From: Paramacrobiotus metropolitanus | Lineage: Eukaryota; Tardigrada; Eutardigrada; Parachela; Macrobiotidae | DNA: 64,000 bases | Assembly: GCF_019649055.1 (NCBI RefSeq) | Contig: NW_026570247.1 | Location: 558,001 to 622,000, forward strand | Reading direction: 5' to 3' | Part shown: piece by piece, positions 1 through 64,000 of the stretch | Layout of the letters: every line of letters starts with the position of its first letter | How positions within the stretch are numbered: position 1 is the first letter of the stretch | Program-made: the position numbers and the translations under genes | The notes under the pieces: model-generated | What the model saw: only the letters and a program-made list of their open reading frames with translations | Databases searched by the model: none | What the model was told of the DNA's origin: nothing

Positions 1-1
1 T

Positions 2-1452
2 AACTGCTTCAAAGCAATCATTCTCCTCAGCCGCTCCATCAGTGCCAGCACCCAGAGTCTGACGATACTGCAGTTTCTCCCGTCCAACCACATCTTTCTC
101 CTGTTCTCATGGATGGACATTATGGCCATTCACTACGAAATGCGGGTGCCAATGCTCCTTTTCAAAGACATACCTTGCGACAACAGACTGACAGGTGTTT
201 CGTGGTCCGCCCTACACGAGGAAGATCTGCTGAAACATCCGGCAGCCGACGAAGCGCTGGTGTATAAACACTTCTGCGACACCCTGCTGCTGCACAACTG
301 GACCGTCAGCGGTCTCTTCGGTCGCACCATGTACGATGTTTTCGAGAGGGGGGATCCGTCTACACACGATCGTCTACTGCGTGCCAGGGAAGGGGAAATG
401 ATGGCGCACCTAACGTGGGAGTCGCACACCCTGGATATTGACAAAGTGCAGATCACCATTCCCCGGCTGCTTCTCCACCGTGACCAGCGCACGCGCATGG
501 CGGCGCGGTTAATGCACGCCGTGAACGAACGCTTCCCACCGGTTACCGCGGACATGCTGGCCAAGGTCACGGCGGTGCATGCGCGCTGGGTGCGCACACT
601 GGATTATCCGGAGGATTGGGAATCCATTCACAACTACCTTTTACTGTGAGTACGACGACCGAGTGAGCGTACTCGATCGCCAATGCAGTCATTTCGCCGA
701 GTAGAGCTTTGCTGAATGCCCGTAGAGACATCCATCATGGTCTATGCATAAGTAGTCCCTGAACTGCCGTAAATTCAAGCGTAACGGATTTTCTGAAAGG
801 TGGTCGGGGAAAGGCCGGATACGTCAACATACAGTATGACACAGAGCGTATGCCAATTTTAATGCACATACAGTGATACACAGTATTACACACTGCGTAT
901 GTTATAGCGTCTGATTCTTCCCGACCACCTATTAGGAAATCAGTTGCGCTTGCTTTACGGTAAATTCGGTCCAGATCAGGGACTGCATATGAACAGACCT
1001 TGCATCCATGGTTAGATGGTTACGTAAATATTAGAGAGCCAAATAACTATGGATTAAAGGTCATCAGCGTAGCAGTGGGCTTTTTGACGAAGTGCAGAGC
1101 GGCAAGTACATAAGGGCCAGAGTAAAGGTGTTCTACCGTTACCCTGTACTGCTGCCGTCACCCGTCTGGAGTGTGACGTTACGTCAGTACAAGCTTGTCG
1201 ACAAGTTGAGCAAGTAAAGGTACAGGTGGGCACTGTAGAGTGATATCAGCGCGAAGTTGGCGCTTGAATAATAGACAGGTTAAGTTGTCCTTTTGGCTGA
1301 TTTAACGTAAGTACCACCTGCGCTTCAGGTTCAGCAGTTTCCACGCGGACGGGACACTGCACACGTGGGACACGGAGGATCTGCGGCTGCTGGATGTGTC
1401 CACCCTCAGCAAACTGGCTATCCACGGCATCAACGCAGTATTCCGTGTTTAA
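2..1452 (+). CDS. Nuclear receptor-like ligand-binding domain, C-terminal part (5' end outside window)
   Basis: Two exons, 2-645 and 1329-1452, join in phase 2 (CT|gtgag ... cag|G), giving about 255 codons up to TAA at 1450-1452. The start lies before the window. Near the N-terminus a stretch matches the helix 3-5 signature of nuclear receptor ligand-binding domains: F-x-x-L-P followed by I-x-L-L-x-x-S-W and a hydrophobic run (FLPSNHIFLLFSWMDIM). In known receptors this segment forms the ligand pocket and coactivator groove. The usual Asp-Gln of the signature is Asn-His here, and I see no acidic AF-2 helix at the C-terminus, so activation may differ. No DNA-binding zinc fingers are visible; they would lie upstream. 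The family assignment rests on one motif and is tentative; the exon structure is firmer. Confidence 0.5.
754..984. mobile_element. MITE-like element with inverted ends, in an intron
   Basis: The sequence starts AGTCCCTGA and ends TCAGGGACT, a perfect 9-bp terminal inverted repeat. Looser inverted similarity continues inward: a block with ggtggtcggg at about 822-831 mirrors ccgaccacct at about 920-929. It has no coding capacity, is about 230 bp long and lies wholly within the intron of the nuclear-receptor-like gene. A non-autonomous DNA transposon (MITE) is the simplest reading. The target-site duplication is unclear (tgcata/gcatat flanks). Confidence 0.55.
1128..1310. repeat. Diverged partial copy of the 20158-20360 repeat
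   Basis: The stretch around 1148-1185 (ctgctgccgtcacccgtctg and onward) closely matches the left arm of the inverted-repeat element at 20158-20360, including ggagtgtgacgtta. The matching right arm is not recognisable, so this looks like a truncated or decayed copy in the intron of the nuclear-receptor-like gene. Confidence 0.4.
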
Positions 1453-3178
1453 GACATTCGGCCAGCCTTGGTCTTAGGCCGGCCTTATGGGCTACGATGA
1501 AAGGTTCCGTGTATATCCACGTGTTTTGGTGCCATGTACAGTACCTGGTCGTCTCTCGAACAGGCTGTCAAGGTTACGATCGACATCTGGAATGTTATAC
1601 GTAATTCTAGCGACAAATGGCACTTTGACCACGTTGTACTGCTCATCACGCATGATAATCATGTCTGTTGATCTACCATGTTATTTTGCAAAGTAAACTA
1701 CGTAGGTGATAATAAGCCCAGGCCCCAGCGCCAGCGGTACTGAGTAAAGGGCTTCTTCGGAGATAGCGCGTGCAGTAATGCTTCCGCACTTGATACCGAT
1801 TGCCAACAGCGTGCAACAAAGCAGGAGCATTTTCTACAGCCTACCAATAATTCACTTTTTGCGTTGCAGTTCAGTACTCGTACAGATACGTACTACAGAA
1901 CGTTCCTCTATGTGGCGTAGCACTTTCATGTTCATTCGCATTAATTATAAACGCTGGTAAAACATAAACATGCAATACATCACTTAAATACATAAATGAA
2001 CTACATCAGCGCAATATACAAGTACTTACTGTACTTCGTCCAATCTCTTTATAATATCCATACCATTAGCAAGGTATATCTACCTTGCCATTAGTTGATA
2101 TTACCGGCTTGTAGCCGCATAATACCGGCTGCGGTTTTCATAAGGTACCAGTAGTGGTTGTGTAGCGGAGGATGTACAAGTATGTGTACATCCCGGTTGA
2201 TCTGGTTGGCCGGCTCTCCGTCAGCCGGCCATTTGAACAATTACACAAGACGGTGGTACAGTATTCTGTACTTGATGCATTAATTTTTCCTTGATAATTA
2301 AACCGTTTATTTTCGTCAATACAAGAAATTTGGATTATAAAATTACCGTAAAAATGTGACTGTTATTACCGTAAAAATGTGACTGTTATAGTTCTCATAT
2401 TGGCCTGGTCGAAAAAAAAGGCTTTTAGAGCGGACCCCAAGAAATGCGGTCCACTCAGTTTTTGAAGCAGAGAATCAGGAAGTATTGCTTTAATGCGTGC
2501 TGCCTATGTACAGGAAACGTTCTCCATCGGTAAGAGGTTGGTAAGAGGTTGGTATCGTTCTGTATCGGTACTCGTATAAGACGAAGTGTATTACGTACTA
2601 AAGTGATTTACAGCGTGATTTTCGGTTTCCCCAATGTATACCGGTATGTACATTTTTTTCCTGGTTGAAATAAATCTAGAATTTCATTAGGGTTAAATTA
2701 TACTGAAATTCTGATATTTAATCCCATGATTACTGCCAATTTATCCGGTATAAAGACATCCATTTTTTTTTTGAAATTCTGATACTGCTGGTCGCGCACG
2801 TACAAATTATGCAGATAAGTGCATTTACGGATATATGACTACTAGTAGATCTCTTGGTACCCTTGGCCTTCCATAATTACATATCTTGGTCCAGTTCACC
2901 GAATCCAGGTCTCTTTCCCCTCGAAGAAATCAAACGAAATAGGTAATTTCAGCCTGAATTTGAACGTCTTATTGTGCTTGCATTAATATTAATCGACAAT
3001 TTCTCCTAATCCGAGTATTAATCGTGCACGACAGTAAACTAAAAGAAAATTGAAAATCTGTACAACGGTACACAGTCGCGAGGCGAGCAATTCAACAACT
3101 GCAGAGAGACATAATTTATTTCATGACAAGAAAAGGTGAGTGAATTATTCGTGTTAAAATATACAGTAATAGAATTTG
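1453..3178. other. Intergenic spacer, AT-rich
   Basis: This spacer lies between two convergent genes: the nuclear-receptor-like gene ends at 1452 and the homeobox gene ends at 3179. No coding exon is supported. It contains a 23-bp unit repeated twice at 2342-2388 (attaccgtaaaaatgtgact core) and a 12-bp direct repeat around 2529-2552 (ggtaagaggttg). Both 3' UTRs should lie here. Confidence 0.5.
2342..2388. repeat. Tandem duplication, 23-bp unit x2
   Basis: The unit beginning attaccgtaaaaatgtgact occurs at 2342 and again at 2365 without mismatch over the unit. It lies in the spacer downstream of the nuclear-receptor-like gene; no function is evident. Confidence 0.8.
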
Positions 3179-6100
3179 TTAGAATTTCCTTGCCGCGGTA
3201 AATTCAGTGACCAGTATGTGTTCAAGAGGGAACGCTCGTTTGGTTTGGGCGGGATTGCCGAGGGACAGCGGCCCGAGGAGGGCGCCCCGCGGCAGGGCGT
3301 TGAGGAGGCCGGGGGGCGGCGGCGGGGGAGGAGGGGGCGGGGCGCCGCTGGCATTGACGCCGGCGTCCAGCAGGTTGCGGCGCAGATTCAGCGGCACATC
3401 CTGCGGCGAGTTGAAGATCCACAGCCGGTCGCCGATCAACATGGGCCGCGAGCCGCTTAATCCCAGCGAGCTGTAGTACTGCTGCGCCATCGACTCCAGA
3501 TCGTTGGCGAATTTGCGCTTCCATTTCGTTCGCCGATTCCTGTAACGGCGAACACCGGCCAATTTTACATGGAATTTGAGGAAAAACAGACTGGTAGAAA
3601 TAATTTATTTATAGTAGCTGTCATTTGAAATTAAATTTAATTGCGCTTTGGAAAAAAAATAATTACAAAGAAAATTGCCGGTTTGTAGATAAAGACTGAC
3701 GAAATTGTATACCGGAGTCCAAGTATTTTAATTTGTTATCCATTTACAGTAATTCTGATTCGTTTTCATTAAGGTTAATTAAAAAATTTACGCCGGCTGC
3801 AGGTTAAAGTTGACGACAGAATTATCGGGATCGAAATTTATTTTCTTCGCTTACCAGTTTAATTTAGTTTGAATTCCGTTATATGAAAGAAAACTCTGAA
3901 GAATTACTTACGAACTGTGAATAAAAATGGAAACAAACAGGTTGAAAATTAAATTGAATAAGCAGTTGAAGTTAACAAGCCTTATTAAATTTAAGTTCGT
4001 TTCTTAGCTTTCTTTGATTTCAAATATTCATTTAGTTAAATTGCACAGGCTTAAACTACCCTGGATTTCTTTAGAAAACCCAGAAACAAAATCTAAAATG
4101 TTTTTAAAACTGATGAAAAATTTAAAAAAATTAAAAGTTTATATTAAAATTCAGGAGACATACTTGCTGCTGTACTTTTAAAAATAGGACAAATTCAGTG
4201 CACTTGCAGTCAATATTGCCCGACTTACTGGTACCAGACTTTGAGCTGCTGTTGCGACAATCCCAGCAGTTTGGACAGCTCCACGCGTTTGGCCACGGAC
4301 AGATACTTGTTCCGCTCGAACTCCGTCTCCAGGGTCTTAATCTGCAGCGCCGTAAAGGCCGTCCGCGGCCGCTTCCGGCGCTGCTCACTGTCCGACGCCG
4401 ACGGCTCACTGTGCCGCGACAGCCGCGACCCGGCCCCCTCCCGGCCGCCCTCCGCTACGGGGTCCTCCGCCTCCATGGACGGGGTCGCTGCAAAAGGCGC
4501 AAAATCATACCAGGTCATCATCGTTTACCTTTACATTAAACGGCCGTTTAAGCAGAGCCCGTAGAAATAAATTCGATCAATAAAACGAAAGCACCGGCAA
4601 TTTATCCAGAGGTGGATATTAATTCCCTGATTTACGGAGAGGAGCAGAGTGAGCGCTGTCGAGTGATATTGGTTAGCAGCGCGGCTATTATTCATTATGG
4701 CGTTAATGATGAGCGCGGTTGCAGCGCTGCACGCTCCACTTAGCCGGTATACAGTGCCGCGCGCTCTAAATGTTCCAATTAAAAGGCACACACGAATACC
4801 TTCGCTGCGGTTTAACCGCACTGCACCAGCCCCCGCAGATGCGCAAGGAGCTGACACACTTAAACATCACCAACATCCACTTCGCCGACTAATTGTATCG
4901 TTATAGCGCGCGATGACGTCAGCTGCCAGCGTTTTCAGTGGCGGTACAACGAACGATGACGGGATACATTTCCCGGTGTACTGAGAGATTTTAAAGAGTT
5001 GGTCGGTTTGGCAAGTGGGATGCATAGAGTACGCAGTAATAACTGCAGAAAATAAATTACCGCTGTATGCTGTATTTACTGTTATAATATGTAGTTCTTA
5101 CAGTGAGACGTACTGGAAAAGGTCAAGGCTATGATAGCCTATATGGCGAGATTGCGATGTCTGCTGTACAGCAGTATTCGGCATCAGCAATATAGACTAT
5201 CGATACAGTTTATTAAGGGAAGTGGGCCAGTACATGGTACCAAATTCGTGTACATGCACGAAAACTTTTACTTCCGCGCACTCGCAAACACTTTTTTGTT
5301 TCGGTTTGTGACATTCTGTAGCCAGAAGATTTGTATACACTGGCGAGAAGACCGTTTGTGCGCGCAACATCCGGTTCGGGAGTTATGGCTGTTAGAAAAT
5401 TCCAAAAAGTTTAAACGCATTCAGGTGTACCAAAAGTCTCATTATTGACCGATCTCCTTCAAATTTTGCATGTAAATGCACATAACCACGGAGAACGTTT
5501 TTACACCGATCCACTGTTCTAGCATGTTTTTTCAACTTTTAAAATGAATTTCAAAAATTTTGAAATTTATTTTAAAATTTGAAAAAAATCATGGAAGTCT
5601 GGATCGGTGTAAAAACGATCTTCATGGTTATGTGCATTTACCTGAAAAATGTGAAGGAGATCGGTCCATAATGAGACTTTTGGTACACCTGAACGCATTT
5701 ACACTTTTTGGAATTTTCTAACAGCCATAACTCCCGAACCGGATGTTGCGCGCACAAACGGTTTTCACGCCAGTATATACAAGTCTTTTGGCTACAAAAC
5801 GTCATAAACCGAAACAAAAATGTTTTTGGGAGTGCGCGAAAGCGAAAGCTTTTGTGCATGTACACGAATTTGGTACCGTGTACCGGCCCACTTCCCTTAA
5901 GGGAAGTGACCCGGTGGCCGGTACCTGATACCAGATTCGTGTACTGTACTTGTACACACACGAAAACTTCACTTTTGCGCACTCCCAAACGCTCTTTTGC
6001 TTTGTATATTAACATTCTGTAGCCAGATGACTTGTATACATAAGCGTGAAAACCGTTTGTACTCGCAACACCCGGCTCGGAAGTTACGGCTGTAAGAAAG

Positions 6101-8003
6101 TTCCAAAGTTTAAATACGTACATTCGGTTGTACCAAAAGTTTTATTATGGACCGATCTTCTTTAAGTTTTGTACATAAATGCACGCAAGTATGGAGATCG
6201 TATTTACACTGAACCAGCGTTCCACCAGTTCTTCAAATTTTAGAATAGATTTTTAAAATTTTTACATTTATTTTAAAATTTGAAAAAGATACCGGAACTG
6301 AGGTTCGGTGTAGAAACGATCTTCCTGCATGTGCTCGTTTACATGCAGAATTTAAAGGTTTACATGCAAAAAATTCTCGGTCCATATAATGAGACTTTTG
6401 GCACACCTGAATGCATTTAGGTAAACTTTTCGGAATTTTTTCACACCCGTAACTCCCGAACCGGACGTTGCACTCACAAATAAACGGTTTTAATACCTGT
6501 TTATACACAACATCTGGCTACAGAATGTCATAAAAAGGCACAAAAGTGTTTTTGGGACTGCGTGAAAAGTGAAAGTCTGGTGAATGTACATGACTTTGAT
6601 ACCATGTACCACGCGCAAAGTTGTAGTAATTAAAATGACTCAAATTTAACCATCATTCAAGAACATTCAAACCATTAGCGTGAATTGTGATTGTAGGGCG
6701 TACATTCATGTACCCTAAACAGCCGCTGCAAATTCTTCTGATTATTGCTACCGTGTTATACATAAAAATTAACTGTGTACGATTTCTACACAACTTTGTG
6801 CAAGTTGGCTTAAAAATGGACGACCTTGTGTTTTTTACAACCAAACGTAATCAGACAGCGATCGTTTATCGAGGATATTATCTGAACTCCTGAAGGATGA
6901 ACAGCATCTCTACGAAGGACTAATACAGCAACACCGACGCGGTATCGATATTTCTGCGGTCAATCTTCGTAGGCAATTGTATCTGGACATCGCAACTAAT
7001 ATCTTCCTAACTACTTTCCAGCTAAAGGACGGCAACATTACGGAAATGGAGTTTGTCCCAGTTGACACACACGTTAGCTAATTTTGAATAGTTTCGGGTC
7101 AGTTGGAAACTTGGAATCATAACTTTAGCAGCACTAACTAAGTCATAAGAAACCCTAGTCATAAGCGAATTGCTGACAATTGTTGACCCTAGTCATAAGT
7201 AAATTGTTGAAAAATGAATGTTGATGAATGAATGATTACTGTAACAAGTGAAACAAGTATATAAAATAATGGTGTGCGGGAAAGGTTCGTGAGTCGCCTA
7301 TGTTCCGCCGGTTAGTGAATCGACCGGTCATTTGCGTAAACTGAATAGCGAAAAATACAACGGGCCATTCTATTTTTAAAGCCATTGTTGCGCACTATTC
7401 TTCGTGAATCGCCCGTCTGAACCGTTTAATTTTCCTAGCGCGGATAAATGCCTTTCAGGCCCACAAAGCTATCGGATTTCGCGGACATCGTTAATACTGT
7501 AAACATGTTTTATGCGCATCTACGCAGCAGGAAAGTGTCTTTTGTTCCTAAGGTTTTCTACCGACAAAATAACGAACGCCTAGCTAATTTGCAAAACGGT
7601 ATCAATCCGCTCATGAGTATTAGGTACTATTAAGAATTTGCTTGTTTAGTGACACTTTGCATGTCTGACGAGGGAATTAACGTAAATAAACGAGGAAAGA
7701 AACCATCAGAATATTTTTTTTTTCAAGAAAACGACGCCATCGATCGGGCCTGTCAAAGACTTCGATGGCATTAATAAAGACATTGCATAGATTTCTTCAA
7801 AATCTTTATGAGCGAAAACAAACGCACATCTTTAACAGGCATTTAGTTGCCTTAAAAAATAATAACTTACGCGACGGTGATAACCTTTGCGCGCGCGTCC
7901 CGGCGGAGGGATGCCCACCCGTATCGTGGCGCTGCAGGAGGAAATCAATGGAGAACTTGGACTGGGAATAGTCCACGGGACACTCCGGCTTCTCCGCGGA
8001 CAT
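3179..8003 (-). CDS. Bar-class (BarH/lms-like) homeobox transcription factor
   Basis: Exons 8003-7871, 4487-4229 and 3539-3179 join in consistent phases (1, then 2) to give 250 residues. The homeodomain spans about residues 82-141. It has RTAF at the N-terminal arm, then FERNKYLSV, and a recognition helix with WYQNRRTKWKRK; Tyr at homeodomain position 49 is typical of Bar proteins. The second intron splits the Gln-50 codon. Exon 1 carries FSIDFLL (residues 17-23), an eh1-like motif of the kind that recruits Groucho/TLE repressors, so a repressor role is inferred. After the homeodomain comes LESMAQQYYSSLG, then an all-proline run and a hydrophobic C-terminus. The ATG at 8003 was chosen because exon 1 supplies the required phase; a less likely start without it is the ATG at 4521. 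The 3.4-kb intron is the largest in the window and repeat-filled. Bar class is fairly sure; the exact orthologue is not. Confidence 0.85.
5203..5912. repeat. Long fold-back (inverted) repeat 1
   Basis: About 270 bp at the left (ttaagggaagtgggccagta at 5213 and onward) recurs in reverse complement at the right, ending around 5900 (ggcccacttcccttaa). Between them a shorter palindromic core contains the pair taaaatgaatttcaaaaatt / gaaatttattttaaaatttg. The whole element would fold into a nearly continuous hairpin of roughly 300 bp stem. It lies in the long intron of the homeobox gene and has no convincing ORF: the two arms read as antiparallel versions of the same chance peptide. This is a fold-back or MITE-type element. 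Confidence 0.75.
5897..6625. repeat. Long fold-back repeat 2, adjacent diverged copy
   Basis: Immediately next to the first fold-back, a second pair of inverted arms runs from gggaagtgacccggtggccg (5899) to the segment ending near 6620 (gataccatgtaccacgcgc). The arms resemble those of copy 1 (acacgaaaact, ccggttcgggagt, ttcggtgtaaaaacgatctt-type blocks) but are more diverged. Two head-to-tail fold-backs suggest repeated insertion or duplication of one family. Confidence 0.65.
6626..7870. other. Remaining part of homeobox intron 1
   Basis: No exon is supported here. A short direct repeat around 7141-7205 (ccctagtcataag twice) and AT-rich sequence are the only structures seen. The strong donor of exon 1 on the minus strand is at 7866-7870. 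Confidence 0.4.
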
Positions 8004-8779
8004 GACGCCGAATTATCGAGATTACTCACGGCCGTTTACAGAGTCACCAGAACCAGTTAATCGCTGACGGGGTAATGTAATATTATCCTCTAAATGAACG
8101 ATATCATTGACATTTGTACCCGGCTAATATTGAGAATGATACTAACCGGCATCGACACAATATCGCGCAACAGACAATCCATTTTACACAAGCGATATTA
8201 TTTGCGAACCCATCATTCGCCGATCAATGCTCTGAATGCCGTGTCGTTACGCAGCACACCGCCTCATTTGACGCAACCCCCAGTAAAAGTTGTATGGCGT
8301 GGGCGGGGCCAACCGTCGTTGGCCAATGCAAATAGCCGACGCGTACATTTGATTTACGTTCATTTGATATAATTATTATATCGCAATTTACATATTTGAT
8401 ATCGCTTGTATTCGAAAACATAACTGTTATTTTTATTCGCTGCAATTTTATTATTATTTTATTTATTATCCGGCGTTTGCACAATGTTTTTTATTAAATT
8501 TAGTATATAACAAACAAAAATATTTTTTTATTTTAAAACAGTAAAAGAGATTATAGTTATTTAGGTGGTTTGAATAATCGCTGGTTTGTAGTTGGAAAAG
8601 AGGACACGGAAATTAATGATGGTTGGCACTGTGTCCAGCTGCTTTTAAGCAGCGCCGTTAATTGATCGATTAATAAGGGATAAAAGACGCGATAGAAAGA
8701 TGCCGTGGCAGATCTGTTTTCGCGGCTCATTAGGAGATGCCAGTGATGCCAGTGGATGCGGCTACACACTGACGAATCT

Positions 8780-8851
8780 GTCTGTCTGTCTCGCTGTCTC
8801 TGACCAACGCGGGACAGAGACAGAGAGGAGAGAGAGAGACGGCAGTATGTG
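8780..8851. repeat. Low-complexity palindrome (GTCT/GAGA) in putative 5' UTR
   Basis: A run of gtctgtctgtctcgctgtct is followed by cagagacagagaggagagag, its near reverse complement, so the RNA of either strand could form a stem. It lies between the inferred TATA box at 8862 and the homeobox start codon at 8003, hence probably in the 5' UTR of that gene. Confidence 0.6.
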
Positions 8852-8861
8852 ACAGTTGACG

Positions 8862-8870
8862 CTATTTATA
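8862..8870 (-). promoter_or_regulatory. TATA box, candidate core promoter of the homeobox gene
   Basis: On the minus strand the sequence reads TATAAATAG, a strong TATA consensus, about 860 bases upstream of the ATG at 8003. Transcription would begin near 8835 and yield a long 5' UTR. A GC-box-like element (ggcgtgggcggggcc) at about 8297-8311 lies within that leader region. This is inferred from consensus and position only. Confidence 0.45.
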
Positions 8871-11329
8871 CGTCGCTGAGTGTGACGGTTACGGGCCATT
8901 GGCAAAGTGGCCAATATGCGTGCTGCACTGGCTAAAGCGGCCATTGCGGCTTTAATAACCATCAACAAACTATGCACAAGCAAATTAAAGCCCTCATTAG
9001 CCAAACACAACTGTTTATGCAGCCACGGCGCAAACTGCAACTAAACGCTTAATCATCCAACGTTCTGCTGCAGTTGCTGGCGTTTTCACGATTTTATGTG
9101 CGCTATATTTGATTCTAAAAACATGACCTTTGGATGATTAAATGCCTTTATGAACCGAAAATATCTGTTTTTTTTATACTTTATTTTTTTTTCGTTAGAT
9201 TAAAGTTGGAAAAGCTCGAAAAATGGACGTCAGAAAAATAAATTCCACTGCCAATATTATTTTTAAAATTTTATACGTCACAATTTCGCGAGATAAAATG
9301 CGGGAAAACTAGGTAAAGATTTTTTCGCGTATATTGCATTAATCTATATAGATTAAATTGAATTTGCTGGTAGTATGAAAATTAGTCGTAAATACGTGCT
9401 CGTATAACGTAAATTATCCGTGCCTATTCGATATTTCTTTACGTCTCAAATTTGCGAAACGAACTAAAGAAAATAGGATAAAAATTGTTACGTGTGTAAA
9501 AAATCAAAGTGAATCTAATTTTGCCGACAGTAACGGTGTTTTTTGCAATAAACCGAAGAAAATAAATTTTGCTGGCAAAATATTAAGCCACAAAATTCTG
9601 TACGTCACCATTTCGCGAAATAAATTACGGGAAAAACAGGATAAAAATTACTCCATGTATAATGCATTCAATTTTCAGCGCATGTGATCCTTTATTGCAA
9701 CAAGAGAGGAAAAAGCAGGAATCATTGGCGGTCGGTGCGCACGCAACGGCCATTATGAAATGGAAGTGATCTGCGATGAAATAATCATTAAATTAAAACC
9801 GGCATGGAGATGGCCGGAATCAATCAAAATGCCGGTAAGAGCGCGGTAGAGAGAGTGACACACAGAGAAGGGCCAAATTTTAATAACATTCCCGCTACAA
9901 CTGACAGGAAGAATGAATGTGTTGTCCCGCTTTTTCCCCGGCCGGCGCGTAATGCGCAATTACCTGTGTCGATGGTCGAAGTGAACCGGCCGATAAATAG
10001 ACAATTTTTCTCTGCTGGCGCATCCATCACAACGGACGACGACAACAATCCACTTAACTGTCGAATACGCTTTAATCACTCCATATCCATCAGTTGGCGT
10101 TTAATCAGCTCCCTAATCGGCCCATTCATCCCGCGCTGCGTATGATATCGTCCCCATTATCGGGAAGCATTTAAGTAGGCCTGACAATGCGCTGCGGTCT
10201 ACTGAGAGTGCCGGGTGTTGTGTGTGTGGGATAATCGAGCAAATCACGGATAAACCGCTAAGTGCCGTCAACACATCCGCAATAAACACACGCGTATACA
10301 ACGGTTAATTTGATTACCGGCTCGTTATCTCGGCCTGCCTTCTTCCGGAGCCAGTTATATTGTTATTAACTGCTTTGTCGGTTGATCGTTAGTACAGGTT
10401 ATTGGTTTTACGGCGCTTAGCGCAGTCAGAGCAAAATAAAAAAACTACCCAATACGAGAGTCAAAAATTCAGACTTGGAGAATTACGTAATTGTGATTCG
10501 GTTTTCTAATTAAATGAATACACAAGCAAACAGATACAAATACTGAATGCATAACAGAAAGACGTAAGTAAGAACTAAATAATAACATTTCAATATATTT
10601 CCTCTTAACTTTTATCGTTGCTTCGGAATGTGCATCAGCGGTAAAATCGCAATAATGGCCAGAATACTGTCACATCACGCCGAAAGCTGCAAACCAAACT
10701 AATTTAACACATCATGTTCGTTTGATTTGTTTTCTTATCGAATTTAATTTTTGTGTGATAGAAAAATTCACAGAATAATTAAAAATACTAAATAAATTAT
10801 TTTGGGCTTTGCTGTTACGTTTTTTTTGTTTTGATAAATGCGTGCCTTGCATTTTGTATTCACCTGACAACTTAAGCACAAGATTTGATTATTTAACCGT
10901 CTTGTACAGGGTAAGGTAGGTTTTATTGTGATTTTAGTGTTAATTTATTTTTCCTGCGGGAACGGTTCGCTTAAACGCCGCGAAATGGAGCGTTAAGTTT
11001 ATTTAGCAAAGTTTTGAATTTCATAGTTTGTAGTCGGTGTGTCAGTCCGAGTGTAAAACTGTCAATCGGCATCGGCGTCTGCAGTTCATCAGCGCGCGAT
11101 GGGCCCAACATGCCAAAACATTCCACGGCGCATACTTTTCCCGGTTTATATTTAAACACACTCACGACACAGTGCAATATACCGCTTAATCCGCCGTACA
11201 ACACACACACATCGTCCCGTGGCTAAATATTGCTAATGATGCTCTCAAATGTCCATCGATTAATCCGATTTTCACCATTTGCTCCATGTATCATCCTATA
11301 CACAGCGGTGACCTTTACGAACAACCGCT

Positions 11330-13716
11330 TTACTCGGCTTTCTGGGCGTCGGAGGCTTGGGGCGTGGTCAGCGTGGCCTTGGGCACGAAGGGCGTGGGGC
11401 GGAGGTAGAGTTTGTACTGGATGTGCGGGAAGTAGCCGGAGCCGACGAGACTGCTGATCTCCTCCAGTTCGGCTTTGCGGTGGCGCTCCATGGAGCGCCA
11501 GTCGGTTGTGGGGTACACGGCGTTGATGGCCGTGGTGATGATGTGGCTGTCGGTGAGACAGGTCTCCAGGGTCTTCAGTTTGGGCGGGGCCGGTTTGTGG
11601 ACGGGCTGGACGTCCGGGAGGGACATGATGCGGCAGGATATTTCGTAGGCCTCCTGGAGTTTTCTGATAACATTAAAAAAATACCAAGTAATTACAAATT
11701 AAAGGTGAAAATATTACAGTACGTTAAAATCAGAAAAACAGATTAATGAAAAGTAATCCAAAAATAAGAAATAAAACAGTATAAATAGGATTTGACAAAA
11801 TAAAAACTACATAAAAACTGATAAAAGAAAACCATAAGTACTGTAAAACAAAACAAGAAATAAAAAAGGCACTTCATGTCGGCGGCAAAAATAAAAAAAT
11901 AAAATTACTGACAAGAATACTAAATGAAACTGCGTAAAGAAACGTGCAAAATTAAAATTGTGACTAAAAATAATAAATCAAAGTACCCAATAAACCGATG
12001 TCAATACTAAAGTTGATAAAAATTAGTAAAAATTGTAATAACTATCTTTATTTGAAATAAAAGTATCAAAAGTGATAGTAAATTGACCCCAAATAATATA
12101 TAAATAATAAAAGATAAGTAATAAATAAATTGGTTAATAATTAGCCCCTAATTAACCCTTAATTAGAAAATTGCTTAAATTGCTTAAATTAAGCCTTAAT
12201 TTGAAATCAGTTTAATGTATAAAAAAATTATTGACTGACACCACAAGATGAATGTATTCCTTAATATCCGCTTTGCGGTTCTCCAGATCCTGCTGGCGCT
12301 CGCACTGCAACGCCTGCACCTTTTCCTCCAGTTGCTTCTTCTCCTCTTCCAGTTTCCGGGTTTCTTCATCCAGTTTCGCTACTTTACTTTCCGTTGCCTG
12401 TCACACAATCCCCTCGGTTCAGCAGAAGACTGTTTTATCGGGTACAGCGCATACCTGATCCAGTCGACTATGGAACTGCTCTGCCTCGGCACGCAGCGTC
12501 TGCAGATCATCCAGCGTCTGTCGGGTACACTCAATGATGGCCGTCTGGCGTTCCATGTCCGCGGCAAAATGCTCGAGATCATTATACTGTAAAGGTCATC
12601 GTATAAACAATGTTTGTGTAGACAAGCGGTGATTTCGGCTCATGAATTTCATAAAGGTCAACACAATGTAGTTCAATTATTCCTATTACCAATAAATAAC
12701 TAATTAACTAATTAATTAACTAATAATTAATTTTTATTAAATAATAAATTATTTATTTTAATTTAATGCGCATGCTTACTTGGTTTGCTTACGCCGGTGA
12801 TGTGCTTCAGCAGGTCCAAGAAGAAGGCCTCATACGGGCGCAGTACTCTCCAGCGTTGACGTAGATCGTGGCGATAACGAATGGCAGTTGCCTGCTCCGC
12901 TTGAAGCCTGATGGTTGAGAAGGATTGCTATTGGTTGCGGTAGAATCAATTACGTACAGAAAGATGCGTGCGCGTACTCGTGGGAGCGCTGCTGATACGC
13001 GGCCGTCAGACGCTGATCGTCCTCCTCCCGTTTCCGGTTATGCTCGATCCAGTGATCATTCAACTGCGTGAAAGATTCCTCCCGTTCAAGACACTCAAGG
13101 CATTCGCGACGGTATACAGCTTACCTGTATGAAATGCGAGAAATCCTTCATGGCCGTCATCAGCGCCTGGTTCTTGCGCACCGAATCCTGCTTGCGCTTC
13201 AGACAGCGGTCCATTTCGGCGGCAAAGCCGTCCTTGACACTCTTCAGCGCCTCGTCCACCTCGCCGGCCATGCGCTCGGCCTCGATGAGGCGGGTAGCGC
13301 GCAGGATGTGGTCCTCATTCGTCACGGGTTTCCGTCTGGCAGAAAAGCGTGAATTTCGTCAACACAACTGTAATTGTGGCAAGTAAGCGTAAATTCCGTC
13401 CATACAATTCTATCTTTGTACAGAATTTTGCTTACTAAACGACAGTACGTCAAAAGGTCACGGTCGGTACCTACACATAGTTAGACTGGCGTTTGATGTG
13501 GCCCAACACGAATTCGGGGTTATTCCGGGCGGCCTTGCGCGCTGCGTCGGAGGCGCGAATGACCTTTGGAAGGTTGCTCTTTCGTGGAGAGCCAGTGATC
13601 AACTCCGTCAAAGAGGGAGCAGTATCCCGCGGCGGGATAAAGGTGGGGGCTGTGGCATGCAGGGTCTCCGCGATCTGCTGAGGGCGGGGCTTCAGCGGCG
13701 CTGCACGCGAAGACAT
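11330..13716 (-). CDS. DUF4200 coiled-coil protein, CCDC42/CFAP73-like
   Basis: Seven exons (13716-13475, 13335-13125, 13093-12978, 12907-12793, 12586-12455, 12397-12242, 11653-11330) give 431 residues. The N-terminus is basic and Pro-rich, ending with NPEFVLGHIKRQSNY. Then comes a long alpha-helical region: a segment with CLKRKQDSVRKNQALMTAMK and DFSHFIQ, one with NDHWIEHNRKRE, one with RPYEAFFLDLLKHI, then a Glu/Lys-rich coiled coil. This order (K-rich helix, F-x-x-F-I, N-x-x-x-x-R, then Y-x-x-F/Y-L-x-x-L) matches DUF4200 proteins such as CCDC42 and CFAP73 (MIA2), which act at ciliary axonemes or centrioles; a ciliary or sperm role is inferred. Two acceptors are less certain: 13093, and 11653, where gttatcag at 11662 would break phase. 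An in-frame ATG at 13752 is an alternative start. Confidence 0.7.
12660..12775. repeat. AT-rich low-complexity tract in an intron
   Basis: Repeated (t)aattaac units (ctaattaactaattaattaa) are followed by ttatttatttt-type sequence. The tract lies in the intron between exons 4 and 5 of the coiled-coil gene. It is simple sequence with no evident function. Confidence 0.6.
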
Positions 13717-14581
13717 GGTACATACCCAGCGTATGCCAAATAAAATTCTCACTGTATATCACGTTTCTAAAGCATGAGGATTCGCTGCGATGCTCGCTGC
13801 ACGTCTCAATCCCAAAAAATCGATGGTGCAAATAACAAATCTGTTAAAACTCCCGAAACTGCGCAATCAAGGTTTTCAAGGACGAACGGTTCATAAGTGC
13901 TGTATGAAGATAACAATTTTATTACGCAAGTTATAAAATTTAATATCGGCTATTATAACTTCTTGTTTTATTAATGTTATGATAATAATAACTCATCATC
14001 AATTTTTTGATTACTGTACTATGTATTATAATTATTATAATTAATATTCATTGCAGTAATATACGTGCTTGTCCAAAATGTGTTAAGACACTCACAGTGT
14101 CTTGCATATTGTGACGAAAAAGACAGTTATCTAATATCGCTGTGATACGTGTGTACGGGTGGGTTGCTCAGCAACCGGAAACGAGCGGAAATATGTCTTC
14201 CTGTAAACTGCAGTCGCCACTTTTTTGCCGCCCAGGGCGGTTGCCGTATAAACGCCTACCGATCGTGGTGTGCTTCTTATGTTTCCATAATAAGGAAACA
14301 AGAATAGAATCCCGAACAATCCGAGTAGAATTCCCGAAGCCCAGCAAATATTTTTTGCTAGGCTCCGAGAATTCTACTGTATACGGAATGGTTTCATGCG
14401 TGCGCTGCTGTACACTGTACAGTATTTATCGTAACAAAACAACACCTGCTATACTAATCGATCTCGCAGTTAAAACTACAGCAAACACATAATTTTTTAA
14501 TACAGCATAATAATTCCATAATAAAGAGATGCTAGATATATTCAGTCAGTAAATATACAAACAGAAGATGCTATCTGTATA
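13717..14581. other. Intergenic, with a perfect small hairpin
   Basis: This spacer separates two minus-strand genes and holds the promoter of the coiled-coil gene. Nothing codes convincingly; an ORF at 14142-14492 spans inverted repeats and shows no family features. The hairpin at 14325-14377 is listed separately. Confidence 0.4.
14325..14377 (-). repeat. 53-nt hairpin, fully paired on the minus strand
   Basis: Read on the minus strand, 24 bases from 14377 (gtagaattctcggagcctag and onward) pair with the last 24 bases, leaving a 5-nt loop. All 24 positions pair, three of them as G-U wobbles. On the plus strand the same three positions would be A-C mismatches. The bias suggests an RNA-level fold on the minus strand, though a small decayed palindromic element is equally possible. 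Confidence 0.6.
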
Positions 14582-15861
14582 TTATATCCGGTAGTCAGCC
14601 AGCGACTTGCCGCCATCTGCGATCGCTGCAACCAGTTTACTGAATATATCCGCAATCCTCGTTCCATCCTGCACCCTACAGGTATTCAGAGCGACTACAG
14701 ATCGGTAGACTGCCGATCAATACAGGAGAAAATGTCAAATAACAGCAGACAAACCACGGGAACAATCCCCTCAACCATCGACTACTAATGCTGGAGCTGC
14801 CCACGGTAGAACATCATCCCAGTCTCATTGTGCGGGAAATCTGCGGCAAACGTCCAACAAATATTTCGCCCATCAGTAGTCTCCATCAGCAGGAGATTTT
14901 TTGGCGTCCAGCCCGGCTTCAGTAGATGGATCAGACTATAAAAAACACGCGTTTGTCAATTTAAGCAGGACAATTACTGACCTTTCCGTGATGTGACACT
15001 GCAATACTTCGACTTGTTTCAACGTATAATATTATACGAGTATATATTTTGAACGAATGACCTCCCCCCTGCGCAGTCCAGTTTTCTTATGGACCAACAA
15101 ATGATCAAAAGTAAAAAATAATTGCTTTACATGGTCGCCGCTTTGCATTTGACTTGAACGCAGAAATGTGCAAATTAAAATATAATAGCTCCGTTACAAT
15201 TTAGTAAACCGGCCAATCATAATTCACAGTTCACGTAACGTGCATTTTGCCACGGGCTCCAGAATTTTTTGAAGATTGGAACATTGCCCATTTATGTGTC
15301 AGAGCAAGACGGTAATGCTTAGGTAAAACAGTTTATCTGAAATTTCTCTACCTTCAGGAAACTGGAATACTTGAGTGAGAAATTGTACCAATCATAGATC
15401 GAGCAAACGTAGCTGTTAAGAAAAGCTGAAGGATAGTGCTTCTTGTGCTGGAAGCGAATACGATATGACGATTTGATGAACGTACAGTGCATGGGTGGTT
15501 GGTGGATCTCCGCCGCGGTCGACACGACAAAAATGGGCTCCGTGACCACCTCCATGGGAGGTGCGGGGACTTCCGGGGAAATGAGCGTGGGCGCCAGGGG
15601 AAACTGGCTGGGACTGGCCTGGGCGAAGTAGTGGGAGATACGGCTGGGGACCCGTTTGGCCGGCCGCCGCCCGGGCAGGCACGTGCAGTCGATGCGGTAT
15701 TCCCCGGGGCGGACGCGCGGATCATCCCCGCGGGAATTGCGGTAGAAGGTGTAGCAGGTGGACAGCAGCCAGAAGACGGCGATGATCACCTGGATGGCCA
15801 CGCAGGCTAACACCGCCGGATCACGCAGCATGCGCTCCAGAATGTACTCCGTCGACAACAT
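14582..15861 (-). CDS. Single-pass membrane protein of unknown family
   Basis: Exon 1 starts at 15861 and encodes a short N-terminus, one transmembrane segment (about residues 15-38, VLACVAIQVIIAVFWLLSTC), a basic Pro-rich segment, then a Tyr/Phe-rich region with CTFIKSSYRIRFQHKKHY and CSIYDWYNF. Two downstream exons read well in phase: 14935-14805 (LIHLLKPGWTPKNLLLMETT, NICWTFAADFP) and 14694-14582 (NTCRVQDGTRIADIFSKLVA, then KSLADYRI and stop). The join of exon 1 is unresolved. Its most obvious donor (15350, CTGAAG|gtagag) is phase 0 while the next exon needs phase 2, so donors inside the ORF (CTCAA|gtattc or GATTG|gtacaa) or a missed exon between 14936 and 15318 are possible. I do not recognise the family. 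Confidence 0.5.
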
Positions 15862-16538
15862 AATAAATTATTAAAAATGGAAAACCATCAAAATCGGGCT
15901 TCTGCAGTTAACAGATTGAGCGAAATAAAGTAAACGATTAAGTTGTGTACTATGTCTATGGCACCAGCGAATGAAATAGCTTGAACTTAAAGGCTCGCTG
16001 TTTCAAAACTTTGATAATTGGGAACCCGGAATAGCATTATTTTGTTGCTCACAGGCTCTCTCTCTGTAAATTCTTTAGGGTGTTCGTCCAGAACGAACCT
16101 GTACGTGTAACATACGTAATTGTGTTCAGGGATCACCGGTTACCAGTCAACACTGAAAATAATACTGTAATATCGTGTTGTACTATCTCTGGAGTTCGAT
16201 TTTCCAGACACCTATGCGCGTAGAATAACACTTGTAATAAATTTTGTGCAGAGCAGCACGTCAAGGCGTTCAACAAGGTGCACGTATGTTCTGTACAGAA
16301 ATACCAATAATTATTAACAAAATTTTTTCAGTTAAAATAACTTTTACTGGGAAGTTAAAAATTAATTAAACTTTGTTAACTTGCCGTCTATGTTTTCTTC
16401 CTAAGAATAAATTTATTTATAAATTTATTAATTTATAAATTTATTTATTAAGCTAAAGCTAAAGACACCATAACAGTACGTAATCAGTGTAAGCAGATCT
16501 TCAAGTCTACACTGAGATCGCTCGAATGAAGACACAGG
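15862..16538. other. Divergent intergenic region
   Basis: This region lies between the minus-strand membrane-protein gene (start 15861) and the plus-strand thyroglobulin-domain gene (start 16539), so it probably holds both promoters. No exon is seen. An AT-rich imperfect palindrome (aaatttatttataaatttat and its repeats) lies at 16408-16450. Confidence 0.45.
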
Positions 16539-17299
16539 ATGCATCCTTTCCTCAGCGTGTGCACCTTATGCGCGCTGTTCACCTGCTGCTACACAGAGCG
16601 TCTGGTCCTACGCAAACCCCACCCGCAGATCATCCGCAATCCGCCCCAGGAAGACCAGGTGGTGCTGTTCGAGGAGAAGGACGACGCGGACGATTTTCCT
16701 GAGCACTTCGAAGACGAGACGACCTTGTTACCAGAAGCAGTCGAGCATAATGGCGACGCCACGGACGAACCGGCGACGAACGGCAGCACGGAGGCCGTGA
16801 CCTTTACCATGGAGCAGCCACCGACCTCCCGCCCACCGGAGGATATCCCGCGGGGCCCCATTCTGGCCGAGGAGTCCCTGGAACGAAAGTACGCCAAGAA
16901 ATTCAACGAAAACGCGGCGGGTGAGTTTGTTTTTCTGGGTGTGTACGCTTTTTCAGAGTAATTAGGGTGACGCTTTTGCAGAGAAAGTGGTTTTCTATGA
17001 ACCACAGTTGCTGCCAAACTGCTGGATGCAGAGTATGCTGGCCAGCCACAATGAGTTCACGCCGCAATGTAACCAGGATGGGAGTTTCGCCTCCAAGCAG
17101 TGCTTTTTACAAAGGTCACTTTCATCACCGTAATTAAATTTTGTTACTAGAATTGGCGGATAAGTTGATGTTTGCTGTGTGCAGATGTTGGTGTACGAAT
17201 CGCGATGGATCAGCGCAGGTGCAGTCCAATCGGAAACGGTTCTTCTTCGGGATCCGCGGGATCACCCTGCGCTGTACGCAGAACGGAATTCCCATTTAA
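16539..17299 (+). CDS. Secreted protein with one thyroglobulin type-1 domain
   Basis: Exons 16539-16920, 16982-17114 and 17185-17299 join in phases 1 and 2 and encode 209 residues. The N-terminus is a signal peptide (MHPFLSVCTLCALFTCCYT), followed by about 105 residues rich in Asp, Glu and Pro, likely disordered. The C-terminus is a thyroglobulin type-1 domain: LPNCW, then PQCNQDGSF, KQCF and, across the last intron, the hallmark CWCTNRDGS and a final cysteine before the stop. Six cysteines fit the three disulfides of the family. Such domains often inhibit or bind cysteine proteases or act in matrix proteins (SMOC, testican, nidogen); inhibition here is only inferred. The protein is small and has no other domain. 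Confidence 0.85.
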
Positions 17300-18635
17300 G
17301 CCAGCAACCAAGAAATGCTGCAGCTTTTTGTGCCCCGGATTGGCAGCGGATTGCGACCTTTGCTCATGACCTTTTTGTTTTTGCTCATAAAAATATGTTT
17401 CGAAATGCTCAAGAAGACGTACCTGCTGTCGACAGCATCCGTTTTCTCGTACTGTGTGGTGATCTTCTTGAAGCACGGTGGCGGAAATACAGTACATCCA
17501 CTGTGCTTGATGAAGATCACCATCAGAACATCAACACAAATGCCGGACACATTCAACGGTATCCTCAACTGCACAGCCGCTGATCACTTTAGTAATAGCT
17601 AGCCATGTCACCGGAGATGGACATTCCGTCTTCCGATCACGCCGAATACAAATACCCGCATTGTACGCGAAACCATGTAGCTGTTGCTGCATCCCGTGAA
17701 TGAGGAACGAGCCAGGCACCAAAAATTGACGTTGGTCAGCTGCCGTTTTTAAACAGATTTTGACTCTTGAATGTCTCGCTTGGAGACCTTGCTCTAGCAG
17801 TGTTGTGGTTGTTTGTTGCACGAATCCTGTGCGGTATGTTTGAGAAGTCGGGAGACACCGAGTCAGGAATGGTCCATTCGAATCTGGATTTGACTTGAAA
17901 TTGCTCAAGTTTCACGTGCGATCGGCACAGATTTCTCGTGATCACATGTAAAACGCAAGTGCTTTTAAGACAGCAAAAGTTGTTATTTAACCAAGCATCT
18001 GTACAATATGGAGCAACGAACAAATTAGCAAGTCAACCACAAAAAAAGATTTTGATTTAAACTTGCGGTAAATGCTGAAATTATGGGCTTTTAATTAGGT
18101 GTGTACTGGTACCGTATATCTGTACGTACTGAATAAATAACAATATTATTTTATGTCCATTATACGAACGGTGCAAGCACCATGGTAACCAGAGCTGCTG
18201 TTTTGACGGAACTGGTACAAATCCCGCTTCTGTTAATATTAATTTTATATCGCTTTATAAAGCATACTGATGTAACTTAAAATTACAGCACTATGCAATG
18301 CTGATCCACATGATCTGTGACGTGCTTCAGCTATCCACATGCCACTGCATTCCTGCCTGGAATCCAATCTATCGCTAAGTTGATCTCCCAGCGGATTTGC
18401 ATGGGCATGCCCACAGAGTGCCGTTGAATGGCATTGATTTCTGTTCGTGTCCAGTTTCTGTAGGCCGTGGTGGAACTAGTTCCTGCCAACTGCACTAACG
18501 CAACGCTGTGGCATTATTATGTGGCATGACGTTGTCGCATCCGCCATTCCAGCCACAGCCAGCCGGTTCACCCATCTCATAGCCGCGGGTACTGGCTGAA
18601 TTCTCAGGTGCTGGTGACCTGAATGGGCTCCTTTT
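17300..18635. other. Intergenic spacer
   Basis: The first part should be the 3' UTR of the thyroglobulin-domain gene and the last part the promoter of LU gene A. Open frames on either strand (for example 17531-17908 minus) lack domains, signal peptides or consistent splice sites, and I do not call them. Confidence 0.4.
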
Positions 18636-20731
18636 ATGCACCTGCTGGGTCTCTTGTACCTTGCTGCCAGTGCCATTATAAACGGACAGATGCTCACTAC
18701 GAGTCAAACGACAACCATCACAACGACCACCTCCCGTAAGCAGATTATATATACACTGCAGCAAACGAATCCGTAAAGATAGCATTTGAATTTATACTGC
18801 TTTTAGTAACTAAACGCCTAAAACCATTTTTAGTCATTAGTGATTAGGGTAAAAATGTGCTTGTGCAGAATTTAAAGCAATAAACAGTTTAAGGTGAACC
18901 TTTCATTTGAGTATTACCTGATAGTTCGGCTTTTTTCCGCGTGAGAATCCCTTTCACTATACGCTTGTGCAAAGCAGCGCACGTGCAGAAAGTTCATTTT
19001 CGGATAAACCATTGCGGTATATTTGTACAACGACAGTCTTTTTCTCTGTTAATACTTAGACGTCTTTCGGATTCGGACGCTTTCAGGTCATGTATTCGCG
19101 TACCGGACACCCGGGACTCCATATTCTCTGCGTTGTTCCACATTCGACAACTTGAGAGTTATATAAACATCGAAAACTTGATAGTTTTACTGGTGTTATA
19201 TTGTACAAGCTTGTGCAAAAACAACAAGTATCACGTGACCAATTTTAGAGAATGTCATGTCTTTGTCATGTGGAAGAACGCGGAGAAAACCGTGTCTTTG
19301 GTGTCCGGTACGCGAATCCATCGTACGAAAATGTGCGATAATCGAAAGCGTCGAAGCAGAAAAAAAGCGTTTCTAATGCGACCAACATCGCAGTACAGAT
19401 AAACGGTGGGTTGTAGGAATTACACCAGCGCCTCTCCAGTGTTGGAGCTGTGACAGCCAGTATCCGCGCACCCAGCCGGCAGCCACCCGCCGCTGCCTAG
19501 CCGGTTACCTGACCGACGCCAACCAGTTAACCTGTCCGCCGGCATCCGTCTGCGGCATCCGTTACGACACGGTGAATCTGGACGAACTCCAGCAGATCGT
19601 CATGAGACGCGTGTGCCTAACGGTGGAGGAAGAAGCGCGCATTATAAGCGATTATCCCTATTCGCATCGGGAGCCGCTGGTGTGCGATAAATGGTTGGAG
19701 GACGCTACGGGCGAGGAAGTGTACAGGGGATATTCCTGTGTGTGCCAGGGGAAGCTGTGTAACCGTTTTTCCACTTATGCGACCAATGTTGCCGTTAATA
19801 ATGTCGGAATGCCGACGGAGCAGGTTGGTCGTTTGTGGCGGTCTAATGACCGGCTATCTGTACATGGTACCGGATTCGTGTACATTCACGGGAACTTTCG
19901 CCTTCACGCACTCCGGCTCCAAATACCTTTCGTGTTGTTCGCATCCCTTCTGTAGCTAAATGATTTCATACATTGCCGGGAATGCGCGACAAATTCCGTG
20001 AATGTACACAAAATTTGGTACCATGCATCCGGTCGCTTTTCTAAGCAAAGGTAATTTTCACCGGGAATTTTTGTTGCAGAGACAGGAGATTCCTCTTACA
20101 CCTAACAACGTAGGTACGTTAGCGGTTAGATTATAATCTTCGAGGAGTTCTGAAAAAATATAGAGGGGAAAGCCATGTCAGTCGAACCAGTTCACGGCAC
20201 TGCTGCCGTCATCCGGCTGGAGTGTGACGTTACCGCAGTACATGCGACTAAATCAGGCGCGGTACATAAGCACCATGTTCAGCCACAACGTAAAACTCCA
20301 GCCGGCTGACGGCAGCAGTATAGGGGAATGGTTCGGCTAGACTGCTTTTTCCCCCTATATATTGATTTAAAAAATCGGTAAAATCCTCCTAACCGATGAA
20401 TTAAAAGCGTTCACCATATTTTTCTTTTTCGGTAGATACATATGGCAATAACGATTATTACTATTACGACGACGACGAGGATGCCATGCAGTTGCGCAGC
20501 GGCGCCCTGGGCGGCGGCAGCATCGACAGTATAATGTTTGGCGAGACGATAGCTCCTGAGGATACTCCAGGGCTTCCGGCCACGCCTCCGGGAACAGGCA
20601 GCACCTCGCCGGTCAATGCGGTAGCAGGCGGCAGTCGCTTGGGTCCGTGTCTATTCCGAGTGGTGGCCATGACAGCCTGGTTGAGCGCCGTCACCGGTCC
20701 ATGGTCCTGGAGGCAACGGAGTGCGCAGTAA
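18636..20731 (+). CDS. LU gene A: ten-cysteine Ly6/uPAR-like surface protein, possibly GPI-anchored
   Basis: Exons 18636-18735, 19417-19823, 20080-20113 and 20436-20731 give 278 residues, phases 1-0-1. A signal peptide (MHLLGLLYLAASAIINGQ) and a Thr-rich spacer precede the LU domain. That domain has C-x2-C (CWSC), five further cysteines and the ending CVCQGKLCN, ten in all as in three-finger (Ly6/uPAR) domains. A 34-nt exon (RQEIPLTPNN) follows, then a last exon with a Tyr/Asp stretch (DYYYYDDDED), a Gly/Pro linker and a weakly hydrophobic C-terminus (GPCLFRVVAMTAWLSAV). Unlike paralogues B-E it lacks the split TM exons and acidic tail, so the C-terminus may be a GPI signal or a short TM; this is uncertain. 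It is the most diverged member: after the LU domain it has NRFS where the others have NW[YF]P. Confidence 0.75.
19851..20037. repeat. Short fold-back related to the 5.2-6.6 kb repeats
   Basis: The segment tacatggtaccggattcgtg (19860) and its mirror ccgtgaatgtacacaaaatt...ggtaccatgca (about 19998-20028) form an inverted pair. Both arms match the ends of the fold-back elements at 5203-6625. This copy lies in intron 2 of LU gene A and lacks most of the inner sequence. Confidence 0.55.
20158..20360. mobile_element. MITE-like inverted-repeat element in LU gene A intron
   Basis: The left end (atatagaggggaaagccatg) and right end (gctttttccccctatat) are inverted copies, and the inner arms match too: actgctgccgtcatccggct at 20209 against agccggctgacggcagcagt at about 20303. 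About 200 bp and non-coding. A related left arm occurs at 1128-1310, so it is a dispersed family. It sits in intron 3 of LU gene A, clear of the splice sites. Confidence 0.65.
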
Positions 20732-21796
20732 ATTTGTCGTGCACTGTTCTGCCGTTCTGTGTAATTGCTGGGAAGTAGGGTATAATCCATGATGAAGTGT
20801 TTCGTATTGTGGTTATAGTGGTTTTGTGGAGATTTCCTAGCCGGTTTGATTCGGTTTTGTGCACAGTTATCGTTATTGGCGTTATGCATACTGCAGAATT
20901 TAACCGAATGCTGCGTGCACATACGGCTGCGCAGCGTATTTACCCTGTATTTCCTGTATGTGCATACCCTAAAGGCTATTGTACAGTGCACAAGGGCGGT
21001 TAAATTTGCATCGAGCGCAGCGAGATGCTAATGTACTGTTAAGCCTTCGTCAAGAGCGTAAAATTTGTCTGACGGCACGAAGAGCGTACGTCACGCTTGT
21101 CCAGTTCCAGAAATCCAATGCCGTTTTCCAGTGGTACTGGTGCTCGTACCTCCTTAATGTAATAAACATCGTGCCAATCAACTCAAGCAGCAATTATTTA
21201 TTTCGCAGCAAACAGCTATTATTTAAATATTTATTATTATGCAGTCAACCTTTTCACATGTTCAAAATCATCAGACATTATTCATCCGCGCTGGGCTAGT
21301 AATAATTTTAGGCTACTGCTCAGTGCCAGGTCGCACACGTACGTAGTATTCTGTAATAGCTTATCATGTCGCACCGCAACAAGTAACAAACATAATAATT
21401 ACGTGCACACCTAATACATCGAACAATCTCCGTATAGGGACTACGCAGCGTAGTCTACGCGATATACTTATGCAACAACAACTGTGACAACAACAGCAAC
21501 AACAAGTACGCATCAAATCGTTGCAAATCTGACGCGAGTGTCCCGCGTCCAACGTCTAGTATCCCATCAATCGATGCATTTTAAAACCTGGGAGCCTTCG
21601 TTTTTAGGCCGTTTTACAGAAGTACGGTCTGGGAATTTTTCTGAACATTAATCACAAAAGGTCAGTCTGCAATGCACGCGATGGCATGTGATTTCCGTAA
21701 CGCTGTCCATGATCGTTAAAAGCCTGCTGATACTGAACCGACACAGGATGCAGTTACACTGGCGACAAGATGGCCAGCTGATGGCGACGACGTCCG
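20732..21796. other. Spacer between LU genes A and B
   Basis: No exon is supported. It holds the 3' UTR of A and the promoter of B. A short CAA-rich tract (caacaacaactgtgacaaca) occurs near 21473-21505. Confidence 0.4.
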
Positions 21797-24236
21797 ATGC
21801 ACGCGTGTATGTACTCGACTGTATCTTTGGCCTACTTACTCCTCCATAATTTAATCGGTGGAGCCTGGTGTCAGGCAGGTGCGTTAACATAGTCCCACGC
21901 TACAGACACGATTTGTTTAATGTTTACCTATTTAACGTACAGCCTTGGGCAACTGTACAGTACAGTGTGTTTTAATATAAGGGTCGCAGTCAAGCCTTAA
22001 AAAAAGTTCAAGTTCAAAAGAACAAACAATTCCATTTCAAGAACAAACGGGACTTTTGCGTGTGCTTTGAGGAGGAAAAACTAATTTCCCAAGTAGAAAG
22101 GATTCCGGCTAAAAAATAATGGAAATGAAGATAGTCACAGAATTACATAAGGCTTACCAAATAGAAAAAATGTTAAAAACCTAATTATTTTAAATTGCAT
22201 TTTTGAAAACAATTCCAGTTTCCAGTTCTAGTTAAGAACGATAAAAATACAAGACATCTGTTCATTTTATCATTTGCCTTTTAAATAAAATGCAGATGCA
22301 TGCTTCCTGGTGTCATGTAGAGATCATATACTTCCGTGTTTATCCATGTCATGTCTGTAAATCTACATAACCTCTTGTGTTATTTACCTAAATACATTCA
22401 CCTCTTCTACTCGTGTATAAACGCTACTGCTTCTCTCACAGAATATTCATGTTATTATTATTCTACGATCATGTTAGTGCTAATCTTATTCTCTGTTCCT
22501 TCACCTCAGTGAGCATTAAAGCACCTTTGGTATATCATCCGCGTACTCTCATCATTAGCAAAAGCGTGACGTATATCCTTGCCGTACGCTACGTTGCAAA
22601 ATACAGCACCACACCCTTGCTTGCCATAGGAGACATCTCGTGTTATTTTTGCGGCACATCATCCACATTGTATCCGGCGGCCAACATCACCGCCTGCCGC
22701 GGTGAGCAGCGCAACACGCCGGCGTACCGCACGTGGGCGTGTATGCCGGGGAATCTGTGCGGCATCATCTACTACCTCAAGAACCCGCCCTACTACTACC
22801 GCCAGTGCATCGGGAGTATGATAGCCCAGGGCATTGCCAGCCAGTATCCCTGGAGCGATCTGGAGCCGGTGGTGTGCCAGGCGGGGACCGCCGAGTGGCG
22901 CAATGAGGCGACTGGTGCCGCCGGGACGGACAACACCATGACGTGCATCTGTCAGGGGAAGCTGTGTAACTGGTATCCCGAGACCTCCATCCAGATCGCC
23001 ATGGATAATGCCGGCAAACCCAAGCCCCAGGTAATAACGCTGCGGTCATTTCATTTCACGGCATTTCATTTCGAAACTGTGCATTGGTGAAAACTCTATT
23101 CACCATTAAAGATGCGCGTTAAATAGTGTGTGAATTACGCCCTTCATGCAAGTAAACCGAGCTGGGAGTTATACGCTTTCATGGCCAGAGACAATTTATA
23201 CAGATTTTCCGAGAGTTACCTTAGAGTGAAGGTTTTTGGATGGCGAGTTACGCTGCAACTCGATAACTCGCTGTGGTATTTTTGCAGCGAGCACAGATTC
23301 CACCAATTGGCGGTAAGGATCTTTCACCCTACATAGTACATCGGGGCACGTGTGAACCGAGCACTCGGATGATCTTCTAGGCGCCGTTTCCGGCAGTGCG
23401 ACGAGCGGCGCGGGGAAGCCGGCAGCAGCGGGGTCCGGCGGTAACGCACCTCCAGCCAAGCGCTGGCTCTTCGTAACGCATTGAAATTTTGGCAGGTAGC
23501 GGGTCCCTGAATTCCGGTGCAGGAACCAGTGGATCCGGTGGGGCCGTGGGTGGCAGTGGCGGCGGTGATACAGCGGGTGGTAACGCCGCTGGCTCCGATG
23601 ACCCGGGTGCAGTCGGTAACGCGATGGATAGCGGGGACCTCAAAGGTGGCGGTACAGGATCGGCGGGTGGTCGAAGCGGGAATTCCACCGGGAACGGAAC
23701 GACCACGGATCCCGCTGCACAAGGTAACTCTGATGGTTCATCAGCAGCGAGCTTTCGGTCACTTCCTGCAACGAATTTCTCAATGTTTACCAATTAGCGG
23801 TGAATTACAGTATCCGCGTTGGCATGTTATAGTATGGTGATAGCTACTGTATTAATAGCCTAATAAAGTGGCATTTGCTGATTTGTCGGCAGGGTCCGGC
23901 TCCAACCTGGGACTGATTGGTGGAGTTGCCGGCGCCGTGGTACGGTGTGGTTACTGTCTTTCAACCTAGTCAGGCGTTAGAAATTTAGTTCTGATTAAAC
24001 GGTTTTAATGAAACGCGATTGCACTGTATCTGTAACTCTACTTGCCGGATATTATGCTTGTGAATTTACTAGCGGAACTTTGTGTATTGCTGTAATAACT
24101 GCTAAAAACTCCTAACCAATTTTTCCTATAGCTGCTCCTGAGTGCGGTGGGTGGCGGTGTATACTGGTGGCGGAAATCTCGCGCGGCGAAGAAGAAAAAA
24201 AAGGAGGGGGAAGACGAGGAAGAGGATGAAATGTGA
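21797..24236 (+). CDS. LU gene B: type I membrane protein with ten-cysteine LU domain, Gly/Ser linker and basic/acidic tail
   Basis: Exons 21797-21878, 22630-23030, 23288-23312, 23381-23440, 23496-23723, 23893-23939 and 24132-24236 join in phases 1-0-1-1-1-0 for 315 residues. Exon 1 is a signal peptide (MHACMYSTVSLAYLLLHNLI). Exon 2 holds the LU domain: CYFC, five further cysteines, the motif YPWSDLEPVVC, then CICQGKLCNWYP. The 25-nt microexon reads RAQIPPIG. Exons 4-5 make a roughly 95-residue Gly/Ser/Ala/Asp linker ending DPAAQG. The TM helix is split between exon 6 (LGLIGGVAGAV) and exon 7 (LLLSAVGGGVYWW), followed by a Lys-run/Glu-run cytoplasmic tail ending in Met. The fold is that of secreted or surface Ly6/uPAR proteins, which bind protein ligands or receptors; the ligand is unknown. 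Gene C shares every exon and phase. Confidence 0.88.
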
Positions 24237-25308
24237 TAGTTTAAGATACTGTTCGAGCAATCTTGGCTGGCAGATGCCCCGCTGTCCAGCATAGATTCAA
24301 CCTTGGTTTTCCAGGGTACTGTCGGTGTAGGCAAAAATCTTCTTTGATCTGTATTCGCACCTTGGTGTGTCTGTGTTCTGGCAAATTTGTAAACTTTGTA
24401 TGCGACTATGCCGACCACATGTTTGCAGCAATTTGATTTTATGTGGAAAGCGGGGAGGCGGTGATCGAGAGCGTATTCAGGTTTTTTTGTTTAAGTTGTT
24501 GGGTGGATGGTCCGTCCATATCGTGGTTAATTAGAGTACCTATTACCGTGACTGGAGCGTCATAAATTACGATTGCTACTCTTTTCTGTTGTTTTATTAT
24601 GAATGCTTGCTGCTGAGAATTGCACTGTGCCGAGCAGTCAGCGCGTCATGACAACAGATATAAATGTTCAACAATTTTCTGCCGCACTGTAATTTATTCG
24701 ACTGTTTACTGTATTAAATTTTGTCTTGCACATCAAAGGGTCATATCACCGTACAGTACAGTAGTCATAAAGTGCGTACGAGTAAACTCCAACATAAGCA
24801 CTACCAGCGGTACGATCTGCAGCAGCAGGTCACATAAATCAACAGAAGCACTGTACGTTGGTAATTAAAGTGCTCACTTAAAATTTCGTACCATAAGAAT
24901 CACAGGATCAAAGCCTATAGGGAGTCATTAGATAAAGTTATAGTGAGAACTTAGTACTGCACTTTTTTATTTAAATTCTCGTAGTTTTCTTGATTAATAC
25001 TGTATCGTTGGATATGCACAAAGCTGCTGAGTAAGTGCGCTGTAACCCTTTCCAGTTTCCACCGCTTGTATCACGAATAATTGTCGTTTAACTGTAGCAG
25101 CTGCCGCTGACACCTACATCCTGGGTTGCAGTGATCGCTCGACGCAAGCAAGATACTGTTAGAACCATTTTGATATCATGAAATTTTGCTTGAAAACTGG
25201 TAGAAGGATTCCATATTCTTCGTGCTACTGCAGATGACAGGACGGTAGAATCACGGTCCCCGGACAAACCAGCATGACGTTGTGGTGCGCCGATAATGGA
25301 TATGTCGG
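24237..25308. other. Spacer between LU genes B and C
   Basis: It should contain the 3' UTR of B and promoter of C. No exon or repeat element is recognised. Confidence 0.4.
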
Positions 25309-26944
25309 ATGCTGGTATATACGCACATCTTTCTCGGCTACTGGCTCCTCCATAATCTAAGCGGATCCGTACACTGTCAAAGCACAGGTTAGACATTAAA
25401 AGGTTAAATGAGGCGCACCTCAGCTTAAAAGTAGACACACCACAACGGGAAGAATCGCGTTAATCAAAAGCAGAACGGCGGCTTGCACGCTTGCACTCTG
25501 TACTAGTGACAATTATTTGTGTGCAATTTTTTTCACGGAAATTTTAGTTTTATTACACAAGTATACTTAACAAAGTCATAACCTCATTCCCGTTAAGCTA
25601 ACTTAAAGGCAGCACACACACCTTCCTTCTCAACCATATCGCTAAAGAACAGAAACTGCATTTCCCTGCTGAATCTCGATACCAATTCCCTGGCGCAAAA
25701 ATTACATTATCGTACAACTGTATCTATCGAACTAATGGGTTCCCTGTCATGTCTGACAGAACTCACTGGTCCGGATTGTTACGGCTGCACCGCCACCGGC
25801 TCCTCCTCCATGACAGCCCACATGCTGGCCCTTTGCAAAGCCGAACAGCGGAAAGTCGAGAACGCCGGCTACGTGACGACGAAATGCTCGACCGCAGAGA
25901 TGTGCGGCATCATCTACTACAACACCACGTACCCCGACCCTACCTTCCGGCGGACCTGCATCGAGGACGGACGCCCGCAGGCCATCCTCAACCGGTATCC
26001 CTGCAGCGATCTGGAGCCGTTGGTCTGTCAGGCCGATACACCGAACGGCCGGTTCAGCGGCACGCTGTACTGCGTTTGCCAGGGGAAACTCTGCAACTGG
26101 TTCCCCGACGCGTCTATCCGCATTGCTGTCACTAATTCGTGGAAAGACAAGGCACAGGTATCCTGCACGCCTCCCAAAAGTTATACACATTGTAATTTGT
26201 GCCCTTTGCGTAGAGAGTGCAAATCCCACCCATCAGCGGTAAGCGCAGCCTATACACTGTCGCGAGCGTCATAATTACTGGGTGACCTTTAGGATCCGTT
26301 GTCGCCAGCAACCCTCAGCCACCGGCATCGGGGTCCGGCGGTAACACCGTCCTGCGCGATCATGTCAACCGCTCGATTAACGCTACGCTTTGCAGGTAGT
26401 GGCTCGGGTACTTCCAACGCGGGTTCCGGTAGGTCTCCGAGTGCCTCCAGCGCTGGAAGCGGGACCGGCAGCGGTGCTGGTGGCAGTATAACCGGAAATA
26501 ATCCGGACAGCTTGGGTGGCGCTGCGGGGGACGCCGATAACGCGGCGACCGCTGATGGGAGCGGCGGGGTTCCCGCGGATAAAACCGGCGACGCCGGCGG
26601 CGCAGCGGGAGGGCGGGCGAAGGGCTCTGCGTCCGGGGGATCGGGTGCCGTGAATGGAAGCGACACGGGAAGCACAGCAAGTGGTAACCCGTTAGTTACA
26701 CTCAGCATGGCGAAATATACTTAGCTGTTATTGCTTTATCGATAGGTTCGGGAACGAACTGGGCGTTGATTGGAGGGATTGCTGCCGCTCCGGTAGGGTT
26801 CTCTGTCGTCGTGTCTGTCATAGACTTACAGAGTTGTGATGGTGACAGGTGGTGCTTGGGTTGGTCGCTGTATGGTGGTGGCACAAGTCGACCGGCACCG
26901 CGAAACACGCCGCAGAGCACGATGAAAGTGAAGAGGAGTTGTGA
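25309..26944 (+). CDS. LU gene C: paralogue of B
   Basis: Exons 25309-25387, 25760-26157, 26214-26238, 26293-26340, 26396-26683, 26746-26792 and 26849-26944 give 326 residues with the same phases as B. The signal peptide (MLVYTHIFLGYWLLHNLSGS) shares the WLLHNL/YLLLHNLI core with B, direct evidence of recent duplication. The LU domain has CYGC, five further cysteines, YPCSDLEPLVC and CVCQGKLCNWFP. The microexon reads RVQIPPIS. The Gly/Ser/Ala linker (about 113 residues over two exons) is the longest of the set. TM halves are ALIGGIAAAP and VVLGLVAVWWW; the tail is short and ends in SEEEL. Introns are only about 50-60 bp after exon 2, making this the most compact copy. It converges on gene D across a 0.7-kb spacer. 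Confidence 0.88.
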
Positions 26945-27663
26945 GCGATGACAGGGCTTAGTTTCCCATCAACAGGCTCCTGACTGTCTCTTACTCCAGC
27001 GATACTGGTCAGTGATGCACTTACCGGCGACATTGGTCAGCAACAGGTACAAAGCATAAAGATGCTCTTATCTTTTTTTTCCGCAGGGCTGAAAATGGAC
27101 ACCCAATTTAGGGAATTTAGGCGCTTTGGTTGAAGATGCAATGATGGTTTGATGTCACGGATATTTTGTGTATTGGTTCAGTATAATCTCGGCTCGGCCG
27201 GTACGCCAGAGTTCTTATCGTAAAACACTGGCATGAGTACTCGTACATTTGATGCGTCACCCTATGAATGGATAGGCAGTAACTGTGTGTGAAAATTTGA
27301 TTTGTTAATTGCAGTCACTGGACAATGGTTCCACAGTTTCCTCTGACTGTCGCATAATTTTAACGAAGTCTCTCAAGAACCAATCTGTGCAAAGCGCTTT
27401 GTGCACAGTTCTCTTAATTACAGCACCATCCGGCAAAGGATGTGTAAGCAGATTGGAACGTAACAACCAAACATTTCACCTAGTTTTTGACAGCGCCAAA
27501 CCAACCCAAACCAACCAACCCAAACAGCTCGGTACAATCAACATTCCCCAAAGGAATCCACTTGACAGTCGCGGACGCGTAAAAACAGCATGACAACAAC
27601 ATAGCAACCTACCGACAGTGACTGATTCAACATAATCAGTACGCACACGGCAGCGTGATACAA
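26945..27663. other. Convergent spacer between LU genes C and D
   Basis: Both neighbours end here, so it should hold two 3' UTRs. A pyrimidine/A-rich run (ccaacccaaaccaaccaacc) occurs around 27500-27520. No exon is supported. Confidence 0.4.
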
Positions 27664-30186
27664 TCAGATTTCGGCTTCTTCGCCCTCTTCATCCTCATCT
27701 TCCTCCTCCTCTTCCCGGCGTTTCTTCTGGTGTTGGCGCCAGCACATACAACCACACCCAACCAGTAAGGCGACGACCTAAACGCGCAGAGAAAAAGCGT
27801 TGATATCAACCGTTTCTTGGGATGTATCGCTGAATTCGTACTAATGCTCCGGCGATCGCACCAACCAGTACCGGCGAAATCCGGGATTCTGCAAGAAGCA
27901 GCATGTTAATATCGTGACGGATCACCGCGGTTCATTGCTAATATATATGGGCACACCGGCAATTTGCGGACCGTTACCTCACTGACCGACATCTCGCTGA
28001 TGACGACTTCTCGCTGACTAACAATTTATTGAAACGACAACTCGATGACCGACAGATTGCTGAACATCGCGATTTCGCCGAGGACATCTGATGACTAAAA
28101 ACAACTTTCCGAAGCACATCAGACATCTGATGACTAAAAACAACTTTCCGAAGAACATCAGACAGGCCTAAGAAAACCTTAGAAGGCCTAAGAAAAAACA
28201 CTATTAAGCCTTAAATGCCCAGCAAATAGCTTATAAGAAAAAAAACCAGACAGAAAAAATTTAACAGACTTAAGAGCCTAAGAAACTAAGAAATTCTAAG
28301 AAAACCAATCTAAGAAACTCAGGAATGTAGGAAACTCTAGAGAACCTGAGAAACGTAAGAACATTAGAAACCACTAAGACAGCCAAAGAAACAACACTCA
28401 ATACGTTTAGAACCTTTGAACTGTACCGATAAACAAGCTGTCGATCAACGAAATAGTTTCTGCGAGAATTCGGGCAGCGAAATTGTCGAAAAGCGAACTG
28501 TCGGTGAGTAATCTGTCGGCCAGCAAGTTGCATTAATCAGCAATATGTCTGTACGCAAATTTTCGGGGAGCGAAACGGAGATCAGGGAAGTGCCGTGCTA
28601 CCCAGTACCCATATCGGCATATCAGCGCGCTATGTATGGTCAACCTTTCGCAGTGCTGTCGTTGTCGGTTCCATTGGCGGCGCCGTCACCACCACGCTGG
28701 CCCGTTCCATCTCCTGCCTCTGCATCTGCAAATAGACATCAAGTTGTTGAGAAAAGAAAAACTCAGTGAATAAGTAATAACTCGTTACCAGTGGGCGCGG
28801 TCGGCATCGCTGGAATGCTTCCTGAAGAGCACATTTTGGGATGTCAAGTTTCGTCTACGTTTTATTGCGCAGCGCTGCGTCGATAAAATTACCATCGCGG
28901 CTTACCGTTGGCATATGGAATGGGCCGGCGCTAGAAAAGGAAAGTCCAACGTTATACCAGTGATAATGCGCGTACGTGTCAGTTTTGTCGAAATCTCAGA
29001 GCATGAGTTTGATATATCTCTTTGCGCTTGCACTTTCTGGAGTTCTGGCTGATCAGCCAGAACTCCTAACCGAATATTGCGCGCAAAATCGGTACAAAAG
29101 CCAAATGATGTATCCAAACGCCGATGTACTGCAAATCCTTTAATTAACCAGCATAAAAACAGTGCAGGTAAACTATTTTAGAGTTCGCAAAGGCGAAAAA
29201 CTTTCGTGTTCACGTGCTTGACATCTACTTACCTTGGACCTTACGGACCAAGACCTTGGACCTTGGACCTTGGATTTACGGACCTTTTGGAGACGGTACT
29301 AAAAAGCTAGTAGAAACGGTTGGAAACGGTATAGCGACTTCAACTGGACAAAAGCGGGCGAAAGAGTTCTTTAAACAGCGAATATCTATGCAAATACAAC
29401 GGGGAAACGCGATTTGTGTAATGAGTACGATCGCGATCAGGTTAGCATAGAGGAAGTGTTTCTTTTGAAAACGGCGTTTTGTTGTGGTGCATAGTTTGTA
29501 CTCGTACCATGATACTTATTAAAGGTTCAATAACCACTTACCTTGGACGGGTCTTTACCAACATTATCCAGGGCGATCATGACGGAGTCCAGCGGGAACC
29601 AGTTGCAATACTCACCCTCACAGAGACAGTCCACGGTGAACTGCAGATTGGGATCGGGGTCGACCGTTGGTCCGCAGACCAGCGCCTCCGCCGGCGAGAA
29701 GGGATGCCGGCTGGCGATCTGCTGGCCCTCCGCCTGCGGCAGGCAGCCCCGCTGGAACCACGGCTTGCCGTTCTCGTCCAGATGACCGGGTTTAGTGGCG
29801 TAGCTAATGGCACAGTAGTCCTTAAAGCAGCCGGCAATCTGCAGGTCCTGCGGCGCCCGCTCCTTCTGGTTCATCTTGCACAGGGTCGTCTCTTTCGGCC
29901 AGCCGTTCGGTCGCTGGGTGTTGCATTCATAGCAGAGCACCTGGCTCACATCTGCCAAATAACGCAGCAGATACATACTTCCATTTTTCTCATATTTTGC
30001 TCACTTTGAGTGTACGTTCTTATATTTTGCTCACTACGTGTCCAAATTTAAGTATTAAGAAATCTCAGACCACACTTTGCAGAAGGATATCATGTAATAC
30101 TAACCTTGTGAAGTGCCGAAGCCTCTTTCAGCTTCTACCCAATGTATGGTAATCATGCTGCTCACTAACCAACAGTGGATCAACAT
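27664..30186 (-). CDS. LU gene D: type I membrane paralogue with short linker
   Basis: Exons (minus) 30186-30105, 29951-29542, 28930-28906, 28821-28789, 28725-28645, 27888-27842 and 27777-27664 give 263 residues, phases 1-0-1-1-1-0 as in B and C. The signal peptide is MLIHCWLVSSMITIHWVEA. The LU domain has CYEC, five further cysteines, HPFSPAEALVC and CLCEGEYCNWFP. The microexon reads RRPIPYAN. The linker is short (27 residues, Gly/Asp/Asn) with a possible N-glycosylation site NGT. TM halves are VLVGAIAGAL and VVALLVGCGCMCW, then QHQKKRR and a run of Glu/Asp. Intron 2, the one after the LU exon, contains ccttggacc repeats that recreate the exon-2 donor; intron 5 is filled with aagaaa and gacga-type repeats. 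It is the shortest of the genes with split TM exons. Confidence 0.87.
28095..28165. repeat. Tandem duplication, about 40-bp unit x2, in an LU gene D intron
   Basis: The unit catctgatgactaaaaacaa followed by ctttccgaag occurs twice, at about 28085 and 28124, with a single difference. The surrounding intron (27970-28530) contains degenerate units with gacgac/ctcgctgac and ctaagaaa motifs, suggesting repeated local slippage. Confidence 0.65.
29226..29285. repeat. ccttggacc repeats duplicating an exon-2 donor site
   Basis: Five copies of a ccttggacc-like unit lie in LU gene D intron 2. On the minus strand the last copy reads gtccaaggtaagt, identical to the real exon-2 donor at 29537-29548. It may have arisen by duplication of the donor region and could act as a decoy or alternative donor. 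Confidence 0.55.
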
Positions 30187-31725
30187 TCGCAGCGTCCATA
30201 CAGCGACAGCATGTCCCCCAACGACACAGCTCTATCTTATGATTAAACAGGCCAGTTTTCCATCAGACTGGCACACGGTACACGCAGATGCTGTCTGCCC
30301 GTTCTTCGCCATTTAGAAACGGGGGCTTGTTTTAATGCAAAATCACAGCGTCTTTAGCTCGAAACCCTTGAGTGATCCTTTCTCTCAATCTTTCAGTCGA
30401 GTTATTTGGCCTCTTTACAATTCATAAGAATAATACTTTCCGGGATTTTATTTCTCAATATGTACAAAGCGAGCTTCGCTCAACAATTATATTCAAATGA
30501 AGAATTTGTCCCAATTTACATGAGAAGGGACTGTGCACAATACACTCATAGCATTACCACGCATAATCTCCAAACTTAAACGTTGAAACAAAAAACAAGT
30601 CGAGCGACTCTCGCCCGTTCTCAAATACAGTTTATTTCCAATCTCCTTTAAGGTAACAATGCCAGTCTACTTAATAATAGAATAATACTTAATTGTCAGA
30701 ATATGCATGAGTTTCAGTTTCAGTCATAGACATCGTCACATCATCAATGAAGTCGCTACAGTTTCGTTTTACATAACATTAATTTTCGATTTGGGCCAGT
30801 CTAATTTTCTGCAGCATTGCTGCTCTATTTTTATTGTTACAGCATAGCAGTCGTGCTTACAAGTCAGCAGAAAGTTAGAATCGTACTAAGCAAAATGACG
30901 GCGAAAGCGTCTAGAAATAGTGTATTTTCTCGCTTTGAGCCATGTGCCATGGCAACAGGAGCAAAATTGTTTTACTCGAAACACTATGAAACATTTTTAT
31001 TTTTTATTTATTAAGCATACTTATATATTTCACTAGTGTTTTATTGTTATGTTTGCTGCACTAATTTACAGGACTATGGCGTACGCTGTCAGTTTACGCA
31101 ACAACATCAACTTCTCGTAAATCACTCATTTTGCCTCGAATGGTGTATGTGTTCAGCATTGCTATTCTAGATGCGAAAGGTGTAAGAAATGTAAGGTCAT
31201 CAGTGCAGCCACCATTACGGTTAACAGCGCCGAGGAAACACCGGATCACTGGCTCAGTTTATTGTTAATTCAGCGAAATCAAGATTATTTGAGCACCTTG
31301 AGCTGGATATTCTGCAGTCCCTAGTTCGAAATATATATTTTCGATATTTAAATAGCTTCCTTTTCTCCAGCGCGTCAGCTAAAACTGCTGTATTTCCTTA
31401 CAGTTGACGTTTCGTAACATGCGTTTTCTCACTAAAGGGTGCCTTGTACAGCTCGTAGTTACAGATTAACACAATGGTTTTGCTACCGTAACTACAGACA
31501 GTCGTACAAGACTAATGACCAATAACCTGCTCACCATGGTAAACATTAACGACACAAGTAAAATTTCCGCGGAATTCCCCGGTAATCCAGTTATCTAAAG
31601 CACAGCGTTCCCTGTGTAAGGATACCGCTTAAAAAGGATGAGATAACGAACGAAGTGCTGCTAATTCGGCCAGCGCCGGCATTTGCTCCACAAGGATATT
31701 GACGAGTCGTTTTCCTTGATGCAAC
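30187..31725. other. Spacer between LU genes D and E
   Basis: Both neighbours are on the minus strand, so this holds the D promoter and the E 3' UTR. No exon is recognised. Confidence 0.4.
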
Positions 31726-34700
31726 CTACAGTTCCTCGCTTTCTTCCCCCTCTTCATCTTCCGGTTTCTTCTTTTTCTTGGCATTCCGCGACTGATACCA
31801 CCAGTATCCGCCGCCACCGATCAAAGCCACGGCTACCTAGAGAACACCGTAGTGTCACACTGTCATCGCGATGGAATAGGTACTAGGGTACTAGGGTACT
31901 AGGATTAACAAGGCAATTTCCGGGCCGCTTGTCACTCTGTCAGTTCCTGCGTAGTATCATTAGAATCCTCAGAAATTCTATAATATCTCTTCAAAAATGA
32001 AATCGAAGTCATCCAACATATCCGCGCTGGTTTCTCTGAAATCTCTAGATCCACGTTCTTATTTGGGAATGATCTGACTTTGAAGAAAATTATAGGATTT
32101 CTGAGGGTTTGAATGATACTAAGCACGAAACTGATCAGAGTGAGAAACGGTCGGGAGAAATCCCTTGTACTACGACGTAAGTGATACCGTCGCAGTACGA
32201 TCACAGTAATAAACCGTTCTGCCACAAATTATCGCTTACGGTACCACCGAGTGAATTAATTTTCTTGCATACAGCCAAAGCGTATCGAGTCAATGGCACA
32301 AAACCGGTTTTTCAAGAGCAGACGAGCAAACAACGGTTGGAAAAATGTCCTGAATTTTATGCGTTACTGTGTGACACATATTATAACATTCGGAGAAACT
32401 CCTTTACATTCTTAGGAACCAAATGTGACCGCCTGCTACATTGAGCAGGACTATACCGCGCCGATTATCTTACCACGCCGCCAATAATCCCGGCAATCAG
32501 ACCCACGGATATTCCCCCACCTGCAACCATAACAGCCTACGTTCATCCAGTAAACAACTGGAGTCCTGTCCAACGAAAAGCGCTGGTAAACTAGACCCGG
32601 GTGCTTAGTAAGTCAACAGCGTACATACGAGTCATTCGGGTTTCTCAAAACTGAGACATTCGGAAGCAAGAAAAACACAGCCATACTTCGCGATTGCGTT
32701 ACTTATTCAGCTAGCTCATTCGAAAAAACAAACAAACACACAGCCTGATTCGCACACAAGGTTCTAACTGATAAGAGCGCGCTGTTCGTTACCTTGCGCT
32801 GCCGCATCCGCATCCGTTCCATTGCCCGACGTCCCGTTGGATCCGGTCAGCGTACCGACACCTCCCTTACCATCGCCACCCTTCAGCCCGTCACTTCCCC
32901 CGGTTCCATCGCCACCGCTGTCGTCGCCCCCCGCTGCGCCACTCCCGCCACCGGACGCGTCGCCCGCTCCCGACGCCGCCGTCAGATCACACGGTCCCCC
33001 GCTGGTGGTCGCTGAAAAGCACCGTCAAGAGCTGCGCGACGCAGGGTTTGCTTGATTGACTGCTCTACTGATTGGTAAAGCGCGTCAACGAACACTTTCA
33101 CATACAATATGTCCTTTTCGACGCAGCACAGGGATTATTCTAGGCCCGTTGCGTTCGAGAGTGCGCCTTACCGATAACCGCGTTGGGACTGGGTAGGCTT
33201 CCTAAAGGTCAAGCGAGTGCTGACATGAGCTGGTTCCGACTGAACAAACGCGGAATACTGCCGCAGGGCTTACCGTCGATATTGGGTATGGGCTTGCGCT
33301 GCAACGAGCACCAGTGGTTTTATCATAAATACTTCGGTTTTTTTCATACTTCGGTCACTTCAAGTACAGGTGTTCATATTTCCGTCACCTTCAATTGGTG
33401 TTGAAATTTCGTGGCACACAAAAATACCGGAAATAAAGAGTTTTCATAGTAAAAACTTATACTCATGCATTTCAAAAATCGATTACGTAATTATTAGTGA
33501 TTTGTACAAGCTGGTACATGAGGTTATTGATGCAAGCGCATCAACAGGCTGTTTTCTAATTGTTCATTACTTAAAGCGTAATGTGAAGTTTGTCTTGAAA
33601 ATTGCTAAAAAATTTCCATTCTTTGGCTTTTCGAATTTGTCACAAAAATAGCGACAATTCCAAGAAAATGGAGCAACCATTCTAAGAAACCAGCATAGGT
33701 TCTCGTGTTAGGATTTTCAGGTGGTTTTGCCGGTGGGTGCAACCTTACAGCTCGAAAAAAACCTCGGTGGAACAGTGAACACCCAAATCGGAAATGCGCA
33801 TCGGACAGTTTTTTGAAGCGGCAAACCGTTTTACCGTGTATGAGTGAATACGCACCTTAGATTTGTCCACTTTGCTATTATTGACGGCGATCCAGACGGA
33901 TTCCTCCGGGTACCAGTTGCAGTTCTTGCCCTGGCAGAAGCATGTATGCGTCCGGATCGCTCCGGTCTTGGAGTCCGTCACCCCCACCGTACAAATCAGC
34001 GGCTCCGTGGCCGTAAAGGGATGATTGGCCACGGCCTGCCGGCAGTAGGATCCGTGCAGGCACGAACGCCAGAAGCCCGGATGACCCGGCACCGCATCGA
34101 AACTGAAATACCCGAACGTCAGACTGCAGACCTGATCCACGAAGCAGATATTCGGCGGCTGTGTGCCGTCGTTGCCGGTCTGGGTTTTCCGGCAGTTGTC
34201 CGACATCTCCGGTGATCTGTGTATACCCTGCGAAAATCCGTAAGTACTCGCAACGGTCAAGGATGCTATATGAGCAACTCGTATGGCATTGTCGGTCAAT
34301 GGTGGATTTCTTTGGCGGACTTACATCGGTCGTGTTGCACCGGTAGCACGGTACGCCTTTTACGGACGGATCTGCAACGCACCAATCATGCTCAACGAGG
34401 AAATACCAGCTTCAAGTATGAATTATGGGAAGCGGAGCCGGTACAAACAGTAAACCCTGCCGATATACACCTTATAAACCAAAGCACCTGAAGTTGGAAA
34501 GTAATTACCTTGGAACTTTAAGCGGCTCTTCCCGTAGACTATTGCACAGGTGGAATCATGTACACTGTACAGTGAACCCGCCTCCTTATTAATCTTCATA
34601 CACAGTCATACACTTCATCTTCAACGAAACCGAAAATATCCATGCAAACTGACCTGCTAGTACAATTAGGCGACGATCGAAACAGCTCAGCCCAGAAGCG

Positions 34701-35358
34701 ATTTTAACGAAACATAGGTGTTTGTAAATTCAAGCGTTTCCTAGTACCTTTTACTTTTTTGCACTGCCCAACACGTTCACTTTAAAACGGCTGATTAACA
34801 GCCCTAATCTCAAAGCGAATGCATATTGTTTGAGCGACTGACTATGTTGCAGTTCTCTGTCTTGATCAGGCGTTAGCGCAGCATTATCGGGTGCTGCCCA
34901 TTCTGTTTCTAAACCCGATTTAAGTTTTCGTGCTTCTTTCGCTCGTAGGGGACGTTCTAATAAGCCTGTGATCTGGCCGCACAGTGGACTGCTATTTCTC
35001 GAACTCGGTAATCGGAATTATAGCCGCTTCGTGACCTCGCGTCCTTTCCAATCTGAACAGTCGTCTGCTCCCTGGAAGCGCTGAATATAAGCGATTCCAG
35101 TGGAGATGCTTCAAGAGCATCGGCTTAATATGCTGTAGCTTGGCCGTGGACTGACGCACGGATAGTTCTGGCTGAATTCACCACCGCAGCCTTACCGTGT
35201 AATCCTGCGTACCAGCCCCAAACTCCCGACGGCTTCGTAATCGTAGATCCCTTGACGGTCGGGTAGGGCCCCGGGTAATCGGTCATCTGGGCCCGACACA
35301 GCCGGGAGACGACGAGACCCATCACCGTCAACCACGGCCACAACCGCTGGACCGACAT
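31726..35358 (-). CDS. LU gene E: type I membrane paralogue with one extra N-terminal exon
   Basis: Eight exons (minus) 35358-35196, 34371-34325, 34227-33856, 33298-33274, 33201-33172, 33011-32793, 32520-32474 and 31836-31726 give 337 residues, all phases consistent (1-0-0-1-1-1-0). The signal peptide is MSVQRLWPWLTVMGLVV, followed by about 30 Pro/Gly/Thr residues unlike the paralogues. The LU domain begins CYRC in exon 2 and continues in exon 3, with HPFTATEPLIC and CFCQGKNCNWYP; one additional cysteine (GSYC) makes eleven. The extra intron after CYRCNTTD is unique to E. The microexon reads RKPIPNID. A 73-residue Gly/Ser/Asp linker contains NGT sequons. TM halves are VGLIAGIIGGV and VAVALIGGGGYWWY, then five lysines and a Glu-rich tail ending in EEL. 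Transcription diverges from the kinase gene. Confidence 0.88.
31877..31903. repeat. Short tandem repeat (gtactagg x3)
   Basis: Three head-to-tail copies of a nine-base unit (gtactaggg) lie within the last intron of LU gene E. Microsatellite-like. Confidence 0.75.
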
Positions 35359-36337
35359 GGAACAGCGAGCCTCTATGGCTTGTGCAGTGATCGCTACACC
35401 CGCGACGACAGACAGGGTCTTTCCGCGACGGCAGCGTCGTGTTGGCACGGCATCGTGGCCACTGAGGCGTTCACATACCCGGCAGCAACATCTTCAACAC
35501 AAAATCATTTTATGTGGAACGTAAAGTGTGTGACTGTGGGCAACTCCGGGACACGAATTGGTGGGCCCCAGTACGGCATGAAAGATATTTATAAATGACT
35601 TTCAAAATCTCTACATAAAATTAATTTTATCAATTTCTATAAAATTAATCATGTTAATTTTATTTGTTGTACATGTTGTTGCATAGAAGTACTGTATGTT
35701 GTTTCAGCTTCCGTTTTGGGTGGTGTTGTTGTTGGTTGTTGCATTCATCAGAGTTTTGTAAAGACTAAAGAGCTTCCACTGCATCGTTATTGCTAGGTAA
35801 CACGATGACTGATTGATCAATGATGTAATCCACTATTCATACAAAGAATTAAACCTGATAATAAATTTATACAACCCATGTTGCGACAAGTACTTCCTTA
35901 CTGATTTTTACCAAGTACAAAATCACAGTACTGTAATGTTCCATTTGTTTTAAAAATTAGCAAGTGCTTGACAAGAAAAATATGAAGCTTCTTTGATGGT
36001 AAATTACAGGACTGTAGCTGTATTCTGTAGCTGTAGAAGTATTCCTAATTACGCCACGGGTACCGTATCTGTCTCACACTATGCATTAATAAGTCGATAA
36101 TCAAGTTTTCAAAAATCCTATGATTTGCCATTATTGAGAACTATGAAAACATCTCCACGATAATTTATTTCTTGCCATTTCCGGTGCATAATTTGAGTGC
36201 TGTTCTGGTTAAGGGAAGAGCTTCCCCTGGCACGACATTAGCGCATTTAACGTAGTTCGGGAAAATGCTGGAGTAGCAAGCTTTTTAACGCTCTTCATTG
36301 ATAACAATATCAAAAGGTCACCGCCGACTATCTCACG
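35359..36337. promoter_or_regulatory. Divergent intergenic region, LU gene E / kinase
   Basis: LU gene E starts at 35358 on the minus strand and the kinase at 36338 on the plus strand, leaving 979 bp for both promoters and leaders. No TATA box stands out and no coding exon is supported. A bidirectional promoter is possible but unproven. Confidence 0.4.
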
Positions 36338-39136
36338 ATGACGACCCCCGCCTACGAGCACAAACCCTCCCTCCCGGAGGTCTTCCCCCTGCGTCGCGGG
36401 ACCGTCCTAGCCAACGCGGACTTCCAGACCCTGGAGGTGTGGGAGGAGGACGCCGGGAAGGAGGCGGACCAGCAACCCCACCCCGACGACTACACCACGG
36501 CCGACGACTACGACGTGGACGACAGCCTGCGCTACACCACCCTCACGGCGGCCCGCCAGACCGTCGGCGACCTGTGGGACCGGCTGCGGTGTCGGCGCTT
36601 CTACCGCATCGAAGGCGACAAATTCTACCTCATCCGGACACTCTCCGTCCGCCGCGGCACCATCATCGACATGTGCCAGCACGCCGGCCATCCCTACATC
36701 GTCAAGCGCATCCCGATTAACACCGGCGCCGACCTGGTTAAGGCCGCCGACCAGTTCAACAACCTCCGCAACTACGATCATCCCCACGTGTGTTTCGCGT
36801 ACAAGGCCGGGATCGGGAACGCTCCCACCTGGCGGAATTGGAGTCGGACGGAGGTGCGCTTCCTTCTCCCGTTTATCAACGGGCACCTGCTGTCCGTGGA
36901 GCTGGCCGACCGCCGCCGGGAGCAGCGCTACATTCATCCGCGGCGGATTGTGCGGTTGCTGCGGGAGATGCTGGACGGGTTGTTCGAGATCCATTCGCAC
37001 TCGTACGGGGACGCCCACCGGGATATCCGGCCGGAGACGATTATGATCCGGACACCGGACGACTGGCCGGTGCTGCTGGATCTGGATGCGTGTACGCCGG
37101 CGGTGATTATCACCACGGATGAGGAGGAGGTGGCCAATATGGTGGATATTTCGGAGAATGTCACGTCGCCCTTCTACCGGGCGCCGGAGACGTACGATAT
37201 TAAGCCGGAGTCGGTGATTGACGAGCGGACGGATATCTGGGCGATGGGGTGTACGCTCTTTGCCATGTGCTTCTTCCGGTCGCCCTTCCAACCGCCCGGT
37301 GAGTTGCTCCACAATTTCTTGGGCAATCGGTTAACGCATTTGCTTATCACTGACCTAAACGTCGGTGACCTTTATTTATTAGCATCATCTTTTTAACTTG
37401 CACGCGATGTATGTAGTTTAATTTTTGTGTCTTCTAATTGTACCTCATAATTACAGTAATTAGTACATAATTACATTAGTCGTTAATTCTTTATCGTTGT
37501 TTATTTATACTGTAATCGTCGCTGATTTAATATATATTAATATTAAAAATAATTAAACATATATATTATTAATAAAATTTTTTATCAATTTACTAGTTTT
37601 CTAGGTTTAATAATCAGTTAGTTACTTTCGTTGATATATGTGCTGCAGATAATCAATCATAAAATATGTCTCTATTTGTTACTGTGTAATTTACAGCCGT
37701 CTTGATTTTTTTATTTTTTAAATAAGTTCATTATTAAGCAACCGTCGTCAATTTTCTTACAAAGTATACATATTTAATTATTATCAATCGGTGTTAATTT
37801 TTTAGTCTTACTATTATAGCCATGATTAATCGTTTTCTAGTTATGCTGGTACTGTAATTCTTTAAAACCGTCGTTGATTTTTGAAACCATGCTGTTTGAA
37901 TCGGGCGCAGTTGGACTAATCGTCGGATGAACATTGTAGTTGTTCGGCAGATGTGGACGACACCTTCTCCCCGCTGAACATCCCGGAACCGGTACGCCAG
38001 GCCGCCAAAGACCTGACCCTCAGTCTGACCGCGGCCGATTTCCTGGACAACGTCATCCCGGCGGATTCGCCGTATCCGCGGCAACTCCATGAATTCATGG
38101 CGCGCATGTTGAGCGTGGACCTCAACAGTCGGCCCACGACGGAGCAGATCATCCGCGAACTGGACGAGATGATCGCGGCGCTGGGCGGTCCGGACCAGCC
38201 CATCTGCGTCAAGTATCCGTGGATTAATCCGGCCGCCGACGAGATGGCGGCCGATGTCATCAAGCGGCGGACCTTTGCGCCGCGGAAGCTGCAGTTTGAT
38301 GAGATGTACCCGGAATTGGCGGGTTATGTGTACATGGAGGACCGCGCCAGTACGTCTGCCACGCACCTTTTATCAGTGACCTTCACGATTCTGTCTTCAT
38401 CATTATGTATAACATTTCTTTTATATAACGTTATTCATCAAAAGCGAATTGTCACGATAACCTTTACGATTTTATATATGCCGTTGCGTTCATATACAGT
38501 TTTACAAAAATAGAAAAACAGTTTGTCAGTGACCTTTAGCTTTTCTACGCATAATTTGGTTTATATAATAATTTTGTACAAGAAAGCGTCTTTTCAGTGA
38601 CCTTTAAGATTCTATGGTATGTATAATTCGTTTTATATAACGTTTCTGTAGGGAAAAGAAGTTTTCCAGTGACCTTTGGGTTTTATACGTAGTTGTACAG
38701 TAGTTTGAAGTGTGAACGCTTCTGTTTATACAAAGTACCTATTCATCGGTTTTCTGTTATCAATGCAGGGTCCTTTCAAGCCGATTCTCCAAAGGATCAG
38801 ACCGCTGGGATCCTAGAATCCCTGCGACTAACCGGCGGGAACTTCCTCTTCAGTAAATCCCACCCGAACCCGTACGCCGTCAAGAAGGAATCCACACGCC
38901 GCAAGTCCCTGTTGGAGTCCGTTGTCGGCGCGGTGACCGGCCGCACTGAGGGAGCGAGCGAACGCCGGGCGTCGGTCGCCTCGGGACAAAAACCCGATAG
39001 GCGCGTCACTCTGGAACCGGCGCAGGCGATCGCGGCGGAAAAAACCCCGGAAGCGCGCTTGCACGTCCACGGGGAAACCGAGATGTCCACCATCGTGGAA
39101 GATGCACAGGAGCACGCACTTACGATGGAGACGTAA
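36338..39136 (+). CDS. STK16-like protein kinase with non-canonical catalytic motifs
   Basis: Exons 36338-37298, 37951-38349 and 38769-39136 (phases 1, 1) encode 575 residues. The kinase domain covers about 85-430. The C-lobe resembles the STK16/NAK-related group: FYRAPE, then IDERTDIWAMGCTLFAM. Conserved: VAIK-type Lys (IVKRI, K123) and HRD Asp (D229). Altered: no glycine-rich loop is evident before K123; the catalytic loop reads HRDIRPET, so Lys becomes Arg and the metal-binding Asn becomes Thr (T234); the DFG motif is DLD (248-250). A weak or inactive kinase is therefore possible. The first 80 residues are acidic and unrelated to known domains. After the domain a basic Ser-rich tail (STRRKSLLESVVGAVTG) could be regulatory. 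No signal peptide or TM. Intron 2 carries tandem repeats. The long frames on the opposite strand are shadows. Confidence 0.82.
38370..38690. repeat. Degenerate tandem repeat in kinase intron 2
   Basis: A unit of about 70-75 bp starting cagtgacctt and containing tttatataacg recurs at about 38374, 38453 (diverged), 38527, 38595 and 38667. Each unit resembles a pyrimidine-rich splice region, and the array fills nearly the whole intron. Confidence 0.65.
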
Positions 39137-41647
39137 AAATATGGGACAACTGTATACTGTATATTATGTAATATTATACCGTAAACGTGGCCTTTTCTAA
39201 GGCTTTCATTTTCTGCTGGTTTTCGTAAAATCATTAAATTTACTGTTGAAAACAATTGGCGGCCGCTATTATGACGTCATCATCGGCCGCTGCGGTAAAT
39301 ACTTAACGCGATTCGTAGTTCAAGTGTTTAAGCGGGATGATGATCGATATACAGGTTACAGGGATGACAATAAGAGCCGTTGTAGGGACAGCTGATAAGC
39401 CGTAACTCGATCAGGCGGAATGTTCGGTGTTAATCCATATCGCTTATAAGTGATTGCCTGTTAAGCCGCATCCTCAGCGCGCGTCCTCATCCCGGGAATC
39501 CGTAAATCTGGCTTTTCGTGTTACTGTTGACCTAAGCTAACGTTTGCTGCGCGCGTCACAATCTAATTACATCCTGTCCGGCATATAGCATGTATGTATT
39601 CTTTTCATTCTCGGAATAATCTGCATTTCCCCTTTGACACAAGATCACGGTTAGCCGCCGCTTATGGAACTGTAAACAAAACCGCTTTCCCTTCCTTCGA
39701 GCAGCTTCGTCGATAACTTTCCGCCTTTTTTATGTCAAGAATATATTTTCATCGAAGCAGCGTTAATTCAAAATTACTCTGAGATTAACTATCAACCGTA
39801 ATATTTATAAAAAAATTGCTATTAAAAATTAAACTGATAATAATTGTTTTCTTAAAACAAATCGCTTTGAAACTCCGAAAATTGCTAATGAATAATTTAT
39901 GAGCATTTTTGGGAAATTTCTGAAAATTTTAAATTTTCACTGATTTATAACTCGATAGCCAAATTTTTCATGTATTTGTTTTTTAACTTATAATGGGAGT
40001 AATTTTTCTGTTTTTATAGTATTCGTATTCACAGATTTACATGCGCTTGATAATTACACTTATTGGAAATCTGCCAAAATACTCAAATCAGATTTATTAA
40101 AATTTTAGAATCTGTTTAAGAACTATAAACGAATTCCAGAAAATAACCTAGATGAATCTTCTATTATTTTAATTTTTCCAGTTCTGAATAATTTTTAAAT
40201 TGATAATCTGTTCTATTAGTTTAATTTATGACTAAATCTGTAAAAGTTTATGTTCCAGGTCAATTGGTGGTATTTTGCAGTAAGTGAAACGTCCGTGCTG
40301 CAGCATACTGTGGTTAAAATGCCGTACTGCTTCACGTCTCCAGCAAATTAATCAAATTAATAAAACATCCCGGCGATTTTCACAGCATTCCCCGCATTGA
40401 TTTCCGGTGCAGCATATAAACCGCACCGGCACCCAGCGCGCATTGTACCGGGTTTATATAATAACTGCCGCGGCGCCGGTGCAGCGCGCCAAGTGTAATG
40501 AAGGGGCCGTGATTGTTTTCCTCATTTTACGCGCATTTATACTGTATCAGCTGGTGCCGTCGTTCCGGGCCCGATCAATGCCGCGGATTAAGCGCAGATT
40601 AAAACGGCGCACACGGGCTATTGCAACGCAGTCCAGCGGAGTCCGCTGGGATCACTTGGCGGCGTCGTTCACGTATATACTCGGTTATATTAGAGCACAC
40701 GATCTCCCCCATCATGTTAATTGATCCAACTGCTGACACGATGATCCGTAAACGACATCCGGCCGGCAGAGCGCGGCCGCGCGTACACCACTAAAAGTGT
40801 TGACACACCATTGTGGCAGGATCGGGGCCCGGTGTCATGTTGACATTAGACTAGTGCGCCGGGAATGTTGCTGCGAGAAATGCCGCGCGATGTATACATA
40901 CCCGCGTCAGAGACACATCTATCCTTTAAATACATCCGCCACTTCCGGCTGCCCGGGCCACTTTGTTGCCACAACGATGCGCGCAAAAAGGCAGGGAGTG
41001 GATCAGTCCGTGTAATCCTGCTTTTCTCCTGGATGTAGGAATGTATGATTCCCGATAACCGGCGTGGATTAACGGGTGTTTCTTAATTATCGCGATTTCT
41101 GCTCCGCGCTTATTGGTTTGCGAATGGCGATGCGTTAATTAAATAACGGATTCCGTAATTCGAATTATCGGTTTTATTACGCGATTGCCCTTATCGGCTT
41201 GCCACATCATTCGGCGGCAAAATCCGGTATGGTAGAATCTTTTTTCTGGTTTCTCGCTTTTGTGCCGAACTGGGTACCATGGCAATTTGTTGAAAATTAT
41301 CCCGTACCGAAATTATTGAAGTGATTGCTATTCTTGCGGGTTTGTTCTTACCGGCTTGCCAAAGCTGTCCGGTAAACAAAGACCTTCGTTTCACCAGAAC
41401 CGGCGAATTTTTTACGATTTTTCCTTGTTTGTCCTTATCGGCGTGCCAGGACGATTCGTTAAACTGTACCGAAATTGATGAAAGTTACTTTTATTCTTGC
41501 GCTTGTCTTCATCGGCTTGCCATGGCCATTTGTTAATTAAATACCGGGCTAAAGCCGTTGTGATTATTGCCTTTTTGTCGTTATCGGCTTGCTACGGCTA
41601 TTTTCTAATTAACATTAACCAGTTTATCGAGGATTTTTATTCGGGAA
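39137..41647. other. Intergenic region upstream of GPCR 1
   Basis: No exon is supported. The proximal 450 bp holds a repeated motif described separately. TATA-like sequences occur (catataaacc at 40412, tttatataat at 40453) but lie more than 1 kb from the GPCR start, so they may serve an unmapped 5' exon or be fortuitous. Confidence 0.4.
41191..41600. repeat. Spaced motif TTATCGGCTTGCCA x5 upstream of GPCR 1
   Basis: Near-identical 14-mers lie at about 41191, 41348, 41435, 41508 and 41581, spaced 157, 87, 73 and 73 bp, each embedded in a longer degenerate unit (attcttgcgcttgt...atcggcttgcca...gttaatta). The array ends about 50 bp before the GPCR start codon. It is a decayed tandem repeat; regular placement in the promoter could make it a cluster of factor-binding sites, which is speculation. 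Confidence 0.6.
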
Positions 41648-42625
41648 ATGCCGAACTCCTCCGGTCTGATGAACGCCAGCCTGAGCGTGGCCATCCCGCG
41701 GTACGGCGGATGGAACGCCTTCAGCGTGTGCGAGACCCTGGCGGCCGCCATCGGGATCCTCCTCAACGGCCTGGTCATCCTCGTCTGCCTGACCAACAAG
41801 CGGATGCACACGCCCTTCACCGCCTACCTCCTGGCCGTCACCGTCTCCAACTTCCTCATCCTGTGCGTCTTCACCCCGCTGGACGTCATCAGCTCGGTGG
41901 TGACCCTGCGGCAGTACGGCCGCCTAGCGTGCCACATCTACCTGTACTTTGCCTACGTCTTCGGCGGGGTGCTCTTCAACGCCCATGTCCTCATCACCGT
42001 CAATCGCGTATGGGCAATTACCTTCCCGCTCTCCTACCGCAACCACCACAGCCTCCCGGTGGCAGGTGCGCTGGTGGCCGGGATGGTGGCCTACGTCCAC
42101 GCGGTGTGCCTGCCGGTGGTGGTCATCGACGCGCTGTACTACCGTCCGAGTTTGACGCGCTACGGCTGCGTCCTGAACGTCGAGGCGCAGCTGACCTGGA
42201 CCATCTGTCTGCAGTTCATCATCTACATCTTCCCGGTGGTCATCATCGCGCTGGCGTACCCGTTCCTCTGGTACAAACAGCGCCAGCGGACCACCAAGAA
42301 ACAGGGAAACTCCACCGACGCGTCGCTTAGTGAAGCGGCCTCCCTCACCGCCAAACCCCCACCGCGGGCGCCGGCCAAACGCCAGCACACCAGCGGGTTT
42401 ATCGTCCTCACCGTCGTGACCGTCATCATTATGGTGTCCTTCGCGCCGACCCAGATCGTCTTTACCGCGTCCTTACTCGGCGTCCAGCGCGGTCTGGAGA
42501 TCCCGGGGATGATCGCCGCGTTCCTGCAGCTCATCCAGCCGGCCACGGACCCGGTGCTCTTCATGCTGTGCCTGGGAAATCTGCGCGCCGGGGTCGGCCA
42601 GCTGTTGGGGTGGAAACGGGCGTGA
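41648..42625 (+). CDS. Rhodopsin-like GPCR 1 (orphan, intronless)
   Basis: A single exon of 325 codons starts at 41648 after an AT-rich leader; the reading frame shows uniform GC-rich coding. Seven hydrophobic helices are visible: N-terminus with two sequons (NSS, NAS); TM1 with GILLNGLVILVC (the conserved Asn of TM1); TM3 ending in NRVWAITFP where class A receptors have DRY; TM5 before KQRQRTTKK; TM6 with FAPTQ instead of CWxP; TM7 with DPVLF replacing NPxxY. A Cys in TM3 (RLACHIY) and one in loop 2 (YGCVLNV) would form the canonical disulfide. It is an orphan receptor at the plasma membrane; the ligand is unknown. GPCR 2 (46825-48422) shares the RVW and GCxVNV signatures, so the two are paralogues. 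Confidence 0.88.
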   Translation: MPNSSGLMNASLSVAIPRYGGWNAFSVCETLAAAIGILLNGLVILVCLTNKRMHTPFTAYLLAVTVSNFLILCVFTPLDVISSVVTLRQYGRLACHIYLYFAYVFGGVLFNAHVLITVNRVWAITFPLSYRNHHSLPVAGALVAGMVAYVHAVCLPVVVIDALYYRPSLTRYGCVLNVEAQLTWTICLQFIIYIFPVVIIALAYPFLWYKQRQRTTKKQGNSTDASLSEAASLTAKPPPRAPAKRQHTSGFIVLTVVTVIIMVSFAPTQIVFTASLLGVQRGLEIPGMIAAFLQLIQPATDPVLFMLCLGNLRAGVGQLLGWKRA

Positions 42626-44525
42626 CACGATCATTAGCAAAATGCGAGACGCGACGTGAATTGCAGGACTGTGTGAACGCCGGATCCGCGAATACGCGGA
42701 GCCAATGATTACGTAATCATCCCGCTTCGCGCTAATGAGCCGGCTCATTTCGGCCATTATCTCTCGCGGCAAACGGCGTTTAATACGCAACGCTGCCGGA
42801 ATCAATCGATGCACTCAACGAAGCGGTTGGTGTTTATCTATGTATACGCTATATCGGCGTCCGCTGTATATACACGATTCCTTAAACAAGCATGCGTTAG
42901 CATTTTAAATCCCGACTTTTTGTATCAACCGGCTCATTTACGTTTATATACGATACGGCGCAATGTCTGCGCGGATTACGCAATATATATGCAACGCGCT
43001 GTTCTAAATAATTTTCATTTATATTCCGATCGCGCGCTTTACGTAATAACGAAAAAAAAGTTAATTAAACCGGCCGACAGATTTTTGTCGATGAAATTAA
43101 AAATCGCCGAAAACGGCCGTTGAAAATTGACGCGGATGAGTGATGGGGAATTAAGTAGGTGTGAAAGTGCGGAATGATAATTAGCACTTGACAGTTAAGC
43201 GCCGTCCGAGGGCGGATAACGTGCGTCAAGCGGCACTCTACATAATTTATGGAAAATCTCAGTCCTGCTTATTATGCGTTAGTGGCAAACGGCAGCAGCC
43301 ATAAAACATTTTTCTCCCGTTTTTATGTGCATTTGGGATGAGCGCCCGTATTCCCTTAAGTGTCGCCCACGCGGCAATATTCAGCGAATATAAAAACAAG
43401 ACAACGGTAGCGGAAGCAACCAACATATGCAACATGATAGGCACCGGCTGTATAATTTCTGTAATCGAGGGGAAACCGTATGGATGCGTGTATTAGCATG
43501 TCCCGCAGAAGCCGGGACAGCTCATCTCCGTGAACGTATTGGATGTGCCGGAATTCCTGGCGATGACGCGCTGCAGTTGGTTGATCTTGAGGCATTGCTC
43601 TGTAGAGAAGACAACCGATGTATCAGTGCATCATTAGCATTCATCCGAAACCTGCACCGCTCAGGGACATTTTGCTGTACTTAACTATCAGCGCTTAAAC
43701 GCTGGTTTGGGCTGCTTAATGACGGTTATAAAGGGTAATAAACAGCTGAACAAGGGATATGTGAAACCTATGGTTTTAGGACCAGGAAACGAGCCGCGTT
43801 AATAGTGAACCGTATGCTAGGGTAGCAATTATTATAAGTACTAAGCTTTTTAAAAACCAGGAAACATGCACTAATGAGCTGCAGTGTTTTTTAAATGGCC
43901 GCGACTTAATGGTGTTAAACGTTGTTATATAATTGTTTGCTGCATTATCAATGACAACAATAGCGTCCAAAACAAAATTTTCTTACTTGAATATCGCGAC
44001 ATACTGTATAAATTCAACAGAAATATTCTAGGTATAACTACAGAAATATTTTCTAAAATGTTAAAATCAACTGTAACAGGTGTTCAACAATTAATTTTGT
44101 TCAACAATTAATGTAAACTTTTTATATAATTACCGGTACGTGTATGTTTAAATTGTTTTTAATTTAAAATACTGCTCTACCAAACACATTTTTTCAAATT
44201 ATTTACGTAGCAATATACGCATAACCAACATACATTATTTACATAACAATATAGAAACACCAATATACGTATAACAGATAACTTATTTGCATAATTTTTA
44301 TAATATTACGAACAATATAAATTACCAAACACTTTATTTTATCTGAAGTTCTGAACCATAACACCAGTTAAAAAAAGAAGCTCAACAGTTTTTCGAAAAT
44401 ATTTTATGTTTATAAATTTTTAATAAAAATTTATGTATAAGGTAAAGACGTTTACTAAAATTATCAAAAGCTTTATTTTACTTTATTTTATGGCTTAAAT
44501 TTATTTATTGCTATATAAAAAACCT
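42626..44525. other. Intergenic spacer
   Basis: This spacer separates convergent genes (GPCR 1 and the Ser/Gly-rich secreted protein). No exon is supported. Sequence beyond 43900 is very AT-rich, with repeated aatatacg/cataac units near 44210-44290. Confidence 0.4.
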
Positions 44526-45081
44526 CTACTTTTCCAGCATGTAAGCGGAGTGTGCGTACAGTGCAGACGTACCGCAGATATTTTGGCGGAGCGCGCAGAG
44601 CATCTGCTGCGGGCTCTGCATGCCGTTGCCGATGATGCCGCCAGCGTCGATGGGCGACGACAGACCGCCGACGTCCCCGCTGCTGACGCCCAGTCCGGCG
44701 TTCTGTCCGGCGCTCAGCACCACCGGGCCGCTGTTGGCCGAGAGGGTCCGCGTCGGGTTGCTGACGCTGCTCTGCATGGAGCCAATGGCCCCGCCGCTGC
44801 CCGGACCGGCGCCGATTAGGGCGTTGGCGCTGGAGGAGCCGCCGCCGCTGTTGCTGGTCGACACGCTCATCACGCCCTGTCCGTTGTTGGACGAGGCGCT
44901 GCTGCTCGAGGAACCCGCTGCCCAACATAAAAAAAACATGGCTTCCTGATTTTATTAAAATTATGTGATAAACGTTTTTTTATTTAAATCTCTTACACGA
45001 CCGTTCGCTCCGGAGGCTCCCGCCACGAATCTCCGATACGGCGACGCACAGTACACAGACAGTCCACAATAAGTATTGCAT
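44526..45081 (-). CDS. Small secreted Ser/Gly-rich protein
   Basis: Two exons (minus) 45081-44997 and 44917-44526 join in phase 1 to 158 residues. Exon 1 encodes a clear signal peptide (MQYLLWTVCVLCVAVSEIRG) followed by a basic stretch. The mature protein is dominated by Ser, Gly, Ala and Asn (SSSSSASSNNGQG, then NSGGGSSSANA) and is probably disordered, ending in a short segment with two Cys (MLCALRQNICGTSALYAH). I do not recognise the family; structural, mucus-like or cuticle roles are guesses. It lies between two GPCR genes on the opposite strand and is not obviously linked to them. Confidence 0.7.
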
Positions 45082-46824
45082 GGTTGCTGTATACAAAATG
45101 GCTCAACAATTCAATAAACTTGCAAGCACAACACAAATGGATGATAAAAATTAATAACTGAAGAAAAATCCGAAGGCACAGCAATGAAATGGAAATAAAC
45201 TTCGTGTGAAAACGAGCACTGGGTAGTGGGTACCTAAGACCTTGTACACAGCAAATAAGCAGCGCGCGTTAGGTGATCATGCAGGACGTTGCGTCGAAAC
45301 ACGGTGCCGCATGTCAGAAAAGCGGATCTGCTGGAATTGTATTTCCGGTTCGTCGGGTAATTAAGCATACACCGAAGACTGTAAAATTGTTATGTATACA
45401 TGATACATGCATTTCGTGTAGTAATGACACGGCAATAACGATAACGCGGTCTACACTGCCGGAGGGCATTTTTCCGGTAAGTCTACCGACAACACCGCTC
45501 GGCGTATGGACAATAACGACACGTACCAGCCACCGTGGTACATTCAGCATTCCAGTAACAGTATGACTACGTATAGTACTCGTACTCGTCTTCAGTATCA
45601 GAAGCCGCTGCGTAAAATTTATTGTTAGGCTGGGTTACATGCATGTGTTTGTGTTGATCGGCTAATTATTTCCCGAAACTTTATGCATACATATTCAGAA
45701 GGATAAACAAGGTAACCACATCCTTTATCGGTTTTATAGCAGCCCTTAGTGAGGCAGTCACCTTATCAACGCGACAGTGAACAGCAAGGTCACTAAGAGC
45801 CTGCTGCTGCGCTCACCATTGGCTGCAATTATTAGTTAGCCAGATTGCTGTCACGCGATTGGTCGAACAGTGATAGCAGTCAGGTGACAACTGACAAGCG
45901 AAGTCTGCAAAGATATCCTTTTATCCATTCGGTTAAACTGTACGAAATCGACGGTATTCATTCGCTAAGAATCTTCGTACTTGTACAGCCTGTACAGGTA
46001 TGTTCGCTGGACTGACCGGTGTACTCCAGTGGTAGTAATTACTAGGGTAGTACGTATTGGTATCCGTAGCACATTAAAATTCAATAAATTGACGTGAATT
46101 TATTAAATTCACGATACTGCAGTACCTATATTACCACTCGACTCGACCATATGACCAATATTAATATCACCGCACCGTTCAACATCACTTATACTATTAT
46201 TCTGGTCTCTGTGTAGCCCGTCAGCACACGCCATTGTGCCGCAAAACAGCACGTAGGTAGTACAAGTACCCCGTATGTACCTGGTGTCTAATTAGACAAC
46301 AAACGTTTCCACAATTCCAGCAAAACTCCAGCCTCCGAGTTGTTAACCTGGTACGCATTGTGTTTTATCCCACCGATAAAGGCAGGGCTGTTTACCGGTA
46401 ACGAGAACCCATCAATTATTCATCCACTGTTTATGATGCTCCTTATCGACTGCCAACGTAATACATCAACTACATTAAGGTAGGGATGTCCTGCCTCCGG
46501 TAAGCGACACGAGCGGTAAACAGGCTCATTAGCGTAACAAACCCACACCGTGACTCTGACGCGTTATCCTGTCTCAGTTCATTCAGATTGCCGAAATCCA
46601 GATTACTGACTGAAGTACAAACTTATGGCATGTTTAAGCACACAAACTCCGCTTTACTGATTTAGTAAAAAAGCGACGAAAGCAGTGGTATTTCACTGGC
46701 GCATTCCTGGTCCCACTTATGCTACACCTCCCGTGCCTTTTCACCGGAGTCGAAACTTCCTTTAAAATAACCCAGGTTTTCGTTATGAATTATTGATAAC
46801 CAAAGTTTTACTGCTCCTCATCCT
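45082..46824. other. Divergent intergenic region
   Basis: It lies between the starts of the Ser/Gly-rich protein (minus) and GPCR 2 (plus). No exon is supported. A small palindrome (ttgacgtgaatttattaaattcacg-type) lies at about 46090-46113. Confidence 0.4.
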
Positions 46825-48422
46825 ATGTCGAATTATTCGAACACCACGGCCCTCCCCTCTCCCCACTGGGGCCCCCCACCCATCCTCATGACCCTCATCA
46901 ACGCCGCCGCGCTGCTCGCCAATCTCTCCACCCTACTCCTCTTCCTCCGCCTGCGCCTAACCAGCTTCGACGTCTTTCTCGCCAACCTCCTGCTGGTCAA
47001 CCTCCTGTACCTCGTCAGCGCCTGTCCCCTGGACACCCTCCACTCCCTGTACGACCCGCACTGGCCGCTGTCCGACGCCCTATGCACCGTGTACCTCTAC
47101 AGCCTGTGGCTCTTCCAGTACCTCCAAGTCCACGCCCACGTCCTCATCTCCGTGACGCGGGTGTGGGCCGTCCGCGCCCCGGTGGCCTACCGCCGACACG
47201 CCACCGTCCCGCGGGCGGTGGGGCTGTGTGCCGCCGCTTGGTGCCTGGCGCACATCCTGACGTTACCGGGGATTCTGCGGGATGCGCTGGTATTCCGGCG
47301 GCCGCTGGAGCACTTTGGGTGCCAGGTGAATGTGGACACGGCGGTGGCGTCGCAGCGGTACTGGTTGCTGTTCCTGCAGGTGCAGGCTACCGCCTGCGAG
47401 GCGGTGGTCATGGTGTCGTACTGGTTGATCTGGTATACGCGGCGGCAACGGCGGAAAATCCGGCCGCGGAGGAGTGTGTGGTCGCATAGCTCCCGGGACA
47501 CGGGGAATGTGGAGCTGGAGACAACACCCTCAGGAAACGAGAAAGCTGTCGCCGATGGTACGTGGTATTATGTTACTGGTTTGCAGCAGTTTTGGCTAAT
47601 GATTGTTTGTTACTGAGTTCTCTTTACCGTACGGATTATCGATAGCCGGCAATCGATGCGCGCAGCAATCGATTACCGGTACCGATCTTCGATTAGCAAA
47701 CGTAAATTCTGTAGCCAGGTAAATACGACGTAGGACCAAAGAAAATGCTTCATTTTAACGCATATTGTTTGAGCGCTGTTTTGTTTGAATCCAGTGCTGG
47801 CGGTTTATGCGCACTGGATGTGTCCTTGTTGCACACATCCTGTTGGTTTTATTATTCAAAGTTCTGAACCGCGGAACGGCTGGCCAGTTTCGCGTTTTTA
47901 TAGTCCCACGTTGTTTACTTGATAATTAATTGTTTACTGTCTTAATAATAATTGATAGTTTTGTTAAAGCCCGAAACGGTCACAGCCAATGAAGTATGAA
48001 TAATTAGAAGACTGCGTTATAGCGACGATGATATACCACGTACAGCACTTGAGGTTGCCTAATTACAGTATTACAGTTTACCTTTCCGCTCCTTCTGTGT
48101 AGGCTCTACACTGCCTCCCAAGAAAATGAGCTGTCCGGTGTCCAACGGACCGTCCTCGCCCGGGCGCACTTTACAGGAGAGAAAGGCCTCCGCTTCCGGT
48201 GGTCCCTCCGGATTCTGCCTGATGACGCTGTTAACCGGGAGTTTGTTTGTCTGTTGGACACCCAATATTGTCTACTTCCTTATCATTTCCTTCGTCGGCG
48301 ACGGGATCTACGACCTGATGATGGCTAACGCCGTCACCGTCCTCTTCAACGTGCAGACGCTCATGGACCCCTTCCTCTTCACACTGGCACTGTCGCATCT
48401 CCGCACCCTTCTCTGTCCTTGA
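46825..48422 (+). CDS. Rhodopsin-like GPCR 2 (orphan, paralogue of GPCR 1)
   Basis: Exons 46825-47557 and 48103-48422 join in phase 1 (G|GC) into 350 residues. N-terminus with two sequons (NYS and NTT), seven hydrophobic helices, TM3 ending in TRVWAVRAP in place of DRY, loop 2 FGCQVNV, third loop rich in basic residues (RRQRRKIRPRR), TM6 with CWTPN, TM7 with DPFLF in place of NPxxY. The intron lies in the third cytoplasmic loop, before TM6. Paralogy with GPCR 1 rests on the shared RVW, GCxVNV and DPxLF features and on proximity (4.2 kb apart, same strand), although GPCR 1 has no intron. Ligand unknown. Confidence 0.88.
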
Positions 48423-48815
48423 CACTGGCTGCTTACACGAGTGTTCTACCAGTTTTTTTGAAGAAATACCATGATTTGATATAATAAACACCCCACCAGA
48501 CCCTGCGCTGCGCCCCATACACGTACTCTGCAACACACCAACAACACTGCATAATGTGCGATGCATGAGCTGATGACTTTTGTGCGCAGAAAACTTGCCG
48601 ATGCGGTGGATAGACAAATTAAATTCGGTTAACCGCGGTACTGTTGCTTGTTGTTAACGGTAGCGAGTAAGCGGAAGCGACAGCAGTGTTGCGGGTTTTT
48701 GAGAGAGAACAGATCGGCATAATTGGGCATATGCGAAATCGAAGTCGGAGCAGGCGGACCTTCCGACGACGACTTTCCGATATCCCATTTGTGCCCGACT
48801 GCCCCAAAAAAACCG

Positions 48816-49793
48816 TTACCCGTTGGAGTAGGGATTCAGCGTGGTGGGGGCCGGCGTCCGGATGTAGCGCGTGTAACAGTTGCTTTTCCATCGCCCTGCG
48901 CGCTGGATCACGCGGTCTGGCACGTTGTTGCCTGCGGCGGTGGTTGCCGCGCCGATGCGGAAGCTGTGGGTGTTAATTCGGAGCTGGTCCGGGTGCCCCT
49001 CCAGGAGACGATGGAGGCAGGCTTCCACGGAGCGCCTGGTCAGGTATCTGCCGTCCTGATGGATGAGGAGCGGCCGTGCTTCAGCTGTCGGGTTGAACTG
49101 AGCAAAAGCCATATACTTCCGGTAGGCCTGCACGGGACACACGGAACGACCGGTCGCCGTCAGCGCTACGGAGTGGCCCTGACCGGTTGGATCGGTCTTC
49201 GTGACTTTTAATTGGATGGTGACTCGGCTATCTTGGTCCTGCACGTCTGTTGACATCAGAGTGCGCCGCGGATCGTAGCGATTGGTAGCGGGGCACGTTA
49301 CTTCTCCGACGCGAAGGTAGCCAAAGTACATGAGGGTGAAAGTTGCCCAATACAATGACTGTTCGTGGTGGGGCATGCTACTGGAGCGGATGGCGTCCTT
49401 CAGGTGCCGCATCATCTCCAGCGTGACAGGTTGGCGCTTGTCCGCGCTGGATGGGGCCAGTCGCCGGTAGCCTTGCAGGGCGCGAGTCACAATGTCGTGG
49501 CCGGTTGGGGATGTCATGCCAGCTTCACGGTGGTAATTGTTGATGCCGGCAAGGTAAACGGTTACGGTCCGGAGGGATTTTCTTGCGGAATACAAATGCG
49601 CGACGTATTCCGCAGTGATTTCTGGCGTCGCTGGGAGTGGCTGAGCAAATCTAGAACTGCAGAATACGGAGAACTGTTTGACGGCAGTTACGTACGTCTG
49701 CCTGGTGGAGCTGGCAATATGGGCGTGCAGCAAGTTGTTTAGGCCGTGTGTGCGCTGTACGCTATTAGAAGCTGCGGGAAGATGTCCGGGCAT
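48816..49793 (-). CDS. Retroelement tyrosine recombinase
   Basis: 325 codons. The C-terminal half carries the lambda-integrase-type catalytic set: Arg in GYLRVGEVT, the H-x-x-R box in HSFRIGAATTAA, the following GRW and the nucleophile Tyr in YTRYIRTP. The N-terminal part (SSTRQTYVTAVKQFSVFC) resembles the core-binding SAM-like domain of phage-type integrases. It would integrate the circular DNA product of the element without a target duplication. Overlap with the RT frame by about 55 nt, in another frame, is usual for these elements. Confidence 0.88.
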   Translation of the reverse strand: MPGHLPAASNSVQRTHGLNNLLHAHIASSTRQTYVTAVKQFSVFCSSRFAQPLPATPEITAEYVAHLYSARKSLRTVTVYLAGINNYHREAGMTSPTGHDIVTRALQGYRRLAPSSADKRQPVTLEMMRHLKDAIRSSSMPHHEQSLYWATFTLMYFGYLRVGEVTCPATNRYDPRRTLMSTDVQDQDSRVTIQLKVTKTDPTGQGHSVALTATGRSVCPVQAYRKYMAFAQFNPTAEARPLLIHQDGRYLTRRSVEACLHRLLEGHPDQLRINTHSFRIGAATTAAGNNVPDRVIQRAGRWKSNCYTRYIRTPAPTTLNPYSNG

Positions 49794-51673
49794 GGATCCG
49801 GACGTTCCGACGCTGTTGGTGCAAGCGCTCGGAATCTGCTTCGCTGAAAACGAGATAGGGAGTCAGCAATCGCGTTATTAACGCCGCGTATATGCTTTAT
49901 AGTAAAAGCCATATTAGCGCATGCAGCGGCTTTTAACATGCGGCGCATGAGATCTAACACGCCAAAGTTGGTTGAGCGTAGATTCTCCCAGGCCAGGGTG
50001 GCGCCTTCGTTGTCGCAGTGGAAGATGACCCGCTTCCTTTGCAGCTTAGAGCCCCAAACAATTAGGCTGAGGAGTATCGGTATCAGCTCGAGGTACTCGA
50101 TGCATGGCTTCCGCTGGATAATCCATGGTGGCCAGCGCAGTTGGAACCATGACCCGTGAAAATATGCACCACGCCCGAGAGTTCCTGACGCGTCTGTGTA
50201 AAGGTCCAGGACGTCAGATCTTGTCCAGTCCGGCTGGATGAAGGACGCGGTGCCGTTCCAGGCTGGGAGGAATTCTTTCCACCATTCCAGATCCTTACGG
50301 AATTCACCGTTGAGAGCGATGAGCCTTTCGTGGTAGTTGTCGGTTAGCAGGGCGATCATGCGTCGAGTAAATAAGCGGCTCGCTGGGACACATTTGGTGG
50401 CAAACGTGAGTGTTCCGATAAGGCTTTGGAGCTGCTGCTTGGTGCAGTGGTCACAGTTGCTCCATTCTTCCAGCGCTTCTTCGATGATCTGACGTTTATC
50501 GTCGGGGAGGCTAAGGGTCTGTCGGACAAAATCTAGCCGGATGCCCAGGAACGTCAGCTGAGTCGCGGGCCCTTCGGTCTTGTCGTGTGCCAAAGGGACC
50601 CCGAGTTCACTGCACGTCTGAGTCATGGTGGACATCAATGTGCCGCACTGATTACTTCCAGGTTTTCCAGCAAAGAAGTAGTCGTCGACGTAGTGGAGCA
50701 TGCTGACTAGACCGGTGCGGTTCGACACGATCCAGTGGACTGCGCCAGCGAATTGCTCGAACACGTACGGCGATGCCCTACACCCGAAAGGCAACACTAC
50801 ATCAAAGTAAAACTCACCGTTCCACTGATAGCCGAGGAGATTCCACTCCGCCGGGCGTACCGGTATCAGTCGGAAGGCTGATTTTACATCCATTTTGGCC
50901 ATGAGTGCGCCTCTGCCGAGTTCCGTTAGGATGGATACTGCATGGTCAACGGTGCAGTATACCAGGGGAAGTTGCGTAACGTCAATGTAATCGTTTACAC
51001 TGTCGTCGTGCGGCTGGGATAAATCCAGGATGGTTCGAATACTACCGTCTTTCTTTGGCCGTGCGCCGAGGGCGTTGCAGACAAAGTGCGGCAAGGGTGG
51101 GTCAGGAAAAGGACCGATGGTATGGCCGGCATCGACCTCTTTCCGTATGGTACGCGTAACCGCATCGTGGTGCTTGCGTGTTGAGACGGCGTTTGGTGTG
51201 GAGCGTGCTTTCTGGGGACCGTTGTAGTAGATAGTGCAACCGTTTGTAAGTGTGGTGGATATAAATGACGTTAATGTGGAGTCCGGATGTTGAGCAAGCA
51301 GTCTGGCAAAGGCGTTAATTTGTAGCGGTGTGGTTGCCTTTGCCGGCACTGTTACTTCTTTATTTATCCAGCTTCGGGCAGGTGGCCGTCCGATGCTTGC
51401 GGTCACCACAGCTGGCGCAGGCGTGGACTCTCCCGGCGCGGCACGGTGTTGGGCAGTTTCCGTAATTATAGTTACGGCAGATTTCCCCGTCTGCGGCGGG
51501 AGCGGCACGAAAGGGCTGCCCGTATCCCGGTTGACCTTTCCGCGGTGCGGGGCAGCTGCTGATGTAATGGTCTGTCCCTCCGCAGTTTCGGCAGCGATCG
51601 TCTTTCTGCTTCGGCTTTTCCGGGCGCGGGGACGGTTCGCGTTCGGCGTGCGATGCGTTCTGGATGCATTCAA
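49739..51673 (-). CDS. Retroelement reverse transcriptase and RNase H
   Basis: 644 codons. The N-terminal 60 residues are basic and overlap gag. The RT core includes AKMDVKSAFRLIPV, LPFGCRASPYVFE, and the catalytic YVDDYFF box, followed by LTFLGIRLD. RNase H follows with LYTDASGTLGRGAYF (first Asp), IEYLELIPI (Glu), FHCDNEGATLAW (Asp) and NAIADSLSR (last Asp), so all four carboxylates are present. Expression may need frameshifting or reinitiation because it begins inside gag. Typical of the DIRS-order RT-RH. Confidence 0.9.
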   Translation of the reverse strand: MNASRTHRTPNANRPRARKSRSRKTIAAETAEGQTITSAAAPHRGKVNRDTGSPFVPLPPQTGKSAVTIITETAQHRAAPGESTPAPAVVTASIGRPPARSWINKEVTVPAKATTPLQINAFARLLAQHPDSTLTSFISTTLTNGCTIYYNGPQKARSTPNAVSTRKHHDAVTRTIRKEVDAGHTIGPFPDPPLPHFVCNALGARPKKDGSIRTILDLSQPHDDSVNDYIDVTQLPLVYCTVDHAVSILTELGRGALMAKMDVKSAFRLIPVRPAEWNLLGYQWNGEFYFDVVLPFGCRASPYVFEQFAGAVHWIVSNRTGLVSMLHYVDDYFFAGKPGSNQCGTLMSTMTQTCSELGVPLAHDKTEGPATQLTFLGIRLDFVRQTLSLPDDKRQIIEEALEEWSNCDHCTKQQLQSLIGTLTFATKCVPASRLFTRRMIALLTDNYHERLIALNGEFRKDLEWWKEFLPAWNGTASFIQPDWTRSDVLDLYTDASGTLGRGAYFHGSWFQLRWPPWIIQRKPCIEYLELIPILLSLIVWGSKLQRKRVIFHCDNEGATLAWENLRSTNFGVLDLMRRMLKAAACANMAFTIKHIRGVNNAIADSLSRFQRSRFRALAPTASERPDPCPDIFPQLLIAYSAHTA

Positions 51674-52688
51674 TGTACGTATCTTCGTGTTGATGGGTCC
51701 ACTGGTCGAAATCGTACGGATGTCCAGTCATGTGCGCGCGGAACTGCCGATCGTACTCGAGCCAGTTGGCGGTCGGAACCCCACGCTCGACGTACGATGC
51801 AATTATGTCCATGTACTTGTAGAAGCGGGTGCTGAGTTCCGGTGCAATGTGAGAGCGGTAGCTGGCAAACACGCCGAAAGCGCGCATCCATGATGTGAAA
51901 CAGGTAATCCGAACTTTCCCGTCCTCCGGCTTAATGGTGACCTTTCCGTTATCGAACACCATTTTGGAATCCACTTTCTTTGGTTTTTCGACGCGGTTCT
52001 TCAGCAGGAGTAAGTCCAGATCAATGTATTCAGTGTGGTCGAGCAGCTTCTTCACGAGCTTTTTGTCCAGCGACGGAAAATGGTGCGGAAAGGGGGGAAT
52101 GGCTGCGTTTCCGGCGGCGCTTCCCCGCAGAGGCCCCAGTCGGCTGAAAACGTCTGGACGTCTCCCAAGGCGCTCGCCGGCCGGCAGACGTACTGGTAGT
52201 GTGTCCGAAAATTCACTGCTAACAGATGATTGCGAGCTGCTACGCTTACCTTTTTCTGCACTGCGTTTACGCTTGCGGTTAGTGGAGTGTCCGATGTGAT
52301 CAGCCTGGTGCACGATTCTTCCGAAGTCGTCACCAATCTGGATCTGCAGGTTGGAGGATGGAGACAGTGGGCGAGGTGCCGATGGATCTGGAACTTGCTC
52401 CGGTGCTGATGGCGGCAGAACAGGTTCCGGTGCTGGTGGTGCTGGTGGTGCTGTCTGTGGCGGCGGTGGGGGTGGTGGTGCCATGCGCTCCATTGCGGCG
52501 AGAATTTTATCCAGCTGTTCCTGATGCTTTTTCTGCTGCTGCGCGAGCGATTGCACCGTCGGTTCCGGAGCTTCCGCGTCGCTCGCTGTGGTGGGGGGCT
52601 TACTGGCGGTGGTAGTCCGTTTCGCTCTGTTGGATGTCGCGGGCGCGCTCTTCGCTGGCTGCCGTCCTCGGTTACCACGTCCAGTCAT
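51360..52688 (-). CDS. Retroelement gag-like nucleocapsid protein
   Basis: 442 codons. The N-terminus is basic and Thr/Ala-rich, followed by QQQKKHQEQLDKIL and a proline run, a central alpha-helical part, then two zinc-binding arrays near the C-terminus: CRNCGGTDHYISSC, and a second cluster with NYGNCPTPC and CASCGDRKHRTATC. The second cluster resembles the CCCH/CCHC-like region of gag in DIRS-order elements. Presumed role: RNA packaging in virus-like particles. Confidence 0.8.
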   Translation of the reverse strand: MTGRGNRGRQPAKSAPATSNRAKRTTTASKPPTTASDAEAPEPTVQSLAQQQKKHQEQLDKILAAMERMAPPPPPPPQTAPPAPPAPEPVLPPSAPEQVPDPSAPRPLSPSSNLQIQIGDDFGRIVHQADHIGHSTNRKRKRSAEKGKRSSSQSSVSSEFSDTLPVRLPAGERLGRRPDVFSRLGPLRGSAAGNAAIPPFPHHFPSLDKKLVKKLLDHTEYIDLDLLLLKNRVEKPKKVDSKMVFDNGKVTIKPEDGKVRITCFTSWMRAFGVFASYRSHIAPELSTRFYKYMDIIASYVERGVPTANWLEYDRQFRAHMTGHPYDFDQWTHQHEDTYIECIQNASHAEREPSPRPEKPKQKDDRCRNCGGTDHYISSCPAPRKGQPGYGQPFRAAPAADGEICRNYNYGNCPTPCRAGRVHACASCGDRKHRTATCPKLDK

Positions 52689-53641
52689 TTCGGGGTGTAG
52701 GAAATGAGCGTTAAATTTGCTTGAGATAATCGGACACGGTTTGGGGATCAGAAGTTTCTTCGCTGAAGGTCACTGAGTACTTAATTGATATGCTATTGCC
52801 TTAGGTGCGGTGTGCAAAACATCGAGCAATTAGTCAAGTAATCAGGTCGGAGGAAAATTTCGACTGAGAGTAATATCAATGCGGTTGTGAGCATTAGACA
52901 GTTGGCTGATGGATAGCTAGCGTGATACGTAAATAGGTCAAGACAAGGATCTGATTACAATAGTGCAGTCTAGATAGAGAGGCCAAGTGATTGCGTCTAC
53001 CTAATTTAACATCGATTAGCAAGCAAATCGTCCTTTAAATTCCTAGCATTTCAACCGAGCGTTTGGAAATTTAGCATCGGTGCCTGGTTGGTTAACGCAT
53101 CATAGGTGCCTGGTTGTTCCCTACATCATTTTCTTAAGATACGTATGTATACAGACAGGCTCATACCACAAGCTAGCTTTCTTTGGCTTGTTACACTTGC
53201 ACATATAAAATATGTACAGAAGTATGGAAAGTCGAGAAGCCGCGATTAAATCGTCAGACTTAAAACATTGGACGATATCCCCGTAGACCGGTACTGCAAA
53301 AGCCGGACTAAGGAGAATTGACGTTCCCGTGGATTGTGTATGGGAAAATGCCATTCTACAGTCTGTAGTCAAAGGCCGTGTGTAACTATCGGAAGCGCTT
53401 AAAATGGCGCCCAACTGTTGATCGCTCGTGCCGCGTTATCAGCTTCAGTTCTATCGTTATCTTTCTTAATGTTTGCTTTCACTCATAGAATCAGAGATAC
53501 GTATTAATGCATGATTTAGCAGCTTGAATTTTGCGGGCCAAGTCCTTTCACAAATAACGCAACGACAGCAAGTTCTAGTACCTCGATCAAACTATTATGG
53601 TAATCTGTCATAAGCACATAGCCTGCACATCTTGGACAAAC
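52689..53641. other. 5' flank of the retroelement and intergenic sequence
   Basis: Probably includes the element's upstream untranslated and terminal-repeat sequence and the promoter of the CUB-like gene. A short direct repeat catcggtgcctggttg / cataggtgcctggttg occurs at 53075 and 53099. No exon is supported. Confidence 0.4.
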
Positions 53642-55666
53642 ATGGGAGCTCTCCAGGCTGCTATCTTGCTCATGGCCATCGGATGCAGAATATATGCGCA
53701 AACATACACTGCCGACAGTAAAGAATTACGCCTCCATTTCCCAGTGCAGTAGCTCGCAAAATGTTCATCATTCTTTCTAGAATTGTAGGATCGTGCCTGT
53801 GGCGGCACAGTAATTGTGCGCTGTCCATACGCCCACGGAGAAGCCGGAACCCTGTGGTTCAGTATTATGCCAACCAAGTTCTGCAGAGTAAAACTTACCA
53901 TGCGAACGGACTGTGGCGGATCCGGGCTCTACAGCATTTATGTGAATATAAGGTACTCATAATAATTGTAATATAACTGTCCTTGTGAAACGCAGTATTA
54001 TCTGGATAAAAGCATTACAATTATGCCGGAAAATTACCCGGTATACTGTGCTATATATACAGATATGCGCGGCCACGAAATACTTTGCTTTGGCGCACTC
54101 CTAAAATACTACTCTACGCTTCGGTAGACGGTTAATTATTTGTCTGCACGGGCGAGAAAAACGTTCGTACGCGCAGTATCCGCCCTCCGGGTCACTTTCA
54201 GTTCTCCAAAACTTATAATGCTTTGGGTTTCCAGCTGCTGGAAGTACCAAGTGTTTCTTCCATTTCTGTTATTTTGTGTCGGTTTGGACCGAATGCTGCG
54301 ATAATTCGCAAACCTATTTAAGCATTAAAGAATGAGATGGAGATTCTTTGTACACTGGCGTGTGTTTTAACGTTTCGGAAAAACATTCTTTCACAACGCA
54401 AGTCAAACAAGTCGCTGTTGTTTCGCTGTGTCCTTCGCAGACACAAAACAGCCAATGTGACTTCTTGGCAATTTCGTACAGGAAATGCTACGTACCATTA
54501 GATTCCCAAATGGAAATCTACGATCTGACGGGCGGTCGCCGCATTCTCGGCAAATCCTGGGGCGGCGGCAACATGCCACAGTTTACCAACCCGACCTCCG
54601 CCGGGCAGTACCGGTCCGATTTCGACCGGAAACCCGAATTGTCCATTGAATACACTCCCTCACCATCCTATCCTCCCGGAGGAATGCATGGTGCTTACTT
54701 TGATTACGTCATCGTTGAACGTGCGTAAATGAGAGTCCTAGCATAAACCGAAAATTTCCGCAATTGTTGACTCTTTGTAGCCGTTGAACTTACTTTTGTT
54801 TTTGCACATAAAGAATACTCGCGGTTAAACCGGTGTATGATTTTGCTTTGTATTTATGTTATTTCACAAAATATAAGTGCAAGATTTTACTTAACTATAT
54901 TATTATAAGTTATTAACAAATGTAGTACACAACAACTTGAAGCAAAAGGAAACGCTGCCGCTGTTTTGGGCACCTTGAATATGCGTCCTAGGATTTTTGA
55001 CGGCGATAACGATTTTGGTTGTTTTTTTAACGTTTAAACTTGTATCATTTTAAGTAGTATTACGCGTATGCACTTTTGTTACACTGATGGCCTTTGCCCA
55101 ATAAAGACTTGAAGCATGTACCGGTACCCAGGCAGAAAGCTGTTACCACTCAACTAAAATTTGACTTAACGTTTTGCAGAATCCCCAGCCGATCACAACA
55201 CAGCCTGCAGCGCCTTAAACGGCTACGTCAACACGCTCTTCATGTGCCATTCAAGTGACCGTGTTACCTGTCCAACCACGTATAAGTTCCCACCCGTTTT
55301 CGACGAAATGGATCCCGTGATGCAGCGCGAAACGTGCAGTAAGTACTGTACGGTTAATTCAGGGCTTGCTTGACATTTTGTGCGATTACAGCAACGACAA
55401 CAACGGCAGCCACGACAACAACAGCAGCATCGACAACGACAACAACAACCGCCACGACAACAAGAGCGCCAAGGACCACAACAAGGACCCCGAGATCTGG
55501 TTACGGACGTGGTTAGTACACACCTTCCAGTGCTCAGTTTTGCTCGTGCATCCGACCCTAATCCTGGTTTTCAGGGTCCACTGCCACACGGAGTGGAGGA
55601 GCGGTTGCCGGCATAGGCATCGGATTTGCGGCGTTCGTGGCTATAATAATGAGCATTTTAACATGA
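53642..55666 (+). CDS. CUB-like membrane-anchored protein with Thr-rich stalk
   Basis: Exons 53642-53717, 53811-53952, 54452-54720, 55180-55338, 55392-55511 and 55575-55666 are phase-consistent and give 285 residues. Signal peptide MGALQAAILLMAIGCRIYAQ. Extracellular part: a beta-rich segment with CPYAHGEAGTLWFSI, then LDSQMEIYD, GKSWGG, YRSDF and FDYVIVE, which fits the CUB pattern (C...D-x-L-x-I-Y-D, G..., SDxS..., Y). A cysteine-rich piece follows (TACSALNGYV, TLFMCHSSD, RETC). Exon 5 encodes a mucin-like run of threonines (ATTTTAA and similar), a stalk likely O-glycosylated. The last exon has a hydrophobic GIGIGFAAFVAIIMSIL and stop, a TM or GPI signal. Exon 2 might instead begin at 53789 (ACGGTVIV in frame), but this breaks the phase. 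The acceptor at 54452 is one of two 11 bases apart. Confidence 0.65.
54000..54240. repeat. Decayed fragment of the fold-back repeat family
   Basis: Blocks such as ggccacgaaatac, ggcgcactcc and cgcgcagtatccgccctccg resemble, in the same order, cgaaaacttt, cgcgcactcg and cgcgcaacatccggttcggg of the fold-backs at 5203-6625. It lies in the intron between exons 2 and 3 of the CUB-like gene. Divergence is high. Confidence 0.4.
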
Positions 55667-57142
55667 AAATGGTTTGTGGCAGTGTATTCGATTTTCTTAA
55701 ACTGACTGAACTCCAGATTCGATGTAATGTAATGTGTAAAAGCATTAAAAAGCGATCAAATATGACCGGCTGAAATCACGTATTCCTTCTGCATCCGGCT
55801 AACGAGCATACTACTGTACATAGCAGACTTACATAAACAGCAGAGTGAGCAGACAGTAAACGCTCGCTATGATAGCCTACGAGACAGATTACGTACTTGT
55901 ACTGCCACACACTGCCATAATATGTTGTATTATTACTGCCATAATATATTGCCAAATATTGCCACATTCCATAATTATTAGGTGCACCATTTGTAACAGT
56001 TCGCAATTCACACTTTCAAAAGCGTCCTGACGAACTCAGTTCAAACAAATTAGCAAATTAGCATCGGCAATTATTGTTACCTTTACTCACGATGCAGCCT
56101 TCGCCTTTACGCACAGATTATTTCTCATGGAAGTACTCGTTCCAGAGAGAACATTTAAAGTACCCGACTGCCTTTCATACTTTGTCTTACCGCAGCCTCA
56201 TCCTGTTTTAAGCCACGCGTTTCTTTGGATTGTCACATATTTTGAGCGTCGTTCTGCCACTAACAGCAAGGGATACCTCTTTATGCGCAGACACTCCATT
56301 TTTACCGCAACGGAATGGTATGCTTGGGATGCCCGACCTAGCTATACCTAAGAATGGAAGAACCAGAACTAATGTCATGACCCGGAAACAGCCCGACCAC
56401 CTTTCAATAATCAATGTGTCCTTGACGCTAGTTGCTTGCTCCAGTGTTGAAATGATGCAGAAACGTGACTTTCTGTGACGAAAATCAATACTGATCAGGA
56501 TGGCAATTCTCAAAAGCTTCAAAATAAAATTCGCGTTACAAGACAATCTTCTTCGTTTCAAGTTTTCCGTCGAAAGGTTACATATGTTAGTCAAGAGGTT
56601 ACTGCTGCAACTGCTATACCTAGTCCGGGTTTATTAATCTGTCACCTCCCTTTAAGTTCCTTCCGCGCGATTATTATTGATACACAAACTGTGCAAAAAG
56701 AAGATATCAACAACACCGGAAAATAAAAAAAACGCGTTGTCAATAATGAGCTCTTTTCTCTGTGTCATCAAAAACTGCGCGGGAGCCACTGCTGACTTTT
56801 GTGTACTGAACACTTAAAAATACGGTGGATAGGTTATAGGTTAACTACATTCCAGTAAACCAATTTAATACAATCTCGACCGGGCGGTTATATAGTAAAT
56901 AATCAGTGAGCAGCTCTATCAAGAAATACACGATTAAATACCTGCGTCGTAGCGGCAATTAACACACGTGGGAAAATACCTCACCGTTGAGTGCCATTAA
57001 CAGCCCCGTCACGCCAAGCGGTCCCAGTACAATTAAGTCTACCCGCATCTGCGGAACACCATGCATATAAAACCGACAAATCCATTTCCTGTATCCTCAC
57101 AAACCCCACACCACAACATTAGTTAATCTAACACTCAACACG
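55667..57142. other. Intergenic spacer upstream of GPCR 3
   Basis: No exon is supported. Around 55905-55970 a short unit (actgccataata ... ttgcca) recurs about three times. The TATA box at 57066 is listed separately. Confidence 0.4.
57066..57072 (+). promoter_or_regulatory. TATA box of GPCR 3
   Basis: TATAAAA lies 77 bp upstream of the ATG at 57143, which would place the transcription start near 57097 and give a leader of about 45 nt. Consensus and spacing fit a core promoter. Confidence 0.6.
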
Positions 57143-60033
57143 ATGGTTCAGTTCTCCACCACCACCCCCACCGCCCCCGGTCCCCCACCCCCCACGGCCA
57201 GCGAGCGCTACGTGCAGTCCGGCACGCTCTTCCTGTTCTTCAGTCTGGCTTTACTGGGCAACAGTCTGGTGGTGGCCCGGCTGGCGCAGCAGCTGTACTG
57301 CCGCCGCAGCCGCCGCCTGAACACGGTCAGTCTGTTGTGTCTGCAGTTGGGGCTGGCGGATATCCTGGCGGCGTTCTGCTGTATCCTGTCCAACGCCGTC
57401 ATGTACCTGCTGGATGAGTGGCTGGCCGGGAATACCGTGTGTAAGCTCCTCAAGTTCCTGCAGCGACTGGGGCTGGCGGGGAGTACGTTTATCGTGGTGA
57501 CGATCAGTGTGGACCGGTATCTGGCGATACGGTATCCGATGCGCCGGCGCTGGGACCATGAGGGGGTCCTCATGGTGGGGCTGATTTGGTTTTTGGCCGG
57601 TCTCTTCAGTCTGCCTCAGGTATGTAATGCATCCATAAAATCTTCGCTCGCTAATGAATATTTTAACTATTTTAAACAGCTTCCAGCTTTTTCTACCGTT
57701 TGTCTGTGCAATGTGTGGGAAATTCAAAACGAACCATTTGCCTTTTTTAATAATTATAGTACATTGCTGGGTTAAGATAAGCCAACTGGAAATCGGTTGG
57801 TCCACGGTTCAAAAACTGAATCATAAAATCAGCAAACTGTGTGCAATGCGCAGAAATCGTCAGCAGCGAGTTCGATCCGAGTAATGCTTGTTTTTCCGCC
57901 ATATACTTTCACGGAGCATTCACTTTTTTAGTCTGACATTGTATTAAGCTTTTTGAAAAGTATTTTTCTATAAAGATATTTTTTGCAGCATGTCAAGGCA
58001 CTGAAAGTTTCATGATAATAAGCATGGATAAAGGCAACTGTTTTGTGCACCGTCAAAATCTCTAAATTTTGTTCGTCCACTGTGAGGTTGACCACCTTCT
58101 AAGCTTCCGTCGAGAGATCATATGTGCTTTCAGGAGTGCGTCTTGTATATTGTTTTACCGAACATATCAATTTGTTTATTGGTATATACAAATCATATCC
58201 AAATAAGTATATGTACCGAGCAGATAGGTAAGCAGTTGTTTAGTACAGTGACCTTTCTCCCCGCAGATGCTGGTATTCAAGGTGAGCAACGTCCCGGTTA
58301 ACGGCGTGGAAACGCTGCAGTGCGCCGGTTTCGACGAAAGCGCCGTCCCCTGGCAGGAGTTCACCTACGACCTGGCGCTGCTGCTGGTCCTGTACGTGTG
58401 CCCCATCGGCGTCATCGTCACCTGCTACTCGCTGATCCTGCGCCGCATCGGTCAGGAATCCCACAAAGGTCAGGGCCGAAGAGGGGTTGGTGCGCGTCAA
58501 CCACCTGTAAATTAACGGCACTTTATTTTATTATTTCAGGGGACCAGATGCTGCCGGCCGAGTGCAGTCTCCTGAGTACGGCGTTGGGTCGGGAAAAACT
58601 GTACAAACAAGCACGCAACACCTCCCTCATCATGTCCGTCCTGGTCATCGTGACCTTTATCATCTGCTGGGGTGGGTAAAAATTATTTAAATTTCCACGC
58701 AAAACGCCGCTAATTTAACAACGTTGAACTTTCGCTCACGAGAAAATTGCCGTATCTAAGAAAACATAAGAAAACATAAGAAGACCTAGGTCATCGTGAC
58801 CTTCATTATCTACTGGGGTTTGTAATTATTATTCTTATTTAAACGCAAAACGCCGCTAATTTAGCAACCTTGAACTTTCGGTCTTGAGAAAATTACTTTC
58901 TACAAGAAAATATAAGACCATACTTTATCAAACGTAGGTAATTTTTGCCAGGTTTTGGACCCACGTGCACGTTGCGCTCATGTACGCGCGCAGCGTGATA
59001 GCTTATTTACACTGTCGTGTTATTGAATTATCCGTCTAACATGGCAGCGTTTAATATCCATTTGTGTTGCGGCAATGGCGGGGATTAGTGTCAGAAGGTC
59101 AGTTAATCCCCGGGGGAACACTTGTTGAGGGAATGTACAGTCACGCACTGCAAATCCCGCGCGTCAGTATGCGTAGAATTAAGCTGTAGTGCAGGGTACG
59201 TGTAATCGATGGTACCGCTATAAATCTTGCGCATCAAGATGATGGCCAGTGAGTAATGTTGTTGTACACGTTGCAGCTCCGTTCTACATGGCGCTCATCG
59301 TGCATCTGGCGTATAAACCGGCCCCCTTCGAGAACTACTACTACAACCATGCCATCTATTTCTGCGGTAATTATTGTTAATTTCGGCGGTAATTATCATT
59401 TTGTTAATTTTCTTCTAGTACATTAAACATTTTTCCGTAGTTAAAAGATAATATTCTAAAAACCGGTGAACACGAGAACCATTTAAAAACACCCGAGAAG
59501 GATTTGTCAACTCTTTTTTTATGTGGCAGTATGTGTGCGGTTGCCTCGGTTTAATGTATATTATTTTTGACATACTTACAAATATGTGTAATTATACTAT
59601 ACAGCAAAATTAAAATAACGTGTTTTTTATATTAATAAAAAATATAATAATTTATCCAAGATCTGTATAAAATCTGCATGTATTTTATTTTTGCTGTTAT
59701 CATTTATGTTTTAAACATTTTTTATTTTAATTCATTTATGTTTTATTTCTTTAATATTTTCATTTTTAAACCAGCGACATCATTTTGAAAGGAAAAAGTA
59801 ATAAAATTCTAAGCAGTGCGCATAATTTAGGCCTGGGACATTCCGTTCTAAATCCGCTCTTCTACGGCGCCTTCCACATTATCCGGCGCGCTCGCCGTGA
59901 CACCAGCAACGCCGCGTCGCGCATCAACAGCAGCCGCATCCGCAGCAACACCACCGGCACCTCCAGTCGTCATCTCCACACGGAGCTGACCAGCGCCCAA
60001 CAGAACAGCCTGAACCTGCACCGGACCCCTTAA
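57143..60033 (+). CDS. Rhodopsin-like peptide GPCR (GnRH/AKH-receptor-like)
   Basis: Exons 57143-57619, 58267-58468, 58540-58671, 59277-59366 and 59831-60033 join in phases 0-1-1-1 and give 367 residues. TM1 GNSLVV, TM2 LGLADILAAF, TM3 ending SVDRYLAIRYPM (canonical DRY), TM6 LVIVTFIICWAPFY (CWxP) and TM7 GHSVLNPLFYGAF (NPxxY). Cys in TM3 start (NTVCKLL) and in loop 2 (LQCAGFD) would form the standard disulfide. NPxxYG with ARNTSLIMS before TM6 resembles GnRH/adipokinetic-hormone/corazonin receptors; other neuropeptide receptors cannot be excluded. The Ser/Thr/Asn-rich C-tail could be phosphorylated. Intron 3 contains a decayed copy of the exon-3 end. Confidence 0.85.
58643..58897. repeat. 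Tandem duplication covering the end of GPCR 3 exon 3
   Basis: The 110 bases from 58643 (ggtcatcgtgacctttatca, intron start, aacgccgctaatttaacaac, gagaaaattgcc) recur 146 bp downstream at 58789 with about 15% change. The second copy reads VIVTFIIYWG, lacks a good donor (gggtttgta) and is thus a dead exon fragment in intron 3. Recent local duplication and decay. Confidence 0.8.
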
Positions 60034-60384
60034 AATAAGGCAAAAATCGAAAGCACATTTTTTCTAGTCCAGGAACGATTTTTTCTCCAAACTCACTTTG
60101 GATTCGCTTTTCTCGCGACATTCTACGCCTGAAAACTGTGAATTAATCGACCCATAATACACCGGCACAATTTATTATCGAGATGGCGCGCTTTTTATTA
60201 TAAAAGTTATTTTCATACTGTTGAAGGAAGCATTGCAAGCAGTGGCGGCATAGCGTAGAATTATTTATAAACAGCATGCGACTGATTAACAAAATGAGCA
60301 AATATACTTTTGGTATAATAGCTGAATTATACACCGAGAATTGTATATACGCGTGACGTCAGCAACTGGGGCGGGGCGTGGCAC
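60034..60384. other. Convergent spacer between GPCR 3 and the STING-like gene
   Basis: 351 bp shared by two 3' UTRs. No exon. Near 60369 there is a GC-rich run (ggggcggggcgtgg). Confidence 0.45.
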
Positions 60385-61117
60385 TTAGACGACATCGCGG
60401 CGTTTAATCATGGCATAGTGCGTGAGATAGGCCACGCCCTGGCTGAAATCACCTTGCTCCAGGACACCTGCAAAACAAACGCCCACTTAATATTTTTAGT
60501 TAAGATAAAATTCGTTGGACGCACTACGGCATGCTACGCCATTCCATTAAAAAATATTTCGATAAGTCCCGTTTTGTTTTTTCTTAGGTCTTTTGAATTT
60601 TCTTTTGCTTGCTTTTTTAACGGTCGCTGAAAACTGACGGGATGGCTCTACAATACATTTTCGTTGAAGGATTTAAAGTGTACCCATTCCGATTGTAAGA
60701 AGCATAAATCCCTCGCAGCAACACTCACCGCTCATGGAATAACCGGCACGGAAATCTTCCCGCGACACCTCCGAGCTGAGCCGCACACAGAAATCCGGCA
60801 TCTCCTCCGCCTTCCCGGCAAACTTCCCCACGATGACCATGACGCCCCAGGCCGGATAGTTGTACAAGCGTCCGCGGGTCTCTCTTCGCTGCACCCCGCC
60901 GATGACCTCGATGATCTTGCAGTAGCGTTTACTCCACCACACCGTCTTCAGTAGCCAGTGCTTCTTCACTCCGGACGCTAATCCGTTCTCGTCCGGGAAC
61001 AAGAGTATCTTGCTGGGACGGCCTTCGTACTGCAGGATCTTCCGGCAGTTTTTCCCGACATTCTCGTAATAGAACAGGCCCACCATGGCATCCAAAAAGT
61101 TCAGGGAATTCAGGATC
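60385..61117 (-). CDS. STING-like cyclic-dinucleotide-binding domain, 3' exons (5' end not found)
   Basis: Exons 61117-60729 and 60467-60385 join in phase 1 (G|GT), about 157 codons. Features follow the order of the STING ligand-binding domain: MVGLFYYENVGKNCRKIL corresponds to the first helix with its paired Tyr residues; KILLFPDENGLASGV to the strand and loop I-L-[IL]-P-D-x of insect STING; TRGRLYNYP to the conserved R-x-Y near human R238; SREDFRAG to the F-S-R-E-D box, then a helix, and YLTHY near the end. STING binds 2'3'-cGAMP and other cyclic dinucleotides at the ER and triggers immune and autophagy outputs. No C-terminal TBK1-type tail is present. The first exon here enters in phase 2, so at least one upstream exon exists, but I find no four-helix membrane domain up to 64000. 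The residues that contact the ligand are only partly conserved, so binding is uncertain. Confidence 0.62.
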
Positions 61118-64000
61118 CTATAAAAATGTAAAACCTTAATATATAATACTGAAACAAGCGGCAATCTAAGAAATCTACGAAATCCCACAAATATCAGTAC
61201 CGGCAAAGATTCCAAATAATCTAAGAAATATCAGTGTAATGGTTCGTACATATGAATAAAAAAAGCATAATACTTTCGTGATATAAAGACGCACAATAAT
61301 TAATTTATAATATTGAAACCTCCGAAATCTATGAAATCCAAGAAATATGAGCACCAGCAATGGTTCGCACATATAAAAAAATAAAATAAATAAGACCGTA
61401 CTATACAAAGGTGTAACCTTAAAGTGCTTGTATCATGCCGAAGGCAACGGACAATCTAAGAAATCTAAGAAATCCAAGAAACAGCAGCGACGGCACACGG
61501 TTCGTCGACAATTTTAATAAAACCGCGCGCAGCCTTCATTAAACGCTCGAAAACAAATAAACGGGAGGAAGATGCTGCTGTGATTGTCTCTCCCGGACAC
61601 ATATACCCAGATTGACACAAGCCGGGCCAATAAGCCCCAGCAGCCTGACTGATGCTCTTAGCCTGATATCATCAGCAAATTAGTGCCACAGTCCATCCGC
61701 GGATCGATAGTGTAATAAACCACGCTGCGATTGGCGTGCTCACAGTGTGACTGTTTTCTGCTCGGCTTAACGGTGGTCAAGCCGTGGCAGTATATTCCCT
61801 GATTAGGGGCGCCATAATTGGAATGTTTCTCCGTCTGGCACGAACAACAACAATTTGCTGCGGCTGCGTTGATTAGATTTTTGTGTGCTTGAGGAGGACG
61901 AGTGTGCTGCACACTGGATGAGGACCGTGCTGGCTAATGGGATCGGACAGCCGGATACATTGGGATATATACGCGCTATATAGGGTTACATTTCATATAT
62001 ATGCACAAGCCGTCCGATCGATGATCTTAGCGCTCGTGTTCGTTATTGAGTGTAATGTCAATGTTTTCCTCTCCTTCGGCTTAGATGATTACTTGGCCTG
62101 ACTGTCGTTGGAATCAAATTACGCAAGACAGGGAGATCAGCGTTTCCTTAACCACGCACAGGAAATTAATTTTCTAATTTACAGGATTTCCAATATCAGA
62201 AAAATTGCACTGGGAAAGGCTGTTTAAAATTAGCCGGCACACGATTTCAATGTAAAATTAAGAAAATGGAAATCGGCCAGTCGGTCCGCGGCTCAGCTGA
62301 ATAATAAAATCAACAAACGTGCAACAAGAATACAATCATTCAATGCGTATAATCGCCAGCATTGGGTTCGAACAGAAAAACATTTTTTTACGCTTTTACG
62401 CTTATGCAGCTTAGCGGCAAAGCTAAGTGTAATTCTGCCGAACAACAAGAAAGCGGAAAGGTATCCTTGCAGATGTGGACGGGATGCTAAACTTACAGCA
62501 AAAATTATGAATATATTTCTAAGTCCTTATGACAGCTTTTTGCTTACCTGTTAACTTTTCTTCCGAAGTCCGAAGATGGGAATAAAGCGTCGAGCAAACT
62601 CGGGTTTTTTTAAGACAGGAAAAGCAAATATAGGGAAAATACGAGAATGTTTAGACAAGCGGTTAACAGTCTTTAGCGTCCGAGCGCCGTGTCAGCGCTC
62701 AGCTGGCGAAGAGACTAGTGGTCGCTGCCGACTACCCACTCATTTCTCCAGGGATCCATTGGCAAGCAGCCGGGGTCGGGGCCTGGTGTGGCCCACAGCA
62801 ATCGGCGTAATGGGCGCCTCTACGTGCCCACATGTACGATGCATATACAGGCAAGTGCCCGTTCCCCAATCTCACCCAGGATATTACACCGACCGTCGCT
62901 CCGCACAAAAACACTCAACAAAGAAACGACTCCCTTCCTTCCGGCCTACTTTCCCACTCAGCTGGATCCTGTGCAGCTGACGCATGCACCACTTCATCGC
63001 GGAGGAAACTATAGCCTGTATAGAGACGCTGTAATAGTATACAGTGGCCACTATTGATTGCCCGCTTCCCGCGTCTTCCGGGGAGGACGGTATGGTGTGC
63101 ACAGCGTTAGAGAGGGAATGTGTACATGCTGGCTGAAAATGGAGTGACCAGCTGCTCGCTTCACCCGTACGACAATAATTATAACAAGCGCTACTTTCCT
63201 TTATTAAAATCGATACTTGTATGACTTGGGACGCAAACGCCCACTACACAAATTTTTCCGCATTGGTCCACACAAATTTTTTTTTAAAACTGCATAGTTA
63301 AATATAGTATTCCCGGAACAAGAAAATTTACTGTGTAAAAATTCTATAGTATACAAAATTTTATACTGAACTTTTATATGTATAAAAAATTTTCTTAGCA
63401 ATGTTAGTTTTCAAACAACGTTTTATTTTACTATATTTAATAATAGAAAAATAAAAGGGTGCTTGAAAATAACCGTATAATTATTTGTAAACCATAAAAA
63501 ATGTACGAGTAAGTACGTCATAAAAGGTTGCCCGTATTTTATTTGTTTTGGACGGGATTTTTTGGAGAACCAATCAGTTTTGTGGCCAGAAGAAAAACTC
63601 AAAAATCTGGTATAACTTTCCACACCTTTCAAAATCAATCTCATCATGCTGCCGCACCGGGGTGGTTGGGATTTCCGTACTCGCCGGAGTCGCGGGTTTG
63701 TTATTTTAATAACACAGTTGGCTTTTATAATATTAATCACTTTTCACACATTTTTAAATTATATTTCCCATAGAACTATGGCAATTCAAATGTGGCATTC
63801 GGGGAATTATTACTGTTCACTCCTTTTCCGACCGGACTGTACAGATACACACACTTTCCTTGCGTAGCGCTGTGCCAGCGGCTTGCGGGAAGACGCAGCT
63901 GTACAGTGAAGCGGAGAATAGCAAAGTGGTCGCGCGGGGATCAATAGCTTCCTTTTATTGACCGGTTCACGCCTGACCGGGCTGGTCAGCCGCATATATT
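61118..64000. other. Upstream sequence with no supported gene
   Basis: This should include the missing 5' part of the STING-like gene or its long intron. The first 380 bp consist of degenerate ctaagaaatct/cgaaatcc repeats. Open frames at 62576-63057 (plus) and 62884-63102 (minus) show no domains, signal peptides or consistent splice sites. An AT-rich, apparently non-coding stretch covers 63250-63560. Confidence 0.35.
61160..61495. repeat. Degenerate ctaagaaatc repeats
   Basis: At least five units of (at)ctaagaaatctacgaaatc type occur, for example near 61161, 61217, 61325 and 61450. The same purine-rich unit appears in introns of LU gene D (28150-28380) and GPCR 3 (58756-58785). It is an intronic low-complexity family of unknown role. 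Confidence 0.6.

Follow-up and report, generated by a model that had tools for sequence, protein, structure and literature searches.

Surface proteins with a three-finger domain are usually attached to the membrane by a lipid anchor. All 45 LU (Ly6/uPAR) genes of Drosophila are predicted to encode GPI-anchored products (PMC6600238), the fluke LU proteins are described as GPI-anchored in 20 of 20 cases (PMC8763315), and Quiver/Sleepless is likewise GPI-anchored (PMC4735452). The transmembrane kind named in a review of the superfamily is the TGF-beta receptor family, and in the archetypal LU gene, as described there, the domain is divided between two exons at the tip of loop 2, and the flanking introns are generally of phase 1 (PMC6600238).

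In the tardigrade Paramacrobiotus metropolitanus, five paralogous genes for ten-cysteine LU proteins lie at 18636-35358 of the window (the whole stretch of 64,000 nt analyzed), in the order A+, B+, C+, D-, E-. Exon models built for A-E bear out the genes, strands, and coordinates of the original prediction, and all 26 introns have GT-AG borders and matching phases:

18636..20731, + strand: gene A, 278 aa; GT-AG introns and a closed frame
18636-18735, 19417-19823, 20080-20113, 20436-20731, + strand: gene A exons for the signal, the LU domain, a 34-nt microexon (RQEIPLTPNNV), and the stalk
21809..24236, + strand: gene B, 311 aa, exon model
21809-21878, 22630-23030, 23288-23312, + strand: gene B exons for the signal, the LU domain, and a 25-nt microexon
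23381-23440 and 23496-23723, 23893-23939, 24132-24236, + strand: gene B exons for the stalk (two), the first half of the membrane helix (47 nt), and its second half with a K/E tail
25309..26944, + strand: gene C, 326 aa, exon model
25309-25387, 25760-26157, 26214-26238, + strand: gene C exons for the signal and the LU domain, and the 25-nt exon
26293-26340 and 26396-26683, 26746-26792, 26849-26944, + strand: gene C stalk exons (two), 47-nt exon, and tail exon
27664..30186, - strand: gene D, 252 aa, exon model
30186-30105, 29951-29542, 28930-28906, - strand: gene D exons for the signal (the weakest) and the LU domain, and the 25-nt exon
28725-28645, 27888-27842, 27777-27664, - strand: gene D short stalk exon, 47-nt exon, and tail exon
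31726..35358, - strand: gene E, 327 aa, exon model
35358-35196, 34371-34325 and 34227-33856, 33298-33274, - strand: gene E exons for the signal and the LU domain (two, with an extra phase-0 intron between them), and the 25-nt exon
33011-32793, 32520-32474, 31836-31726, - strand: gene E stalk exon, 47-nt exon, and tail exon

Genes B-E share a single order of parts: signal peptide, LU head, 25-nt microexon, low-complexity stalk, intron-split membrane helix, and charged tail. The microexon, encoding R-x-[PQ]-I-P, is present in all four, and the first membrane-helix exon measures 47 nt in each. Intron phases common to the cluster are 1,0,1,(1),1,0, with one further phase-0 intron within the LU domain of E and only the first three present in A. 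Two unlinked loci, C15 and C36, repeat the stalk, the 47-nt exon, the split helix, and the charged tail; together with the common phases and the two conserved exon lengths, this recurrence indicates a likeness exceeding chance. A signal peptide had been predicted for all five genes; among the signal exons, those of A, B, C, and E look convincing (B and C being alike, AYLLLHNLIGGAWCQ and GYWLLHNLSGSVHCQ), and that of D is weak, plausible at most. An Rfam scan of the window returned zero matches, and lipocalin searches for tardigrade SAHS proteins turned up one clear protein, of the ordinary fatty-acid-binding type.

The stalks of B-E run to about 35-118 residues of low-complexity Gly/Ser/Ala/Asp sequence, and the stop codon lies 20-24 residues past the helix, leaving a tail that consists of a basic block (weak in C) followed by an Asp/Glu run. 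The exon models accordingly carry linker, membrane helix, and charged tail in four of the five genes (B, C, D, E), as first described. With 20-24 mostly charged residues beyond the hydrophobic helix, B-E do not appear compatible with GPI anchoring, which was rejected for them. A search of 20700-22400 for a B-E-type membrane exon belonging to gene A found none, so the anchor is apparently not common to all five genes. Pfam names falling on the C15 protein (TMEM154, CD34) and on E (DMAC1, Peptidase_M73) were set aside, as they covered only stalk, helix, or tail and scored below their own cut-offs.

The LU three-finger head is of a known kind, and the unusual part, judging from sequence, is the combination of stalk, split membrane helix, and charged tail. 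We consider it fairly likely that the A-E family comprises tardigrade type I single-pass membrane proteins from the QVR-like part of the LU superfamily, arranged in tandem here and dispersed elsewhere, with a head that binds an extracellular partner or one in a neighboring membrane. In the best reading, the family would represent an expanded QVR-like LU branch in which a stalk and single-pass helix stand in place of the GPI anchor. Set against the GPI-anchored LU proteins described from invertebrates (PMC6600238, PMC8763315), a family anchored in this way would show that the anchor is exchangeable.

Alignment of the five LU domains gives 17 invariant columns, namely the ten cysteines and R58, P74, E79, G110, N114, A124, and N127 (B numbering); C and E each have one additional cysteine. 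The ten-cysteine domain originally proposed for five genes is therefore found in all five, with a C-x2-C start and C-N end that, by eye, C15 and C77b share (C36, whose open frame lacks the first cysteine pair, was left out of this count). Also recovered by eye in the alignment are the other motifs described at the outset: the C-x-C-[QE]-G-x-x-C-N ending and the [YH]P-x-[ST]-x-x-E-[PA]-x-x-C signature in 5/5 heads, and NW[YF]P in 4/5 (B-E). The LU domain occupies a single exon in A-D, entered in phase 1 and left in phase 0, and the extra phase-0 intron of E follows the second cysteine; the archetypal two-exon layout, which is typical but not obligatory for LU genes, is absent from A-E.

The spacing of the last cysteines had been taken as a distinctive trait, a claim that does not survive comparison within the genome. 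A pattern allowing zero to two residues between both cysteines, and so able to detect C-C, was applied to six loci of other QVR matches (L012-L017), out of many such places in the genome. C-x-C-x4-C-N was found in 7/7 of the non-family LU-like frames examined (three in L012 of C178, three in L013 of C199, one in L016 of C85), which rules out this ending as a family mark. L015 and L017 gave zero frames in the scan, and one L014 frame was dropped as a non-LU domain. The L012, L013, and L016 proteins differ from the family in that several of their frames close, by eye, on a brief hydrophobic segment resembling a GPI signal.

Pfam QVR (Quiver/Sleepless, PF17064) was the sole Pfam family found in the heads, and it matched 8 of 8 family heads tested, all below its gathering score of 27.3 bits. 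The heads scored 22.9 (A), 20.4 (B), 21.0 (C), 22.8 (D), 18.9 (E, with its first exon), 20.0 (C77b), and 17.1 (C36), and the full-length proteins 18.3 (C15), 18.0 (B), and 16.5 (E); a fragment of E without the first LU exon gave no QVR match. In a profile search, two other places of the genome passed the 27.3-bit cut-off. These matches weaken the original claim that no known Ly6 family is close, though at 16.5-22.9 bits they remain short of the curated threshold. The family resembles Quiver/Sleepless in having one ten-cysteine LU domain per protein, with the QVR model matched nearly end to end in A-E, C15, and C77b; it differs in its scores and in the stalk, membrane helix, and charged tail that B-E possess. 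Of the interpretation as an LU receptor array, the LU identity, the local expansion, and the unusual anchor stand, and the spacing as a mark and the lack of a close known family do not.

The exclusive match to QVR also bears on a reading in which the products are accessory subunits like Quiver/Sleepless, their fingers altering the trafficking or gating of a potassium channel or nicotinic receptor to which they bind within the same membrane, with the helix substituting for the GPI anchor. Sleepless, which acts on Shaker and nicotinic receptors, is described as requiring loop 2 (PMC4735452). We regard this reading as unlikely, given that the QVR scores fall under the cut-off, that stalks of up to about 118 residues hardly fit a tight partner in the same membrane, and that several diverged copies suggest varied ligands.

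For the QVR-like receptor family favored here, structure prediction, suggested alongside the original prediction and run on the head of B, predicts a three-finger fold (AlphaFold2, pLDDT 80.6, pTM 0.76). VIA gave Z of 3.3-5.7 over the 38 matches listed; the best value of 5.7 lies below 8, in the range where the tool cautions about common arrangements. The titles listed are uPAR, GPIHBP1, TGF-beta/BMP/activin receptor ectodomains, C4.4A, CD177, Prod1, Lynx1/2, and three-finger toxins or complexes holding one; families missing from the listing were not taken as evidence. One row, 5tx4, has a title that as shown names the ligand only. Foldseek returned zero matches for this model at E <= 0.001, its best two rows being non-LU proteins, and phmmer with B's head against the PDB matched a single entry (E 1.5), which is not named as an LU protein.

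The TGF-beta receptor layout, an LU domain on a single membrane helix (PMC6600238), raises the alternative of a BAMBI-like ligand trap or co-receptor, a kinase-less LU head that binds TGF-beta-type ligands or receptors and damps signaling. The family resembles TGF-beta/activin/BMP receptors and BAMBI in comprising type I proteins that span the membrane once and bear an LU ectodomain, and the VIA matches listed include type II receptor ectodomains for TGF-beta and BMP (Z 4.8-5.4); however, uPAR and GPIHBP1 score equally, and no head has a Pfam match to the TGF-beta receptor ectodomain. TGF-beta receptors and BAMBI also differ from the family in its long low-complexity stalk, and the short tails of B-E have no kinase-like part (a Pfam search of full-length B and E found no kinase match at E <= 1). 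On balance this alternative seems improbable.

About as improbable is a part-time proteoglycan, in which glycosaminoglycan chains attached at Ser-Gly positions of the stalk act together with the head, the helix, and the short tail as in syndecans: over the stalks of B-E and C15 (C36's stalk was left out), Ser-Gly pairs number 35 where 5000 shuffles averaged 20.5 (P 0.0002), and those flanked on both sides by an acidic residue no more than three positions away number 4 vs 0.94 expected (P 0.02), but pairs with any nearby acidic residue are not enriched (11 vs 9.4, P 0.33), the excess is individually clear only in B (P 0.005) and C (P 0.006; E 0.05, C15 0.26), D has zero pairs, the excess may merely mirror Gly-Ser repeats, and the G-x-x-x-G within the membrane helix of B, D, and E is missing in C, C15, and C36. 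We would give similarly long odds to the broader idea that the GPI anchor was replaced once in the tardigrade lineage by stalk, split helix, and charged tail, that the Ser-Gly stalks bear glycosaminoglycans, and that the heads diversified for different partners, making a syndecan-like LU proteoglycan undescribed in other animals.

Returning to the single-pass binding receptors that we favor, the products of B-E are probably receptors for binding or adhesion at the cell surface that have no enzymatic activity, and a role in recognition or immunity may be envisaged. The LU head would engage its partner through the fingers, as LU domains generally do, while the stalk would keep it away from the membrane and the basic block may act as a stop-transfer signal. 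Because the tail is enzyme-free, any signal would go via the partner or clustering. Loop lengths and stalks differ most among the paralogs by eye, so these may bind different partners or work in different cells. The cluster provides tardigrade biology with a circumscribed list of candidate surface receptors.

Expansion of the family had been described as local. The tandem cluster agrees with this, but the copies at C15 and C36 and a decayed one at C77 rule out a strictly local expansion; tandem, dispersed, and decayed copies within one genome offer a small system for tracing how such families grow. A tree separates A-E, C15, C77b, and C36 from four of the genome's other LU proteins with support of 95/93, although it has open forks and the branches to A, D, E, and one outgroup are long. 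Pairwise dN/dS, a comparison also suggested at the outset, looks constrained for B/C (0.52/1.41), C15/C77b (0.24/0.71), and C15/C36 (0.33/1.19), and not for B/D (0.89/0.78) or A/B (0.70/0.79); these values do not bear on diversifying selection, and those among the five heads were set aside since cluster values are unreliable at such divergence.

The last exon of gene A (20436-20731) encodes a stalk containing YYYYDDDED, and its C-terminal end is modestly hydrophobic. The motif recalls the acidic, tyrosine-sulfated extension of GPIHBP1 (PMC6600238), a protein that also pairs an LU head with a disordered charged segment and is among the top VIA fold matches of B's head. In GPIHBP1, which is GPI-anchored, the acidic segment is N-terminal, whereas that of gene A follows the LU domain.

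Genes A-E, the five paralogous ten-cysteine LU (Ly6/uPAR) genes of the window, are a real, well-built gene family, in which the superfamily is known and the anchor is unusual. Exon models were derived from stop-to-stop frames and three-frame views of bases 558001-622000 of the contig (C27 in our genome numbering); all 26 introns in these models are GT-AG (A, 3; B, 6; C, 6; D, 5; E, 6), and a stop codon closes the frame in each of the five. The modeled order is a signal exon, the LU exon coding the head, a microexon, the low-complexity stalk (one or two exons, depending on the gene), a first membrane exon, and a second membrane exon with the tail and stop, separated by introns of phase 1, 0, 1, 1, and 0, respectively. 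Gene A has a 34-nt microexon, compared with 25 nt in each of B-E; all four of B-E share a first membrane exon of 47 nt; and one additional intron interrupts the LU domain of gene E. Hydropathy and phase guided the search for signal exons; the B and C candidates are both supported because they resemble each other, and the weakest of the five is that of D. Scanning downstream of each gene recovered membrane exons for B-E and none of this type for gene A, at the C-terminus of which modest hydrophobicity gives way to polar residues. The long intron of D contains a repeated stretch coding SDVLRKVVFSHQM (27974-28210, minus strand).

Alignment of the five LU domains contains 17 invariant columns, with pairwise identities of 26-45%. 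The Pfam QVR profile (PF17064, for the LU domain of the Quiver family) matches all eight family heads (A-E and relatives on contigs C15, C77, and C36), every one under the curated cut-off: E-values are 0.00018-0.0011 for A-D, 0.0032 for gene E, 0.0014 for C77b (the C77 copy other than that at 9.5 kb), and 0.011 for C36, with 0.005 for the full-length C15 protein. A gene E fragment without the first LU exon had no Pfam QVR match. Structural modeling with AlphaFold2 took as input B plus the other window heads, with E lacking its first LU exon. The model of the B head (pLDDT 80.6, pTM 0.76) returned 474 Foldseek matches in the PDB at E ≤ 10, of which none reached E ≤ 0.001; ranks 1-2 are two unrelated bacterial/phage proteins, and ranks 3-6 comprise GPIHBP1, TGF-beta receptor II, and uPAR. 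From the top 1000 Foldseek candidates, VIA retained 48 chains at Z ≥ 2; judged by title, each of the 38 entries listed is a three-finger protein or a complex that contains one. An LU fold for the head is supported by the B model, at modest scores. The C-x-C-x4-C-N spacing, which the original prediction had considered unusual, proved to be shared by all seven LU-like frames of three other QVR-hit loci (L012, L013, and L016); being common in other QVR-hit loci of the genome, it was ruled out as a family mark.

According to one review (PMC6600238), the LU domain is typically encoded by two exons that divide at loop 2, and phase-1 introns generally flank them; in contrast, A-D have a single LU exon, and the LU exit phase of the window genes is 0. 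The same review reports that 45/45 Drosophila LU genes are predicted to be GPI-anchored and names the TGF-beta receptors as the transmembrane LU kind, and a fluke study (PMC8763315) describes GPI signals in 20/20 Ly6 proteins, whereas B-E carry a stalk, helix, and tail. A literature search of titles and abstracts, with most subscription papers outside its reach, found no description of genes A-E; 'Ly-6', 'uPAR', and 'quiver' are all absent from the accessible text of PMC11191345, on P. metropolitanus. By analogy, the work of the family is most likely cell-surface binding without an enzyme of its own.

B, C, E, and C15 have stalks rich in Gly, Ser, and Ala; in the short D stalk (35 residues as cut for the Ser-Gly test), Asp, Asn, and Gly are abundant, and the A stalk contains YYYYDDDED. 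Across the five stalks of B, C, D, E, and C15 (A, with one SG, and C36 left out), Ser-Gly pairs exceed compositional expectation (35 observed vs. 20.5 expected, P 0.0002). SG in a general acidic context is not enriched (11 vs. 9.4, P 0.33), SG with acidic residues strictly on both sides shows a weak excess (4 vs. 0.94, P 0.02), and N-glycosylation sequons occur as expected (8 vs. 6.1). By eye, the B, D, and E helices contain G-x-x-x-G; those of C, C15, and C36 do not. In B-E, the acidic run of the tail is followed by a single, final hydrophobic residue (-DEM, -EEL, -AEI, -EEL), for which a role as PDZ ligand is speculative; the C15 and C36 tails lack this residue.

The search for relatives covered one genome, P. 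metropolitanus (169,799,020 bases, 533 contigs). The QVR profile found 44 exon-level places at E ≤ 1, two of them above the cut-off and four of them window genes A-D. Head queries from C, D, and A ranked the five window genes first, then C77 and C15 weakly; C36 was matched, weakly, by the A query alone. The C15 head recovered C15, two C77 places, and one C36 place at E < 1e-38, along with shorter segments on the same three contigs; three stops interrupt one of the C77 segments, and the weakest segments may be chance matches. The family's expansion is not solely local: C15, C36, and C77 carry relatives. At C15 (L011) and C36 (L031), there are a stalk, two membrane exons (the first of 47 nt), and a tail that turns from basic to acidic; their KKPIP piece runs on into the stalk exon with no separate microexon, and the intron leading into the 47-nt exon seems to begin GC, not GT. 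The 9.5-kb C77 copy looks decayed, because its LU frame contains a Gly-Ile run and its first membrane exon has an AT donor instead of GT. The 19.4-kb C77 copy has no membrane exon of family type within the following 6 kb; frames resembling mobile elements (by eye) lie downstream. The dispersed relatives (L009-L011 and L031) include decayed copies, and their third-position GC is 0.41-0.53, vs. 0.69-0.82 in the window cluster.

A tree was built from 12 heads (eight family rows and four other LU proteins, without the 9.5-kb C77 copy and short pieces). In it, the family splits from the other proteins with support of 95/93, and the three dispersed heads cluster together (85/94). The five window genes form a single clade in 28% of 200 bootstrap trees; the tree tool flags long branches, including D with E. 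Eight pairs were submitted to NG86, with dN/dS of 0.52/1.41 (B/C), 0.62/1.15 (D/E), 0.89/0.78 (B/D), and 0.70/0.79 (A/B) in the window and 0.24/0.71 (C15/C77b), 0.33/1.19 (C15/C36), and 0.36/0.88 (C77b/C36) among dispersed pairs; B/C15 was not computable. The values for the cluster support no conclusion on selection.

Other features of the window are as follows.

36305-37393, plus strand, protein kinase domain (Pfam Pkinase, E 7.8e-15)
41609-42622, plus strand, rhodopsin-type GPCR frame (Pfam 7tm_1, E 3.9e-23)
46789-47613, plus strand, rhodopsin-type GPCR frame (Pfam 7tm_1, E 6.9e-21)
48819-52769, minus strand, retroelement with reverse transcriptase and tyrosine-recombinase-type integrase (RVT_1, E 6.6e-14; Phage_integrase, E 9.5e-7)
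57071-57772, plus strand, rhodopsin-type GPCR frame (Pfam 7tm_1, E 2.7e-19)

The kinase adjoins gene E and, by eye, has HRDIRPE and LDLDA where the usual catalytic motifs are expected. The first two GPCR frames appear similar to each other by eye. The retroelement looks DIRS-like by eye, and a GC peak at 48-52 kb coincides with it.
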